Made by a program: the position numbers and the translations under genes. DNA of 64,000 nucleotides from assembly GCF_001411555.2 (NCBI RefSeq), contig NC_049911.1:7882209-7946208 (forward strand), written 5' to 3'. Below, piece by piece: positions 1-64,000 of the stretch. A model generated the notes under the pieces. The model did no database searches. It was not told the DNA's origin and was given only the letters and a program-made list of their open reading frames with translations. Numbering within the stretch: the first letter of the stretch is position 1; every line of letters begins with the position of its first letter. The DNA comes from Juglans regia (lineage: Eukaryota; Streptophyta; Magnoliopsida; Fagales; Juglandaceae).

Positions 1-85
1 TGATCGCATATTATTAGGAAAAAAAAAAAAAAGAGAACACGTATGTGAGTAGCGACTCCACCCTTTCCAGGGCAGGGTTGTTACA
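1..85 (+). mobile_element. Tail of a long gypsy-type LTR
   Basis: The first 85 bases match the last ~130 bases of the LTR that ends at 35575: a run of A, then a stretch reading AAGAGAACACGTATGT, then a GGTTGTTACA end. The rest of the LTR lies left of the window. The same join of LTR end to copia sequence occurs at 35575, so the LTR insertion predates duplication of this unit. Confidence 0.7.
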
Positions 86-87
86 AA

Positions 88-610
88 TCAACCTCGGCAC
101 CATTCAGATCATTCTCAGTATTGCCCTTGTTCACCATTGGGATATTCATCAACTCGATGTCAAGAATGCCTTCCTCTATGTTGATCTCCAGGAGGACGTC
201 TTTATTGACCAATCTTCAAGTTTTATCCATCCTGCCTTTTATTCTTAGGTTTGCAAGCTAAACAAGGCCTTATATGACTTAAAAACAGGCCCCTCATGTC
301 TAGTTTGATAAATTTAGTACTTTCCTTATTGCCTATGGTTTCCAATGTAGCTCTGCTGACCCTTCACTTTTCATATATCACTCACCTCTAGGCACTATTA
401 TTTTACTATTATATGTAGATGATATTCTTCTCACTTGTTCAAACCCTTCATATGTTAATGCCTTCACTAGTACTCTTAGTCAACAGTTTGTTATGAAAAA
501 TCTAGGTCCCATACACTAATTTTTGGGCATTCAAGTTAGTCCAACGCCCATGGTGTAGTCTTATCTCAATCTAAGTATGCACTTGAGATTAAGGAAGTGA
601 TTATTAGTGA
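88..610 (+). pseudogene. Ty1/copia reverse transcriptase fragment (unit A)
   Basis: Conceptual translation gives the core of a copia reverse transcriptase: HQLDVKNAFL near the start, a KLNKALYDLK block around 250-290, and the catalytic YVDDILLT block near 415-435. Stops and frameshifts break it, including a TAG after the first block at about 246. Upstream integrase and downstream RNase H are missing, so this is a short relic. It starts directly after the LTR tail at 85 and has a near-identical partner at 35576-36090. The copia family assignment is secure from the YVDD block; the lineage is not resolved. Confidence 0.8.
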
Positions 611-934
611 ATTCATATTTTTTTCTTAATGATTAGGATGTTTAAAAAATCATTTACATTAATGTGCATATTTGAGATGCAGATTTGGTACATCCTAACA
701 TCATCCTAAAATAAAATAACAATATCTTATTAGGATTGGCTAGTCAACTCTGACCTAGATGGGGCCGATAAACTGATTACTAACTTTCTAAATATTAATG
801 AAAAAGCTACTCCCACCTCTCGTTTGATCCTGCTCCCAGCTCCAGCTTGACTTGGCTTCCACAGAATAAATTAAAAAATTGAAAACCCTCGTCTTCTACA
901 AGAAATAGAACAAAACCTAGGTTGCGTCCGCAGA

Positions 935-1680
935 ATGAAACCTAGCCAATATACCCTTTCGTTGCCTCCACAGAACAACCTTACCCCTTCGTCTCCTCCA
1001 CCTTACCATTCCATCCCCTCCATAGAGAACTTGTGTGGAGATATTCCTTTAGAGGATTTGAAAAGATCACTATGCTTGCAGGAAGGGCTTTGCCAGAAGA
1101 TTGAAGAAGATGTTTGTGAAACGGATTTAGTGAACGTGTACTTGGATATTTTTTCCAAAACTCTATTGTAGAGTTTGGGTGAAGCAGGTTGTGAATTTAT
1201 ACTTGAGAAAGAGAAACTGGAAGAATGTACATGGCATTTGGAGCTTTCAACCAAATCAGGAGTTACAGATGCATAGGCTACAGGAGGGTTTGGATGATGT
1301 TCATTCTCTTAATGATTACTAAGGCACTTTTAGAATCAAATTTAAAAAATGTTACCCAAGAAAATAACTTTCTCAATCGAAAGATTACTGAATGGGAAGC
1401 ATTGATAACAAAGTACGAAAGTTATTAGAGTACATATGAGGCCTGCACCGTAGAAAAGTTAGAGTTGGAAAACTCATTGAATCAAAAGACCTTACAAAAT
1501 CACAAGCCTCAAAATGATGTTTCCTCTTTTCAGAAATGAAGGATCCCTTTGTTCTTTTTCTACTTCTTTCTCCTCCTTTTCTTCTTCTAACTGAATTTGA
1601 TGGGCTAACTTCTGAGAAGGAGAATCTAGAGGAGCAGAAAGGGGTTTTCAGGATTGTGAAATGAAGGATCACCTTCATCT
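935..1680 (+). pseudogene. Coiled-coil protein gene fragment (unit A)
   Basis: The plus strand carries a 78-codon stretch (935-1171) containing IPLEDLKRSLCLQEGLCQKI and NVYLDIFSKTL, interrupted by a TAG. It continues in shifted frames with ENNFLNRKITEWEAL (about 1360-1405) and a further Glu/Leu/Lys-rich heptad-like stretch to about 1500. A T/C-rich tract (about 1535-1590) resembles an intron end and is followed by a short TSEKENLEEQKG exon-like piece. The style is that of a very large plant coiled-coil protein, but I cannot name the parent gene with confidence. The same broken fragment recurs at 36440-37190, so it travelled with the duplicated TNL block. Confidence 0.5.
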
Positions 1681-2216
1681 TTCCTTTTTTTTAATAATTA
1701 AAATAAAGATGTGGCAGCCATGTGGCAAATCACGTCAAGCGGGATCTACGAGCTGGACTTGCGAGCGGGGTCTGTAGAACTACCAAATATTAAAGGTGGA
1801 AAAAGTTGGCACATCTTTTAATACGCGTGAATGGCTGTGAGATTTTAGTACGTATGAATGGCCACTATTCATGTAATATTAGAAATTTGTGAAAAAAATG
1901 TTAAGGAACACTGCTAAGGTCGGTCGATGTTAATCCAAGGGAAATTTTATTTGAACTAGATCTGGAATTGCTTAGCTGATCTCTTTTGTACAACCTAAAC
2001 ATTGAAGAGTTGTATCTCATAATTAATGTACATGATCAACTGGTATAGAGCACTGCAAATCTCACACTTTGGCGTTCTCAAACGTCTTTTCCAATCACTA
2101 GCATTAAGAATTGATGAAGCCCCAATATATACAAGAATTGCATCCATTTAAACAACTTGGCCTGGAGTACTGAGTACTGACGGCCACCTCACATATTTTA
2201 ATTCCTTAATATGGCC

Positions 2217-2825
2217 TTAGAAACGAATAGGTACAACAACATGACTACCCATTTCGAAACAACAAAAAAGATGATGCCTAATTTCAAATTTTAAACCATA
2301 AGGAATAGAGGTATTATAGAATCCAGAATGAGGATGTTGAGATACAAGGTCCGCCCTGCACTCTTTCACCTTCACGTTTGAGCTGCTTGTTTTAACTGAT
2401 GCTCCAATGTAGCTCCATCCTTTCAAATTATTTGACTGCTCCAAAAACCACTTGGCTGGTAGATACACCCCAAACCCAATTGGCCCTATAGAAGGGTCTT
2501 TGGGGGCACATAGGACTAAGGGATCTTTTAGAGGACCTTCATTAGTCTCAAAATGATAAACAAACTCAATAAATTGGCCTTCATCAGGATGTCTGCGCTT
2601 GAAAATCCTTGGATCTGAATTCTCTACCTCATCATCAACTTCATAAATAGTAAGATGAGCATATCCCTCCCACTTACTATTATTATGTAAGTTTGCATGG
2701 ATTTGAAGTGTCACATGAGAACCAAAACTTCTCATGTTGAGCTCTGGAATTTCAGCTCCCAAGGAAGGTCCACACATTACCTTGGGATTAAAACTATTAG
2801 TTTCCTGCATATGAAGTAAGAACAA
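2217..2825 (-). pseudogene. Post-LRR (C-JID-like) exon of TNL copy A
   Basis: An open stretch of 202 codons. It contains a GAEIPELNMRSFGSHVTLQI block, a beta-rich region (HLTIYEVDDEVENSDPRIF) and KGWSYIGASVKTSSSNVKVK near the end. This is the beta-sandwich post-LRR domain commonly found at the C terminus of TNL proteins. The usual tryptophan of the IPEWFN motif is missing here but present in copy C. It is the best-preserved exon of copy A. Confidence 0.8.
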
Positions 2826-3048
2826 AAAACAGAAAGATGTTAATTGGAGTATATTAAATGTCCACTCCTACAAAACATCTTATGAAGAGATCAAAGAGAC
2901 TCACAACGTCATAGCCATTTGTTTGCAACTTACTTTCTTCATGATTCAAGCTTCTAATGTAGTAGACTTTGTCATCAAAACCAATATAAAAGGCCCCAAT
3001 AGAGTCATCATTGGTCATAAACATTTCTTGCATAGAGCAAGCATCATT

Positions 3049-3925
3049 TCAGCCAAACTCTGGCATTGCGAAAAACTTAGTGAATTTGATAGCAGTTCCA
3101 CTTTTATACAATTGTTCCAGATACCCATCACCATTCGTGTCTTCAATTCCACCAAGTGTGAGGCAATCAGATACATCTAGAATTTTTAGAGATGACAAAC
3201 TATAAATAACGCTTGGAAAAATTGAGAGCTTTTTGCAGTTATGTAAAGACAATATGGAAAGGCCGCATAAACTCTTAAATGATGGGGTAGTTCCTTTATG
3301 GCAGACTGTCCAAATAAAGTAACCGCAATGAAGTCATGTTTCTCACAATGTCTGGGAACTTCTCAAATCTTGAACAATCCGAAAGATAAAAATATTCAAG
3401 AGACTCCAAGCTAATCTCATTTGGAAACCATTTAAGACGTTTGCAAGCATGTAGATTCAATCGTCTAAGCCATTTGAGAACACCAATAGATTTCTGGAGC
3501 TTAGATAAACTTGTACAACCATCAAGGTCTAGTGTCTCAAGACTTGGGACTCCGGTGAAGTTTGGTGTCTCCAACAAGTTTCGAGAGCCGCTAAGATCAA
3601 AGCGTTTCAAACTCCCAAAACACTGTTATAAAAAAATAAATATTGAACAAAAAAAAGCACTAACGAGCTTAGTACCATTAGTAGAAAGAAGAACAAGATG
3701 AACAAGAAGAAAACACCTTACACTAATTCCCTTCCATAGTTGCTTGATGTGACTGCATTGAAATCTAAGTTCAACAAGATTGTTTGCTTGAAAGTTGTTT
3801 GACAAGGATTTTGAAGGATATTCAGACCATTCTAGCACCCGTAACCCATGTGTTGACATGAATTTTAAAGGGTCGCTGTGCCAATGCAGATTCAATAACT
3901 TTTCACAGAGATTAGAAAAACTCAT
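3049..3925 (-). pseudogene. LRR exons of TNL copy A
   Basis: The exon at 3925-3725 gives LRVLEWSEYPSKSL and NNLVELRFQCSHIKQLWKG, the typical first TNL leucine-rich repeats. It is followed by a ~100-bp intron and then KRFDLSGSRNLLETPNFTGV onward (3610-3296). The repeats follow LxxLxLxxC spacing (SLETLDLDGCTSL, RRLNLHACKRL, SLEYFYLSDCSRF). A frameshift near 3295 separates the last block (LSSLKILDVSDCLTLGGI, 3252-3049). Confidence 0.85.
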
Positions 3926-4387
3926 GTTGACAAAACTTGTGTTTTAAATTTTAAGAATCCCAATTTCTTCCTCTTCGAGAAGGCTCTAACACTAAATCAT
4001 TCCTCATTTTGATTAGGTAAGTTTAACACTATGCCTTCAATCACTAAAAACCAAGAACAATAAGGTTGTGTGAGAAATATTTGCAAAAAACTTAAGAATT
4101 AGAATGAAAATACACTATACATTTATATCTGGATTAATCCACTTATAGTATTATTCTTCAACACGTGAAGGACATCCTTATAATGCTACAATCTACTACG
4201 CCGACCAGGCTCTTCGGCAGATTCATCATAAACTATTTCTTGACCCATTTTTTTGTTTCCAATCATGCATCCTCAACCTTTTAGAAGAGATGGTTATAAG
4301 ACATTTCTCCATGAGAATATCAATATTGAGGTATGGGTAGTAACCAAAACTTTCTAATATATCCATTAAAATGTTATCTAAAAGCTC

Positions 4388-5242
4388 TCATTTGAAAAAA
4401 CAAGCGATATCTAAAAACAGTTTCTTTTGCAAATCCACCAATCCATCAAAACCTACTTGAAGTATATCTAAAATTCCTTTATTAGGATTTGCTTTCAGTC
4501 GATCCCAAGCACCTTTCCATGCATTTGTTCCTCTACCAAACAAGGAGGAACCTAAAACTTTGAGAGCTAAAGGAAGGCCTTGAGCATATTTCACAAAGCC
4601 TTTGGATAAATCCACATAATTTTCTTCAGGCTAGGGTTTCTTGAAAGCTACCAAACTAAAGAGTTGCAATCCTTCATCATTATTCAACTTATTGACCTTA
4701 TAGATATCATTCAGTCCACGTCTTTTCAATAGATGGTTATCTCTGCTTGTTAAAATGATTTTACTCCTCGGACCAAACCAATCATGGTTCCCTGCTAATG
4801 CTGTTAGATGTTCTTCTCTGTCCACATCGTCAAGGACTAAAAATACTTTTTTATAACATAGTCTATTTCGTATCATGCTCATTCCCTCACGATCATCCCA
4901 TATATTTATTGCCCTTTCCATGAAGATCTTAGAAAGAAGTTGTTTTTGTAAAGAAACTAAACCACGATTCTAGTTTCTTCTCTAATACAAGCAATAAAGC
5001 TGCTAGCTTCATATTGGTAAGATATTCTATCATAAATGACTTCGGCCAAATTTGTCTTACCCACTCCAGCCATACCATGAATTCCTATGAAGCGAACATC
5101 ATCCAATCCAATACCAAGTATGTTCATCATTTCCTCCACACGGGATTCTATTCCAACAAGGTCTTTGGAAAGAGTTGAAAAGTTACGACTCAATCCTTGT
5201 AGTATCCTTTTAATGATTTCTTGGACAATTGTTGATTCATAC
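4388..5242 (-). pseudogene. NB-ARC domain exon of TNL copy A
   Basis: It starts at the splice acceptor (5242) with YESTIVQEIIKRIL. Motifs in order are: LVGIESRVEEMM; P-loop GIHGMAGVGKT with its lysine intact; kinase-2 VFLVLDDVD (about 4840); RNBS-B SKIILTSRDNHLL (about 4770-4730); and GLPLALKVLGSSLFGR (about 4580-4535). A TAG after VAFKKP (about 4632) truncates the reading frame, and a frame change near 4388 breaks the ACFF block. A degenerate MHD-like MHDW can be read downstream near 4265. Confidence 0.9.
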
Positions 5243-6689
5243 CTGGGAAAAATGATAAGATAATTAATTATTATGAGATAGTGATAGACTTTCAAGAGCC
5301 AAATGTATGGTAATGTATGAATGTGCAGTATAGCACATTATAAGGAGCATAGTTTTGGGATTTTGGTTGTAACCTCCATGCTCCCTTTGTATAAGGTATT
5401 ACTCTACCATAAATAAGGGTTATCAATAAAATTAGAGTACCACTCTCATATCTTCAATGTTATAGCACCCACTAATGTTTAACTTTTGACCCTTATATTT
5501 CCATTGTTTTTTGGTGAGAATTAAGAGAGTTTGGGTATTGTTTCAAAATTAGAATTCATAGGAGAATTGTAGGTTTTGATAAGGAATCAAGGTTTCTTGG
5601 TACATTGATGATCTGGGAGTCGTTGTTGATGCCAAATCCAAAGGGACAAGGCATGAAATAGTTTCATATAATTGATAGTAAAGTACAAGGGAATTGGCTT
5701 AGGGAGCAATGTAATGATATGTAGTCAAAAGTAACAAGTGCATATAGTAAAGCGGCTACAGGAAGGAAGTTGTGGCTCTGAGGATGAAGAGAAGCCATAG
5801 AATGCATGCTGACTTTGAGAGGAATAGATATGGATGCAAATTAAGAAGGTAGTCAGTCCCTAAAGTGGAGGAACCATGAGTGATGATACAATTAATAGTC
5901 TGACAAATATACATATTTTAAAAAAATCCAACTGAGAGGGAAAATTGGATGATGGCAATAGCTAAATGGCCAATGGTCGAAGGTGAAACGATTAATATTA
6001 GAGGGCAAGCACCAATTGAATGGGTAGGTAGATCCTCCTTCATCGTTTCCGTAAATTCGTGGTCATCCGAAACCAAAAGCAACCAACTAGATCTTGATTT
6101 AGAAACATTAAATAGATCATCAAATATTCAATCTGATGTACAAATATGGCGTATCATGTAAAGCCATATTAGTTTATAAATTAATTTTTGTAAAATCTCT
6201 TACGGGAGGTTTCGATAGTGAGTTGAGATGAAAGTTGAATAACATACTATTAGAATATTATTTTTTAATATTATTATTCCTTTGAGATTTGAAAAGGTTA
6301 AATTGTTTATTATACTTGGTGTGAAAATTTAAGAAATTTGTAATAATCTAGATGAGATAAGTTGAGATTGAGATGAAATATTTTTTTTATCCAAATCTAG
6401 TCGTGGTAGTAGCACTTCTCTAAAAAAAAGTAATAGATCGTAAGGATCAAATGTTAAATTTATTTAATTAAAGGGATTTGATTTCACCTCTAGAATTTAT
6501 AATTTTTGTCACAACTAGATCTTTAATTGATCAACACGAGTCTAACATGTGTATTTGTGTATTTATATGGATCCAATTAAATTTGATTGGTACAACTAGC
6601 TGGAATCCAATTTTATGGGGGTACAAATTTGAGAATCTCCAACATATACATGGATGCTCTCGCTATAAGAATAAAAGAAAAAATGTTAT
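5243..6689 (-). other. TNL copy A intron 1
   Basis: This is the interval between the TIR exon and the NB-ARC exon. The acceptor is visible at 5243-5244 (minus strand TTTTTCCCAG followed by GTATGAATC). Bases 5245-5885 match copy B (40456-41069). The more distal part holds a MITE-like insertion at about 6204-6402 and no credible coding sequence. Confidence 0.7.
6204..6402. mobile_element. Candidate MITE inside TNL copy A intron
   Basis: About 200 bp with imperfect terminal inverted repeats: AGGTTTCGATA on the left (6207-6217) and TATCCAAATCT on the right (6389-6399), the latter reading AGATTTGGATA in reverse complement. GTTGAGATGA-like motifs sit next to both ends. It has no coding capacity. 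The target duplication is not clear, so the superfamily is unassigned. Confidence 0.45.
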
Positions 6690-7187
6690 CTAAAGATGAA
6701 AATGCCATCCGGATATGTTGTCCACTTCTTTCAAAGCAACTCTCCACTTTTGCATCTTCACCATATCAATATTACGGTCTTCTTCATGCCTAGCAAAAGC
6801 TTTTGCAAAAGCTCCAGTTTGGTTTTGTACCTCAGAGGGATCAACATGGTAGAAAACAGGCAAAACTGTCAAACCCGTCTCTCTTATGCATTTGATAATC
6901 TGGGCAAGTTCAGTTAAGCACCATCTTGAGGAAGCATATTTTTTGGGATAATGGGGATGGCGTACATGGATTCATTATTGCTTTCAAGAGCTCTTGTTTC
7001 TCGTCGTCTTTAAAGGCGATAATGCCTTTCTTTTCTAAAGTAGTGTGTATAAATGGTCTGTAAAACTTTTGCGGATGTCTTCGCCATGGAAATTGAGGAA
7101 AACATCATGTATCCATTGAGGTCTTGGAGAGTTGTAAGAAGACGGTGGTACTGATGATGAGACTCTTTGAGTGCTTAGGGGAACCAT
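6690..7187 (-). pseudogene. TIR domain exon of TNL copy A
   Basis: The probable start codon is at 7187, giving MVPLSTQRVSSS and then the TIR-1 motif region (HDVFLNFHGEDIRKSFTDHL). A frameshift follows at about 7065, after HLYT. The next block (LEKKGIIAFKDDE) runs into a second shift before YASSRWCLTELAQIIKC. The last block (TVLPVFYHVDPSEV, about 6870-6830) is the TIR-3 signature. The exon ends in a stop at about 6690 without an obvious GT donor. It is followed by the long intron, as is normal for TNLs. Confidence 0.85.
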
Positions 7188-8393
7188 TGGAAACTTGGGG
7201 GAAAAAAAAAAAAACTTGTTTAAAGAAATGCTTGCTAGCTAGTAATTTGAAATGACTTGGAGAATTATGAGAAGAGCTAGCACTAACAGACTAGCTAGAG
7301 ATATATATAGGAAAGAGGCTCCCTTGCTTTCCAAACTATCAAACAATTTAACAGGCATCACCATTAGTGGGAATCAGGCCAGCTTGATCATGGGTTGATG
7401 TTAATTTCAGCCTAGAAGACGTAAACAAGATGGAAGAAAATTTGAGATAAGTTGAGTTGGACAATTGATGCACATTAATGGTCTTGGCCGCGGGTTTCCA
7501 CTGCCAATCACGTCTTCCACGGCATGATCACAAGTCCAAACTTCCAGTTGATCTATTGTTTGGCAAACCGAGTCATTAGAAGATTTTATTCTTCATCTTA
7601 AATTTTGGTTTCTGCAAAATATATTGGGAAATAGGCATAAAATTTATATTTGGTAAATATCCGACCATGTTTATGTTAAGAAATTAAGTTGTTAATTTGA
7701 TAAATAGCTTACAAGTTATTTTTGTGCTTTTTTTTTTTTTTCTTTTCAAAGTATTAATTTTGAGTTGAAAACATTTGTATAATTTTAGGCTTTCTTTTTA
7801 ACTTTAGCTTGATTTTCTTGATTTCAATTACTATGTTTTATTTTATGTTAATTGAATTTTTTTAGATTTTTTAACATGGCATGTTGATTAGGCATTTTAG
7901 TTTCTGTTAAAATGCAAACTATGTATTTTAGTTCCTTTATTACGTGATTAGTTTTGATACATCAAGAGGGTAACATGTCAACCAATGTGAAGTTTGACAT
8001 ATATATATATATATATATGTATATGTATATGAACGGGATCTTTATGTTGCATGCAGATCTTAATTTCAACGAATTAATTAGAAGAAAAACGAGATCCAAG
8101 AAAATTTGAAAGAGACTTTCAGAATCCATGAACCTTGGTCTTGGTGAATGGACGGGTTTTAACTTTAAGTGCCAGTCATGTCTTCTAGTTGATCATTATG
8201 TTAAGAAAATTATTTATTTCATATGAACCAATAAATTACTTTCTGATTTTTTTCCTAATTTATGGTAGCTGCTAAAAGTTTATTTCCACTTTTCATTATA
8301 AATAATATTCTTTCACTAAGCCACGATAAACCTTTTACGATTTATCTCGTACGGGGTGTTACATCCATCCCGCCCCCGAGTCCCACTAGCTAA
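7188..8393. other. Upstream region of TNL copy A, non-coding
   Basis: AT-rich sequence between the TNL start and the Reina-like element. It contains an A tract (about 7202-7214), an (AT)n microsatellite at 7999-8018 and no ORF with recognisable content. If copy A was ever transcribed, its promoter lay here; I cannot point to a definite TATA box. Confidence 0.5.
7999..8018. repeat. (AT)n microsatellite
   Basis: About ten AT dinucleotides in a row in the intergenic region. Confidence 0.9.
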
Positions 8394-8898
8394 TGATAGG
8401 TCCCTTATAATTGTAGATGATAAAACTCAAGTATATGTCCTCTTCGGGTGAGGATGTACCACAATTAAGTGCTGGAATAATTTTCTGCCCTCTCATTGAT
8501 AATCCACGACTGTTTAAATAGCAGTCCATAAAACTAAAATTACAAATTGAAAACAGAGTTGCCGAAAACAGAGGAACTACCTAGAGCCACTACTAGTGAC
8601 TGACGCCTAACCACTGAACCAATGAAATTTGACTTCACAATCCACGTTCTAACGGAAATAGAAATGCAACAACAGAAAAATAAATGCAGCAACAGAAAGA
8701 TTAACAGAAAATAGAAGCTGACTTCAACAACTACGACTTAGTCCATGCACGTATGTGACTTCAACAGCTGTGACTCAGTCCATGCACGCATGCATGCCAC
8801 TCCATGCACTACGTCCTTGTTAGCCTTCGCACGTCTAACCTCCTCCTATATACTTGGGATTTGGTTTTAGGCCCCTCCCCAAATGTCGTGGCCTATCA
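8394..8898 (-). repeat. 3' LTR of Reina-like element
   Basis: 505 bp with TGATAGG...CCTATCA ends. It differs from the partner LTR at about 20 positions by my eye count, nearly all transitions. Confidence 0.93.
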
Positions 8899-9544
8899 AT
8901 ACTCCCCTCCTCAATTGGATCCTTGTCCTCAAGGTCCATATTCGGAAACTGCTCTAGCAACGATTGCTTTGTCTCCCACGTAGCCTCCTCTTCAGGTAGA
9001 AGTTTCCACTGAACCAGGCTTTCTTCTTCAAAGTTGTTTCCTCGTTTGACCCAGCGAGTGTCCAATATTTTTTTTGGTCTAGAATAATAAGGCCCTCTAC
9101 GTTGACTGGCGGCATTTCCGTAGATGGTACCACCAGATCGCCCACGAATTTTTTTAGCAGTGAAACGTGGAATACCGGATGAACTCTGGCTCCTTCCGGC
9201 AGTTGAAGCTTGTAAGCAACCGCTCCTATTTTTTGCATGACTGGGTATGGTCCATAAAAGCGACTAGCAAGTTTCTGGTGAGCACGTTTGAAAATTGATT
9301 GCTGACGGTAGGGATGCAACTTGAGAAACACCATATCCCCAATTTCGAAACTCACCTCCCTTCTCTTTTGATCCGCTGATTGTTTCATGCGATTAATGGA
9401 AGTGTCCAAATTTGCTTTTAGTTGACGCAGCAGTTCATTTCTGGACACGAGATTCTGGTCTACCTCATGCACCGAAGAGTCTCCACTATGGTAATTGGGA
9501 AACAGAGGAGGCAAACGACCATATAAGGCTTGGAATGGAGTCAT
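8835..9544 (-). pseudogene. pol: Reina-like integrase C-terminus and chromodomain
   Basis: The frame at 9544-8954 gives MTPFQALYGRLPP and the integrase C-terminal GPY/F-type region (ASRFYGPYPVMQKIGAVAYK), then shifts near 9090. The frame at 9065-8835 continues with the chromodomain (WVKRGNNFEEESLVQWKLLP, then EEATWE). It ends 60 bases before the 3' LTR. In chromoviruses the chromodomain steers integration towards particular chromatin; its presence defines this as a chromovirus. Confidence 0.88.
8899..8912 (-). other. Polypurine tract of Reina-like element
   Basis: The minus strand reads GAGGAGGGGAGTAT immediately before the 3' LTR. This is the expected plus-strand primer for reverse transcription. 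Confidence 0.75.
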
Positions 9545-10770
9545 TCCAGTAGACGCATGATATGTTGTATTAAACCATAGTTTAGCCCATGGAATGTAGG
9601 TGTTCTACTTGCGTGGCCATTGATGAACGAAGCAGCGCAAATATTGTTCACCACTTCCGTCTGTCCGTCAGTTTGCGGATGATAGGCGGAGCTGAGTTTT
9701 AACTGAGTACTAGACATATGAAAAAATTCTTGCCAAAATCGACTAATAAAGATGGGATCCCGATCGCTAACAATCAATTTAGGGAGACCATGCAATTTAA
9801 TAACTCCTTCAACAAATTCTTCAGCCACGCTCTTAACAGTAAATGGATGAGTGAGAGTTAAGAAATGTGCAAATTTACTTAACCTGTCAACTACTACTAA
9901 GATTGTATCCTTGCCGTGGGAAGTTGGTAAACCTTCAATGAAGTCAAGAGAAATATCATCCCAGACTTGACATGGGATGGGCAACGGTTGTAGGAGCCCA
10001 GCAGGGGGAAGCGTTTCAGATTTCATTTTCTGGCATATCTCATAGCTTTTGACATACTCTTGGACGGATTGGTGCATTTTCGGCCAATAAAATTGTTGGG
10101 CTAGCCGTTTGCATGTACGTAAGATGCCTGAGTGCCCTCCAATCTTGGTATTGTGCGCCTCATGCAACAGCTTAGCGCGTAATGACTCGCACGATGGAAT
10201 GACTACCCTTCCTTTAAAGAACGAAAGTCCTTGACATTGTGTATAGGGTCCTTCGGTTTGAGTCTTGGTCGTCTGATTAATAGATTGAATATAGCGATCA
10301 CCTTCATAAGCATCTTTAATCTCATCCCACAAGGTTACCGTTGCTACGTGTAGATGATTAATTACTGGGCTGTTTGGCTTGCGTGACAGAGCATTTGCAG
10401 CTGAATTCTCACGTCCCGAACGGTAAATAATTTCATAGTCGTAGCCCATTAATTTGGCTACCCATTTTTGCTGCTCCGGAGTTGCCACACGTTGATCCAG
10501 GAAATACTTCAAGCTGCGTTGGTCAGTTTGGATAAAAAATTTCTTTCCCAGTAAATAAGGTCGCCATAGGCGAATGGCTTCTATAATGGCAAGCATTTCT
10601 TTGGCGTAGGTTGACCATGATTTTTTTGTAACTCCTAGTGCTTGGCTCATAAAGGCAATGGGCTTGCCTAGTTGAGTTAAGTTCGTGCCAATTCCCTCGC
10701 CTGATGCGTCAGTTTCAATGGTGAAAAAATCATTGAAATTAGGCATAGCCAAAGTTAGGGTAGCGGTCAT
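9541..10770 (-). pseudogene. pol: Reina-like RNase H and integrase core
   Basis: The longest open frame in the window, 409 codons. RNase H begins at FFTIETDASGEGIG, with KEMLAIIEAI and FIQTDQRSLKYFLDQR. The integrase zinc-binding region has the CQKM half of an HHCC finger. The catalytic core shows DFIEGLP (first Asp), VSDRDPIF (second Asp) and HPQTDGQTE (Glu), so the D,D,E triad is present. A frameshift after QTEVVNN (about 9640) garbles the last ~30 codons. Confidence 0.92.
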
Positions 10771-11900
10771 TGCTTGCTTAAGAGTCGAGAAGGCTGTTTC
10801 GGTTCTTCATGCCATCCAAACTTCCCTTTCTTGAGTAGGCTGGTGAGGGGTCGAGCGATAGTGCCATAATTTTGAACGAACTTTCTGTAATATCCTGTCA
10901 AGCCTAAAAAACCACGCAATTCAGAAATATTAGTAGGTCGTGGCCATGCGAGCATGGCTGCAATTTTTTTGTCATCAACCTTCACTCCTTGAGGCGTACT
11001 GATATGCCCCAGATATTCCAATTCTTGCTGACCAAAGGCACATTCGCTTATTTTGGCAAAAAATTTATGCTGCCTCAAAATCTCCAAAGTTTGTGCCACA
11101 TGCACCACATGCTTATCCCACGTTGAACTATAGATGAGAATATCGTCAAAGAAAACCAAAATGAACTTTCGAAGGTGAGGTCGAAATATAGAATTCATGA
11201 TGGCCTGAAATGTCGAGAGTGCATTACAAAGGCCAAAAGGCATTAGGAGGTATTCGTAATGGCCATTATGAGTACGAAAAGCAGTCTTAGCAATATCAGA
11301 AGGATTTACTCTTATTTGGTGATAGCCGGCTCAGAGATCCAACTTTGTAAAATATGATGCGCCATATAATTCATTCAGCATGTCTTCCACTGTTGGAATG
11401 GGAAATCGATCCTTGATAGTGACCTTACTGAGTGCGCGGTAGTCAGTGCAAAATCGCAAACTTCCATCTTTTTTCTTTACGAGTAGTACCGGTGAAGAAA
11501 ATGGACTGGTGCTAGCACAAATATGCCCGGAATCTAGCATCTCTTGGACCTGCCTTTCGATTTCTTCCTTCTGAAAATGGGCATATCTGTAGGGGCGTAC
11601 GTTAATCGGTTCGGTGCCCTCTTTGAGTGTAATGCAATGATCTACCTCGCGTATAGGTGGTACACAAGAGGGGTCTTGGAACACATCCTCGTATTCCTGT
11701 ATAACCCGTTGCAAGTCTTGATGCTTGACTTCAGAAAATTCACCTTGTAAGTTCTTCTTCGTGGTCGACGGAATGCATAGTGCAAACAACGTATGACCCC
11801 TTCGGCATTCTTTTGACATTTCTTTTAATGTAGCCTCTTGAATAGCTTGTTCGTCCAATCCTTGCAATCTGTAGGCTTGCTTATTCCAGTTGAAGTCCAT
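10767..11900 (-). pseudogene. pol: Reina-like reverse transcriptase
   Basis: The first part (11900-11331) runs from the protease-RT linker to VLLVKKKDGSLRFCTDYRAL and ends at a stop just after YFTKLDL. The region to 11244 is readable in the correct frame. The next part (11243-10767) has MPFGLCNA and the catalytic block FFDDILIYS at about 11150, then [15 protein letters not shown] (thumb). The catalytic aspartates are kept. The polymerase is split by at least one stop and a shift near 10800. Confidence 0.92.
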
Positions 11901-12057
11901 GGTTAATTTCTTCTAGTTACATACCACGGAACCCAACATTTCCAACCATTGAATGCCAACACTAGATCAAGACCTGATAAGGGTAGAGAGAAAAGGGTGA
12001 GGTAAAACTCAGTGCCTTGTAAATTCACCAATACCTCTTCAAATCGTCCTTGACATG

Positions 12058-13241
12058 TTAGCCGTTCGCCATTAGCAACTTGAACGATGAACGACTCTCA
12101 AATGTTGGTTCTGTTGCCAAGCGATCGCTGATGAAGTTATGCGTTGATCCACTGTCGATCAGCACCATTACTTCGCGGGAGCCCATAGTTGCAGTTATAC
12201 ACATTGTTCTTGGGGCGGTCCATCCCGTCAACGAGTGGAGCGTGATTTCAGGTTCCAGTTCTGGTTCTTGCACTTCTCCCCTGTCTTCTCCTTGGTCAAC
12301 TTCCACCATATGTTGATCAGTGATGTCCTCACAGATCACATTACCAGCGTCTGCGTAGCCCTCCAAGAATAATAGCTGAGGTTTCTGGCATTTATGCCCA
12401 GTTGTAAATCGTTCATTGCAGTTAAAATAGAGGCCTTGCACTCTTCTCTTCTGCATCTCCTCCCATGATAAACGCCTGAATGGAGTTGCCGAGGTAACGG
12501 GAGCTACCCGATTGGTTTGTGGGAGAGCTAGTGGAACTCTTGTAGGTGGTGGTCGTATGAACCGCCGCTGTCTTGTGAGCTGCTCATCTCTCATTCGTGC
12601 TAGATTAATAGCCTCCTTTAGGGATTGTAGTTTGAACATCCGGATCCCATCAGAAATTTTCGCCTTCAAGCCCCCCATGAATGTTCCCACCAACGCCTTC
12701 TGCGTCCATCCACGCACCCTGTTGCCCAGCTTCTCAAATTCATGTTGATAATCTCTCAACGTTCCTAGCTGTCTGATCCTTGAGAGTGCTTCATCAAAGT
12801 CTTCACATTCTGACGGTCCAAAGCGAGCCCATAATTCCTTTTCGAATTGTTCCCATGGAATCGCTCGTCCTTCTTCTTGTAACGTTCTTCGAAGCCACTG
12901 CCACCACTGGTTGGCTTCCCCTTCCAGATGATAAGCAGCCATGAAACCTTTTGGTTTTCTGCAGTGCCCTGGTATTCGAAAAATTGTTCCACCCGGTTGA
13001 ACCACTCTGTCGGGTCTTCTCCAGAGAAGCGTGGAAATTCTAGCTTGGCTAATTTTGACGAAACAATCGGTCTACCTCCCTCTTGGTTGTCTCGGTGGTG
13101 ATGGCTATGATTTGAGGATTCCGGGTTAGTGAGCAAAACATTTGAGAGTTGAGTGAGAGCTTCCTCCATCCGCTGTAGTCCTTCTTGAACTGTACCAAGT
13201 CCGGACTCCAAGTGCTTGATTCGTTCCTTGTTAGTGCCCAT
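12058..13241 (-). pseudogene. gag: Reina-like gag and protease
   Basis: Start chosen at 13241 (MGTNKERIKHLESGLG), 24 nt inside the LTR. A helical N-terminal stretch is followed by the gag core (KLEFPRFSGEDPTEWFNRVE). A frameshift near 12930 moves to the frame that carries YHLEGEANQWWQW and the rest of the capsid-like domain. A degenerate zinc knuckle follows (FNCNERFTTGHKC, first Cys replaced by Tyr). The protease has its catalytic motif DSGSTHNFI near 12135, and a stop at 12058 separates it from RT. Gag packages the RNA and the aspartic protease cleaves the polyprotein. Confidence 0.9.
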
Positions 13242-13245
13242 AAGT

Positions 13246-13264
13246 AACCTGGTTGTGATGCCAA
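13246..13264 (-). other. Primer-binding site of Reina-like element, degenerate
   Basis: The minus strand reads TTGGCATCACAACCAGG right after the 5' LTR. It resembles the initiator-tRNA(Met) site TGGTATCAGAGCCAGG with substitutions. The gag start codon (13241) lies only 24 nt from the LTR, an exceptionally short leader. Confidence 0.65.
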
Positions 13265-13769
13265 TGATAGGTCCCTTATAATTGTAGATGATAAAACTCA
13301 AGTATATGTCCTCTTCGGGTGAGGATGTACCACAATTAAGTGCTGGAATAATTTTCTGCCCTCTCATTGATAACCCACAGCTGCTTAAATAGCAGTCCAT
13401 AAAACTGAAATTACAAATTGAAAACAGAGTTGCCGAAAACAGAGGAACTACTTAGAGCCACTACTAGTGACTGACGCCTAACCACTGAACCAATGAAATT
13501 TGACTCCACACTCCACGTTCTAACGGAAATAGAAATGCAACAACAGAAAAATAAATGCAGCAATAGAAAGATTAACAGAAAATAGAAACTGACTTCAACA
13601 GCTATGACTTAGTCCATGCATGTATGTGACTTCAACAGCTATGACTCAGTCCATGCACGCATGCATGCCACTCCATGCACTACGTCCTTGTTAGCCTTCG
13701 CATGTCTAACCTCCTCCTATATACTTGGAATTTGGTTTTAGGCCTCTCCTCGAACGTCGTGGCCTATCA
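13265..13769 (-). repeat. 5' LTR of Reina-like element
   Basis: 505 bp, the same length as the partner at 8394-8898, with the same TGATAGG...CCTATCA ends. It lies directly upstream (minus strand) of the primer-binding site. Confidence 0.93.
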
Positions 13770-13774
13770 GGTAA

Positions 13775-14747
13775 TCCCGAGTCTTCCCCTCCATTCTCTC
13801 ATCTTCCATCATTTTCTTAGTCTAAGTCTTCTCTACTTGCTCCACTAGACGTCCTAGCTATGTACATCAATCTCTTTATTTTAATTTTTCTCTTTTTAAA
13901 AAAAATAAAAAATAAAAAATAAAAAATAAAAATAAAAACTCCCCATCTTTTCTCCAAATCATCACACGTACGTCCCTTTATGGATTCATCGATCTAACAT
14001 CCAAGTACACGATCAGATAAATATTTATAAGATGATCGGTAAATGAAGACCACATGCTATCCAAGAGAGCCGATCTATCTTATCTTTTGTCAGCTGCAAA
14101 CATCCATTATTTATGTTTCTTATATTTAGAGTATAGGGTATGTGGGCAAGAAAAACCCTCTTACATGCTCGGAACTCCAAAGAAACTAAGTTTAGCATAT
14201 CATTATTCGTTACCACACCTTGAAATATAGAATAAATTAATTATAACTGACCCTAAGTTGTATTAACTATTTCATTTAATTAAAAAATTATAGACATACA
14301 ATTTTTTAAAAATAATTTTTACAATTATATTTTAAATAGAAAATATTTTTATAAAATAACTTATAAAATTAATATCATTTTATATAAATATTCTAATTTT
14401 AAAACATAATTATAAAAAAATTAGTTGTGTATAGCATTCCCTTATAAAATCTTGTTTTCCTAAAAAGAAGAGCCCTAGCTAACTTTTTAACGAGAAGCTT
14501 AGAAAGAAAGGTTTACTTAAGCCGGCTAAAAGTGCATAACTAATTAAGTAGATATTATAGGAAAGTTGTTACTCATATTTCCACGTGTACGGTCAACTTC
14601 GTCCGTTTTTAAAGTAGACGATACTCAATTATGATGGTGCCACGTGCACATCAAGATAATCATTACCATATCACCTTAAAGATTGCATTTAAATTATATG
14701 TATAAGAAAATCATCGCTTGAGATCGAAGAATCAAATGCTATACTCT
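13775..14747. other. Intergenic AT-rich stretch
   Basis: Includes a poly(A)/AAAAAT simple repeat at 13898-13940 and very AT-rich DNA at 14220-14460. I see no gene, RNA or element with clear ends here. Confidence 0.5.
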
Positions 14748-15184
14748 GCAATGATTAGAGACGTAATTGATTCGATTCGGTTTGGTTCGGTTCGAGTCGA
14801 TTTTAGATAAAATTTATGATCGAATCGATATATATCGATTTTATATTTTTGAAAATCGATTACGCATCAGTTATACTTTTAAAATGATACATTCGATTTT
14901 ATCGATTCTAGTTCGGTTCGATCCGATTTTTTGATTTTAATAGTATTTTTTTTTTTATAAACATTGCTTAACTGTTTTATTCCTCAAAAAGAGATCACAT
15001 CATTGCATCATACCAAATGGCTAGGGAAACAAAATCTGGGAAAGCGTCCCACCAAACCAATAAGTCATCTATATGCCATGAATTTCTTGCCAAACAATGG
15101 GCTACATTATTGGCCATTCAACCTCTATGGTGTATTGTAACTTTTGGAAAATTTAGAAACATCCTCCTTATCTCTTAAATCAAG

Positions 15185-15759
15185 TAGGGCTGTACACAAA
15201 CAGGCCGGACCGACCGCCGGATTCAGGAATCGGCCGAAACTGACAGAGAATTGGTCGGCCGGCAGTAGGAAATTAACGAAACCGACGTCGGCCAGTTCGG
15301 TCTGTAGTTCAAACCCGGTCTAAATCGACGAACCGGCCGACGTCTTATATATATATTTTTTATAATATATTTCTTATATAAAACGACGCTGTTTCACTTA
15401 GTAAGTGAAACGGCGTTGTTTTTCCCTTGGAACTTAAAAAAAAAACATATGGAACGGCACCAATGGATTTAATATGCCCCTGGTCCCTCTTCTTCTTCTT
15501 CCCCACGTCTTCTTCCTTCCTCCATTTCACCTGCAGCTCTCTTCTACTCTCTCATGGTAAACGGCGGCACATCCCTCCTCCGTCACAGAGACGTCGATGG
15601 CAGACCGAGGAACCGAACCACACCGTGCCGAGACTGATAATATCGGTTTTCTCTCCCCCAATCGACCGGTTTCGGCCGATTTTTTCCTCTCATGGCAGAC
15701 ATCGGTTCGGCGTCGGTGTGGCACCGAAACCGCGCCGAACCCATCGGTTTTCAGCCCTA
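15185..15759. mobile_element. Non-autonomous hAT MITE in the LINE
   Basis: 575 bp with TAGGGCTG...CAGCCCTA terminal inverted repeats and a perfect 8-bp target duplication AAATCAAG (15177-15184 and 15760-15767). It is GC-rich in CCGG/GGCCG motifs and has no transposase. The ORF-like stretches in it are not conserved domains. TSD length and TIR sequence point to hAT. Confidence 0.92.
15377..15424. repeat. Internal hairpin of the hAT MITE
   Basis: An inverted repeat with arms AAAACGACGCTGTTTCACTT and AAGTGAAACGGCGTTGTTTT around a short spacer. Only two or so G:T-type mismatches separate the arms. Confidence 0.85.
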
Positions 15760-16077
15760 AAATCAAGCTCCACCATAAAGACATAGATTCTTGCTCTTTG
15801 TTTAGCTCTTGAACTACCAACATGGAATCACATTCAACTTGGAGATCAGCAATACCCAAAGGAAGTCAAATCTGAAGCCCCCTCAGCACAGCCAATAACT
15901 CGATCTCCATAGGATCATCAATCTCATGTTTTGCTTTGCTTGCTGTAAAGTTACCCTGCCACCCTCATCTCGAAGGACCATACCAGCACCTGATCTACAA
16001 TGATCATGGAAGATAGCACCATCTGTGTTCAACTTCAAGACACCCGAAGGTGGGGGCTCCCAACCATATTGAGGATT

Positions 16078-17124
16078 TCATCCTTTTTTCTTGTCCTCTG
16101 CAACAGACATGAACTCATTGAATCCTGACAGTGCATAGTCCAAAGCTTCTTCTGTAGTTAATCTCTTTTTCTCATAGAGTAGCCGATTTCTTCTATACCA
16201 TAGACCCCATGCACATAGGAATAGCTTCTCAACTTCACCGTGTTGGTTCCTTCTGATCAAATGAGCCAAAATCTGTAGAAAATCAATCTGATCTTGAAAT
16301 TCTTGCAAAAAACTGAGATGTGCTTGCAAAACATCTTTGAAACTGGAACAGTACATTAAAGCATGATTAATGTCCTCCTCTTCCACATTGCACCATCTGC
16401 ATTTAGCATCATTCACCACCTTTTTTGCTTGCAGGTTTTTCAGAGTTGGTAGCCCATTCCTACACACCTTCCAAGCAAAAATCTTTATTTTATTAGGAAC
16501 TTTCATCTTCCAAATCTTCCTTCACCATCTCCTTTGCTCCCCCCCATATGAAACCTGACCAAATTGCCTTCCTTCACCTAGGTCCATGAACAGCCTGTAA
16601 GCACTCCTGACACTAAACATTCCATTAGTCTCATGCTCCCACACCATACTGTTAGGTCTGCTATCAGTAGGTAACAATATGTTTACGACCTCATAAGCTT
16701 CTATTTGAGGTAAGAGTCTTCGTACCTTTCCCAAATCCCACCATCTTGTCTATTCATCTATCAGATCTACAACTGTCCAGTTCAACTAAGTTTGAGTAAT
16801 AGAATCTGAAACTGGGATTAACTTGTGCTTTGGCAACCAATAGTCAGACCATATATTAATAGCCTTTCCGTCTCCTACTCTCCATCTGCACCCTTGTAAT
16901 AGCAAACTCTTTGCTTCCCAAATACCCCTCCACACACAAGAAGGAGCTGCTCCTAGCTTAGAGTCTTTAAAATTCGAAGAGGGGAAGTACTTAGCCTTAA
17001 AAATCCTGTGAAGTAGTGAATCCTCCCCTTTAAGAATCCTCCATCCCTGCTTTGCTAAGAGTACTAAATTGAAAGTTTCCAAGTCTTTAAACCCCATACC
17101 ACCATTTGCCTTTGATTCACACAT
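16078..17124 (-). pseudogene. LINE ORF2 C-terminal region with zf-RVT
   Basis: Blocks in order are: ANGGMGFKDLETFNLVLLAK (about 17105), WRVGDGKAINIWSDYWLPK (about 16880), HETNGMFSVRSAYRLF (about 16630), then the zf-RVT zinc-binding domain KIKIFAWKVCRNGLPT, CRWCNVEEEDINHALMYC (16506-16340). Three frames are needed to read it, with stops near 16786 and 16522. This order is standard for plant L1 ORF2. Confidence 0.88.
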
Positions 17125-17264
17125 TCTCCTCTAGCTAACCCACCTAATTTTATTCTCCTCTCTCTTTTGACCCCACCAGAATTTGGCTGTTAGACTTTCC
17201 AATTTAGCACATAGAGATGAAGGAAGATTAAAACAACTCATTGTGTAGGTGGGTATAGACATAG

Positions 17265-18992
17265 CTACAGCCTTGATAAGTACTTATTTCCCCCCTTGAG
17301 ATAGAATCTTCTCCTTCCACCCTTGAAGTTTCTGCCATACTTTAGTTTTAAGCTAAGAAAAAGCTTGGTATTTCCCCCTCCCCACCATGGAAGAAAGCCG
17401 AAAATACTTGTCAGAATTTTGGCATTTCTGAACTCCCCACACCTGCATGACCTCAACTTGTTGATTAGGAATTTGTTGATTAGGAATAACATTTTTGCTG
17501 AACACCATGGCTATCTTATCCTTATTCACCTTCTACCCAGAGGCCTTTTCATAGATGTTTAGTAGGTGCATTATATTCAAGTTGGTTTGTAAGGTAGCCC
17601 TGCAAACAATACACTGTCATCTGCAAACATTAAGTGATTAACAATAGGGGCATTCCTGCAGATCCAAATCCCCTCTACTGACCCATTTAACTCAGCTTGC
17701 TTTAGAAGAGAAATAAGGCCCCAGTGCACAAAAGTAATAGGTAAGGGGAGATAAGATCCCCTTGCCTTACACCTCTAGTAGGATAAATTGGACCTTTGGG
17801 CTCTGCATTTACCAATATTGAGAAGGAAACAGATTGTACACATTGCATTACCAAACCAATCCACTTAGCTCCAAAACCAATTTTCTGAATCATTACTTCA
17901 AGGAAACTCCATTCTATACGGTCATAAGCTTTACTCATGTAAAGTTTGATGGACATAAACCCCTTCTTTCCTTGCCTCTTCTTTCTAATAAAATGGACTA
18001 GTTCATAAGCTATTAGGACATTATCCGAGATTAACCTCCCTGGTACAAAAGCACACTGTGAAGATGAAATCAGCTTGGGTAAAACTCCTTTCAGTCTGTT
18101 TGTAATCACCTTTGATACCAACTTGTACATGACATTACAAAGGCTAATAGGCTGACAGTCAGACACTAGTTCAGCCTTATTCTTTTTGGGAATCAATGTG
18201 ACAAATGTATGGTTCAACATGGAAGGAAAATTACCAGAATTGAGGGCTTGTAAAACAACATGAGTAACATCTCTACCCATAGTATTCCAATGTTTTTGAT
18301 AAAATAAAGGGGCCATACCATCAAGGCAAGGGGCCTTTGTGGGACTCATTTCCTTAAGAGCAACCTCCACTTCTGCTACAACAAATGGCCTGTCAAGCTT
18401 CTGTCTCATGTCATTAGTGACCCTGCCAACTAGACTCTCCAAGAAATCAGCAGTACCCTCTCAGTAGATGTTGTAAACAGATTTTGAAAATAATTCAAAA
18501 TAACTGCATCTCTTGCATCATCCACTTGCCAAGTCCCATTAGAGTCTTTAACACCCTTAATCATGCTTTTTGCTTTTCTTTGTGATGCCTTTTGATGGAA
18601 AAACTTGGTATTTTTATCCCCTTCAGTTAACCATAACACTCTCGACCTCTGTCTCCGCATGATTTCACCCCTCTCCAACCACTTATGCACCTATGATCTT
18701 GCAACCTTGATAGCCTCACAATTAAGGCCCTTAGGATCTGCAGCTTGTACCATTTGGAGTTTCTTCTTAGCCTTTCTTAGATTTTTCTGCACATGCCCAA
18801 AACTATTTTTGTTCCACCTCTCTAACTTTTTACCACACCTACTAATCTGTTTCATTACCCCCTCCGTTGTTCTTTCTTCAGCACTTTCCACCCAAGCAGT
18901 CTTAATAACCTCTTGACAATTCTTGTCCTCCACCCACATTGCCTCAAAGCGAAATGGTTTCCATCCTTTCCTCAAAAACCCATTAGACTTCA
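17265..18992 (-). pseudogene. LINE ORF2 reverse transcriptase domain
   Basis: A linker with a typical GDKNTKFFHQKAS block (about 18625-18585) leads to the RT. RT blocks follow: VALKEMSPTKAPCLDGMAPL, PISLCNVMYKLVSKVI, QCAFVPGRLISDNVL, and GVRQGDLISPYL near 17750. The catalytic FADD (HLMFADDSVLFAG) lies at about 17615-17600 in another frame. Frameshifts occur near 18440, 17700 and 17500. This enzyme copies LINE RNA at the nicked target. Confidence 0.88.
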
Positions 18993-19690
18993 ACTATAAT
19001 TTAATGGGAATATGATCTGAATAAGAAGCATTGCCATGAATGACTTTAGCCATAGGAAATAATGCCTTCCACTTAAGATTAGCCAATCATCTATCAAGTC
19101 TCTCGCTAATACTTTGGTCAGTTTCTCTATTATTGCACCATGTAAATGGAGCACCCTGGAAACCCAGATCTAATAGCTCACACTCATCAACGACAGTTCG
19201 AAAATTCTTGCATTTGCTTGTCTGATCTATCCCTCCCTCCATATTTCTCTTGATTGCTTAAGACCTCATTAAAATCACCCATCAGAAGCCATCCTTGATC
19301 TCTTGGCATCTTCAAAGATCTAATGAGATCCCAAGTTTCATGCCTCCTACGAGCTTTAGGTTGCCCATATACCCTAGTAAGAAACCACGTCTCCCTTTCA
19401 TCCTTGGTGTCATGAATAGAGGCATGAATATGACTTCGTGAAAAGTTCTTGACAACCACATCAATCTTTTTTTTCCAGTACAGAGCCATCCCACCACTTC
19501 TCCCCTCACTACTCACTGCCAAACAATTCTCAAAACCTAGTCTATATTTAAGTCTTTCCATTACTTTGCCATGTAATTTGGTCTCTTGTAGAAACAAGAC
19601 CTTGGGAGCTTCCTCTCTGACTAGATCCACTAGAACTCGAACTCCCCGTGGGTTCCCAAGCCCACAAGAGTTCTAACTAAGGAGAATCAT
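18993..19690 (-). pseudogene. LINE ORF2 endonuclease domain
   Basis: The ORF2 start is at 19690, followed by an early TAG where plant L1 proteins normally have tryptophan. CGLGNPRGVRVL, then VLFLQETKLHGKVM, SGGMALYWKK and WLLMGDFNEVLSNQEKYGG (about 19290-19240) are hallmarks of the apurinic-endonuclease-like domain that nicks target DNA to prime reverse transcription. The frame breaks near 19187 and resumes at 18993 in the linker to RT. Confidence 0.88.
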
Positions 19691-21135
19691 TGGGTTTGGT
19701 AGGGCTGTTCAACAGCCTCTACCGATATGGAAATATCATGTTCAACATCTTGAAACTTTTGGATAGTAGGATTTACAAACTCTCCTTGGGTCAACACCAT
19801 CAACCTACTCCTTTTCCTTCCGTCGTTTGGTACAGACACATAGCTTCCTTCCTCAAGAAAACGTTTCTTCCCTGCCTTCACAATTTGATTCATAGTTAAA
19901 CTGCCTAACTGTCGAGCACATTTTTTCCAAGTGTTTCGAGTGGACCTTCTTGGCATCATCTTATGCCTTTGTTGGGCTTCAACAACCATTTCTTCCTGGG
20001 CTAAGGAGGCCCTCTCATCCTCCTGGCCCACCCCTAAATTAACGGTTCCTTTATTATTAAAATTACCGGTAGAAACGCTTCCCTCCAATTTATACGTTAC
20101 TATAGTTTCATACTCATTACCTTCCTTAAATAACGGCTCCGAATCTTTTTGGTATAATCCTTGCAACTGATTGCAGTGATCTTCAACTGGCTTGTGCGTT
20201 GGATTTTGTTGATCACCTCCTTCATTAATGCCACAAAATCAGCTACCCATAACTGAATGATCATCAGAATCTTCTCTTCACTGCATCACATTAATTGCAG
20301 TCTTTGCACCACCTTCCGCCGCCATGGCCTTCCCTTTTCCCGTCGGACTTCTCCTTGCCTCCGAACTATTCCATGTTTGACTAGAAACACGAGATCTCCG
20401 ACCTCCAGAATCTGCACGAAGCCAGCTTCCAAACTGCCTACTACTCGACTCCATGGAAACAGAAACTGGACATCCTTCTTCCTCTTGAATAATTCTTCCA
20501 CATTGCATGGAAAAACACAATAATTTCTCATACTTGATGGGAATCCAAGTTTTCACACCTTGCAGAGTGATAGTACGCCCCCTAGCCAAAGGTTTTTTCA
20601 GATCCAACAAAACCTTTACTCGCAGAAACATGCCCCATCCCACATCATCCCCATCCACTTCTACCTCTTCCACCACTCCTAATGACCTTCCCATCTTCTC
20701 CCCACACTCCAGTGACGTACCAATCAATGATAAGTTGTGAAACTGGACCCATAGGGTAGCAACATCAAAGGACATTTTATTAAGTGGAGTATAACCATCA
20801 AAAGCCTTCATCACAAACATATGACCATAAAAAAACCATGGCCTCCCACTCTCCACGCGATTCTTATCTGCATGATTAGCAAAAGTAATGACGAATATGT
20901 TTCTCCCCATTTCGGCGAAAGTAGCAGGTTTGCTCAGCCTCCACACCTTTGCCATAGTAGACTCAACTATGTTCTTCCCAATCTGCCTATCCGACAAGAT
21001 CTTACTGATCAAACTCCGATCTCCTTTATGGAGGACTTCTAGAATCCCCTCCCATTCAATGTCTATGGCCTCGCCCTCCTCTTCATTCAACTGAAAGTTC
21101 TCCCATATCTCATGGATTTTCTCCATGATAGCCAA
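19687..21135 (-). pseudogene. LINE ORF1 (DUF4283-type nucleic-acid-binding protein)
   Basis: Starts at 21135 (MAIMEKIHEIWENF). The DUF4283-like part includes WRLSKPATFAEMGRNIFVI and GRPWFFYGHMFVMKAFDGYT, then VKTWIPIKYEKLLCFSMQCG. In related plant LINEs the last block leads into a CCHC knuckle. Here the cysteine and histidine pattern is damaged (FS where FC is usual, no histidine). A stop at 20278 breaks the frame, and a second segment (20166-19687) carries the basic C-terminal region. The last codons overlap the ORF2 start as ATGA (19690-19687), a stop-restart arrangement. Confidence 0.85.
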
Positions 21136-21639
21136 CTCGGGACACCACCTTTATTCTCTAGAGAGAACCAGAGAGGAGACTTAGTTACCTGTTTAATAGT
21201 ATTAGTATTAGGGTATAAAATATAATTAATATACTAATATACATATATTAGTATACTAATGTATGCTAATTATATATATTTTATGTTTAAAGCATATGAT
21301 CAAATAAATTTTCCTGTTTAAGATTAAAATTTTATGTTATAAATTATAAGAACATTATTTTATATATAATTATAATTTATATTATTATATATATTATATA
21401 TAAAAATTATATATAATATTAAAAAAATTAATTTAAAATATATAATATAGTGAACCGGCTTGGTCATAAAAAACATAGAACCGGAATCGGACTTGCATCG
21501 GCTGGTTTTGAAACTAAGGGAACGGGTCCCGAACCGGATAGGTCCAAAACCGGACCAATTCCACCTGCTCAGGCCAATTTTTTTAATTTTTCAATTAATT
21601 TTTACACCCCTAACAATGACCCTTTGTTGTAAAAATTGT

Positions 21640-22245
21640 GTATTGCTATTGGAATTTGGAAGGGAGATCCTAACGCGTTGGGCCAAGCCCATACCATTCT
21701 ACCCACGATTTGTGAAAAGAGTAAACCGGAGGAATATGAAGAAATTGGGCCTAGACAGCGTCCACCACGAGAAGGGGATTCGGTCAGCAGCTCGTCCCCT
21801 CTCCTCATTAAATGGGGCTCGATGCGCATTACTGATGGCCACATTAAATGCCATATCCCGCTGTTACCATTAAAAGCAGGAATGATCTTGATAGACGGGT
21901 TTCATGAGGAACGATGCAAAAGCGAACCCATGACAACAATTAATAAGATAAAAACCAACAGACGATAGGAAAGCGATACTCAGTCTCTGGATCCTTGAAA
22001 AGTGGAAGGAAAGTTCATTGACTTCGACATCAAAGGCTTCCCAGCTTCGGCCAACCTTCCCCTCCTATTGTAGGTAGCAGGTTGAAGACAACTCCTTCAA
22101 TGGGCAGTACGCAAAACAAGTTCTAATAGTTGGAGCCATCAATGAGATCCAATATTATTTGGCCTAACAACAATAACGTGCCATTTGTATGTTGGACCCC
22201 TCACACTCACACCCCACATTTGAGCAGCAATCCTCACTCACGAAC
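21640..22245 (+). other. Leader/LTR-like remnant of a Tat-type gypsy element
   Basis: Mixed-composition DNA upstream of the gag relic, with CCACATTAAATG-type motifs also seen near the right end of the window (63840-63915). It probably holds part of a 5' LTR and untranslated leader, but I cannot define LTR ends or a primer-binding site. Confidence 0.4.
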
Positions 22246-23090
22246 ATGGAAGGTAGAATGGGGGAGATGGAGGAACTAATAAAGAAACTGATGGCAGACA
22301 CTGAGGCTCTGAGGTGAGAGGAAAAAGTGCTAAGGAAAACGAGCTCGAAACTCGTGGAGGAAGACAGCATGAGAAAAGCTAAGAAAATGGAGGGAGAATT
22401 ACAGGCCGTTGGTGAGGGACGTAAACGAATGAGTGACAAGCTAAGGGGCCTCAAAGACAAGATGGCGAATAGATTGGGAGGGTCCTCATCTATAGATCAA
22501 ATACTGATCAACACAGACTTGTTGTACAATCTAGAGGTGATGGTAGTGCCACTCCCGCCCAATTTCAAAACCCCCCAGATTGAAATGTATGACAGATCCA
22601 AGGATCTGACTAAACACTTAGAAAATTTCAAACCCACTTGACACTAGATGGCTTCCTAGGAGAGATAGTGTGCCGGGCGTTTCCCCTCACTCTGAAAAGT
22701 TTTGCCTAGCCATGGTTCGAGACTCTCTAGTCGGGCTCCGTTCATAGCTTTGAAAAGCTTGATCAACAATTATTAACTTAATTCATGGCCAGCCAAAACA
22801 GAATATGACTAGCCGTTAACTTACTCACCGTGAAACAAAGGGAAGAAGAGAGCCTGAAAGCGTACCTATATCGCTTCAACAAGGAGTGACTGGCCTTCGA
22901 CAATCAAGATGAAACAATCATGTTGGCGGCACTCCTGGGAGGCTTGTGGCCTTTCAGCTCATTTATGGTTGAAATCGTGAGGAAGACCTCTATGACCTTG
23001 CAGTAATTCATCGATTGGGCGGACGATTTTGTCAATGTTGAAGACATCCTTCAAGTCACAAAGGGGGGGAATTCATGGATGCTCCGTGGT
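22246..23090 (+). pseudogene. gag: Gag of a Tat-like (non-chromovirus) Ty3/gypsy element
   Basis: From MEGRMGEMEELIKKLM a lysine/glutamate-rich coiled coil leads to PLPPNFKTPQIEMYDRSKD and HLENFK (about 22548-22630). The shifted frames then give CRAFPLTLK, SLKAYLYRFNKE, LAALLGGLWPFSSFMVEI and WADDFVNVEDIL (22850-23045). This is the gag pattern of Tat/Athila-type gypsy elements. Stops include one after EALR (22317) and one at 22641. No protease or polymerase follows; a tandem array begins at once, so the element is internally deleted or was always non-autonomous. Confidence 0.8.
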
Positions 23091-23097
23091 CGATCTT

Positions 23098-23358
23098 CGA
23101 CGGCTGAAGGGGGGAACCCCTTTACAAGTGTACCATTTTCTCCTCTCTTTCCGGTGAGGTTGATCTTCAATCATACCTAGCCCCCTTTACAAGTGTCCCA
23201 TTCTCCCCTCACCTGCCAATGCAGTCGATCTTGAATCTCGCCTGACCCCTAAGGTTGATGCTCTAAGCTCGTGCCTTGACGGTTGAAGGGGGAACACATC
23301 TCCCAAGTGTACCATTCTCCCCTTACTGCTAGGCAGTCGATCTTGAATCCTGCATGCC
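23098..23358 (+). repeat. Degenerate tandem array in the Tat-like element
   Basis: Roughly three degenerate units of about 70-90 bp. Each holds a GAAGGGGGAAC-like box, then CAAGTGTACCATTCTCCCCT, then CAGTCGATCTTGAAT. A further unit lies at 26935-27010, beyond the inserted solo LTR. Variable minisatellites next to the coding region are a known trait of Tat-type elements. Confidence 0.75.
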
Positions 23359-26300
23359 TGTCACTACCCTGCCCTGTGAAAGGCTGGATCGTGACATACA
23401 TACCTGTCCTTCTCTTTCTTTCATTTCATTTCATTTGTTTTCTTTTCTAATAACATGCGATCAACATGAACATGACACACGTGTATTCTAATTCCCGATT
23501 TAATAAAGGGAACACCTGATAGACATTATATTCGAACATTTATTTATAAAAGACTCTCAAAGTGTATCATACGTTCATAAAAAAATATAATTGTTCTAGT
23601 TAGGTAGAGACTCCGTCCCAACATAAAAACATCTATACATAAACATTACCCATTATCTAAGGTCGAATAGAATGTTCGACCATAAACATAACCCATCATC
23701 CATAAACATAACTGTTCTAGTTAGGGAAGACACTAAGCATCTGCCTTTCCTTCTGCAGTAGTGCCTTGCTCCCCAGCCTTTTCTTCATTACCTGGACGTT
23801 TAAAACAAAAATACAAAGTGAGTCGAATACTCAGTAAGCAGTACACCATGCTGTTAACTTATTAATCATGTAATCTTTTCTTTTAAAAACATGCATACAT
23901 AAACATTTGCTAATCTGGATAGTGCTTTCATGCATAAATAGTTTAAGGAATAAGCCATACTTTCATACATAAACATTTAAGAAATAAGCAATAACTCTGC
24001 TTTCATGCATAAACATTTTAGGAAATAACTATACTTTCATGTTTCACTTTTTTTGGCTGGTACACATTGTTACGCCCCATGTGTTGGGGTTAGTGGTCTT
24101 CCTTTGGACCTGGATTCCGCCTATGGCCACAGGTTGGGAATCCCTTTCAGTCAGAGGGCAGCACGGGGTGCACTACCAGTACTACTTACCCTGCATTGCA
24201 ATCTACCCATTCCTTTGGTACCCTTTTCATTTATATGGCCGTTACGTATTTTTATACATTAAAAAATTCATTCATTCAATCATTTCTTTCTTTCATTCAT
24301 GTCAGTCATTTCAGTCCTTTTCATTTAACAGTTCATTCATGGAAGAACATCATTTAAAAGCATGAGCTTAAACATCATCTTTCATGCATACATAAAAATT
24401 CAGTTCATAAGGACATTTTAAAACACTTTTTCACGTCATTTAAAGCATCAATTCATAGGGACGTTTTAAAAAATTTTCTTCGCGTCATTTAAAGCATCAC
24501 TTAAAGCATAAGACATGAGACATTCATTTCCATTCCTTTGCAATAAAAACATTTTCATCATCTTTCTTATTCAGATACACATGCATTTTTATGAACAAGA
24601 AACATTTTCATGCTATACTACATATATGAATAATCAATAAGTTTATTGAGAGAGCATGTATGGAAATCTTATGACTTAGGACCTACATGCATGCATTACC
24701 TTAAACACACACACAATTATAATTGATAATGTGCTTAACAGGGGCTATCAAGAAAGGGTTTGTACATACGATATTCATTTACTCTTTTTTTTAGAAGAAC
24801 ATTTGCGATAAGAGAGGGGAACATTCTTTCATAAAGAGAACTTGGTGTAAGAAGCATGATCATAGCTACTTACCTATATGCTCCTCGATACATCCAACTT
24901 CAATATAGGTCCTATTCCAATAAATAACATAATCGTATTAATACTCATACAATATTCTTTAGCCCTCTCTTTAAAAGAGAAAGCCAAGATCTTATAATCA
25001 AACGTCCTTTCTATGCTTAGGATTAACCCAAATGACTACTCCCCACCTCAACTTATAAGAGAAATAACTTAAATATTAAGACATGCTAGTTGTCCATGGA
25101 AAGACTATTTTAAAAGCTTACATGAAGAGTAGTTAAACAAGTCATGGGCTTTAAGCAAGGTCTCTTTGGTTGAAGCTCACTTTGGGTTATGGACATTAGG
25201 AGATAAAATCTGGAAATTCTCAACAATGGGTTTTAAGATAGATTTAGGCATCTCAAGTAGGCAAAACAAGCTTAGGAAACATGCAATTCAAATCAACTTG
25301 TAGTCCCTCATTATAAAAAGCTTAGCTTATCAATATTTTAGACTCTTGGGTGAGGTAGAATTTAACCAAACGAGGGACAACATAAATGGGCTATTTTTTT
25401 ACATCAAGACATGGCATGACATGGACTTAGGAATACTTAGACAAGTTTACATATCAAAATACATCATGCCCAAATAATCTCTTATATCTAAACTAACTAA
25501 GCTATAACCTATCCACATAAGCAATATTTTAATTAGTTTAGATAACATATCCCATTATAATTAAAGTAGCATAAGGTATAGCAAAGTTACTCATAAGCAA
25601 ACTTTTAAACTTTTAAACTCTCAAGTTCATGCTTTATCCACTTAATACCCTTTAAAAGCAAAAATATAAAATTATAGAACCAAGAAAAACCTTTAACTGA
25701 ACCTCTTAGCATTCTAAAAACAAATCACTAATAAATCTCAACAAAAAACACATGTTACCAACATATATAGGTTGAAATCACACTAATCATCACCTATGAT
25801 TAAACCAAGTTTAGTAGCAACATAGCATTTTCGAAATATAGGAAAAAACATAGCAAAACAATTATAATACCATTTAGTTTGGGCCAAAAATAGGGCATAC
25901 ATATTTATTTTCAACATAGGAAATTAACTACACCAAAACACAAGCTAAAACAATTTAGTTGGCTTCCAAAATTACATTAAAAAAAATGAGACAAATTAGG
26001 ATTTTTACCTTAATCTCTTAGTCCCTTCCAAAACACGAAGTGGAGGACTAATTAATGGTGTAGTCGTGTAGATGAAGAGCAATGATGATTGCACTGTTTT
26101 AAGCCCCAAAATCGAAACATCATAAGTAAGAAAAATGGTGAAACTCGAAACCCACATGTAAATCATACTAGGGGATAAACCAAAAGTCTATTACCTTCAA
26201 GATTTCACCCTTTGGAAGATGAAATCAAGCTTTGAACCAAAACCGAAAATGGGTAAGATGAGGTACACACGGCTTGGAGATGGAGGAAGATGTTTTCTTC

Positions 26301-26929
26301 CCTTTCTATGGAGTGGCACGACTTGAAGGGGATGAGAGGAACTTGCTTTCTTGAAGATGAAAAGAAAAGAAGAAGGAAAGGGATGAAGGTGGCGTCAGCC
26401 ATGGCTTTCTTGGAGAGAAAGATAAAGTTTTTCTTCTTCTTCCTTGGGTGTTGATCGACGGGTTTGGGGTAGAATGCCTTAGGATTAGTTTTTGTTTTCT
26501 TCTCTCTTTTGTTGCCTTAACCGATGGGTGCAAGGAAAAGGAAAAGAATTTAGTGGCTTGCTTAGGAAGTTTACAGGTCCAAGGTAGAAAATGACTTTAG
26601 CTGCTTTAGTCAAAACTTATCCCATAAGCTAAGGAGATGAATGGTGGAGAATGAATGTGGGAAGATATTTCCCTCACCTACCCATTCTATGGTAGAGAAT
26701 AATTGGGTCATTTCTTAAATGAATAAAAATTTAGAGGGCTTATGGAAAAATATCTCAAGGTCTTAAAAATATACCCTTGATTTATTATAATAAATCATAT
26801 TTTAAAATAAAACATACTCATCTTAAAATAAAATAATTAAAAATACTAAAAATCTTTATCTCAAAATATTTAACTTAAAGAATTAATAATATGACGTAAG
26901 GGCCTATGTAGTAAGACTTGGGTATTACA
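23359..26929 (-). mobile_element. 3.57-kb solo LTR (gypsy, minus orientation)
   Basis: It begins TGTCACTACC and ends GGTATTACA on the plus strand. Candidate 5-bp target duplications are ATGCC (23354-23358) and ATGGC (26930-26934). It interrupts the tandem array of the Tat-like element. Sequence throughout matches the LTR at 29807-35575 in reverse complement, for example the block at 26185-26240 against 30075-30130. There is no internal coding region and no partner LTR, so this is a solo LTR. Its great length suits the Tekay/Del chromoviruses. Confidence 0.85.
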
Positions 26930-26934
26930 ATGGC

Positions 26935-27170
26935 CCCCGAGGCTGACTTGTGCAACATAAAGGGGGAACACCTCTGCCAAGTGTCCCACTCTCCCCTCCT
27001 CGCTAGCGACCATTGATTTAGCCTAAGTCACAAAGGAGAGTTCCACAGAAGGTTTGGGCTGGCCAGCGATTGCGTGTGTGGGTCCCGATAGCTATGCCTA
27101 GACCCACAACGAAAGTAACACAAGAACAAGGACGACAGACAGCAAAGCCAAGCACGCAAAAAGCAGAAAG
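26935..27170 (+). repeat. Resumed tandem array and non-coding DNA of the Tat-like element
   Basis: One more unit (AAAGGGGGAACACCTCTGCC, CAAGTGTCCCACTCTCCCCT) followed by about 150 bp without features. It shows where the host element resumes after the solo LTR. Confidence 0.65.
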
Positions 27171-27712
27171 ATGAAAGTTCAAGAGGAAACCTCATTCATT
27201 GATAACAAGTTTACAAATACAAGTTTACAAATACTAGTGAGGAGGTGCTTGGTCGCTGTAAGCTCGAGAGTAAATCGGGCAAATTTCACATTGGCCACAG
27301 CAAGCTCGACCTTTAGTTTTGTCACCCTCTTGCCCCGATACCCCCCCTCTAGTTGCCTATGGGACTCCGACAGCTCCAAGAGTTGGGACTCAGCTGCCTC
27401 TTTACCTTCTCATAGCTCGAAACATTGCGCTGTTAGTGCATCCTTCTAGGACTACAGCTGGTTGAGGCACCCCTGTAAGTCACGGACCGTGTCCACCACC
27501 TTCGCCAGGGTAGCAAAATACACTCTTCCCAACACTTTTGAGTCACCTTTGCCTCCTCTTCGAGGTGAGGTTTCCTTGTTTGCTCTAGCCCCTCTCCTTG
27601 GTGGGGATGGTTGTGGCAAACTGTAGATGGAAGATCTCCTACCACAAAGACTTCCTATCAGATTGGAGAGTAGACGCCACCTTGTGTTGGTCCTTATGGC
27701 ATAAAATGTCAA
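27171..27712 (-). pseudogene. Antisense ORF relic of the Tat-like element (coiled coil)
   Basis: The minus strand, opposite to the gag at 22246, has broken frames. One (27379-27179) reads ELSESHRQLEGGYRGKRVTK and KLKVELAVANVKFARFTLEL, a heptad-rich stretch. Others upstream (27712-27433) carry KVVDTVRDLQGCL. Its position downstream of the array and its antisense direction parallel the larger antisense ORF at 53715-55298 plus 62973-63121. No domain is recognisable in this copy. Confidence 0.5.
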
Positions 27713-27838
27713 TTTGTTATAGTTTGAATGTGCATTGTGTGAATTTTGTTAGCCTGAGGTAAAAAATGTAAAAACTTTATTATTTGTTGATGGAGGAAAA
27801 TATACTTTTACCTAAAAACAACTTTTGGCTAGCCAACA

Positions 27839-27856
27839 TGTGTGTGTGTGTGTGTA
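27839..27856. repeat. (TG)n microsatellite
   Basis: About nine TG units in the presumed intron just upstream of the peroxidase exon. Confidence 0.9.
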
Positions 27857-27889
27857 TAATTAGAACTTGACCATGTTTTGAATATGCAG

Positions 27890-28558
27890 AGTGGTGGACC
27901 TAGCTGGGAGGTTCCATTAGGAAGAAGGGACTCCAGAGGTGCAAGCTTGAGTGGCTCAAGCAGCAACATCCCTGCTCCAAACAACACATTCTAGACTATG
28001 CTCACCAAGTTCAAGCAACAAGGACTTAATGTCGTTGATCTTGTTGCGCTATCCGGTAATATTTAAAGAGCTAGCTTGAACCTACCATTGTGCCAAACCA
28101 TAATATGGGTCCTTAATTTAAGGATAAATGATTGATGGAATGGGTGTCCATTGAGATTTTTAATAGTTATGCAGGGAACCACACGATAGGAAATGCCCAT
28201 TGTACCAGCTTCAGGCAGAGACTCTACAACCAGTCAGGCAATGGGCTACCCGACAGCACAGTTGATCAATGATATGCTGCCCAATGGAGAACCAGATGCC
28301 CGAGATCAGGTGGTGATCAAAACCTATTTTTCTTGGACTTTGTCAGCCCACTTGTTATATTCTAAAGGCCTTTCAAGCTTTGATCAAGTTTTTCTCACAA
28401 AGAACCAAGCATCCATGGAATTGGTGAAGAAATATTTAGAAAACAACGAGTTATTCTTTGAGCAGTTTGCCCAATCCATGATTAAGATGGGAAATATTTC
28501 TCCATTCATAGGTTCAAGGGGAGAGATTAGAAAGAATTCCAGGAAGATTAACACTTGA
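27890..28558 (+). pseudogene. Class III peroxidase pseudogene (last two exons)
   Basis: The first exon piece (27890-28055) follows a GCAG acceptor and reads GGPSWEVPLGRRDSRGAS, NIPAPNNTF then a TAG where Gln is usual, and NVVDLVALSG. An intron with GT...AG ends spans 28056-28174. The second piece (28175-28558) reads NHTIGNAHCTSFRQRLYNQS, which contains the proximal heme-ligand His, then breaks at a TGA near 28270 and a frameshift near 28370. It ends with ELFFEQFAQSMIKMGNISP and a natural-looking stop. Class III peroxidases are secreted heme enzymes acting on cell-wall phenolics. Exons 1-2 with the distal His are absent, so this is a truncated relic of a host gene. Confidence 0.92.
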
Positions 28559-29069
28559 TTTGCTCCATTATAACATTGCAGCTCCATCGAGTGTTGTATG
28601 CTTTTCCTACAATGTATTCCTGATTAGTTAATACTATATGACATATTTTAAGTGCTTGGTATATGAACCCGCATAAATGTGCTATATTTACGAGTGATTG
28701 AGAATGAAAAGATCTAAGATGAAAAGTAATGTTAATCTTCGAAAATTATCGCACGATTTTGGTAGGTAGGTCACCAGAAGCATAAAATGAAGGAAAAGGC
28801 TCAGACACTCCTACCACGGATACAATTCCACACAAGGAAACTCTATACCCAATGGCTCCTATTTCACAAAACGAAACTCTACACCCAACGGCTACATGCA
28901 CTAGAATGGAAATCGCATCCACCAAATCCTATTAATTTACTTTTTCAAACTTTGTAACATTAAACAAAATACTTCTTTGTACATTCATTTATAACTCAAG
29001 GGCTTTCAATAGACTCTCACGGTGTGTAAGAATTTTTCACAAACTCCTGGTATTCAATTTTCTTTATCA
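28559..29069. other. Peroxidase 3' flank, no gene seen
   Basis: Likely 3' UTR and downstream DNA of the peroxidase relic, then unassigned sequence with a short near-repeat (ACAAGGAAACTCTATACCCA at about 28834 and a close copy near 28867). Confidence 0.5.
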
Positions 29070-29699
29070 GAGCCTTGTGCCAGCAAGAGAGCCTTACTCC
29101 CATGGCGTCAATTTCACTTTTGGTCAACAATTTCATGACCTTACGGTTGAACCAAAGGAATTACCCCTTATGGCAGGAGCGGGGTCGTGGCCTTGGCTGA
29201 GAGCCAAGACCTCATGGGACACCTCACAGATCCTGCCTCCCCTCCACCGTATGATCTCATCCCCGATGAAGCCACAACAACAAGTCACAAAGAACTAAGT
29301 TTTACATACCTACGATGGAGGAAATTTGACCGACTACTACGAGGATAGATTATCGGTACCCTCTCCGAGGAGTCGCTTGGCTTGGTGGTCGGGCTTGAGA
29401 CTTCATATCAAGTCTGCCATGCAAGCCTATGTCTAAGAATCCCAAGAAAGGGAGTTCTAGCATACTCAAAAGTTGACATACATAAGGAAGGAAGCCATGA
29501 TGTCGCTGCAAGATCACCTCCAAAGCTTCAAGATAGTGTGCGACCACCTAGCTGCAATTGGACGTCTCATGAGTGACAAGATGAAGGTTTTTTCCCTCCT
29601 TAACAGCTTGGGTCCAAAATATAAACCCTTCACCACCTCCATGCTCGAGCCACCAATGCCCTCCTATGCCAAGGTTGTGCCACTGCTGCAAGGATACCA
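29070..29699 (+). pseudogene. gag: Ty1/copia gag fragment
   Basis: Reading frames broken by stops give LRLNQRNYPLWQE (about 29140-29180), the start of a copia gag. Later frames give MMSLQDHLQSFKIVCDHLAA and MSDKMKVFSLLNSLGPKYKP, then FTTSMLEPPMPSYAKVVPLL (29500-29690), the UBN2-like gag region. At about 29710 the sequence switches abruptly to DNA homologous to the TNL 3' flank. It may come from the same kind of element as the RT fragments at 88 and 35576, but nothing here proves that. Confidence 0.75.
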
Positions 29700-29711
29700 T
29701 TTGTGGAAAAA

Positions 29712-29806
29712 ATGTCAAGGAACACTGCTAAGGTCGGTCGATTTTTTGTTTTTTGTAACTGTCGGTCAATGTTAATCCAGGGGAAATTTTATCTGAATTA
29801 GATATG
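29712..29806 (-). repeat. Orphan fragment of the TNL 3' flank
   Basis: Matches the shared 3' flank of the TNL copies (for example 37371-37437): an AAAATGTCAAGGAACACTGC stretch, then CTAAGGTCGGTCGAT, then GGGAAATTTTATCTGAATTA. A ~20-bp T-rich insertion (about 29744-29762) splits it. No TNL coding sequence accompanies it. Confidence 0.8.
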
Positions 29807-32510
29807 GGGAAATTAAGTCTTTCCCCATACCCGTCGGTCTACACTCAAGTAAAAAAGAAATTTTCATCTTCCTCTCCAAGCAAGCTAGAGTCGACGCCAC
29901 CTCCCTCTCTTCTTCTCCTCTCTTCTCATCTTTAAGAAAACAAGCTCCTCTCATCTTCTTCAAGCTTTGTGACTCCATAACAAGGGAAGAAGAAAAACAT
30001 TTTTTTCTCATCCTCTTCAAGTCGTACAAGAACACTCCTTCCATACCCATTTTTGGTTTTGAATCAAAGTTTGGAACCAAAGCTTGATTTCATCTTCCAA
30101 AGGGTGAAATCTTGAAGGTAATAGACTTTTGGTTTATTCCCTAGTATGATTTACATGTGGGTTTCGAGTTTCCCCATTTTTCTTACCTAATGATGTTTCA
30201 GTTTTGGGGTTTAACACAATGCCATCATTTCATTCATCATCTACACGGCTATACCACTACTTGGTCCTCCACTTGTGTTTTGAAAGGGACTAAGAGCTTA
30301 AGGTAAAAATCCCAACTTGACCTATTTGATTTTAATGTGACTTTAGAAGCCAACTAAGTTGTTTTAGCTTGTGTTTTGGTGTAGTTAAATTCCTACGTTG
30401 CAAATAATATGTATGCCTTGTTTTTGGCCCAAACTGAATGGTATTATTCTTGTTTTGCTATGTATTTTCCTATATTTCAAAAATGCATTGCTGCTATTAA
30501 ACTTGGTTTAATCATAGGTGATGATTAAAGTGATTTTAGTTTATATATTTTGGTACCATGTGTCTTGTATTGAGATTTGTTGGTAATCTATTTTTAGGAT
30601 GCTAGAGGTTCGGTTTAGAGGTTTTGCTTGGGTCTTGTAATTTTATACCTTACTTTTGAAAGGTATTAAGTGAGTAAAGCATAAGCTTGATTGTTTAAAG
30701 GTTTTAAAGTTGCTTAATGGGTAACCTTGCTATACTTTATGCTACTCTAATTTTAATGGGATATGTTATCTAAACTATTTAAAATATTGCTTGTGTGATT
30801 AGATTATAGCATAGTTGGTCTAGGCATAGGAGATTAATTGTGCATGATATATTATGATATGTAAAGCTATCCAAGTACCCCTAAGCCCATGTCATGCCAC
30901 GTCTTGATGTAAAAATAGCCCATGTATGTTGTCCCTCATTTGGTTAAATTCTACCTAACTCAAGAGTCCAAAATATTGATAAGCTAACATTTTATAATGA
31001 GGGACCACAAGTTGATTTAAAGGGCATGTTTCCTAAGCTTGTTTAGCCTACTTGAGATGCCTAAATCTATTTTAGAGCGCATTATTGAGAATTTCCAGAT
31101 TTTATCTCCTAATGTCCATAACCCAAAGTGAGCTTGAACCAAAGAGATCTTGCTTGAAGCCTATGGATTCTTAACTACTTTTCATGTAAGCTTTTTTAAA
31201 TAGCCTTCCATGGACAGCTAGCATGTCTTAATATTTAATTTATTGCTCTTGTAAGTTGAGGTGAGGAATAGTCATTGGGTTAATACTAAGCATAGAAGGG
31301 ACGTTAGATTGTAATATCGTGACTTTCTCTTTTAAAGGTAGGGGTAAAGAATATTGTATGAGTATTAACAAGCTTATGCTATTTATTGGAGTAGGATCTA
31401 TATAGACGTTCGAAGTATCGAGGAGTATAGAGGTAAGTAGCTATGACCATGCTTCTTACACCAAGGTCTCTTTATGAAAGAATGTCTCTCTCTCTCTCTC
31501 TCTTATTGCAAACGTTCTTTTAAAGAAAGGAGTAAATGAATAGAGTATGTACAAGCCCTTTCTTGATAGCCCCTGTTAAGCATCCTATAAGTTATGATTG
31601 GTTGTAAAGTATGAAATAGTGCATTCGGGAATCTTTCTAAAATCATGAACTCTTATCATGCATGCTCTCTCAAGAAACTTATTAATTATTCCTATATGTA
31701 GTATAGCATGAAAATATATCTTGTTCATTAAAATGCATATGCATCGAGCTAAGAAAGATGATGAAAATATTTTGATTGCAGAGGAAAGGGAAGGAAAGGA
31801 CTGAAAAGAAATCAATGTTTTAATGTATGAAACTACGTAATGACCATGACTGATAAATGAATGAATGATGGTACCAAAGGAAGATCGTTAATTCTAACAC
31901 ATGGGGCGTAATAGTGTGTACCAGCCAAAAGAAAAGTGAAACATGAAAGTATAGTTATTTCTCAAAGATGTTTATACATGAAAGTATTGTTTATTCCTTA
32001 AAATATATACACATGAAAGCATTGTCAATTTCTCAAAATGTTTATGTATGCATGTTTTCAAAAGAAAAAAAATAGATGATTAGTACATTAACGGCATGGT
32101 GTACTACGTACTAAGTATTATACTTACTTTGTATTTATGTTTGAAACGTCCAGGTAATGATGAAGAGGCTGAGGAGCAAGGCACTACTCCAAAGGGAGAG
32201 GCGGACGCTTAGTGTCTTCCCTGTTGGTTCAACCTTGCATGGATGATGGGTTATATGTATAGATGTTTTTATGTTGGGATGGCTCCCTTGTCGGGACGTT
32301 TTTTCGAGTTTGACTTTAAACCATGTATCTTTTGGTATGGTGAGACTGTTATGGTGGGGTGATGGTAATCCCATATACATTGACTTAGTTCCTTTCGTAT
32401 GTATGGTAGGGATGGAGTCCCTTCCTAGCTAGAACTAGTTTTGTTTCATGTAGTTATGCAGGACTTAAGAGTTTTTTATGGATGAATGTTCGAATAGAAA
32501 GTCTATCAAG

Positions 32511-35435
32511 TGTAACGCCCCGATCCTAGATGGGTTGGAGAGTTACCTCTTAACACTTAAAATCATATCTCATTGTACAATTGTAAACTCCAATTCCTCA
32601 TTTACTCATAGACCTCATTGCTTTAAACCATCTACTCCAAAATAAATAACTAAGATTACGATGAAATCTCAAGATAAAAGTCAACTTCCCAAAGTACTAA
32701 GTCAACAGAGCAAAACGAAATTATTCAATGAAATTCTCCAATAATAAGTACCCTCTCTATATTTAATAGACTATGCTCACAAAGCCTTATCCATGCTTCC
32801 TATTCTTTAACCTTCGCTGAAGTATCCAACATATCTGAAAAATGTTGTGGAGATAAGGGGTGAGTTATCAATAACTCAGTAAGCAGAGGACATATGCAAG
32901 TATGCAAACATGAGTATTTATAAAGTACAGTATGCAGAACAAAATATTTTACAGAGTTATTATGCAGAACAAAACATGTTTTCATAAGTAACAGAGTGAT
33001 GGTTTTAAGACAAGTAAAACCCAGAGTACTTTGACATAACATAACCTGAGCATCATCATCTCATCAAAACAGAGTATCTCACAGTGTAGAGACCATGTTT
33101 CACTCCCGTGGTAGGGTTGTGCTAACCCCGGTGGCAAAACCAGGCAGAGACAGAGGTGAAATCTTTCCCTTATTCTTCTCAAAGCTTCGAGTGTGCACAC
33201 AGGAAAGACCACAATAAAACCACTTTGTTTTCAAAGTGGGTGCACTCAAAGATAGAGAAGTTGGTACCAACCCAAATAGACCAAAGCATAATAGAGCAGA
33301 GCGGAGCAGAGACAGAGTCAGATACAAAATCAGTACACCATGCCAAAGGTTTTCAAATGCCATATCCAAATAAAATGGTGTACCAAAACATAATCAGATC
33401 CTTCTCACATACTAAAAACAAAAGTGGAAGCATCTTTTTAAATCAATGCACAATTTTTTAGATTTCAGAAACATCATGTCAAAATTTAGCTCATGTTTAC
33501 ACAGTGCATGTCAGAAATTATTTTTCATTTTTCGTACAGATTTCATGAATAATGCATATAAGCAACCGAGGTTGATGTTTCCCAAGTTCTCATTTCATCA
33601 CAAAATATGCAAAGTTTTCTAAATGTCAACCTCAGTCTCAATAGTTCATATAAAACCTAGCATAGAAACTCCGCTTACCTGAACTTCTTAGCTTTTTAGA
33701 ATTTCTCCACAATAGTACTAAACAAAAATCAATCGTCACCTATAAAATAGCCACGTGCTCCCATAAATATGCGAGATTAACACAAAATTTCAATATTTAC
33801 AACTAAAATGCTAAGTAACCTATTTTCCTAAAAATTTAAATTCCATGAAACCCTAAAAATATCATAAATTTAATATTTGACTAAAGTATTAAATTCTAAC
33901 TCACCTACTATTGAAAAATCAAACTATCAAATTTAATACTAAATAACATAATTATACCAAAAATTCATTTTTAAGTTATACAACAATAATTATTTAATAA
34001 ACTAGAACATAATAAAATTACAAGATTATCACTTACCTTTGAAAGAAAACTTTACTTAAAATAAATTTAACCTACCAAAATAATTTACGTAAAAATGGAA
34101 AACTTAGAGTTTACAAATATATATTAAAAGTTTAAAACACAATAATGCAACTTGTAACTCAAAGGTAATAACATAATTTTATCTATTTAGAAGACTAACT
34201 ATGCAATTGCTTCTGTAATACCTTATTATTTGAAAACATGGTAAAGGGCATAACAGTAATAATTCCTATTCTAATAGGTTACAGAATTACGCAATATATA
34301 TATATATATATAACTCTTTACGTCAACAAACATGAGAAACAAATGAATTGAAGTGCGGCGGCATGGACTTAAAACTGAAACCGAGATATGCATGGAAGGG
34401 CAAGGTGCGATGGGCTAGGCTGGAGGAACTGTGGTGGCGCAGCTGGAGTGTAGAGAAGGGCATGCTGCGGCGAGGCTGCCATGCTGGGCGGCAAGAGCTA
34501 GAGAGGCAAAGAGAGAGATGAGCTGCAGGAAGGGAGTTTGGTGTGAGGTAGGGAGAGGTAGCTCACGTGGGGGACAAAGCAGCGTGTGATGGACTAGGGG
34601 GCCACAAAAGTTTTTCGCTGGCGGTTTCTGTGTAACCTTGCCGTGGCTGGTGGCACCGAGAAGGAGTTGAGTGACTGTAAAGGGGTGGCTCTATTTCAGG
34701 TGTGGGAAAATAGGGGAATAAAGGGCTGGGTTTTCCGTGGGAAGGGTGGCACGCGGTGGTGTTGACAGTGGTAGTTTTCGTGAGGTGGGGTGGTGGTGCA
34801 CGGCCAGGTGGGCTTTGGTGATGCTAATGCTCGGTTTGCATGATGGTACGGGAAAACACTGCAACATGTTTGGGCTGCATTGCTACGATTCTGGTCTGCT
34901 AGTTCATGACAATCGTGGCCACGTCGTGTTGCTGCCATTGGATCATGCATGATGTTCCTCGTGTGATGCAAGTGATTCTCTCCAAGTTTGGTTTTCTAGC
35001 TGGTAGCGAGGGGTGGCACTTGTAGAGATACACAGAGAAGAAAAGAGAGGGAGGGAGAGAGAGAGTTTGAGAGGATGGAAAAAGAAATAGAAATGCACTG
35101 CAAGTAGAAGACAATAAAAATAGGTGGGAGAGACTCGAGTGCTGGACGAAAACGAAAATAAAAGGAGAGAACTCAAAAAGGGGAAGGAAGTTCAAACTTC
35201 AAACTGCCTAGATCACGTGTAGATAATGGAGATTGGGTGGAGAAATCTTTGGAAGTGCAGAAACTAAAATTGAAAAACGGTTGGAAAGATAAAATGAGAT
35301 AAGCTCACTACAAACAATGTCGTGGGGTAGGAGAGGTTACTCAGCTATGTGAAAAAAAGAGAGAAAAGAAAAAGAAAAAAAGAAACAAGAGACTCCAATG
35401 GAACGACCCTGGGTTTAATTGGCTCGGGTGCTACA
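32511..35435 (-). mobile_element. 2.9-kb solo LTR nested in the other LTR
   Basis: Starts TGTAACGCCCCGATCC and ends GGGTGCTACA, with candidate target duplications TCAAG (32506-32510) and TCAGG (35436-35440). Removing it restores the host LTR sequence seen uninterrupted in the copy at 23359-26929. The GGGGCGTTACA end on the minus strand and internal CCCGTGGTAGGGTTGT-type motifs shared with the LTR at 55573-57876 suggest minus orientation and a related family. ORF-like stretches in it are not recognisable. Confidence 0.88.
34293..34312. repeat. (AT)n microsatellite
   Basis: AT dinucleotide run inside the nested solo LTR. Confidence 0.9.
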
Positions 35436-35575
35436 TCAGGTGTTGCCCTTTATTAAATTAGAAATTTAAAGTACATGTGTGTTATGTTCATGTTGATTGC
35501 ATATTATTAGAAAAAAAACAAAGAGAACACGTATGTAAGTAGCGATTCCACCCTTCCCTGGGTGGGGTTGTTACA

Positions 35576-36090
35576 AATCAAGTTCGGCACCATCTGGATC
35601 ATTCTAAGTATTGCCCTTGTTTGCCATTGGGATATTCGCCAATTCGATGTCAAGAAATCCTTCATCCATGGTGATCTCCAGGAGGAAGTGTTTATTGACC
35701 AATCTCCAGGTTTTATCTATCCTACTTTTTATTCTTAGGTTTGCAAGCTAAACAAGGCCTTATATGACTTAAAAATAGGCCCCTCATGTCTAGTTTGATA
35801 AATTTAGTACTTCCCTTATTGTCGATGGTTTCCAGTGTAGCTCTGCTGACCCTTCACTTTTCATATATCACTCATCTCTAGGCACCATTTTTTTACTATT
35901 ATATGTAGATGATATTCTTCTCACTTGTTCAAACCCCTGACATCTTAATGCCTTCACTAGTACTCTTAGTCAATAGTTTGTTATGAAAGATTTGGGTCGA
36001 TAAACTAATTTTTGGGCATTCAAGTCAGTCCAACTTCCATGGTGTAGTCTTATCTCAATCTAAGTATGCTCTTGAGATGTGATGAAGGAA
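35576..36090 (+). pseudogene. Ty1/copia reverse transcriptase fragment (unit B)
   Basis: Duplicate of 88-610 with the same start after the LTR end. It reads RQFDVKKSFIHGDLQEEVFI-like, then KLNKALYDLK, then YVDDILLTCS near 35905-35930, broken by the same TAG after the FYS block and by other stops. The shared lesions show the fragment was already dead when duplicated. Confidence 0.8.
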
Positions 36091-36439
36091 GTGATTATTA
36101 GTGAATTCGTATTTTTTTCTTAATGATTAGGATGTTTGAAAAATAGTTAAAAGAAAAAAGAATCATTTACATTAATGTGCATATTTGAGATGCACATTTG
36201 GTACATCCTAACATTGTCCTAAAATAAAATAACAATATCTTATTAGGATTGGCCAATTAACTCTGACCTATATGGGGCGGATAAACTGATTGCTAACTTT
36301 CTAAATATTAAGGAAAAAGCTACGCCCACCGCTTGTTTGATCCCGCTCCCAGCTCCCGCTTGACGTGGCTTCCACAGAATAAATTAAAAACTTAGAAACC
36401 CTTATCTTCTTCAAGAAATAGAACAAAACTTAGCTTGCC

Positions 36440-37190
36440 TCCACATAATGAAATCTAGCCAACATACCCTTCTGTCACCTCCATAAAACGACGAGGGACC
36501 CAGCCAATTCCAAGACTCCACCTTACCCTTCTGTCGCCTCCACAGAGAACTTGTGTGGAGATATTCCTTTAGAGGATTTGAAAAGATCACTATGCTTGCC
36601 GAAAGGGTTTTGCTAGAAGGTTGAAGAGGTTTGCGAAACGCATTTAGTGAATGTGTACTTGGATATTTTTTCCAAAACTCTACAGGAGAGTTTGGGTGAA
36701 GCAAGTTGTGAATTTGTACTTGTGAATGAGAAACTAGATGAACGTACACACTAGCTAGAGCTTTCAACCAAATCTATGGAGTTACTGATGCTTAGGATGC
36801 ATGATGGTTTGGATGATGTTCATTCTCTTAATGAAGCCACTCTCAGAATCAAATTTAGAAAATGTTACCCATGAAAATCATTTTCTCAATCGAAAGATTA
36901 CTGAATGGGAAGCATTGATAATAGAGTACAAAAGTTATAAGAGTACATATGAGGCCTGCACGATAGAGAAGTTAGAGTTGGAAAACTCATTGAACCAAAA
37001 GATCTTAGAAAATCACAAGCTTCAAAATGATGTTTCCACTTTTTAGAAATGAAGGATCCTCTTCTTCTACTTCTTCCTTCTCCTTCTTCTTCTTCTGCTA
37101 ACTGAAATTGATGGGCTGACTTTTGAGAAGGAGAAACTAGAGGAGAAGAAAGGGGTTTTCGAGATTTTGAAATGAAGAATCCCCTTCTTC
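36440..37190 (+). pseudogene. Coiled-coil protein gene fragment (unit B)
   Basis: Duplicate of 935-1680. GDIPLEDLKRSLCLPKGFC-like and NVYLDIFSKTLQESLGEAS-like stretches are readable around 36555-36710. MKPLSESNLENVTHENHFLN and ITEWEALIIEYKSYKS follow at 36830-36945, then LELENSLNQKILENHKLQND. The fragment keeps a CAG codon where copy A has a TAG near 1170, so at least one of copy A's lesions is younger than the duplication. Function and parent gene are unknown. Confidence 0.5.
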
Positions 37191-37758
37191 TTTCCTCTTT
37201 TTTAATAATTAAAATAAAGATGTGGCAAGCCACATCAAGCGGGATCTACGAGCGGGGTCTGTGGAGCTACCAAGTATGAATGGCCATGAGATTTTAATAC
37301 ACTTGAATGGCCATGAGATTTTAATACGTATGAATGGTCTATATTCATGTAATATTAGAAATTTGTGGAAAAAATGTCAAGGAACACTGCTAAGGTCGGT
37401 CGATGTTAATCCAAGGGAAATTTTATCTGAATTAGATCTGGAATTGCTTGGCTGATCTCTTTTGTATAGACTGAACATTGAATAGTTGTATCTCATAATT
37501 AATGTATATGATCAGCTGGTATAGAGCACTACAAATCTCACACTTCTGCATTCTCAAACATCCTATCCAATCACTGGCATTAAGAATTGATGAAGCCTCA
37601 ATATATACATGAATTGCATCCATTTATTAAACTTGGCCTGGAGTACTGAGTACTAATGACCACTTCATACATTTTAATTCCTTACAATGGCCTTAGAAAT
37701 GAATACGTACAACAATATGGCTACCCATTTCCATACAACAAAAAAGATGACGCCTAAT

Positions 37759-38211
37759 TTAAAATTTTAAACCATAAGGAATAAAGGTATTGTAGAATTC
37801 AGAATGAGGATGTTGAGATACAAGGATAGCCCTGCACTCTTTCACCTTCACGTTCGAGCTACCTGTTTTAACTGATGCTCCAATGTAGCTCCATCCATCC
37901 AAATTATTTGACTGCTCCAAAAACGACTTGGCTGGTAGATACACCGCAAACCCAATTGGCCCTACAAAAGGGTCTTCAAGGGCACGTAAGACTAAGGGTT
38001 CTTTTAGGAGACCTTCATTAGTTTCAGAATGATAAACAAACTCAACAAAGTGGCCTTCATCAAGATGACTACCCATGAAAATCCTTGGATCTAAATTCTC
38101 TACCTCATCATCAACGTCATAAATAGTAAGATGAACATATCCCTCCCACTTACTATTATTATCTAGGTTTGGATGGATTTGAAGTGTTACATGACAACTA
38201 AAACTTCTCAT
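37759..38211 (-). pseudogene. Post-LRR domain of TNL copy B
   Basis: 150 open codons from MRSFSCHVTLQIHPNLDNNS to a stop after YNTFIPYGLKF. It aligns with 2825-2217 of copy A and 50411-49758 of copy C. A frame break just upstream (about 38225) separates it from the IP-x-WFN motif. Confidence 0.85.
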
Positions 38212-38363
38212 GTTGAACCACTTTGGAATTTAAGCTCCCAAGGAAGGTCCACACATTACCATGGGATTAAAACTATTAGTTTCCTGCATGTGAAGTAAGA
38301 ACAAAAAACAAAAAGATGTTAATTGCACTCCCACAAAACATCTTATGAAGAGATCAAAGAGAC

Positions 38364-39430
38364 TCACAATGTCATAGCCTTTTGTCTGCAAATACTTTCT
38401 TCACGATTCAAGCTTCTAATGTAGTAGTAGGCTCTGTCATCGAAACCAATATAGATGGCCCCAATAGAGTCATCAATGGTCATAAACATTTCTTGCATAA
38501 AGCAAGCATAATTTGAGACAAACTCTGGCACTGTGAAAAACATAGTGAATTTGACAGTAGTTCCACCATTATCCAATTGTTCCAGATACCCCGTACCATT
38601 CATGTCTTGAATTCCACCAAGTGATAGGCAATCAGATACATCCATAATTTTAAGAGATGACAACCTACAAATAACACTCAGAAAATTTGAAAGCTTTTTG
38701 TAGTAATGTAAAGACAATATGGAAAGGTTGTATAAACTCTTAAATGATGGGGGTAGTTCCTTTATGGCAGTACCATCCAAATAAAGTAACCGCAATGAAG
38801 TCATGTTTCCCAAATCTACATGTCTGGGAACTTCTCAAAACTTGAACAATCAGAAAGATAAAAATGTTCAAGTGACTTCAAGCTAATCTCATTTGGAAAG
38901 CTTTGAAGGCATTTGCAAGGATGTAGATTCAATCGTCTAAGCCGTTTGAGAACACCAATAGATTTGTGGACCTTAGATAAACTTGTACAACCTTCAAGGT
39001 CTAGTGTCTCAAGACTTGGGACTCTGGTGAAGTCTGGTATCTCCAACAAGTTTTGAGAGCCGCTACGATCAAAACATTTCAAACTCTCAAAACTCTGTTA
39101 TAAAATGAAAAATATTGAACCAAAAAAAAAAAAAAAGCATTAACGAGCTTAGTACCATTAGTAGAAAGAAGAACAAGAAGAAAACACATTACACTAATTC
39201 CCTTCCGCAGTTACTTGATGTGAATGCATGGAAATCTACGTTCAATAAGATTGTCTGCTTGAAAGCTATTTGACAAGGATTTTGAAGGATATTCAGACCA
39301 TTCTAGCACTCGTAACCCATGTGTTGGCATGAACCTTAAAGGGTCGTTGTGCCAATGCAGATTCAATAACTTATCACAGAGATTAGAAAACTCATGTTGA
39401 CAAAACTTGTGTTGCGAATTTTAAGAATTC
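38364..39430 (-). pseudogene. LRR region of TNL copy B
   Basis: The first LRR exon lies at about 39430-39190. The second (39082-38816) reads KCFDRSGSQNLLEIPDF and SLETLDLEGCTSLSKVHKSI. A frame change follows, and the block at 38813-38364 gives MTSLRLLYLDGTAIKELPPS and LSSLKIMDVSDCLSLGGI, then a short exon-like tail. It is better preserved than the same region of copy A, since it keeps the TAIKELPPSF repeat. Confidence 0.85.
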
Positions 39431-39603
39431 TCAATTTCTTCACCTTTGAGAAGGCTCTAACATTGTATCGTTCTTCATTTCGATTAGGTAAGTTTAGCAC
39501 TATGCCTTCAATCACGTCAGTTCCCTAAAAATGAAGAAAAATAAAATTGTGTGAGAAATATTTACAAAAAACTTAAGAATTCGAATGAAAATACACTATA
39601 CAT

Positions 39604-40453
39604 TCAAAAACAAGCAATATCTAAAAACAATTTCTTTTGTAAATCCTCCAATCCATCAAAACCTACTTGAAGTATATCTAAAATTATTTTATTAGGATTT
39701 GCTTTCAGTTGATCCCAAGCACCTTTCCATGCATTTTTTCCTCCACCAAACAAGGAGGACCCTAAAACTTTGAGAGCTAGTGGAAGGCCTTGAGCATATT
39801 TCACAAAGCCTTTGGATTAATCCACATAATTTTCTTCAGGATGGGGTTTCTTGAAAGCTGCTGAACTAAAGCGCTACAATTCTTCATCATTATTCAACTC
39901 ATTAACCTTATAGATATCATTCACTCCATGTCTTTTAAATAGATGGTTATCTCTGCTTGTTAAAATGATTCTAGTCCCCGGACCAAACCAATCATGTCTC
40001 CCTACTAATGATGTTAGATATTCTTCTCTGTCCACATCATCATGGACTAAAAAGAATTTTTTTATAAAAAAGTCTATTCCGTTTCATATTCATTCCCTCA
40101 CGATTATCCCATATATTTATTTCCCTCTCCATGAAGATCTTAGAAAGAAGTTTTTGTAAAGAAACTAAACCACGATTTCTAGTTTTTTCTCTAATATAGG
40201 CAATAAAGCTACTAGCTTCAAATTGGTAAGATATTCTATCATAAAAGACTTCTGCCAAAGTTGTCATGCCCACTCCACCCATAGTATGGATTCCTATACA
40301 GCATACATCATCCAATCCAATACCAAGTATGTTCATCATTTCACACGACATTCTATTCCAACAAGGTCCTTGGAAAGAATTGCAAAGTTACGACTCAATC
40401 CTTGAAGTATCTTTTTTTTTTTTTTTATTTCTTGGACAAGTGTTGATTCATAC
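39604..40453 (-). pseudogene. NB-ARC domain of TNL copy B
   Basis: Blocks in order are: YESTLVQEI; MMNILGIGLDDVCCIGIHTM; the altered P-loop (GGVGMTT); FEASSFIAYIREKTRNRGLV; a degraded kinase-2 region (KKILFSP then a stop near 40040); a SRDNHLF-like RNBS-B in another frame; and QGLPLALKVLGSSLFGG with KLFLDIACF at the left end. The stretch after IACF that copy A has at 4040-4390 is missing here: the sequence jumps from 39604 straight to the LRR-side intron, so copy B carries a deletion of about 260 bp or more. Confidence 0.85.
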
Positions 40454-41224
40454 CTGGGAAAAAATGATAAGATAATTAATTATTATGAGATAGTTATTGC
40501 CTTTCAAGAGTCAAATGTATGATATATAATGTATTAATGTGCAATATAGCACATTATAAGGAGCATGGTTTTGAGCTTCTGGTTGTAAGCTCCATGCTCC
40601 CTTTGTTTATGGTATTACTCTACCATAAATAAGGGTTATCAATAAAATTAGAGTAGCATTCCCATATCTTCAATATTATAGCACCCTAATATGGTTTAAC
40701 TTTTGACCCTTACATTTCCATTGTTTTTTGGTGAGAATTAGGAGAGTTTCGGTGTTGTTCCTAAATTAAAATCCATACAAGAATTGTAAGTTTTGATAAG
40801 GAATTAGGGTTTCTTGGTACATTGATGATCTGGGAGTTGCTGTTGATGCCAAATCCAAAGGACAAGGCATCATGATGTAGTTTCATATAATTAATAGTAA
40901 AGTACAAGGGAATCAGAGTAGGGAGCAATGTAATGATATGTAGTCAAAAGTAACTGATGCATATAGTAAAGCCAGAGGAAGGAAGTTGTGGCTCTGAGGA
41001 TGAAAGGAAGCCATAGAAATGTTGAATTTTAGAGGAATAGATATGGATGCAAATTACAAAGGTAGTCAATGTAACAACCCGATCTTATATTTTATTTTTT
41101 TATTTTTTGGAATAAATTAAAGATAATTTTTTTAAGCTCAATTTATGAGTTAAAGCCCATTAGAGAATTTATCGGATGGATTTTTTTTTTTTATAATTTT
41201 TAAGTTAGGGCTCCATCATTGTTG

Positions 41225-41226
<2 letters not shown>

Positions 41227-41259
<33 letters not shown>
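41227..41259. repeat. (ATT)n microsatellite
   Basis: About eleven ATT units near the start of the solo LTR. Confidence 0.9.
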
Positions 41260-42754
41260 TTCTCTCCAAGCTCATGAGTCCTTTTCGTAATAAAACTCCT
41301 CCCTACCAGATTTTCTTCTATGAATTTCAAACAATTCACTTATGCACATTCACGTCTCTTTTCAATCAGGATTTTCCAAAACTGCATGCCGCGAGTCCTC
41401 CAGCGTGAACCTTCCTCTCACACATCAAACCTATGCATGCACGGCTTCATCCGTTTCCTCCGCATTTACGTTTCTCATCTCTAGGGTTTTCCTTTTGGCT
41501 CTCAAGTCTCAACTGGCTAGGTTTATAAAAAGGTTTGCCCCTCCTCTACACAAAAAGCTTAGTCATTGCCGCCCAACGTCTAAATACACTCATGCACACA
41601 GAGCACCTTTCACAAACTTCCTCCCCTCAAAACTGCAACACACGTCCCAGAAAAACAACCTCCACCACCTACCCTTAGTTCGTCCAGAAGACCACCCAAG
41701 ACCTCCTTCGTGACGACCACCGAAAGTCGGTGCTCAAACCACGTTCACGACGAAAACACTACCCAACCCCACATAAAGCAAAAATCACTTGGCCTCCTTC
41801 CATAAACCAGACCACGCCGCAACACTTGGTCAGTCCACATTCCATGCAGAAGCCATGAAATTGCCAGTCCACTGCCCAGCCAACGTGTAACCCAGAACCA
41901 CCAACTTTCCCACATGCAGCAACCACAGCTCTTCCCTACACCATCGTTGGCCCGCCGTTGAGAAACCACACCAACAAAATACTCTGTTTTACTGCACCGA
42001 AGAAGAGGAAATATCCTTGCCCAAATCGAGAGCCACGTTCTGCCACTGTTGGGACGCGATGCCACCGTCAGCATCAACAGATGATGCCGGAGATCTAGCC
42101 TCCACCACCTAGTGACGGCCAATGCCACCGCCCGGAGCTCCCATGCACGCTGCGTGGTGCATAAACCTTCTCCCCATAATCTCTCTCTCTAAGATTCAGT
42201 TTCTCTCTCTCTCTCATAACTCTCTCTCACTCTCAGTTGCATAGATGCCACTCGTCGGAGTTGAAGCCATGCCCAGCCACCAGACCCACCGTCGCGACTG
42301 CCTTCTTCCTCTCTCGATGAGCATCACACCACCCAACCCGAATGCATGCAACCCGTAAAATCAATTTTAGGTGGGTTAGATAAATTACAAAAATGCCCTT
42401 TGTATTGTTTTTCCAAAATGCCCAGGCCCATTATGTTGTTTATTTTAAAAAATACCCATGCCTATTTAGAATTAAAAGATGAGAATATTTTAGTGTTAGG
42501 TAGAATCTAGGTTTAGGAAATATAGACTATTTTAGTAATTTAGGTTTTAAATAAAGTCACAGGTTTAATTAGAAATTTATGAAATTTCGTGTTTATTTTT
42601 ATAGACGACCGACTACGCGCTGAAAAGAGTGGATTAGTATTGTAAGGTAAGTAGCATGATCATACCCTTACATATGTATGGTAAATGACATGTCTTTTAT
42701 AAAAATATTATGCATGTCCCTTGGAAGCCCCTTTTTACATACCCAAGGCATGAT

Positions 42755-43010
42755 AAAATTATGAAAATCCATGATTTTACATGAAGAATTATGCATTAAA
42801 TTATTTATGAAAACTCATGATTTTATGAAATGAGTTATGCATCAAAAGATTTATGAGAGTCATGATTTTATGTGAAGGTTTATGGAAATTGATGATCTTA
42901 TGTGATACTTTATGCATTAAAATAGTTATGGAAAGTCATGCATGATTTTATGTGAGAGTTATGCATAAAATTATTTATGGAAAGTCATGAATTTATATGA
43001 GGAAACATGT
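42755..43010 (+). repeat. Short tandem repeats in the solo LTR
   Basis: Five or so degenerate units of about 45-55 bp, each with a CATGATTTTATG-like box followed by TTATGCAT and ATTTATG. A comparable set occurs in the long LTR at 23880-24030. Confidence 0.7.
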
Positions 43011-43894
43011 ATCACGACATTTATGAAAGAATGCAATTTCATTTGAAATTTATGATATGATATGACAAGTATGTATGTGATTTATTTTGAAATCTATGAT
43101 ATGAACAAGTATGTATGTGATTTCTTTCAAAATTTATGAAATGACAAGTATGCAAGTATGATTATGATAAGATATGTAACGGCCTATGTTATGATATGAA
43201 AACGGTACCTGTGTTATGGGCATATTGCATTGCCAGGTCGGGCATGCTGGTAGTGCACCCAGTATGTCTTCCTTATGTATGGATTCCACAACCTGTGGCC
43301 ACGGGCGGAATCAGAATCTACTTAGATTCACTAACCTTAACTCACGGGGGTCAACAATGGGTAACGGCCTATGATAAGTGAAAGATAAGTTAATATTAAT
43401 GTTCATGTTATTTATGTATGTATTTATGAATATGCACATTTTTCAAGAAACCTTATGTTTATTATGTTTATTGTATTATGTGTTGCTTATTGAGTATTCG
43501 ACTCATTTTAGTTTGTTTTTATGTTTTTAAATTACTCAGGTGATGACATTTATGAGGATGAGACTGCAGGACAGAACTTGACCCCGGGAGGCAAGGCAGA
43601 GGCCTAGACAGATTATGCTATGATTATTTCTATGGTGTAAAGCTTAAATAAATTATTTTGATAAGCACATGAGACTTCGGTATTTTTTAAAAATAAGTGC
43701 TTCTGTAAATTCTATTTTGGATTTTCAGTATCTATTAAAATTGTTTTATTTATGGAAACTTTTGCATCTGGCGCGTTGCTAAAAAGAAAAAGTTGTTAAG
43801 TTCAAGTTTAGTAGTAGCACACTGGCTCCACGAAAATTCTAAAATGTCCTTTTGGGAAGCGGGGTGTTACAATCAATCCCTAGAGAGGAAGAAC

Positions 43895-44494
43895 TGTTGG
43901 GATAAACCGGTTATGAAAGACTAATTTGAAGTATAACAACGGAAGAAAACAAAAGAAATAACAACATTCACACACAAAACACTACGATTTAAGTGGTTCG
44001 GCTTAATTTGAGTCTACGTCCACTAGTGGGGTCAGTCTCAATGAATTCACTATCAACAAAGATGGAGTACAAAATAATAATTACAAAATCTTCTTCCCAA
44101 AGTATCAATACACTATTAGGAATAACACAAAAGGACCACTCTTTCTCTCTGTAAAACTTTCGGCAGCCTTAAAGTTGAAAAAGTAAAAAACGAATGAAGA
44201 AACATCCATATTTATACTGAAATGGTGAGAACCCTATAATATGAACATTTGTTTGAGTGAAGTGTCGAGCAGAGCTCGAGCGAATGTTAGGGTTGCCATC
44301 TTGCTCGAGCTGAGTGTCGACAGGGTGTTAAGTGAACTCTCTGGTTGAAGCTTCGCTCGAGTGGACTATCAAGCGAAGTGTCGAGCTATAGTTGCTTGAG
44401 CTAAGGTCGAGCCACAGTCGAGCCAAGGTCAAGCAACAGTCAAGCCAAGCCCCAAAAATGGCATTTTCAATAGGAAATCAAGCCAAACTCAACA
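43895..44494 (-). mobile_element. LTR of a Ty1/copia element (600 bp)
   Basis: TGTTGGGATA...AAACTCAACA ends, 600 bp. The minus strand just before it (44495-44510) reads AACCCAAGGTGGATATT, a polypurine tract, so this is a 3' LTR in minus orientation. Its left end abuts the TNL copy B intron remnant. No partner LTR is visible. Confidence 0.8.
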
Positions 44495-44639
44495 AATATC
44501 CACCTTGGGTTGAATTCCCTCAAGCTAAACAAAAAATCCATTAACCAAAGAACCGACCCCCTCCATCAAATCCCCTAAGGGAATCACATACCTCGAACAC
44601 CAAACAGAGTTTGAACTTATAAATTGGAACCATCTTTGT

Positions 44640-45030
44640 CATCATATCTGTCGGATTCTCAGTAGTAGCAATCTATTGAATTTCTAACACGCCCTCTGTA
44701 ACAATTTCCCAAAAAAAAAAATTGATATCTGACATCAATATGCTTTGATCTCTCATGATACATTTGATTTTTCCACTCTGGCTGTCACAAAACACTGAAA
44801 TTTCATCTTGATGTAGTCCCAAATTACTTATCAGACCTTTCAACTCTGCTGTTGCCATATACTTTGCTGTAGTTGATAAAGCAACAATAGATTGTAGTGT
44901 TGCTTTCCAACTAATAGCAGAACCACATAAAGTGAAAACACATCCTATTAATGATCTTATCATATCTAAATCTCCAGCATAATTAGGATCAACATAACCA
45001 ACAACCTAGTAATTGTAGTCAATTTCTCTA
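44640..45030 (-). pseudogene. pol: Copia RNase H fragment
   Basis: The minus strand reads VGYVDPNYAGDLDMIRSLIG, then AISWKATLQSIVALSTTAKY and ISVFCDSQSGKIK, ending at VTEGVLEIQ. This is the C-terminal RNase H of a copia polyprotein, about 140 bp from its 3' LTR as expected. The GYVDPNYAGDLD and ALSTT blocks are diagnostic. Sequence upstream of about 45030 is lost, so the element is truncated and ends near a (CT)n microsatellite. Confidence 0.85.
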
Positions 45031-45062
45031 TAAAAAAATCAAACCGAGGTTCGAAGTACCTT

Positions 45063-45087
45063 TCTCTCTCTCTCTCTCTCTCTCTCT
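45063..45087. repeat. (CT)n microsatellite
   Basis: About twelve CT units at the edge of the copia fragment. Confidence 0.9.
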
Positions 45088-45393
45088 AATTTGTGACCTG
45101 ATTGTGATTGTGATTTATGTTAGAATGTCATCATCATCAATGTCTTCTTCATCCTTTGCTAAATGTACTTTGGGTCAATCATTCTGCTTCTGTGAGGTTG
45201 AAGCCACACTAAGATACTCAAATACTACAAAAAATCCAGAATGACCCTTTTTAGGGTGTCCAAAGTACAACACAGAGGTAATTACATCATTTGTACATCT
45301 AATATTTGTCATATTTGCGTTAATAAAATATAAATAAATATGTAATATTAAAAATGTGCACCTGTTTACGTTTTCCCTTTACTAGTGCTTTCT

Positions 45394-47558
45394 TCATTTT
45401 CGCTTTAACTTTTGCATGTCTTTCTTCATCTTGGATGCTCTCCTCAAAGATGGAGGTCTGCATTTTCCTCTCACAACAAGTGGACTGAGTACTTGCTTTG
45501 AGCTACCAACTGTAATTGTGTTATTTGTTGGACAACCAACATTGGAACCCGTTAGAGTCATCGATGGGGGTTCTTGGTTATCACGATATAAGTCAATCAT
45601 TGCATATAAATTATTAGTTGCATCCTTAGTATGCTCTTTCGAACTCATTGCATGAGTAATGATCTGATAACAAATATTTAATAGACTTAAATATCTGTTA
45701 GCATCTACCCCTGATCCCCAACGTCATAGCTACTGTGAATTAACATATATCTTCTTTTGATGTCCTTCCTCCATCGATCTGAAATATACCTATCTGGAAA
45801 ATATTTTATCCTGTTACATTTGAATATGGCCAAAATATGCCTACTCAGTATCCCCCCTCATGAACAATTTGCAATGCAGTCTTCTTCATTAAAGTCCACA
45901 GAATGAGTAACTAGCTTAGTGAACTCTTCAATACAAACTTCATCTTTTACTAGATAGGTTTTTATTGCACCATCCCTTCTATGTAGAGATGGATCCATAT
46001 CGAGCACACCCATGAGTTGCATTTGGACTTCCCTAAATTTAGCTTTCATATAACAACTCTTGAAATCTCTTTTCAATTGGAGATCTAGATACGCATTGAA
46101 TTGTGATGCTAAATAAGTGGAAGTCTGCGCTAGTTTCATTCTCGATTTTCATTCTCAATGCGCTGTCAAACTGATCGATAAAATCCTTCAAGTTTGTCCT
46201 CGCATGAACATAATGGTCAAAAAAAGCATTCACAATCTCGCTCCGTTGGGGTTGTACTCATTTTAGATCAAAAGAACTCTTTTAAGAATGCCAGTATCCA
46301 ATGCTCATACTCAGCGTATAAACTTTGTAACTAGGCATTCTCATGCAAGTTGTATGTGGTGATTAATTAATCCTAACATTTCTCAAACTCTTCAACACTT
46401 TAGATGTCATACACACATTTCATCAATTGATTTTTCAGCTCACTTTTGTAGGAACGATGGGAGCCAGACTTCTCAGCGACTTTCTTCAGTATATGCCACA
46501 AGCAAATCTATGTCGGCTTTTTAGAAAGACAATAGTAATTGCATTTTTCATTGCCCTGTCTTGATCTATAATAGTAGCTTTCAGAGCTATACCATCCATA
46601 CACTGCAACTAGGTCTTGAATAACCACACAAAGGTCTCCATATCATCACTGGAAATGAATCTTGCTCCCAACAGAATTGGTTACCCGTGGTGGTTTACAC
46701 CAACAAATGGTACAAAGGGCATTTCATATCAATTCGTCAGGTATGTAGTGCCGATCGAATGTGACCACATCATCGAAATATTGATAGATTGCCCTACTAT
46801 GGGGTCTGTCCAGAACACATTCTTTAACCTCCCATCATCATCATCTAAATCCATCAATGCAAAAAATCCATTATTTTTGTACTACATCCTACAAAAATAC
46901 TCTCAAAGAGCTCCAGAACCCCCTTTCCCAAGTTGTAGATGTATTGACTTGTCGATGTAATTACGACAATCCTTTTCAAAAAAGGGAGGTTCTCGAATGC
47001 ACTCATGCCAACGACAAGAAATCTGAAACTCTTATTCATTTGGATGTCAGCCAAGTTGTTTGTATCTAGGACTCTTTTCTACGGAGTCACTTACTTCTCT
47101 ATTACATTGAAAGAAACAGGATTTCTTTGGACTAAGGCCGTGATTATGGATATTACGAAATGTTGTCAACTGAAACTTTCCCTCAACTTTTAAGGCATTA
47201 TTCTATGCCTTACTATCTGTCTTCCTGTCGGATATGGTTTGGCGAGATTCAACGTCCTATTCCGGGCCTTCCCACCACAGGCATAACAAATGGTGATATA
47301 TCTAACAGTCTCATCCTCTCCCTTCTCATTCCTTTTTTTCATCACTCCAAACTTGTATTTTTTAACATATTTCTTATAATAACTCATTAATTCTTCAAAA
47401 GAATTAAAGTCCATCCCTTAATTTGGCTCCTCAATCATATCACCACCATCCATTTGCACTAACTGAGGTGTCCGGTACTTCCATCCTCAGTTTCCCGTGA
47501 ATTTGATCTATCTTCTTTGCTTTCTTCAACTCTAGAGGAGGTACATGGTGCATTTTGC
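45394..47558 (-). pseudogene. FAR1-related sequence (FRS) pseudogene
   Basis: Blocks read right to left. The FAR1 DNA-binding domain is at 47414-47190 (FNSFEELMSYYKKYVKKYKF, DETVRYITICYACGGKARNR). The MULE transposase-type core lies around 46860-46610 (DLDDDDGRLKNVFWTDP, YEMPFVPFVGVNHHG, MMWSHS). The MNAFFDHYVHARTNLKDFID block is at 46233. A SWIM-like piece (GGILSRHILAIFKCNRIKYF) lies near 45830 with a Cys replaced by Ser, and a basic VVRGKCRPPSLRRASKMKK tail at 45460. FRS proteins are transposase-derived transcription regulators. At least six frame breaks are needed to read it. Confidence 0.85.
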
Positions 47559-49489
47559 AAAAAGAACAAAAAATCTATTACATTAAACTTCCAAAAAAAG
47601 CAAACTTATAAAAAAAATACAAGAACACAGTTGCATCACCACCTGAATGTTGCTTGGGAATTCTTTGCCATCTGGATATGGCAGAAAAACCAGTGACCAT
47701 GCAGGAAGTGGTCCACAGTAACCGTGCATGTAATTTGTGAAGCTTGAAAAAGTTGATGGTATGTACTAACATCTTATTGGATAAATTATTCATGTATTTT
47801 GAAAATAAATATCAACTCAATATATTCCAACAAATTTTTTAAAAATATAATATGCTATGGTTGGGGGAGTTGTGCTAGAAGGCATTAGCGAAGATGAGTG
47901 TTCTTACCCTTTTCCCATGCTGAGAGGTCGACACATGCATTGATTTTATAATATTAATTGTTATCAATATAAATCTCTTCAATAATATTAAATATTTTAT
48001 ACATGTTGTATAACTCACACATTAAAATCTATGACTTTAAAATCCAAGATGGAAATATAATCAATTGAACCTCAAAACAATGATTTATAACAGCTACCTA
48101 GCGCAACATCTTCTAAGTCATGTCAGACAAATCAATTAAATCTCCAAGCATCTATAACAAATCCATACTTCTACCAATAACACATTATATTGAAGTTTAT
48201 TGAACTAGAATTTGATCATGTTATATAGAGGTGACACTAACCCAGTAGATATACAAATGGGCAAGAATATCTGACATATCTAACTAGCACATTTGCCATG
48301 CCACAGACACATGACTTAAAACCACATGCACATATATGTTTTTTTTTCTGCTCAACATTTTTTTCCTCAAGCTCCTAACAAGAATTAAGTCCTCCATTAA
48401 ATGGGTATATGCCTGGACCCCCAAAATATATGGGAAAATAAATCAAAACCCCAACTAGAATATCGTTCAGAGCATGAATCAAAACGATTAGTGGGTATAG
48501 ACGAAGACGAAACTTTTTATAAATGGATAATCTGAGAAAAAAGCTACTAACCCGTAAGAGCACACAATCTCAGGTGAACTAGGCTTCAACCCACGGTGAC
48601 AAACACAGATGCAGATTCGGTCCTACCCATGAAGAAGACGACAAATGTAGATTCGGCTACCCACAAGGACGACCACCAGCATAGATTCGGTCCTACCAAA
48701 TGATGACGATGACAGGCCTGGTTTGCCTACCCAAAACGCAGGACGACACTCTCTTAGACTCTTTTTCTCCTTTCTTCGTCTTCTTATTTTTTGTCTGGTT
48801 GTGTTTTGTTTTGTTTTTTTTATAATATATCGGTTGACATAATGCCACATCAGTCAATTCCCTAATGGATCCCCACCCCGGTTGCAAATAAAATAACCGT
48901 TCTTTTAATACACCTAAATGGCCTTGAGAATTTGACAATCTCTCCATGTGGCAGTCCGAATAGTGACTACAAAGCCTTTTAAAATTAAAATTAGGAGGGA
49001 TGCTAAAAATCATCCCACACCATATATCTTACATATTTTAGATTTTATTTTATTTTTACTAAACTAATTAAGTTTTTCTACTCATCATCTATACATCACA
49101 TATTTTTTATGAAAAAAAAAAATAGTAAAGAAAAGAGATATGGTGAGTGGTGTGAAATTATAAGAAGAATTATTCTAAAATTAAGATTTATAAAAGTATA
49201 GGGCTCATGTTTTAGGATTTACTGATTTAGTTTACGGTAAAGTAATTAATGAAATCACGACGTGATGATGTGTGATTGGGGAGCATAAAAGCCATTTTTA
49301 CAGATTATAGATTGATATCATAGAGGGTTGAAAAAAAAAAAAAGAAACCCTAATGAATTGTAAATGATATATGGTAGATTTTTATAAAATTTTAAATCTT
49401 TGCTTCTATACGTAATATTAGAAATATATTATAAACTATTTTACACACTCACACACACACACACACATATTTAGGAGGGCATTCGATAT
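47559..49489. other. Intergenic region, no gene recognised
   Basis: AT-rich with short uninformative frames on both strands. It includes a (CA)n run at 49450-49467. I see no domain, element ends or RNA gene. Confidence 0.5.
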
Positions 49490-49757
49490 TTTTATATTGG
49501 GAATTTGAGGAAAAAATGTAAAGGAACACTGCTAAGGTCGGTCGATGTTAATCCAAGGGAAATTTTATCTGAATTAAATCTGGAATTGCTTAGTTGATCT
49601 CTTTTGTACAGCTTGAATGAAGAATTCCATCTCATAATTAATGTATAGCTGGGGTAAAGCACTGCAAATCTCACACTTTTGCATTGTCAAATGTCTTGCC
49701 CAATAGCTAGCATTAATAATTAATGAAAGCCTCAATATATACATGAATTGGATCCAT

Positions 49758-50411
49758 TTACACAACTTGGCCTAGAGTACTGACCCACCTCACATATTTT
49801 AGTTCCTTACAATACCATAGAAACGAATAGGTACAATTCAAACTACAACAAAGATGACGCCTAATTTCTAATTTTAAACCATAAGGATTAAACGTATTAA
49901 ATATTTCCGGATAAGGATGTTGACATAGAAGGCACGCCCCGCACTCTTTTACCTTCACGTTTGAGCTACTTGTTTTAACTGATGCTCCAATGTAGCTCCA
50001 TCCATCCAAATTATTAGACTACTCCAAACACCACTTGGCTAGTAGACACACCTCAAATCCATATGGCTTTACAGAAGGGTGATCTTTGGGGGCACAAAGG
50101 ACTAAGAGTTCTTTTAGAGGACCTTCATCAGTCTCAAAATAATAAACAAACTCAACGAACTGGCCTTCATTAGGATGATTGCCCTTGAAAATCCTTGGAT
50201 TTGAATTCTTTACCTCATCAACTTCATAAATAGTAAAATAAACATGTCTGTCCCACTTACTATTATTATCTAAGTTTTGATGGATTTGAAGTGTTAGATG
50301 AGAACCAGAACTTCTCATGTTGAACCACTCTGGAATTTTAGCTCCCAAGGAAGATGCACACGTTACTTTGGGAATAAAACAATTATTTTCCAGCTTGTGA
50401 AGTAAAAACAA
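49758..50411 (-). pseudogene. Post-LRR domain of TNL copy C
   Basis: Contains LGAKIPEWFNMRSSGSHLTL and FTIYEVDEVKNSNPRIFKG, then a stop (TAG for Gln) before SNNLDGWSYIGASVKTSSSN. It ends with a frame change relative to copies A and B. Confidence 0.85.
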
Positions 50412-50616
50412 AAAACAGAAAGATGTTAATTTGAGTATATGTATGTATATATATATATATACATATTAAATAACCACTTCCACAAAACATCTTATGAAGA
50501 GAAAAAGGCTCAATACGTCATAGCCTTTTGTTTGCAAATTACTTTCTTCATGATACAAGTTTTTAATGTACCAGACTCTGTCATCATAACTAATATAGAA
50601 GGCCCCAATAGAGTCA

Positions 50617-51577
50617 TCATTGGTCATAAACATTTCTTGCGTAGAGCGAGCATTTGAGCAAAACTCTGGCACCAGCACCCTTCATTTCTTGAATTCCACC
50701 AAGTGCTAGGCAATCAGATACATCCAGAATTTTAAGAGATGACAAACTACAAATAACGCTCGAAAAAATTGAGAGCATTTTGCAGTTATGTAAAGACAAT
50801 ATCGAAAGGTTGCATAAACTCTTAAATGATGGGGGTAGTTCCTTTATGGCAGTACCATCCAAATAAAGTAGCTGCAATGAAGTCATGTTTCCCACAATGT
50901 CTGAAAACTTCTCAAATCTTGAACAATCAGAAAGATAAAAATGTTCAAGAGACTCCAAGCTAATCTCATTCGAAAAGCTTTTAAGGTGTTTGCAAGCATG
51001 TAGATTCAATCGTCTAAGCCTTTTGAGAACACCAATAGATTTGTCGACCTTAGATAAACTTGTACAACCTTCAAGGTCTAGTGTCTCAAGACTTGGGACT
51101 CTAGTGAAGTCTGGAGTCTCCAACAAGTTTACAGACCCGCTAAGATCAAAGCGTTTCAAACTCCCAAAACTCTGTTATAAAACAATAAATATTGAACAAA
51201 AAAACAAAAAAAGCATTAACGAGCTTAGTACCAGTAGTAGAAACAAGAACAAGAAGAAAACACCTTACACTAATTCCCTTCCACAGTTGCTTGATGTGAC
51301 AGCTTGGAAATCTAAGTTCAATAAGATTGTCTGCTTGAAAACTGTTTGACAAGGATTTTGAAGGATATTCAAATCATTCTAGCACCCGTAACCCATGCGT
51401 TGGCATGAATCTTAAAGGGTCGTTGTGCCAATGCACATTCAATAACTCATCACAAAGATTACAAAAACTCATGTTGACCAAACTTGTGTTGTGGATTTTA
51501 AGAATTCTCAATTTCTTCATCTTTGAGAAGGCTCTAACACTAAATCGTTCCTCATTTTGGTTAGGTAAGTTTAGCAC
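50617..51577 (-). pseudogene. LRR region of TNL copy C
   Basis: The linker and first repeats (LNLPNQNEERFSVRAFSKMK, LRILKIHNTSLVNMSF) are at 51577-51374. NLIELRFPSCHIKQLWKGIS is at about 51310. After a ~100-bp intron, the longest continuous LRR stretch of the three copies (51159-50700) runs from KRFDLSGSVNLLETPDF through DGTAIKELPPSFKSLCNLSI to LDVSDCLALGGIQEMKGAG. Confidence 0.88.
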
Positions 51578-51936
51578 TCTGCGTTCAATCCCGTCATTTC
51601 CCTAAAAACCAAGAACAATAGAATTGTGCGAGAAATATTTGCAAAAAAACTTAAGAATTAGAATGAAAATACACTATACATTTATATCTGGATTAATCCA
51701 CTCACAGTATTATTCTTCAACACGTGAAGGACATCCTTATAATGCCACAATCTACTACATCGGCCAGGCTCTTCAGGGGATTCATCATAAGTTATTTCTT
51801 GACCCATTTTTTTGTAGCAAATCATGCATCCTCAACCTCTTAGATGAGATGATTATAAGACATTTCTCCATGAGAATATCAATATTGAGGTATGGGTAGC
51901 AACCAAAACTTTCTAATATATCAATTAAAATGTTAT

Positions 51937-52766
51937 CTAAGACCTCTCCATTGAAAAAGAAGCAATATCTAAAAACAGTTTCTTTTGCGAATCCTCCAAT
52001 CCATCAAAGCCTACCTGAAGTATATCTAAAATTCCTTTATTAGGATTTGCTTTCAATTTATCCCAAGCACCTTTCCATGCATTTGTTCCTCTACCAAACA
52101 AGGAGGACCCTAAAAGTTTGAGAGCTAAATTAAGGCCTTGAGCATATTTCACTAAGTTTTTGGAGAAATCCATATAATTTTCTTCATGATAGAGTTTCTT
52201 AAAAGCTGCCAAACTATAGAGCTACAGTGCTTCATGATTATTCAACTCATTAATCTTACAGATATCATTCACTCCATTTTTTTCAATACATGGTTATCTT
52301 TGCTAGTTAAAATGATTCCCTGCTAATGCTGTTAGTTGTTCTTCTCTATCCACATCATCAAGGACTAAAAATACTTTTTTATAACATAGTCTATTCTGTA
52401 TCATATTCATTCCCTCACGATTGTCCCATTTATTTATTGTCCTTTCCATGGAGAAAGAAGTTTTTTTTTTTTTGTAAAGAAATTGAACCACGATTTCTAG
52501 TTTTTTCTCTAATACAGGCAATAAAGTTACTAGCTTCAAATTGGTAAGATATTCTATCATAAATGACTTCCGCCAAAGTTGTCTAACCCACTCCAGCCAT
52601 ACCATGAATTCCTATAAAGCGAACATCATCCAATCCAATACCGAGTATGTTCATTTCCTCCACACGGGGATTCTATTCCAACAAGGTCCTTGGAAAGAGT
52701 TGAAAAGTTACAACTCAATCCTTGAAGTATCCTTTTAATGATTTCTTGAAAATTGTTGATTCATAC
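51937..52766 (-). pseudogene. NB-ARC domain of TNL copy C
   Basis: Blocks are: IGIHGMAGVG with stop at the lysine; TTLAEVIYDRISYQFE; GMNMIQNRLCYKKVFLVLDD (kinase-2, about 52380); then a deletion that removes the WFGPRSKI stretch; a decayed RNBS-B; and QGLNLALKLLGSSLFGRGTN (about 52140) with KLFLDIASF. In GLPLAL the Pro has become Asn. Confidence 0.88.
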
Positions 52767-52837
52767 CTGGGAAAAATGATAAGATAATTAATTATTATGA
52801 GATAGTGATAGCTTTTCAAGAGCCAAATGTATGATAC

Positions 52838-53714
52838 GGAATAGAGGCGGGTTAGTAGAATGCGTCTCGACCTTTCTCCCTAAAGAGGAGAGATCGGAGT
52901 CTCCTTGACACGGATAAACTCTTAAGGGAGAATTTCCATCCACTCCAACCGATGACAATGAGCGACGACCAACTTATGCTAATGTCACTTCTCTCTTCTT
53001 TCTTCTTTCAGTTGCATACCAAAATAAAGCACTGCAACACAAAATGGAAGAACTGAAGGACTAAGTGGGGTAAAGCGCATCCAAGAGACAGATGATAAGA
53101 AGGAAGAAGTCGGCATAAGTTCGAAGAGGAGAGACATCGGCCTCATTACACAATGTCACTAAAGGCAACAAGAGGACAACTGCCTAACAGGAGCGAACGA
53201 AGAGAGTATATGCAGAAGAGATGTTGGCCAGAGGGGTCGTTAGGATTAAGAAACAGCCAGGTCAGCCATAAAAAATGGGGGAATAAGAAAAAGGAAACAT
53301 CGGAGAAGAATACGCAAAGACAAGCAGCCTAGCACAACAAAGTATAAGGCAATTTCATTAATGAATAGAAGTTACAATATAAAGCTACAAGGTTACAAAG
53401 GACAAGTTACAACATGAAGCTGCAAGCTTACAAAGAACAAGACAAGTTACAACATGAAATTGCAAATTCCAGTGACATACAACATAAGTCAACTAGATAT
53501 AACAGAAAGTTGTGAAGGCGCATGCAAACCGAAGGCTAATCAGATCATATTCTAGTAGAAGTGGAGAACAGGGATCTCTATCATTACGACATGCCAATAA
53601 TGCCAGAGGTTACATCGAAGAAAATTCCAATAAAAGTGGCAGACAAGAATCTTTATAATTATGACATGCCGATAATGCCAAAGGTTACATCAAAGAAAAT
53701 CAACATAAAATGTA
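52838..53714. mobile_element. Left part of a second Tat-like gypsy remnant
   Basis: Begins where TNL copy C intron homology stops. It includes a local repeat around 53370-53460 (GTTACAA, ATGAAGCTGCAAG, TTACAAAG motifs) and the pair CATGCCAATAATGCC / CATGCCGATAATGCC near 53590 and 53665. There is no coding sequence. It resembles the stretch just left of the antisense ORF at 27171, so I assign it to the same kind of element. Confidence 0.45.
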
Positions 53715-55298
53715 ATGAGGCAACTAATTGAGTTGTACGGTGAAAACAACTGCCAAGACACCTCCACAAGTCTCCTGCCTACCGTGGAGGGGTTTGAGAA
53801 ACTGTTGGAGGAGGTGAAGATAGGAGGGCAAGATGACGGTAGGAGGCTAATGTTGGGGCATGAGAAGAGGTGTTGCGTGCTGAAGTGTGCGAAAATGAAG
53901 GCTAAAAGTGAGGTTGAGCTTTGGAAGAGGAGGTTTGAAATCGAAACCTCGAACAATAGAGAAGAGCAAGACTCATCAGAAGAGCCGGCCAGAGTGCAGC
54001 TGAGGAGAATCAACCATCAGTGAGCGGGATAATGTCCTGTAGAGCTACCCCTAAGGGTGCTTGGGATTAGATCCCTCTGGAGGAGAGCATCCCATTCCAT
54101 AGACACTTCATCCAGGGGAAGCTCCTATACACTTAGAGCCCTTAGATTGCATCGGGGATTCTAGAGGATATGAGTCTTCATCCTTTCCAAGCCATTAGTG
54201 TAACTGAAGTGCCAAGCACCATCATGGACACCACGAACATATGACAGATCCTCCCACAAATCCCGGATGGTAATCATAGGCTTCCAAAGCAGTTCTTGCC
54301 TTGGCCTGATTAGTCTCCAAATCCCTCCTCTGTTTCCTTTCATCTTTTAGGGCCTTTCTCTTTTTTGTTAGAGACTGGGAAGCTTTCTCGTACTGTCCCG
54401 ATAGCCACATGTACAACCGATCATCGGAGCCATGCTACTTGCGCAGCTCCAAGTTTTCAGCCCGCAGCCGCTCAAGCTCCTGTAGATAGTTGTTGAGAGA
54501 CTTTTGTAACCCCTCCCTTGCCTCGAAAGCAAGCGCCACCTCAAGAAGAAGAAGACCAACCTCATCCTGGGACTTCGACAAGTCAACGAAAGCCTCCTCA
54601 ACCTCTTCCTTCTTCTTCTGCTCCTCCGTTATATAGCGTAAAGCCATATGTGTGAGCAAACAAAGTTCTCTATTCTTGCTCGCCACCTTCACTTGGCCGT
54701 CCACGAAGAATGCCACCAGATGCTCCAAGCCCTGCCATAGAAGTCTGTGTCAAAATCAAAGAAGGAAACGGACAAGAGGCGCATAGAGCTTACAAACAAA
54801 CATCTTACCACAATGAAAAGCCTCTTCAGCCTGTTATCTGCCTTGCAAATACAATTGGGATGGCTCTTCACAGCCGTTGGCATAAAGTCCATCAGGACCT
54901 CATCAACAACCTCTTTATCTGCACCAAGGATCACAGCCAGAGGAATGCCCGCCATCTCCTCCTCGAACCAAGCAACGACCCTTGCCACTTCATCACCAGC
55001 TGAGGTGACCTTGACCTAGGGAGAGTGTAGGAGTCAGCCTCGGCCTCCTCCAACGTGCGATGCCAAATGATGCAACTCAACGTAAGGATCCTCCACGTGC
55101 TAGGAGGGAGCTGAGCAAGTGCCAACTTGAAAAAAATAGCACATCACTCATTAAACGATAGAAGGGCAGTCTGAGACCACTAGAGAACATGGCGGGATAC
55201 ACCGCCACATTGGAGATGAAACCTTAGAATCTACCACCCATTCGGTTGGAGGAGGCAACTACAGGTCCATAGTCTGAGGGACCCTGTAGGTCTCCCTT
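53715..55298 (-). pseudogene. Antisense transposon ORF, 3' part (PF04195-like plus coiled coil)
   Basis: Continues from 62973-63121 across the inserted composite element. The joined frame reads ELKSLRETYRVPQ, then a TAG and a shift. The next frames give AVYPAMFSSGLRLPFYRLMS, a LALAQLPPSTWRIL block (about 55130-55080) and VDEVLMDFMP (about 54905). A long coiled coil follows (EEQKKKEEVEEAFVDLSKSQ, LQELERLRAENLELRKQ, SQSLTKKRKALKDERKQRRD; 54640-54300). This matches the putative gypsy-type transposon (PF04195) proteins carried by plant Tat-type elements. Recognisable protein fades below about 54160. Confidence 0.65.
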
Positions 55299-55470
55299 TG
55301 TAACGCCCCAATAGAAGGCCCAAACCACATGGCCTATACTCCAAAAGGACTAGTCAATGATACAATTGGAGCCCTATTGGAACCTTATAAAGAGCAAGAA
55401 CTTTTCATTCCCAAGCAATGTGGGATCCCATACACCACCTATCCTTACTCATATCATATGGGGTATCACA
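55299..55470 (-). repeat. TRIM-type LTR, 3' copy (172 bp)
   Basis: TGTGATACCCC...GGGGCGTTACA on the minus strand. It contains a palindromic TGGGATCCCA and a TATA-like CTTTATAAGG (55383-55392). Same length as the copy at 62796-62967. Confidence 0.93.
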
Positions 55471-55570
55471 ATCTACCCCCCTTAAATTCCCGACATCCTC
55501 GTCGGGCCTGTTTATTATAGGTGGCACGGCTCAAGTCCCATATTTCTGGTTGGGATAGGCTCTGATACCA
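55471..55570 (-). mobile_element. TRIM internal domain with PBS and polypurine tract
   Basis: The minus strand starts with TGGTATCAGAGCCTATCC (initiator-tRNA-Met-type primer-binding site), then about 60 bp of non-coding DNA, then TTTAAGGGGGGTAGAT next to the 3' TRIM LTR. With two 172-bp LTRs it would make a ~445-bp TRIM, typical for the class. Confidence 0.85.
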
Positions 55571-55572
55571 AC

Positions 55573-57876
55573 TGTAAAGCCCCGACCCTGAGGGTCCGGA
55601 GAGTTAACTCATAACACCTGATAATCAACTCTAACAAGGCTAGAGTACTTCCAAATTCAAGAATATATCCATTTTCCCAAACCTCAAATCGAACGTAAAT
55701 ACTTCAATTAAATAAATCAAATAAACTCATTTATCCAATATTCAATCCAACAACCCAAATAAAATCAACTCTTCTTCATGTCTCAAATAACAACTAGAAA
55801 TAATAAAACATTAACATAGTCTCCATAAACCATCTAAATCCATTGAAGCAAACTTAAGAAAGATAATTAACCTCCAACACCAACACTAATATCATGAGAT
55901 ACCCAACAACAAATCAATGCTAATCTTCTCCTTAGACTCTAATACTGATCTTCAGCTGAGCCATCGATGTCATACTAGTATGTAAACATGAGCATTTATA
56001 ACATTTGATAAACCGAACAAAACATTTACTTTCAGAATGCAGAAACAAAACTTGTACAAAAACATTAGAACGAAGTTTTCAGAAAAATAAACTTATTCAA
56101 AAAGAGAATCTGTTGGCATTTCTAAACTGACACCTTATAATCATATCATCGTTTAATAAACACATCGGGACAATACCATGTTTAAGCCCCGTGGTAGGGT
56201 TATAAACCACCATTATACCCGTGGCTGGGCCATTTTCCATGTTTCACCCCCGTGGTAGGGTTATAAACCACCATTATACCCGTGGTTGGGCCTTAACAGA
56301 AACAGAACGGATTGCATCGAAAATCCGGTTACAAACATATACAGAATTAGAACTTCATGCCAAGATTTTCAGACGATACACCATGTCTAAACAAAACACT
56401 GAAAAGCTTCAGATCGTTTCACATGTTCGAGATAAACATAAACAAAATATCCTCATTTGTTCATAACAAAACTTTTAGAATTTCTTATTCGCTCTTTTAC
56501 ATAGTTCAGAAACAAAGTGCACAAAACTAGCTCATGTCTACACCAGTCATGACAGAAAACACTTTCACTTATAATGAATTTATGAGTATGCAGAATAAAC
56601 ATCTGAGGTTGTTTTCAGATCATTTCTTTTCAAAAACAAACACGTTTATTTTCAAAGTCAACCTCATTTTATTTCTCTTATATAAAACTAGTATATGAAC
56701 CCCGCTTACCTGACTTCTTCGTATTATCAACACCTTGAGCCGGAACTCTAATAGTAACACCACCTAAACAAAAAGAACATATATCCAACATTTAATAACC
56801 AATCTAGTAGACTGCTATTTATTGAATAATAAATCAAAACAGTCCATTCACAGCTCCATAACTATCTAACAATTAAACCCGAATAACTCTCTCTTCAAAT
56901 CATTCGCATTTAAAACCCAAAACAGCCACCACTTTCTATTAACACCAACCAACTATAATTATTTCCAAGACCAACCATAGCAACTCCAATAATTAAAAAC
57001 ATAATCCAACTCAAACTTCACTTCCAACCTTCGAATAAAAATAATTTCAGTGCACACATCAATACTCTAATCATTCAACAATTCAAAACTTGCACAAAAG
57101 TTCAACACTACTAATTTCAAAACACCCATCATTTTACATCAAAAAGTCTCAAATAATACTTCAAAAACCGACTCACAAAACACCCAAAATTATACTCCTC
57201 AACATCCATAATTCCAACACACTCCACTGCTCCAACCATTAAAACATCAACTCAAAAATAAATGTCAAAAATTCTTCTACTGAAAATACTAATGGTCTGC
57301 GCAGAGAGGAAAAACTGCCTAAGTGTGAAGCACGGCTAACCAAGCAATGTGTGTGTGCGTGTGATCAAAACATGGCAGAAACCGAAAATGGAAAGGAGAT
57401 CCGCACGAGTAAAACCAGAAGAATAGGGAAAAGAAAGAAGAAAAACCATAAAAGAAAAAAAGAAAAGCCATAATAGAAGAAGAAATTACCAAGTTTTGTT
57501 CAAAAGCCGAACGAAATTGCAGTGGAGAAACGGTTTGAAGTTCGAAACCCTTGAGTCGAGCGGACAGTGAAGAGATGGGGAAGAAGAAAAGAAAAAAAAA
57601 ATAAAGAGAGAACCCGATTGAGAAATCTGTATAAGTGAGTGAAGCCTTGAGCGTGAAAGGAGATGAGAAATTAACTGCTGAAGTCGTGGGTTGGTGCGCA
57701 CGGTTGTGTGAAGTGCGAAATTGCAGTGCAGAAGAGAGAACCCGTGGAGAAGAAAAACAGTGCATCAGAAAAGTGAACTCACCCCTAAACGACGCCGTTC
57801 TTCTCATCACTTGCTGCTCGTGGGCTGGGCTTCATCCTGTCTTCAAAGGGGCTGGGCCTAAAGCCTGGTTATTACA
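55573..57876 (-). repeat. Single 2.3-kb chromovirus LTR inside the composite
   Basis: TGTAATAACC...GGGCTTTACA on the minus strand. Right side: the chromovirus polypurine tract (57877-57889). Left side: a TRIM primer-binding site. No 5-bp duplication flanks it, so it is not an ordinary nested solo LTR. It contains a 61-bp tandem duplication at about 56178-56291. The small frames within it are not genes. Confidence 0.9.
56178..56291. repeat. 61-bp tandem duplication in the chromovirus LTR
   Basis: Two units, each with CCCGTGGTAGGGTTATAAAC, then CACCATTATACCCGTGG and a TGGGCC end. The units are nearly identical. Confidence 0.85.
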
Positions 57877-57889
57877 TTCTTCCCCCCTT
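57877..57889 (-). other. Chromovirus polypurine tract
   Basis: The minus strand reads AAGGGGGGAAGAA directly before the 2.3-kb LTR start (TGTAATAACC). Confidence 0.85.
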
Positions 57890-57914
57890 ATAAAAATTCC
57901 ATCCTCGGAATTTG

Positions 57915-58418
57915 TTACAAGCTGTTAGGATCGTCGTCGAACAACTGTGGGTACTTGACTTGCATTTCCTCTTCTAATTCCCAAGAGACTTCACTGATAG
58001 CATGATTATTCCATACCACCTTAACCAATGGAATAGTCCGATTACGTAACACTTGTTCTTTTCTCTCTACAATCCTTACCGGTTCTTCTGTATAAGTCAG
58101 ATCTTCCTGAAAATGAAGTGGCTCATAATCGATAACGTGGGTGGGGTCAGGTACATACTTCCTCAGCATAGATACATGAAAAACATTGTGTACACCTGAG
58201 AGTGCGGGTGGTAGGGCTACTCTGTAAGCCACTGGTCCAATCCGATCAAGAATCTCAAATGGTCCGATGTACCTAGGGCTCAACTTACCCATCTTTCCAA
58301 ACCTCATAACCCCTCTCATGGGTGCAATCCTCAAGAATACCTTATCCCCAACCTTAAACTCTAATTGGCGACGACGATTATCTGCATAGCTTTTTTGTCG
58401 ACTCTGAGCTGTTCTCAT
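57915..58418 (-). pseudogene. pol: Chromovirus integrase C-terminus with chromodomain
   Basis: 167 open codons from [20 protein letters not shown]. The GPY/F module reads [20 protein letters not shown], and [20 protein letters not shown] follows. The chromodomain near the end reads [39 protein letters not shown] and MQVKYPQLF. It ends 25 bases before the polypurine tract, so the polyprotein C-terminus is complete. Confidence 0.9.
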
Positions 58419-58424
58419 TCTAGC

Positions 58425-59359
58425 TCAAATGGTCTCAATCTTCTCTGTTGTCTTCTGTATGATTTCTGGACCCAAAATTTGTCTTTCACCCACTTCGTCC
58501 CAATATAACGGAGATCTACACTTCCTACCATAAAGTGCTTCATAAGGTGCCATCTCAATACTAGCCTGGTAACTGTTATTATAAGCAAACTCGACCAAAG
58601 GCAAGTGTCGAATCCAAGTCCCCTTAAAATCCAGCATACAAGCTCTCGACATGTCTTCCAAAATTTGAATGGTCCTTTCTGACTGACCATCTGTCTGTGG
58701 GTGAAATGTCGTGCTGAAATTTAACTTAGTGCCGATGGCCTCTTGTAAGCTTCACCAAAATTTCGAAGTGAAACGCGGATCTCTATCCGACACAATGGAC
58801 ACAGGTATCCCATGCAACCTCACTATTTCCTGTATATAAAGCTCGGCTAGTTTCTCCAACTTATAAGAAACTTTGATAGGTACAAAATGAGCCGTCTTCA
58901 TCAAACGGTCTACTATCACCCAAATTGCATCTTGTTCGGTCGGTGCCCGTGGAAGGCTTGTAACAAAGTCCATAGAAATGTGCTCCCATTTCCATTCTAG
59001 AATCTGAAGTGGTTGCAATAACCTTGCTGGTCGTTGGTGTTCTACTTTCACCTGTTGGCATGTTAAGCACTGTGCCACAAATTGAGCAATCTCTCTCTTC
59101 ATACCCTCCCACCAAAAAGACTCTTTCAAATCTCGATACATTTTCGTACTACCCGGGTGAACTGTGTAAGGGAGCGGTGCGCTTCTTCAAGGATAAGTCT
59201 TTTTATTACAACACTGTCCGGCACACAACATCTGTTTCCAAACCTTAATACTCCATCTTCAGAAACATTAAACTCAGGTTTATCCCCTTTTTCTACTTCT
59301 TCAATTATTCTCGCCAACTTAGAATCTTCTTTTTGGGCGAGCTTGATTATGTCTATCAA
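58425..59359 (-). pseudogene. pol: Chromovirus integrase core
   Basis: Linker IIKLAQKEDSKLARIIEEVE, then a frame change at about 59130. The zinc-finger cysteines are in [14 protein letters not shown]. The core has DFVTSLPR (first Asp, about 58965), VSDRDPRF (second Asp, about 58775), a stop after TSKFW (58752), then HPQTDGQSERT with the Glu near 58690. LVEFAYNNSYQASIEMAPYE and ALYGRKCRSPLYWDE complete the core. The D,D,E residues are kept but three frames are needed. Confidence 0.92.
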
Positions 59360-59392
59360 AGCTGGTTGAACTATTAAACTGGCTATTAATGC

Positions 59393-60616
59393 CTACTGGT
59401 CACCCACAACTACTTCAATATTGGCTCTTTCCAAGTCCATTAATAAGTGGGGCTGAGTGGTAAGAGTTGCAATTACCGGTCCCACTGGCTTCCTGCTAAG
59501 TGCATCAGCTACAACATTAGCTTTGCCTGGATGGTAGTTAATGTTGCAGTCATAGTCCTTGACTAGTTCGAGCCATCTTCTCTGTCTCATATTCAGTTCT
59601 TTCTGAGTGAAGAAGTATTTCAAACTCTTGTGATCCGTGTAGATTTCGCACCTTTCACCATATAAATAATGCCTCCAGATTTTAAGTGCAAAGACAACGG
59701 CGGCCAACTCCAAATCATGTGTTGGGTAATTTTGTTCATATGTCTTCAGTTGCCAAGAAGCGTATGCTATTACTTTCCCATGCTGCATCAATACACATCC
59801 CAAACCCAAATGCGAAGCATCACAGTAAACCACAAATCCTCCTCTTTCGCTAGGAACTGTTAGAACTGGAGCTGTCACCAATCTCTTCTTCAATTCCTGG
59901 AAGCTTTCCTCACATTTTTCAGTCCAAACATACTTGTTGTTCTTCCTAGTAGGGGCGGTAAGGGGAACCGCTATTTTTGAGAAATTGTCTATAAATCGAC
60001 GGTAATAACCAGCCAAACCCAAGAAACTCCTAACTTCATGCACATTGGTTGGTTGAGTCCAGTTAACTATTGCTTCAATCTTCCCGGGATCTACAGAAAT
60101 GCCATCCCTTGAGACTACATGTCCCAAAAATGTAATAGACTCAAGCCAAAATTCACACTTCTTCAACTTGGCAAATAATTTCTTATCCCTGAGTGTCCCT
60201 AGTACTTGTCTAAGATGGTCTTCATGTTCGGCTTTGCTCTTGGAGTAGATTAATATATCATCAATAAACACCACTACAAATTTATCCAGAAACTCATGAA
60301 ATACTCGATTCATCTAGTCCATAAATACTGCTGGGGCGTTGGTTAAACCAAAAGGCATGACTAAAAATTCATAATGGCCATACCTGGTCCTGAAAGCTGT
60401 CTTAGGCACATCCTCCGCCTTGATTTTTAATTGATGACAACCCGATCTGAGATCAATTTTAGAAAACACTTGCACACCTTGCAACTGATCAAATAAATCA
60501 TCGATGCGGGGCAACGGATATTTATTCTTATGGTCACTCGATTCAGTTCCCTGTAGTTTATACACATCCTCATTGTCCCATCCTTCTTCTTCACAAACAA
60601 GACTGGAGCTCCCCAA
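59393..60616 (-). pseudogene. pol: Chromovirus RT catalytic region and RNase H
   Basis: The shifted frame gives [35 protein letters not shown] and [14 protein letters not shown], followed by a TAG at 60316. The next open frame (60313-59393) starts [12 protein letters not shown] and carries the catalytic [14 protein letters not shown], then [20 protein letters not shown] and [13 protein letters not shown]. RNase H has [40 protein letters not shown] and [17 protein letters not shown]. All catalytic motifs remain, so the stop may be recent. Confidence 0.93.
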
Positions 60617-61300
60617 GGTGACACACTAGGTCTAATGAAACCTTTGTCTAACAAGTCTTGCAACTGTTCTTTGAGCTCGGCTAACTTTGATGGCGCCATT
60701 CGATAAGGGCCTTTGGAAAGAGGCGCCGTGCCTGGGGCTAATTCAATAGCAAACTCTACCTCCCGCTCAGGCGGTAATCCAGACAAATCTTCAGGAAAAA
60801 CTTCTGGATATTCCCTCACAATAGGAATCTCTTCTAGTTTCAATTCTTCCTTTGGTTCATCCACCACAAAGGCCAAATACCCTTGACACCCATCACGTAA
60901 TAGCTTGTCAACCTGAAAAGTAGAAATAACTGATGGAGAGGTACGCACCCTAGAACCCATAAACCGAAGTTCCTCTTCTTCCAGAAACTTGAACACCACT
61001 TCCCTTTTAAAACAATCAATACTAGCATAATTGGAAGCTAACCAATCCATCCCCAAAATCACATCAAACCCGGTCATAGGAAAGACTATCAGGTTAGCTA
61101 GCATTTCCTTCCCGCTAATAGTTATTGGAGACTTGAGTAAAATCTTGTTACAAGTCACTATATCACCAGTTGGGGTAGAGACCCTCAAATTGTAGTCCAT
61201 CTCATTAGCAACAATGGGGCACAACTTAACATAATCCATTGAAATAAAGGAGTGGGTAGCCCCCGAGTCAAATAAAACAATAGCCTTATTGAGGAATAAG
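60427..61300 (-). pseudogene. pol: Chromovirus protease and RT N-terminus
   Basis: The protease motif [12 protein letters not shown] lies at about 61280-61245, just upstream of [16 protein letters not shown] in the same frame. [19 protein letters not shown] follows at about 61060. The RT N-terminus ([40 protein letters not shown]) runs to a frameshift at about 60530. The catalytic DSG of protease is intact. Confidence 0.92.
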
Positions 61301-61387
61301 GGAACAATTCCTAGTTACATCATATAATCCAAAGAGATAATAAGACAAATATTCCTAATTCACAACAAAGAAAATTTTAAAAGATGG

Positions 61388-62371
61388 TTAGAGAATTATA
61401 CCTGTGATGACATCATCCTTGTCCTCAGCTTCTCTCTGTGTCAAAGCAAACACCCGAGCAGGTACAGTCCTCCGCTGGTTGTTGCCTTGATTATTCAGCC
61501 TAAAGTTTTGGGGTGGGTTGGGCCTTCTGTTGTTCTCCGCAAGCAATGGACATTCTCTAATGAAATGCCCATCCTTACCGCATTTGAAACATGATCTCAC
61601 TTCCTTCCTGCACTCCCCATGGTGTATGCGGTTACAGAACTTACAGGGGTTAGGTGTATGATTTCCCTGTATCTGTCTCTGACTTGAACTGCTCCCCTCA
61701 TTTCTCTTTTTCCATTGCCCTTGATCCGAACTAGGAAACCCTTGTGGAGCAGCTCTCTTCCTCTGTTCTTGCAATTCAGCACCCCTCTTAAGATTCTGTT
61801 CAACTAGCATCGCCTTGTGCACTAATTCTGAAAAATTCTGAATCTGTAAGACCATCACCCGTTCATAAATCCTGTAGTTCAAACCTTCTTCAAACTTCCT
61901 AGTCTTTTTCTCCTCATCGGGAATCAAGTATGCGGCGAAACGTGATAATTCCGCAAACCTTGCAGCATACTAGCGCACAGTCATGGTCCCTTGTACCAAG
62001 TTGGTGAACTCTCGGGCTCTAGCATCTCTATCTGCCTTAGGGAAAAATCGATCGAAGAAACTCTGCTTGAATTGAGCCCAAACAATTACTCCAATCCCCT
62101 CAGCTTCCCTGATAACTTTCTCAGAATTCCACCATCTCTTTGCTTCTCCAGATAGTTTGAAGGCTGTGAACTTGACTTTTTGCTGATCGGTACACTCCAA
62201 AACACCAAATATTTCTTCAATGTCTTGTATCCAATCTTCCGCGGCGTTCGCATCGCCTCTTCCATCAAAGGTGGGAGGATGCGTTAGATTAAATTGTTCG
62301 AACGTGCAACCCCCACCATTGTCGTCTTCATTCAAATCTTCAAGAGTTCGAACTCTACGACGAGCAACCAT
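61388..62371 (-). pseudogene. gag: Chromovirus gag (composite element)
   Basis: Start at 62371 (MVARRRVRTLEDLNEDD). The gag core follows: FEQFNLTHPPTFDGRGDANA, AEDWIQDIEEIFGVLECTDQ, LSGEAKRWWNSEK and FKQSFFDRFFP. A TAG follows MTVR at 61970. The same frame resumes with the capsid C-terminal part (MIPDEEKKTRKFEEGLNYRI, about 61927). It ends with two cysteine-rich knots, CKFCNRIHHGECRKE and the zinc knuckle CFKCGKDGHFIREC (CX2CX4HX4C intact). Length and order are typical for chromoviruses of the long-LTR Tekay/Del type. A stop at 61388 precedes protease. Confidence 0.92.
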
Positions 62372-62483
62372 CCTGAAAGTCTAAACTCAGTGAAACGTTC
62401 TAAAATAAAAGAAAACGAAAAGACCAGGTAAAAAGAAATAAATAAGAGGATGAATAAAATATGCATATAAACACAAATACATA

Positions 62484-62504
62484 TATATATATATATATAT
62501 ATAT
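62484..62504. repeat. (AT)n microsatellite in the chromovirus leader
   Basis: AT run between the gag start and the primer-binding site. Confidence 0.85.
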
Positions 62505-62782
62505 CTATATAAATCAGATAACTATGTAAATCCGACATCACTTAATACACATGTATATCACTAAAATCTATAACCTCAAAGTTCCAAACTCAACTCCTAA
62601 CATCAGCCAAATCTAAACCTCAAATCCCATCAAAATCAATCTTAATATTCTTGGAACTCAAACTTAAATACCCCCATGACTATCCTTATAATCCTCCAAT
62701 TCCTATTTTGAAATTTCCACATCTTATGAACCCACAGATATCTAAACCTCCAAGGTCTACAGTATGCAGAATTCAAACCTGT

Positions 62783-62793
62783 CTCTGATACCA
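62783..62793 (-). other. Primer-binding site at the TRIM-chromovirus junction
   Basis: TGGTATCAGAG on the minus strand, two bases after the TRIM LTR end, followed by ACAGG and the chromovirus leader. The same 11 bases occur at 55560-55570 between the chromovirus LTR and the TRIM internal domain. It matches the initiator tRNA(Met) 3' end complement. Confidence 0.9.
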
Positions 62794-62795
62794 TT

Positions 62796-62967
62796 TGTAA
62801 CGCCCCAATAGAAGGCCCAAACCACATGGCCTATACTCCAAAAGGACTAGTCAATGATGCAATTGGAGCCCCATTGGAACCTTATAAAGAGCAAGAACTT
62901 CTCATTCCCAAGCAATGTGGGATCCCATACGCCACCTACCCTTACTCATATCATATGGGGTATCACA
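62796..62967 (-). repeat. TRIM-type LTR, 5' copy (172 bp)
   Basis: Partner of 55299-55470 with about five transitions between them. The TATA-like box is at 62880-62889. It sits directly upstream of the chromovirus leader, so any transcript of the chromovirus genes would start from a TRIM promoter. Confidence 0.93.
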
Positions 62968-62972
62968 CCCTT

Positions 62973-63121
62973 AGTGATTTCAACTCAAAGGGAGTCACCT
63001 TCGAATGGCATGAGAAACCAACAAACTCCTTTGGAGTGGTGTCTTCCTTTTCGTCTATGACATGGGTAGCGTCGAAAGTTCTTGCCAACCCGGAAAGATG
63101 CAAGGATTTCTTGGGAGCCAT
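62973..63121 (-). pseudogene. Antisense transposon ORF, 5' part
   Basis: The probable start is at 63121: MAPKKSLHLSGLARTFDATH, VIDEKEDTTPKEF, SCHSKVTPFELKSLR. It is cut by the composite retroelement exactly in the codons after KSL. The target duplication CCCTT lies within this reading frame, and removing the insert plus one CCCTT restores an open join to the frame at 55298. Confidence 0.65.
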
Positions 63122-64000
63122 TAGCAACCAAGGAGAAAGAAGAGGAATTGAAGGGAACAACACAAGGAGAAGTGCTTGAAAGAAGAAGAGGAATAAGAGA
63201 GAACAATTCAAGAAGAAGTGTTTGAAAGAAGGAGAGGAACACAAGATATCCAGCAGGAGATAGAATAGACAAAGTAACCTGTTGCTGAGAAGGAAGGGGA
63301 CCATATATTGACAAGCTCGACGGTTGACATCCCGAGGCAGTAGGATCCCACGTTCCCCATGGAGTACCAGAATACTGCGATCGATGTGATTCAAGCAAAG
63401 TATCCGAGTAACCGCCTGAAGAGAGTAGTGACGAAGGGACTGAAGGGGCACCATTTAATGCGGACCGTAACCTTCAAAGTATAGCCATACAAGTTGAAGC
63501 CGAAACTTTTCCAGGTATTGTGTAAAGACAGAAAGGCCACTCGAATATTGCTGGGGAGTAGAAGTGCAACACGTGAGTGCCAAGAAATTTGCATTACCCC
63601 GTCCCAGGAAAGAAAAAGGCCTCAAGGCCCAAACTTGCCCACAAAATAAGTCATCTATAAGGGAAGGTGAACAGTGATGGCTGATGGGACGGATAGACAT
63701 GACGCCGCTTAGCTGCACCCCACTCATGGATACTCGTACATGGCAGAGCGGGAAAAATAGAGGACCTTTCATCTTCTAACATGGGAACATTGACGGACCA
63801 CCAAAGATGCCAATAAAGTAAGACAAAGCAGGGAACCACGCCACATTAATGGCACCACTACCCGAGCTACATGCCACATTAATGATGTCGTCGTCGAGGC
63901 ATGCCACATTAAAGGATTCTAACAAAAGGAACACTAAAAGGGACATGGACTCCATGGGGGCAAGCACGATGTATCCCCCCAGACTCCCGGCATAAATAGT
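63122..64000 (+). mobile_element. Right part of the second Tat-like remnant, probably reaching its LTR
   Basis: A diverged local repeat of about 60 bp (AAAGAAGAGGAATTG / AGAAGAGGAATAAGAG, GAAGAAGTG) lies at about 63130-63240. Several GCCACATTAA motifs (63840-63915) and a TATA-like CATAAATAG at 63990-63999 suggest the LTR promoter region, reading rightwards. I cannot fix the LTR start; an AAGGGAAGGTGAACAG purine tract near 63660 is a candidate polypurine tract. The element continues past the window. Confidence 0.4.

Follow-up and report, generated by a model that had tools for sequence, protein, structure and literature searches.

The window, by which we mean the whole 64,000-nucleotide stretch of DNA that was analysed, carries on its minus strand, at positions 55299-62967, a 7,669-bp composite of TRIM and chromovirus-type parts. 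It runs, in order, through a TRIM LTR, a primer-binding site (PBS), a chromovirus-type gag-pol interior, a 2,304-bp LTR, a second PBS, a TRIM interior and a second TRIM LTR:

62968..62972, no strand: target duplication CCCTT, copy at the element's 5' end, a perfect match to the other copy
62796..62967, minus: 5' TRIM-type LTR, 172 bp, matching the stand-alone TRIM LTRs in L003, L004, L007 and L008 at 93-97%
62783..62793, minus: PBS TGGTATCAGAG, first switch point, preceded by a TRIM-type AA spacer (62794-62795)
57877..62782, minus: chromovirus-type interior with 5' leader and gag, protease, RT, RNase H and integrase pieces, broken by stops
57877-57889, minus: purine tract closing that interior and preceding the inner LTR
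55573..57876, minus: single inner chromovirus-type LTR, 2,304 bp, TG...CA
55560..55570, minus: PBS TGGTATCAGAG, second switch point, preceded by a chromovirus-type GT spacer (55571-55572)
55471..55559, minus: TRIM interior, with a purine tract at its end (55471-55483)
55299..55470, minus: 3' TRIM-type LTR, 172 bp
55294..55298, no strand: target duplication CCCTT, copy at the element's 3' end

The original prediction had claimed this layout, with 172-bp outer LTRs and a perfect CCCTT duplication, and the coordinates and LTR alignment confirm it; TGGTATCAGAG is indeed present on the minus strand at both claimed switches, and the claimed fusion at a shared PBS holds as well. The two outer LTRs differ from each other by five transitions, with no gaps over 172 bp, while the longest likeness between outer and inner LTR spans 12 bp (E 0.046 for the best alignment). 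TRIM LTRs are typically about 100-250 bp long, and a whole TRIM is under about 1 kb and has no coding region. The window element has the short LTRs, PBS, PPT and 5-bp duplication of a TRIM, but with 7,669 bp and gag-pol pieces neither its size nor its lack of coding sequence; nor does it have the paired like LTRs of a chromovirus, there being only one 2,304-bp LTR.

Nine coding pieces lie on the minus strand of the element, and the Pfam matches among them are Retrotrans_gag, zf-CCHC, RVP_2, RVT_1, RT_RNaseH, Integrase_H2C2 and SH3_Tf2-1. Pieces assigned by Pfam include the following:

61973..62374, minus: gag piece (Retrotrans_gag, Ty3_capsid)
61391..61969, minus: C-terminal gag piece with zinc knuckle
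60430..61314, minus: protease piece (RVP_2)
59396..60313, minus: C-terminal part of RT, and RNase H
58755..59186, minus: zinc-binding integrase piece
57918..58424, minus: C-terminal integrase piece (SH3_Tf2-1), with a possible chromodomain region

The Ty3/Gypsy order of gag, protease, RT, RNase H and integrase is preserved, in pieces separated by stops. Two of the nine pieces had no Pfam match, and none of the window's coding pieces matched the integrase core in Pfam or, at E<=0.001, a chromodomain; residues 104-165 of the C-terminal integrase piece have a weak match (E 0.00046) to PDB 2m2l, a chain whose name is uninformative. The label chromovirus is therefore provisional. Because the reading frame is broken in several places, the window copy is a fossil.

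Both kinds of parent exist on their own in the genome. Stand-alone TRIMs with the window element's LTR, for which the original prediction had proposed a search, occur as 446-bp copies, within the small size of a TRIM, and two of the three checked are flanked by a duplication (ATGTC, GGCTT), which is absent in the third. The chromovirus with paired long LTRs sought alongside them is represented by C3:19074274-19084393, about 10.1 kb, of which the ends were read: both carry the chromovirus LTR where expected, and the flanks, CTCAG and ATCAG, agree at 4/5 bases. Resemblance between the TRIM and its long-LTR counterpart is restricted to the LTR end and the PBS, and the tract common to both, GGGGCGTTACA-NN-TGGTATCAGAG, is roughly 24 nt long. 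The two-base spacer within it is AA in 9/9 junctions of TRIM LTR with TRIM interior (eight stand-alone copies and the TRIM unit of C10:25.46M) and GT in 6/6 distinct stand-alone chromoviruses. The chromovirus-type interior in the window matches its nearest stand-alone copies, L030 and L037, at 95%, and the others read at 87-93%. Both switches in the window fall inside the 11-nt PBS, in that each LTR keeps its own family's spacer and the next base is typical of the other family: A after 62783-62793, as in the stand-alone chromoviruses read, and C after 55560-55570, as in most stand-alone TRIMs read.

The fusion had been taken for a single event, which is not what we found. Counting the window, at least 26 independent loci in its own genome (571 Mb) change between TRIM and chromovirus-type sequence at the same point, and three or more long-LTR types (C, D and E) take part. 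In junction searches that were aimed at the PBS and covered this one genome, the junction of TRIM LTR, PBS and chromovirus-type interior was found at 20 or more loci besides the window (40 of 3,091 candidates scored), and that of chromovirus-type LTR, PBS and TRIM interior at seven or more (40 of 2,866 candidates scored). A count of junctions by exact pattern was discarded; it gave 13 matches against none in a reversed control, yet was unspecific. Nine exact-pattern matches lay outside the junction list, and five of the six fetched, all but L073, proved to be ordinary TRIMs in which the base run following the PBS varies. Since the junctions recur at other loci, an assembly error is unlikely. 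The region is rich in repeats, as would suit a misassembly or a simple nested insertion, and it has no assembly gap (no N within 55200-63100); with the same junctions on many contigs, only one long LTR adjoining the coding part in the window, and two exact empty sites (below), such an explanation is hardly credible.

Both ends were located in 17 of the 26 hybrid loci; in the other nine (C16:7.10M, C13:16.13M, C8:16.63M, C10:27.24M, C11:20.49M, C1:15.82M, C9:4.99M, C12:12.48M and C3:13.71M) the ends or the structure were not found. A perfect 5-bp target duplication flanks 16 of the 17, some of whose ends were located with help from the expected duplication, while 5' and 3' flanks taken from different hybrids agree in none of 272 combinations. 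The exception is C1:26.16M, whose located ends have no duplication (ATTAT/ATTTC). Among the 16 are one mirror image, two forms with captured interior pieces, and nine hybrids whose outer LTRs are unlike, with for instance a TRIM LTR on the left and a long LTR on the right:

C1:37.53M: duplication GATGC
C2:19.98M: duplication CTTAT
C10:21.67M: duplication TATAA
C4:24.67M: duplication TGACT
C2:1.95M: duplication ATAGG
C2:5.23M: duplication ATGTT
C14:19.99M: duplication CGTGA
C3:18.63M: duplication AAAGG, reciprocal form
C10:25.46M: duplication AAGGT

Two of the insertions have recognizable empty sites. The C4 hybrid interrupts a TRIM LTR, and its joined flanks align over 172/172 positions without a gap (89% identical); the C2:19.98M hybrid lies within a different Ty3-type element, whose RNase H frame it interrupts.

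Unlike ends within one duplication indicate that the hybrid predates integration, which in turn counts against a crossover with a circle and favours a switch of template or strand between RNAs in the same particle. The original prediction had named both origins. A homologous crossover at the PBS, by which a chromovirus circle with one LTR would enter a resident TRIM, fits the layout and duplication of the window taken alone, where both outer LTRs are of TRIM type, and so might apply there. For the class it fails, as it would always leave the resident element's LTRs outside and cannot produce unlike outer LTRs within a perfect duplication, the arrangement seen in 9/16 hybrids. At about 24 nt the common tract is also very short for homologous crossover, and we regard this origin as very unlikely. 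Our reading, which we consider probable, is that the window element is one hybrid in a single duplication and that it arose ahead of integration, as reverse transcriptase moved from one to another of the TRIM and chromovirus templates packaged together.

The switch would have taken place in the shared tract, that is the end of U5, the two-base spacer and the primer-binding site. TRIM plus-strand strong-stop DNA, consisting of the LTR, the spacer and the copied PBS, would land on a chromovirus minus strand and yield TRIM LTR, chromovirus interior and chromovirus LTR; the reciprocal landing would give chromovirus LTR, TRIM interior and TRIM LTR, and the form in the window would be both halves joined via the long LTR. 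Hybrids could then integrate by way of the shared LTR end GGGGCGTTACA. The spacers require some extension of this scheme. Among 21 junctions of a TRIM LTR with an interior, the spacer is AA in 5, GT in 9, TT in 4, AT in 2 (one duplicated event) and GA in 1; plain plus-strand transfer predicts AA, seen in only 5/21, so many switches would sit further upstream than the spacer and call either for a second version of the model or for mismatch repair. Where the spacer is not TRIM-type, the jump more likely occurred one step earlier, in the shared U5 end during minus-strand synthesis. At the junctions of long LTR and TRIM in C6:11.86M and C12:12.48M, the TRIM's AA replaces the long LTR's spacer. In 14/16 hybrids the LTR downstream of each interior, whether long or TRIM, is of the same kind as that interior, so that only the upstream partner is foreign, with the caveat that for LTR types D and E we infer the kinship of interior and LTR. 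The remaining two are the captured-piece forms, in which an interior fragment is joined directly to the TRIM PBS.

Identical products and duplications are also predicted if finished linear cDNAs, or a circle and a linear molecule, were joined by short-homology repair over the ~24-nt tract and then integrated normally; both parents contain GGGGCGTTACA-NN-TGGTATCAGAG, and spacers of either one are found. By itself, however, such joining leaves the TRIM breakpoint at the PBS region unexplained in the low-homology forms (albeit from searches aimed at the PBS), and at C10:27.24M, where the outer duplication was not found, a gag-pol position directly abuts the TRIM PBS with about five shared bases. 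We thus consider it unlikely.

The same order with other duplications, another of the occurrences proposed for checking, is found at C16:15.95M, C6:11.86M and C15:7.23M, where TRIM LTRs enclose a long LTR. Together with the window, these TRIM-ended composites could suggest a mobile family that copies as a unit, but their interiors are unlike (gag-pol in the window, gag only in C15, no match to the window's proteins in C16 and C6), and so are their inner LTRs (C or relatives, and D at C16). Only two loci, C14:26.92M and C14:27.02M, agree in both structure and flank, and these are copies within a segmental duplication; mixed-end forms would not be expected to replicate because their ends would share no R region. 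A mobile composite is accordingly highly improbable. The suggestion that a TRIM might gain coding capacity in this way is weak here, as the window frames are broken and most end-located sister hybrids have interiors that are gag-only or without match to the window's proteins.

How TRIMs move is an old question, and hybrids whose LTRs differ connect a TRIM with the lineage alongside which it was copied, independently of sequence likeness. Given recurrent fusions with insertion marks in 16/17, TRIM and larger elements were likely copied together in one particle. The recurrent hybrids point to the long-LTR lineage as the TRIM's likely helper, which may package and mobilise it, and we suggest that PBS switching can give a gag-pol element or a TRIM a foreign LTR in one step, repeatedly. 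More broadly, we lean towards viewing the PBS as a standing exchange point at which reverse transcription lets an orphan TRIM trade LTRs with a chromovirus lineage to which it is unrelated. Mixed-end insertions would then be fossils of a shared particle, and the helper might be read in any genome from LTRs of foreign origin that are attached at the PBS within a single target duplication.

Three-LTR complexes within one family are already known, as is strand transfer at the PBS in HIV; what is new, as far as our searches show, is the recurrent switching of a TRIM with a larger lineage unrelated to it, and no description of a TRIM/chromovirus PBS hybrid was among the matches listed in a literature search of open-licence papers. 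Du and colleagues reportedly described, in 2010, LTR swapping between autonomous and non-autonomous soybean retrotransposons of related families. Complex three-LTR insertions with duplications in Triticeae, rice and maize have been attributed to a change of template between RNAs packaged together (Sabot and Schulman 2007, PMC1950507), and the window element resembles them in having one inner LTR, two cores, matching outer LTRs and a 5-bp duplication. The four cases set out there have parents of the same family and a switch between R regions, whereas here the parents are unrelated and disparate in size, with outer and inner LTRs alignable over 12 bp only, and the switch lies at the PBS/U5 end; the hybrids here also arose repeatedly, with several types of long LTR, and some are of mixed-end, reciprocal or mirror form. 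For HIV-1 proviruses with asymmetric LTRs, the authors' model has plus-strand strong-stop DNA pairing with the other genome's PBS to give unlike LTRs (PMC9278108), in their account within the same virus and by a deletion into one LTR, whereas here the LTRs come from two element families; a further precedent for the proposed switching is given in PMC2923131. Recombinants of grass centromeric retrotransposons, ascribed to co-packaging and template switching or to illegitimate recombination (PMC4079200), are described as involving related elements and breakpoints in the coding region, in contrast to the unrelated elements and PBS/U5 end seen here. A TRIM survey of 48 genomes reports no retrotransposase-encoding relative for 278 of 289 subfamilies (Gao et al. 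2016, PMC4717578); the partners it reports on were sought via sequence likeness, whereas physical hybrids name a partner here despite unlike LTRs and interior. Shared PBS and LTR ends serve as criteria of partnership, as they do here, for the autonomous and non-autonomous wheat elements Wilma/Sabrina/WHAM (PMC9744471) and Cereba/Quinta (PMC11302176), and for the former a change of partner by gene conversion or template switching has been proposed. In the accounts given of these systems the transfer is proposed without mixed-end insertions, and such insertions are what we found here.

The window element lies on the minus strand, and its layout agrees with the original prediction: two matching 172-bp TRIM LTRs form the outer ends within a perfect CCCTT duplication, and they enclose a coding region, a single 2,304-bp LTR and a short TRIM interior.

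Layout of the window element, in 5' to 3' order
62967-62796, minus: 5' TRIM LTR, preceded by the duplication
62793-62783, minus: PBS after spacer AA (first junction)
as far as 57889-57877, minus: leader and gag-pol pieces, ending at the purine tract (57889-57877)
57876-55573, minus: long LTR, 2,304 bp
55570-55560, minus: PBS after spacer GT (second junction)
down to 55471, minus: short interior of the TRIM, with a purine tract of its own
55470-55299, minus: 3' TRIM LTR, followed by duplication CCCTT

The first switch reads AA-PBS-A and the second GT-PBS-C, so that both fall inside the PBS, as had been proposed. Between the two TRIM LTRs there are 5 transitions in 172 positions (K2P 0.030). Pfam recognized, in order, capsid, zinc knuckle, protease, RT, RNase H, integrase zinc-binding and Tf2-type SH3 domains, with no match for two of the nine window coding pieces. 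Since the gag-pol reading frame is interrupted at several points, the window copy is a dead element.

Self-comparison of the window also revealed other repeats. Related stretches, approximately 80–91% identical, make up much of it (1-5855, 35494-41068, 49494-52836) and are probably one repeat family or a local duplication. A 510-bp direct repeat (8389-8898 and 13260-13769; 95.9% identical, 4.9 kb apart) is possibly the LTR pair of another element, and an inverted repeat of about 2 kb joins 24523-26469 and 29823-31796 (83% identity). Positions 33456-33689 resemble part of the inner LTR (56495-56719; 69% similar), an additional relative of the chromovirus-type LTR.

Both parents occur on their own in the 571-Mb genome, where the window is C11:7882209-7946208. 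The TRIM LTR has at least 46 matches (best 40 of 3,038 candidates scored), and a search for stand-alone TRIMs of about 445 bp with this LTR returned copies of 446 bp. For the chromovirus type we found ten stand-alone 5' ends (L029-L038) in which the long LTR precedes the same interior as in the window; for one of these, a copy on C3 read at its ends, both outer ends were located, approximately 10.1 kb apart and flanked by CTCAG/ATCAG (four of five bases alike). TRIM and chromovirus share the LTR terminus GGGGCGTTACA and the 11-nt PBS; the two-base spacer between them differs, being AA at 9/9 junctions of TRIM LTR with TRIM interior (eight of them stand-alone) and GT in 6/6 distinct chromoviruses read at this point. 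Classed by their ends, the long LTRs of the hybrids are of type C, the kind present in the window, type D (CAACCGGGTTTGGGGCGTTACA) or type E (GGGACCGGGGCRTTACA). Because D- and E-type loci have part of the window LTR in common at ~68–77% identity, these types look like branches of one lineage with it. Elsewhere, three TRIMs lie within about 1.5 kb at C10:26830774-26833945 (L007), two co-oriented and one inverted. Two same-strand chromovirus-type leaders at C11:16305387 and C11:16312726 are spaced by 7,339 bp, about one interior plus one LTR, and are thus a possible tandem two-unit element of a single family.

The fusion had been put forward as a one-off, but the junctions recur. Among the matches to a 173-bp first-junction query (best 40 of 3,091 candidates scored), those at 20 loci beyond the window cross the switch, some covering the query partially, while the others do not extend past the LTR and represent plain chromoviruses. 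A 188-bp second-junction query crossed the switch at seven further loci (best 40 of 2,866 scored). One C6 locus was matched by both queries, and C14:27.02M arose with C14:26.92M by segmental duplication (L019, L025; identical first junction and flank, ~108 kb apart); counting each once, there are at least 26 independent hybrid loci, window included. The exchange is recurrent, not a single accident. With a query of 5' leader and PBS lacking the LTR, 3 of the best 40 matches (447 candidates) were TRIM-LTR copies; among the remaining 37, a long LTR was read in ten, nine more match the first-junction query only as far as the LTR, and the last 18 were classed by absence from the first-junction list. 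At C10:27.24M (L024/L048), a position within gag-pol is fused directly to the PBS of a TRIM, the two sharing about five bases, and the TRIM interior and LTR come next; no outer duplication was found there. C9:4.99M (L042/L052/L064), where the second junction recurs and gag-pol precedes the long LTR, is probably a further window-like composite; a search of the locus for its 5' end found none.

Both ends were located for 17 of the 26 hybrids, some right ends by seeking the expected duplication beside the LTR end, and 16 of these have a perfect 5-bp duplication; mismatched pairings of 5' and 3' flanks agreed in 0/272 cases. The sole exception, C1:26.16M, has flanks ATTAT/ATTTC and no duplication.

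Structural classes of the 16 hybrids with a perfect duplication
TRIM LTR left, long LTR right (7/16): C1:37.53M, GATGC; C2:19.98M, CTTAT; C10:21.67M, TATAA; C4:24.67M, TGACT; C2:1.95M, ATAGG; C2:5.23M, ATGTT; C14:19.99M, CGTGA
Reciprocal, long LTR-PBS-TRIM interior-TRIM LTR (1): C3:18.63M, AAAGG
Two-unit, TRIM LTRs outside (4/16): window, CCCTT; C16:15.95M, TGAAT; C6:11.86M, ACAGT; C15:7.23M, GAAGT
TRIM-then-long (1): C10:25.46M, AAGGT
Captured interior piece without inner LTR (2): C14:26.92M, ATAAC; C11:21.09M, TGAGA
Mirror form, long D-type LTRs outside, TRIM inside (1): C5:3.53M, GTAAG

The composite order of the window was thus recovered at three other loci with different duplications. Nine of the 16 have unlike outer LTRs, and since these stand within one duplication, the mixed-end insertions must already have been hybrid before integration. 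Two host sites were also read. The C4:24.67M hybrid sits in the LTR of a plain TRIM, and its joined flanks align with the TRIM LTR ungapped over 172/172 positions (153 identical). The C2:19.98M hybrid lies within another Ty3-type element and splits its RNase H frame; residues 1-185 of the query match ahead of the hybrid and 183-292 behind. Both are ordinary integrations of ready-made hybrids.

K2P within the LTR pairs of the six TRIM-ended hybrids ranges from 0.030 to 0.076 (C16 computed without a 13-bp duplication of its 3' LTR), a spread by which hybrid formation seems to have extended over a long period; three stand-alone TRIM pairs gave 0.006, 0.036 and 0.048. Probing of the interiors by tblastn with stop-free protein pieces of the window detected gag and pol throughout C1:37.53M, gag and part of pol at C14:26.92M, and gag only at C2:19.98M, C10:21.67M, C4:24.67M, C10:25.46M and C15:7.23M. 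These pieces had no match at C2:1.95M, C2:5.23M, C14:19.99M, C16:15.95M, C6:11.86M and C11:21.09M, nor at C5:3.53M (loci L012 and L049 only). The reciprocal form on C3 contains TRIM interior only.

In 14/16 hybrids the LTR behind an interior is of matching kind, a kinship that we infer for types D and E, and the foreign part lies solely ahead of the PBS; the exceptions are the two captured-piece forms. This pattern is the likely footprint of switching where both cDNA strands of an LTR element begin or end. From the spacers we infer two routes. In plus-strand strong-stop transfer the LTR would bring its own spacer along, which fits both window junctions and three mixed-end hybrids (C2:1.95M, C2:5.23M, C14:19.99M). 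The 21 TRIM-LTR junctions, window included, have AA (5), GT (9), TT (4), AT (2) and GA (1), TT being assigned to type D from two hybrid junctions only (L012, L018) rather than from stand-alone copies; the TRIM spacer AA also occurs at two junctions of long LTR with TRIM (C6:11.86M, C12:12.48M). For these two and the cases with a non-TRIM spacer, we think that the jump was made during minus-strand synthesis, within the U5 end common to both families, and that the left end would then be fixed where the plus strand was primed, at the purine tract of the TRIM. C10:25.46M, with a whole TRIM kept upstream, looks like a version primed further up.

The observation in the window is real, and its kind, reverse-transcription recombinants, is already known. 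Sabot and Schulman (PMC1950507) describe four three-LTR complexes with duplications, for which they proposed template switching. The partners described there are members of one family, whereas the present hybrids join a TRIM to an unrelated larger lineage. Other work provides a precedent in a model with PBS transfer for asymmetric HIV-1 LTRs (PMC9278108) and evidence of template switching in tobacco from mini-Tnt1 (PMC2923131). Wheat studies name partners from common PBS and LTR ends (PMC9744471, PMC11302176) and propose partner change via gene conversion or template switching (PMC9744471). No hybrid of a TRIM with a chromovirus at the PBS came up among the open-licence literature listed, and the variant, a TRIM with an unrelated larger lineage and a fixed exchange point, seems to be new; it is useful as evidence of partnership.
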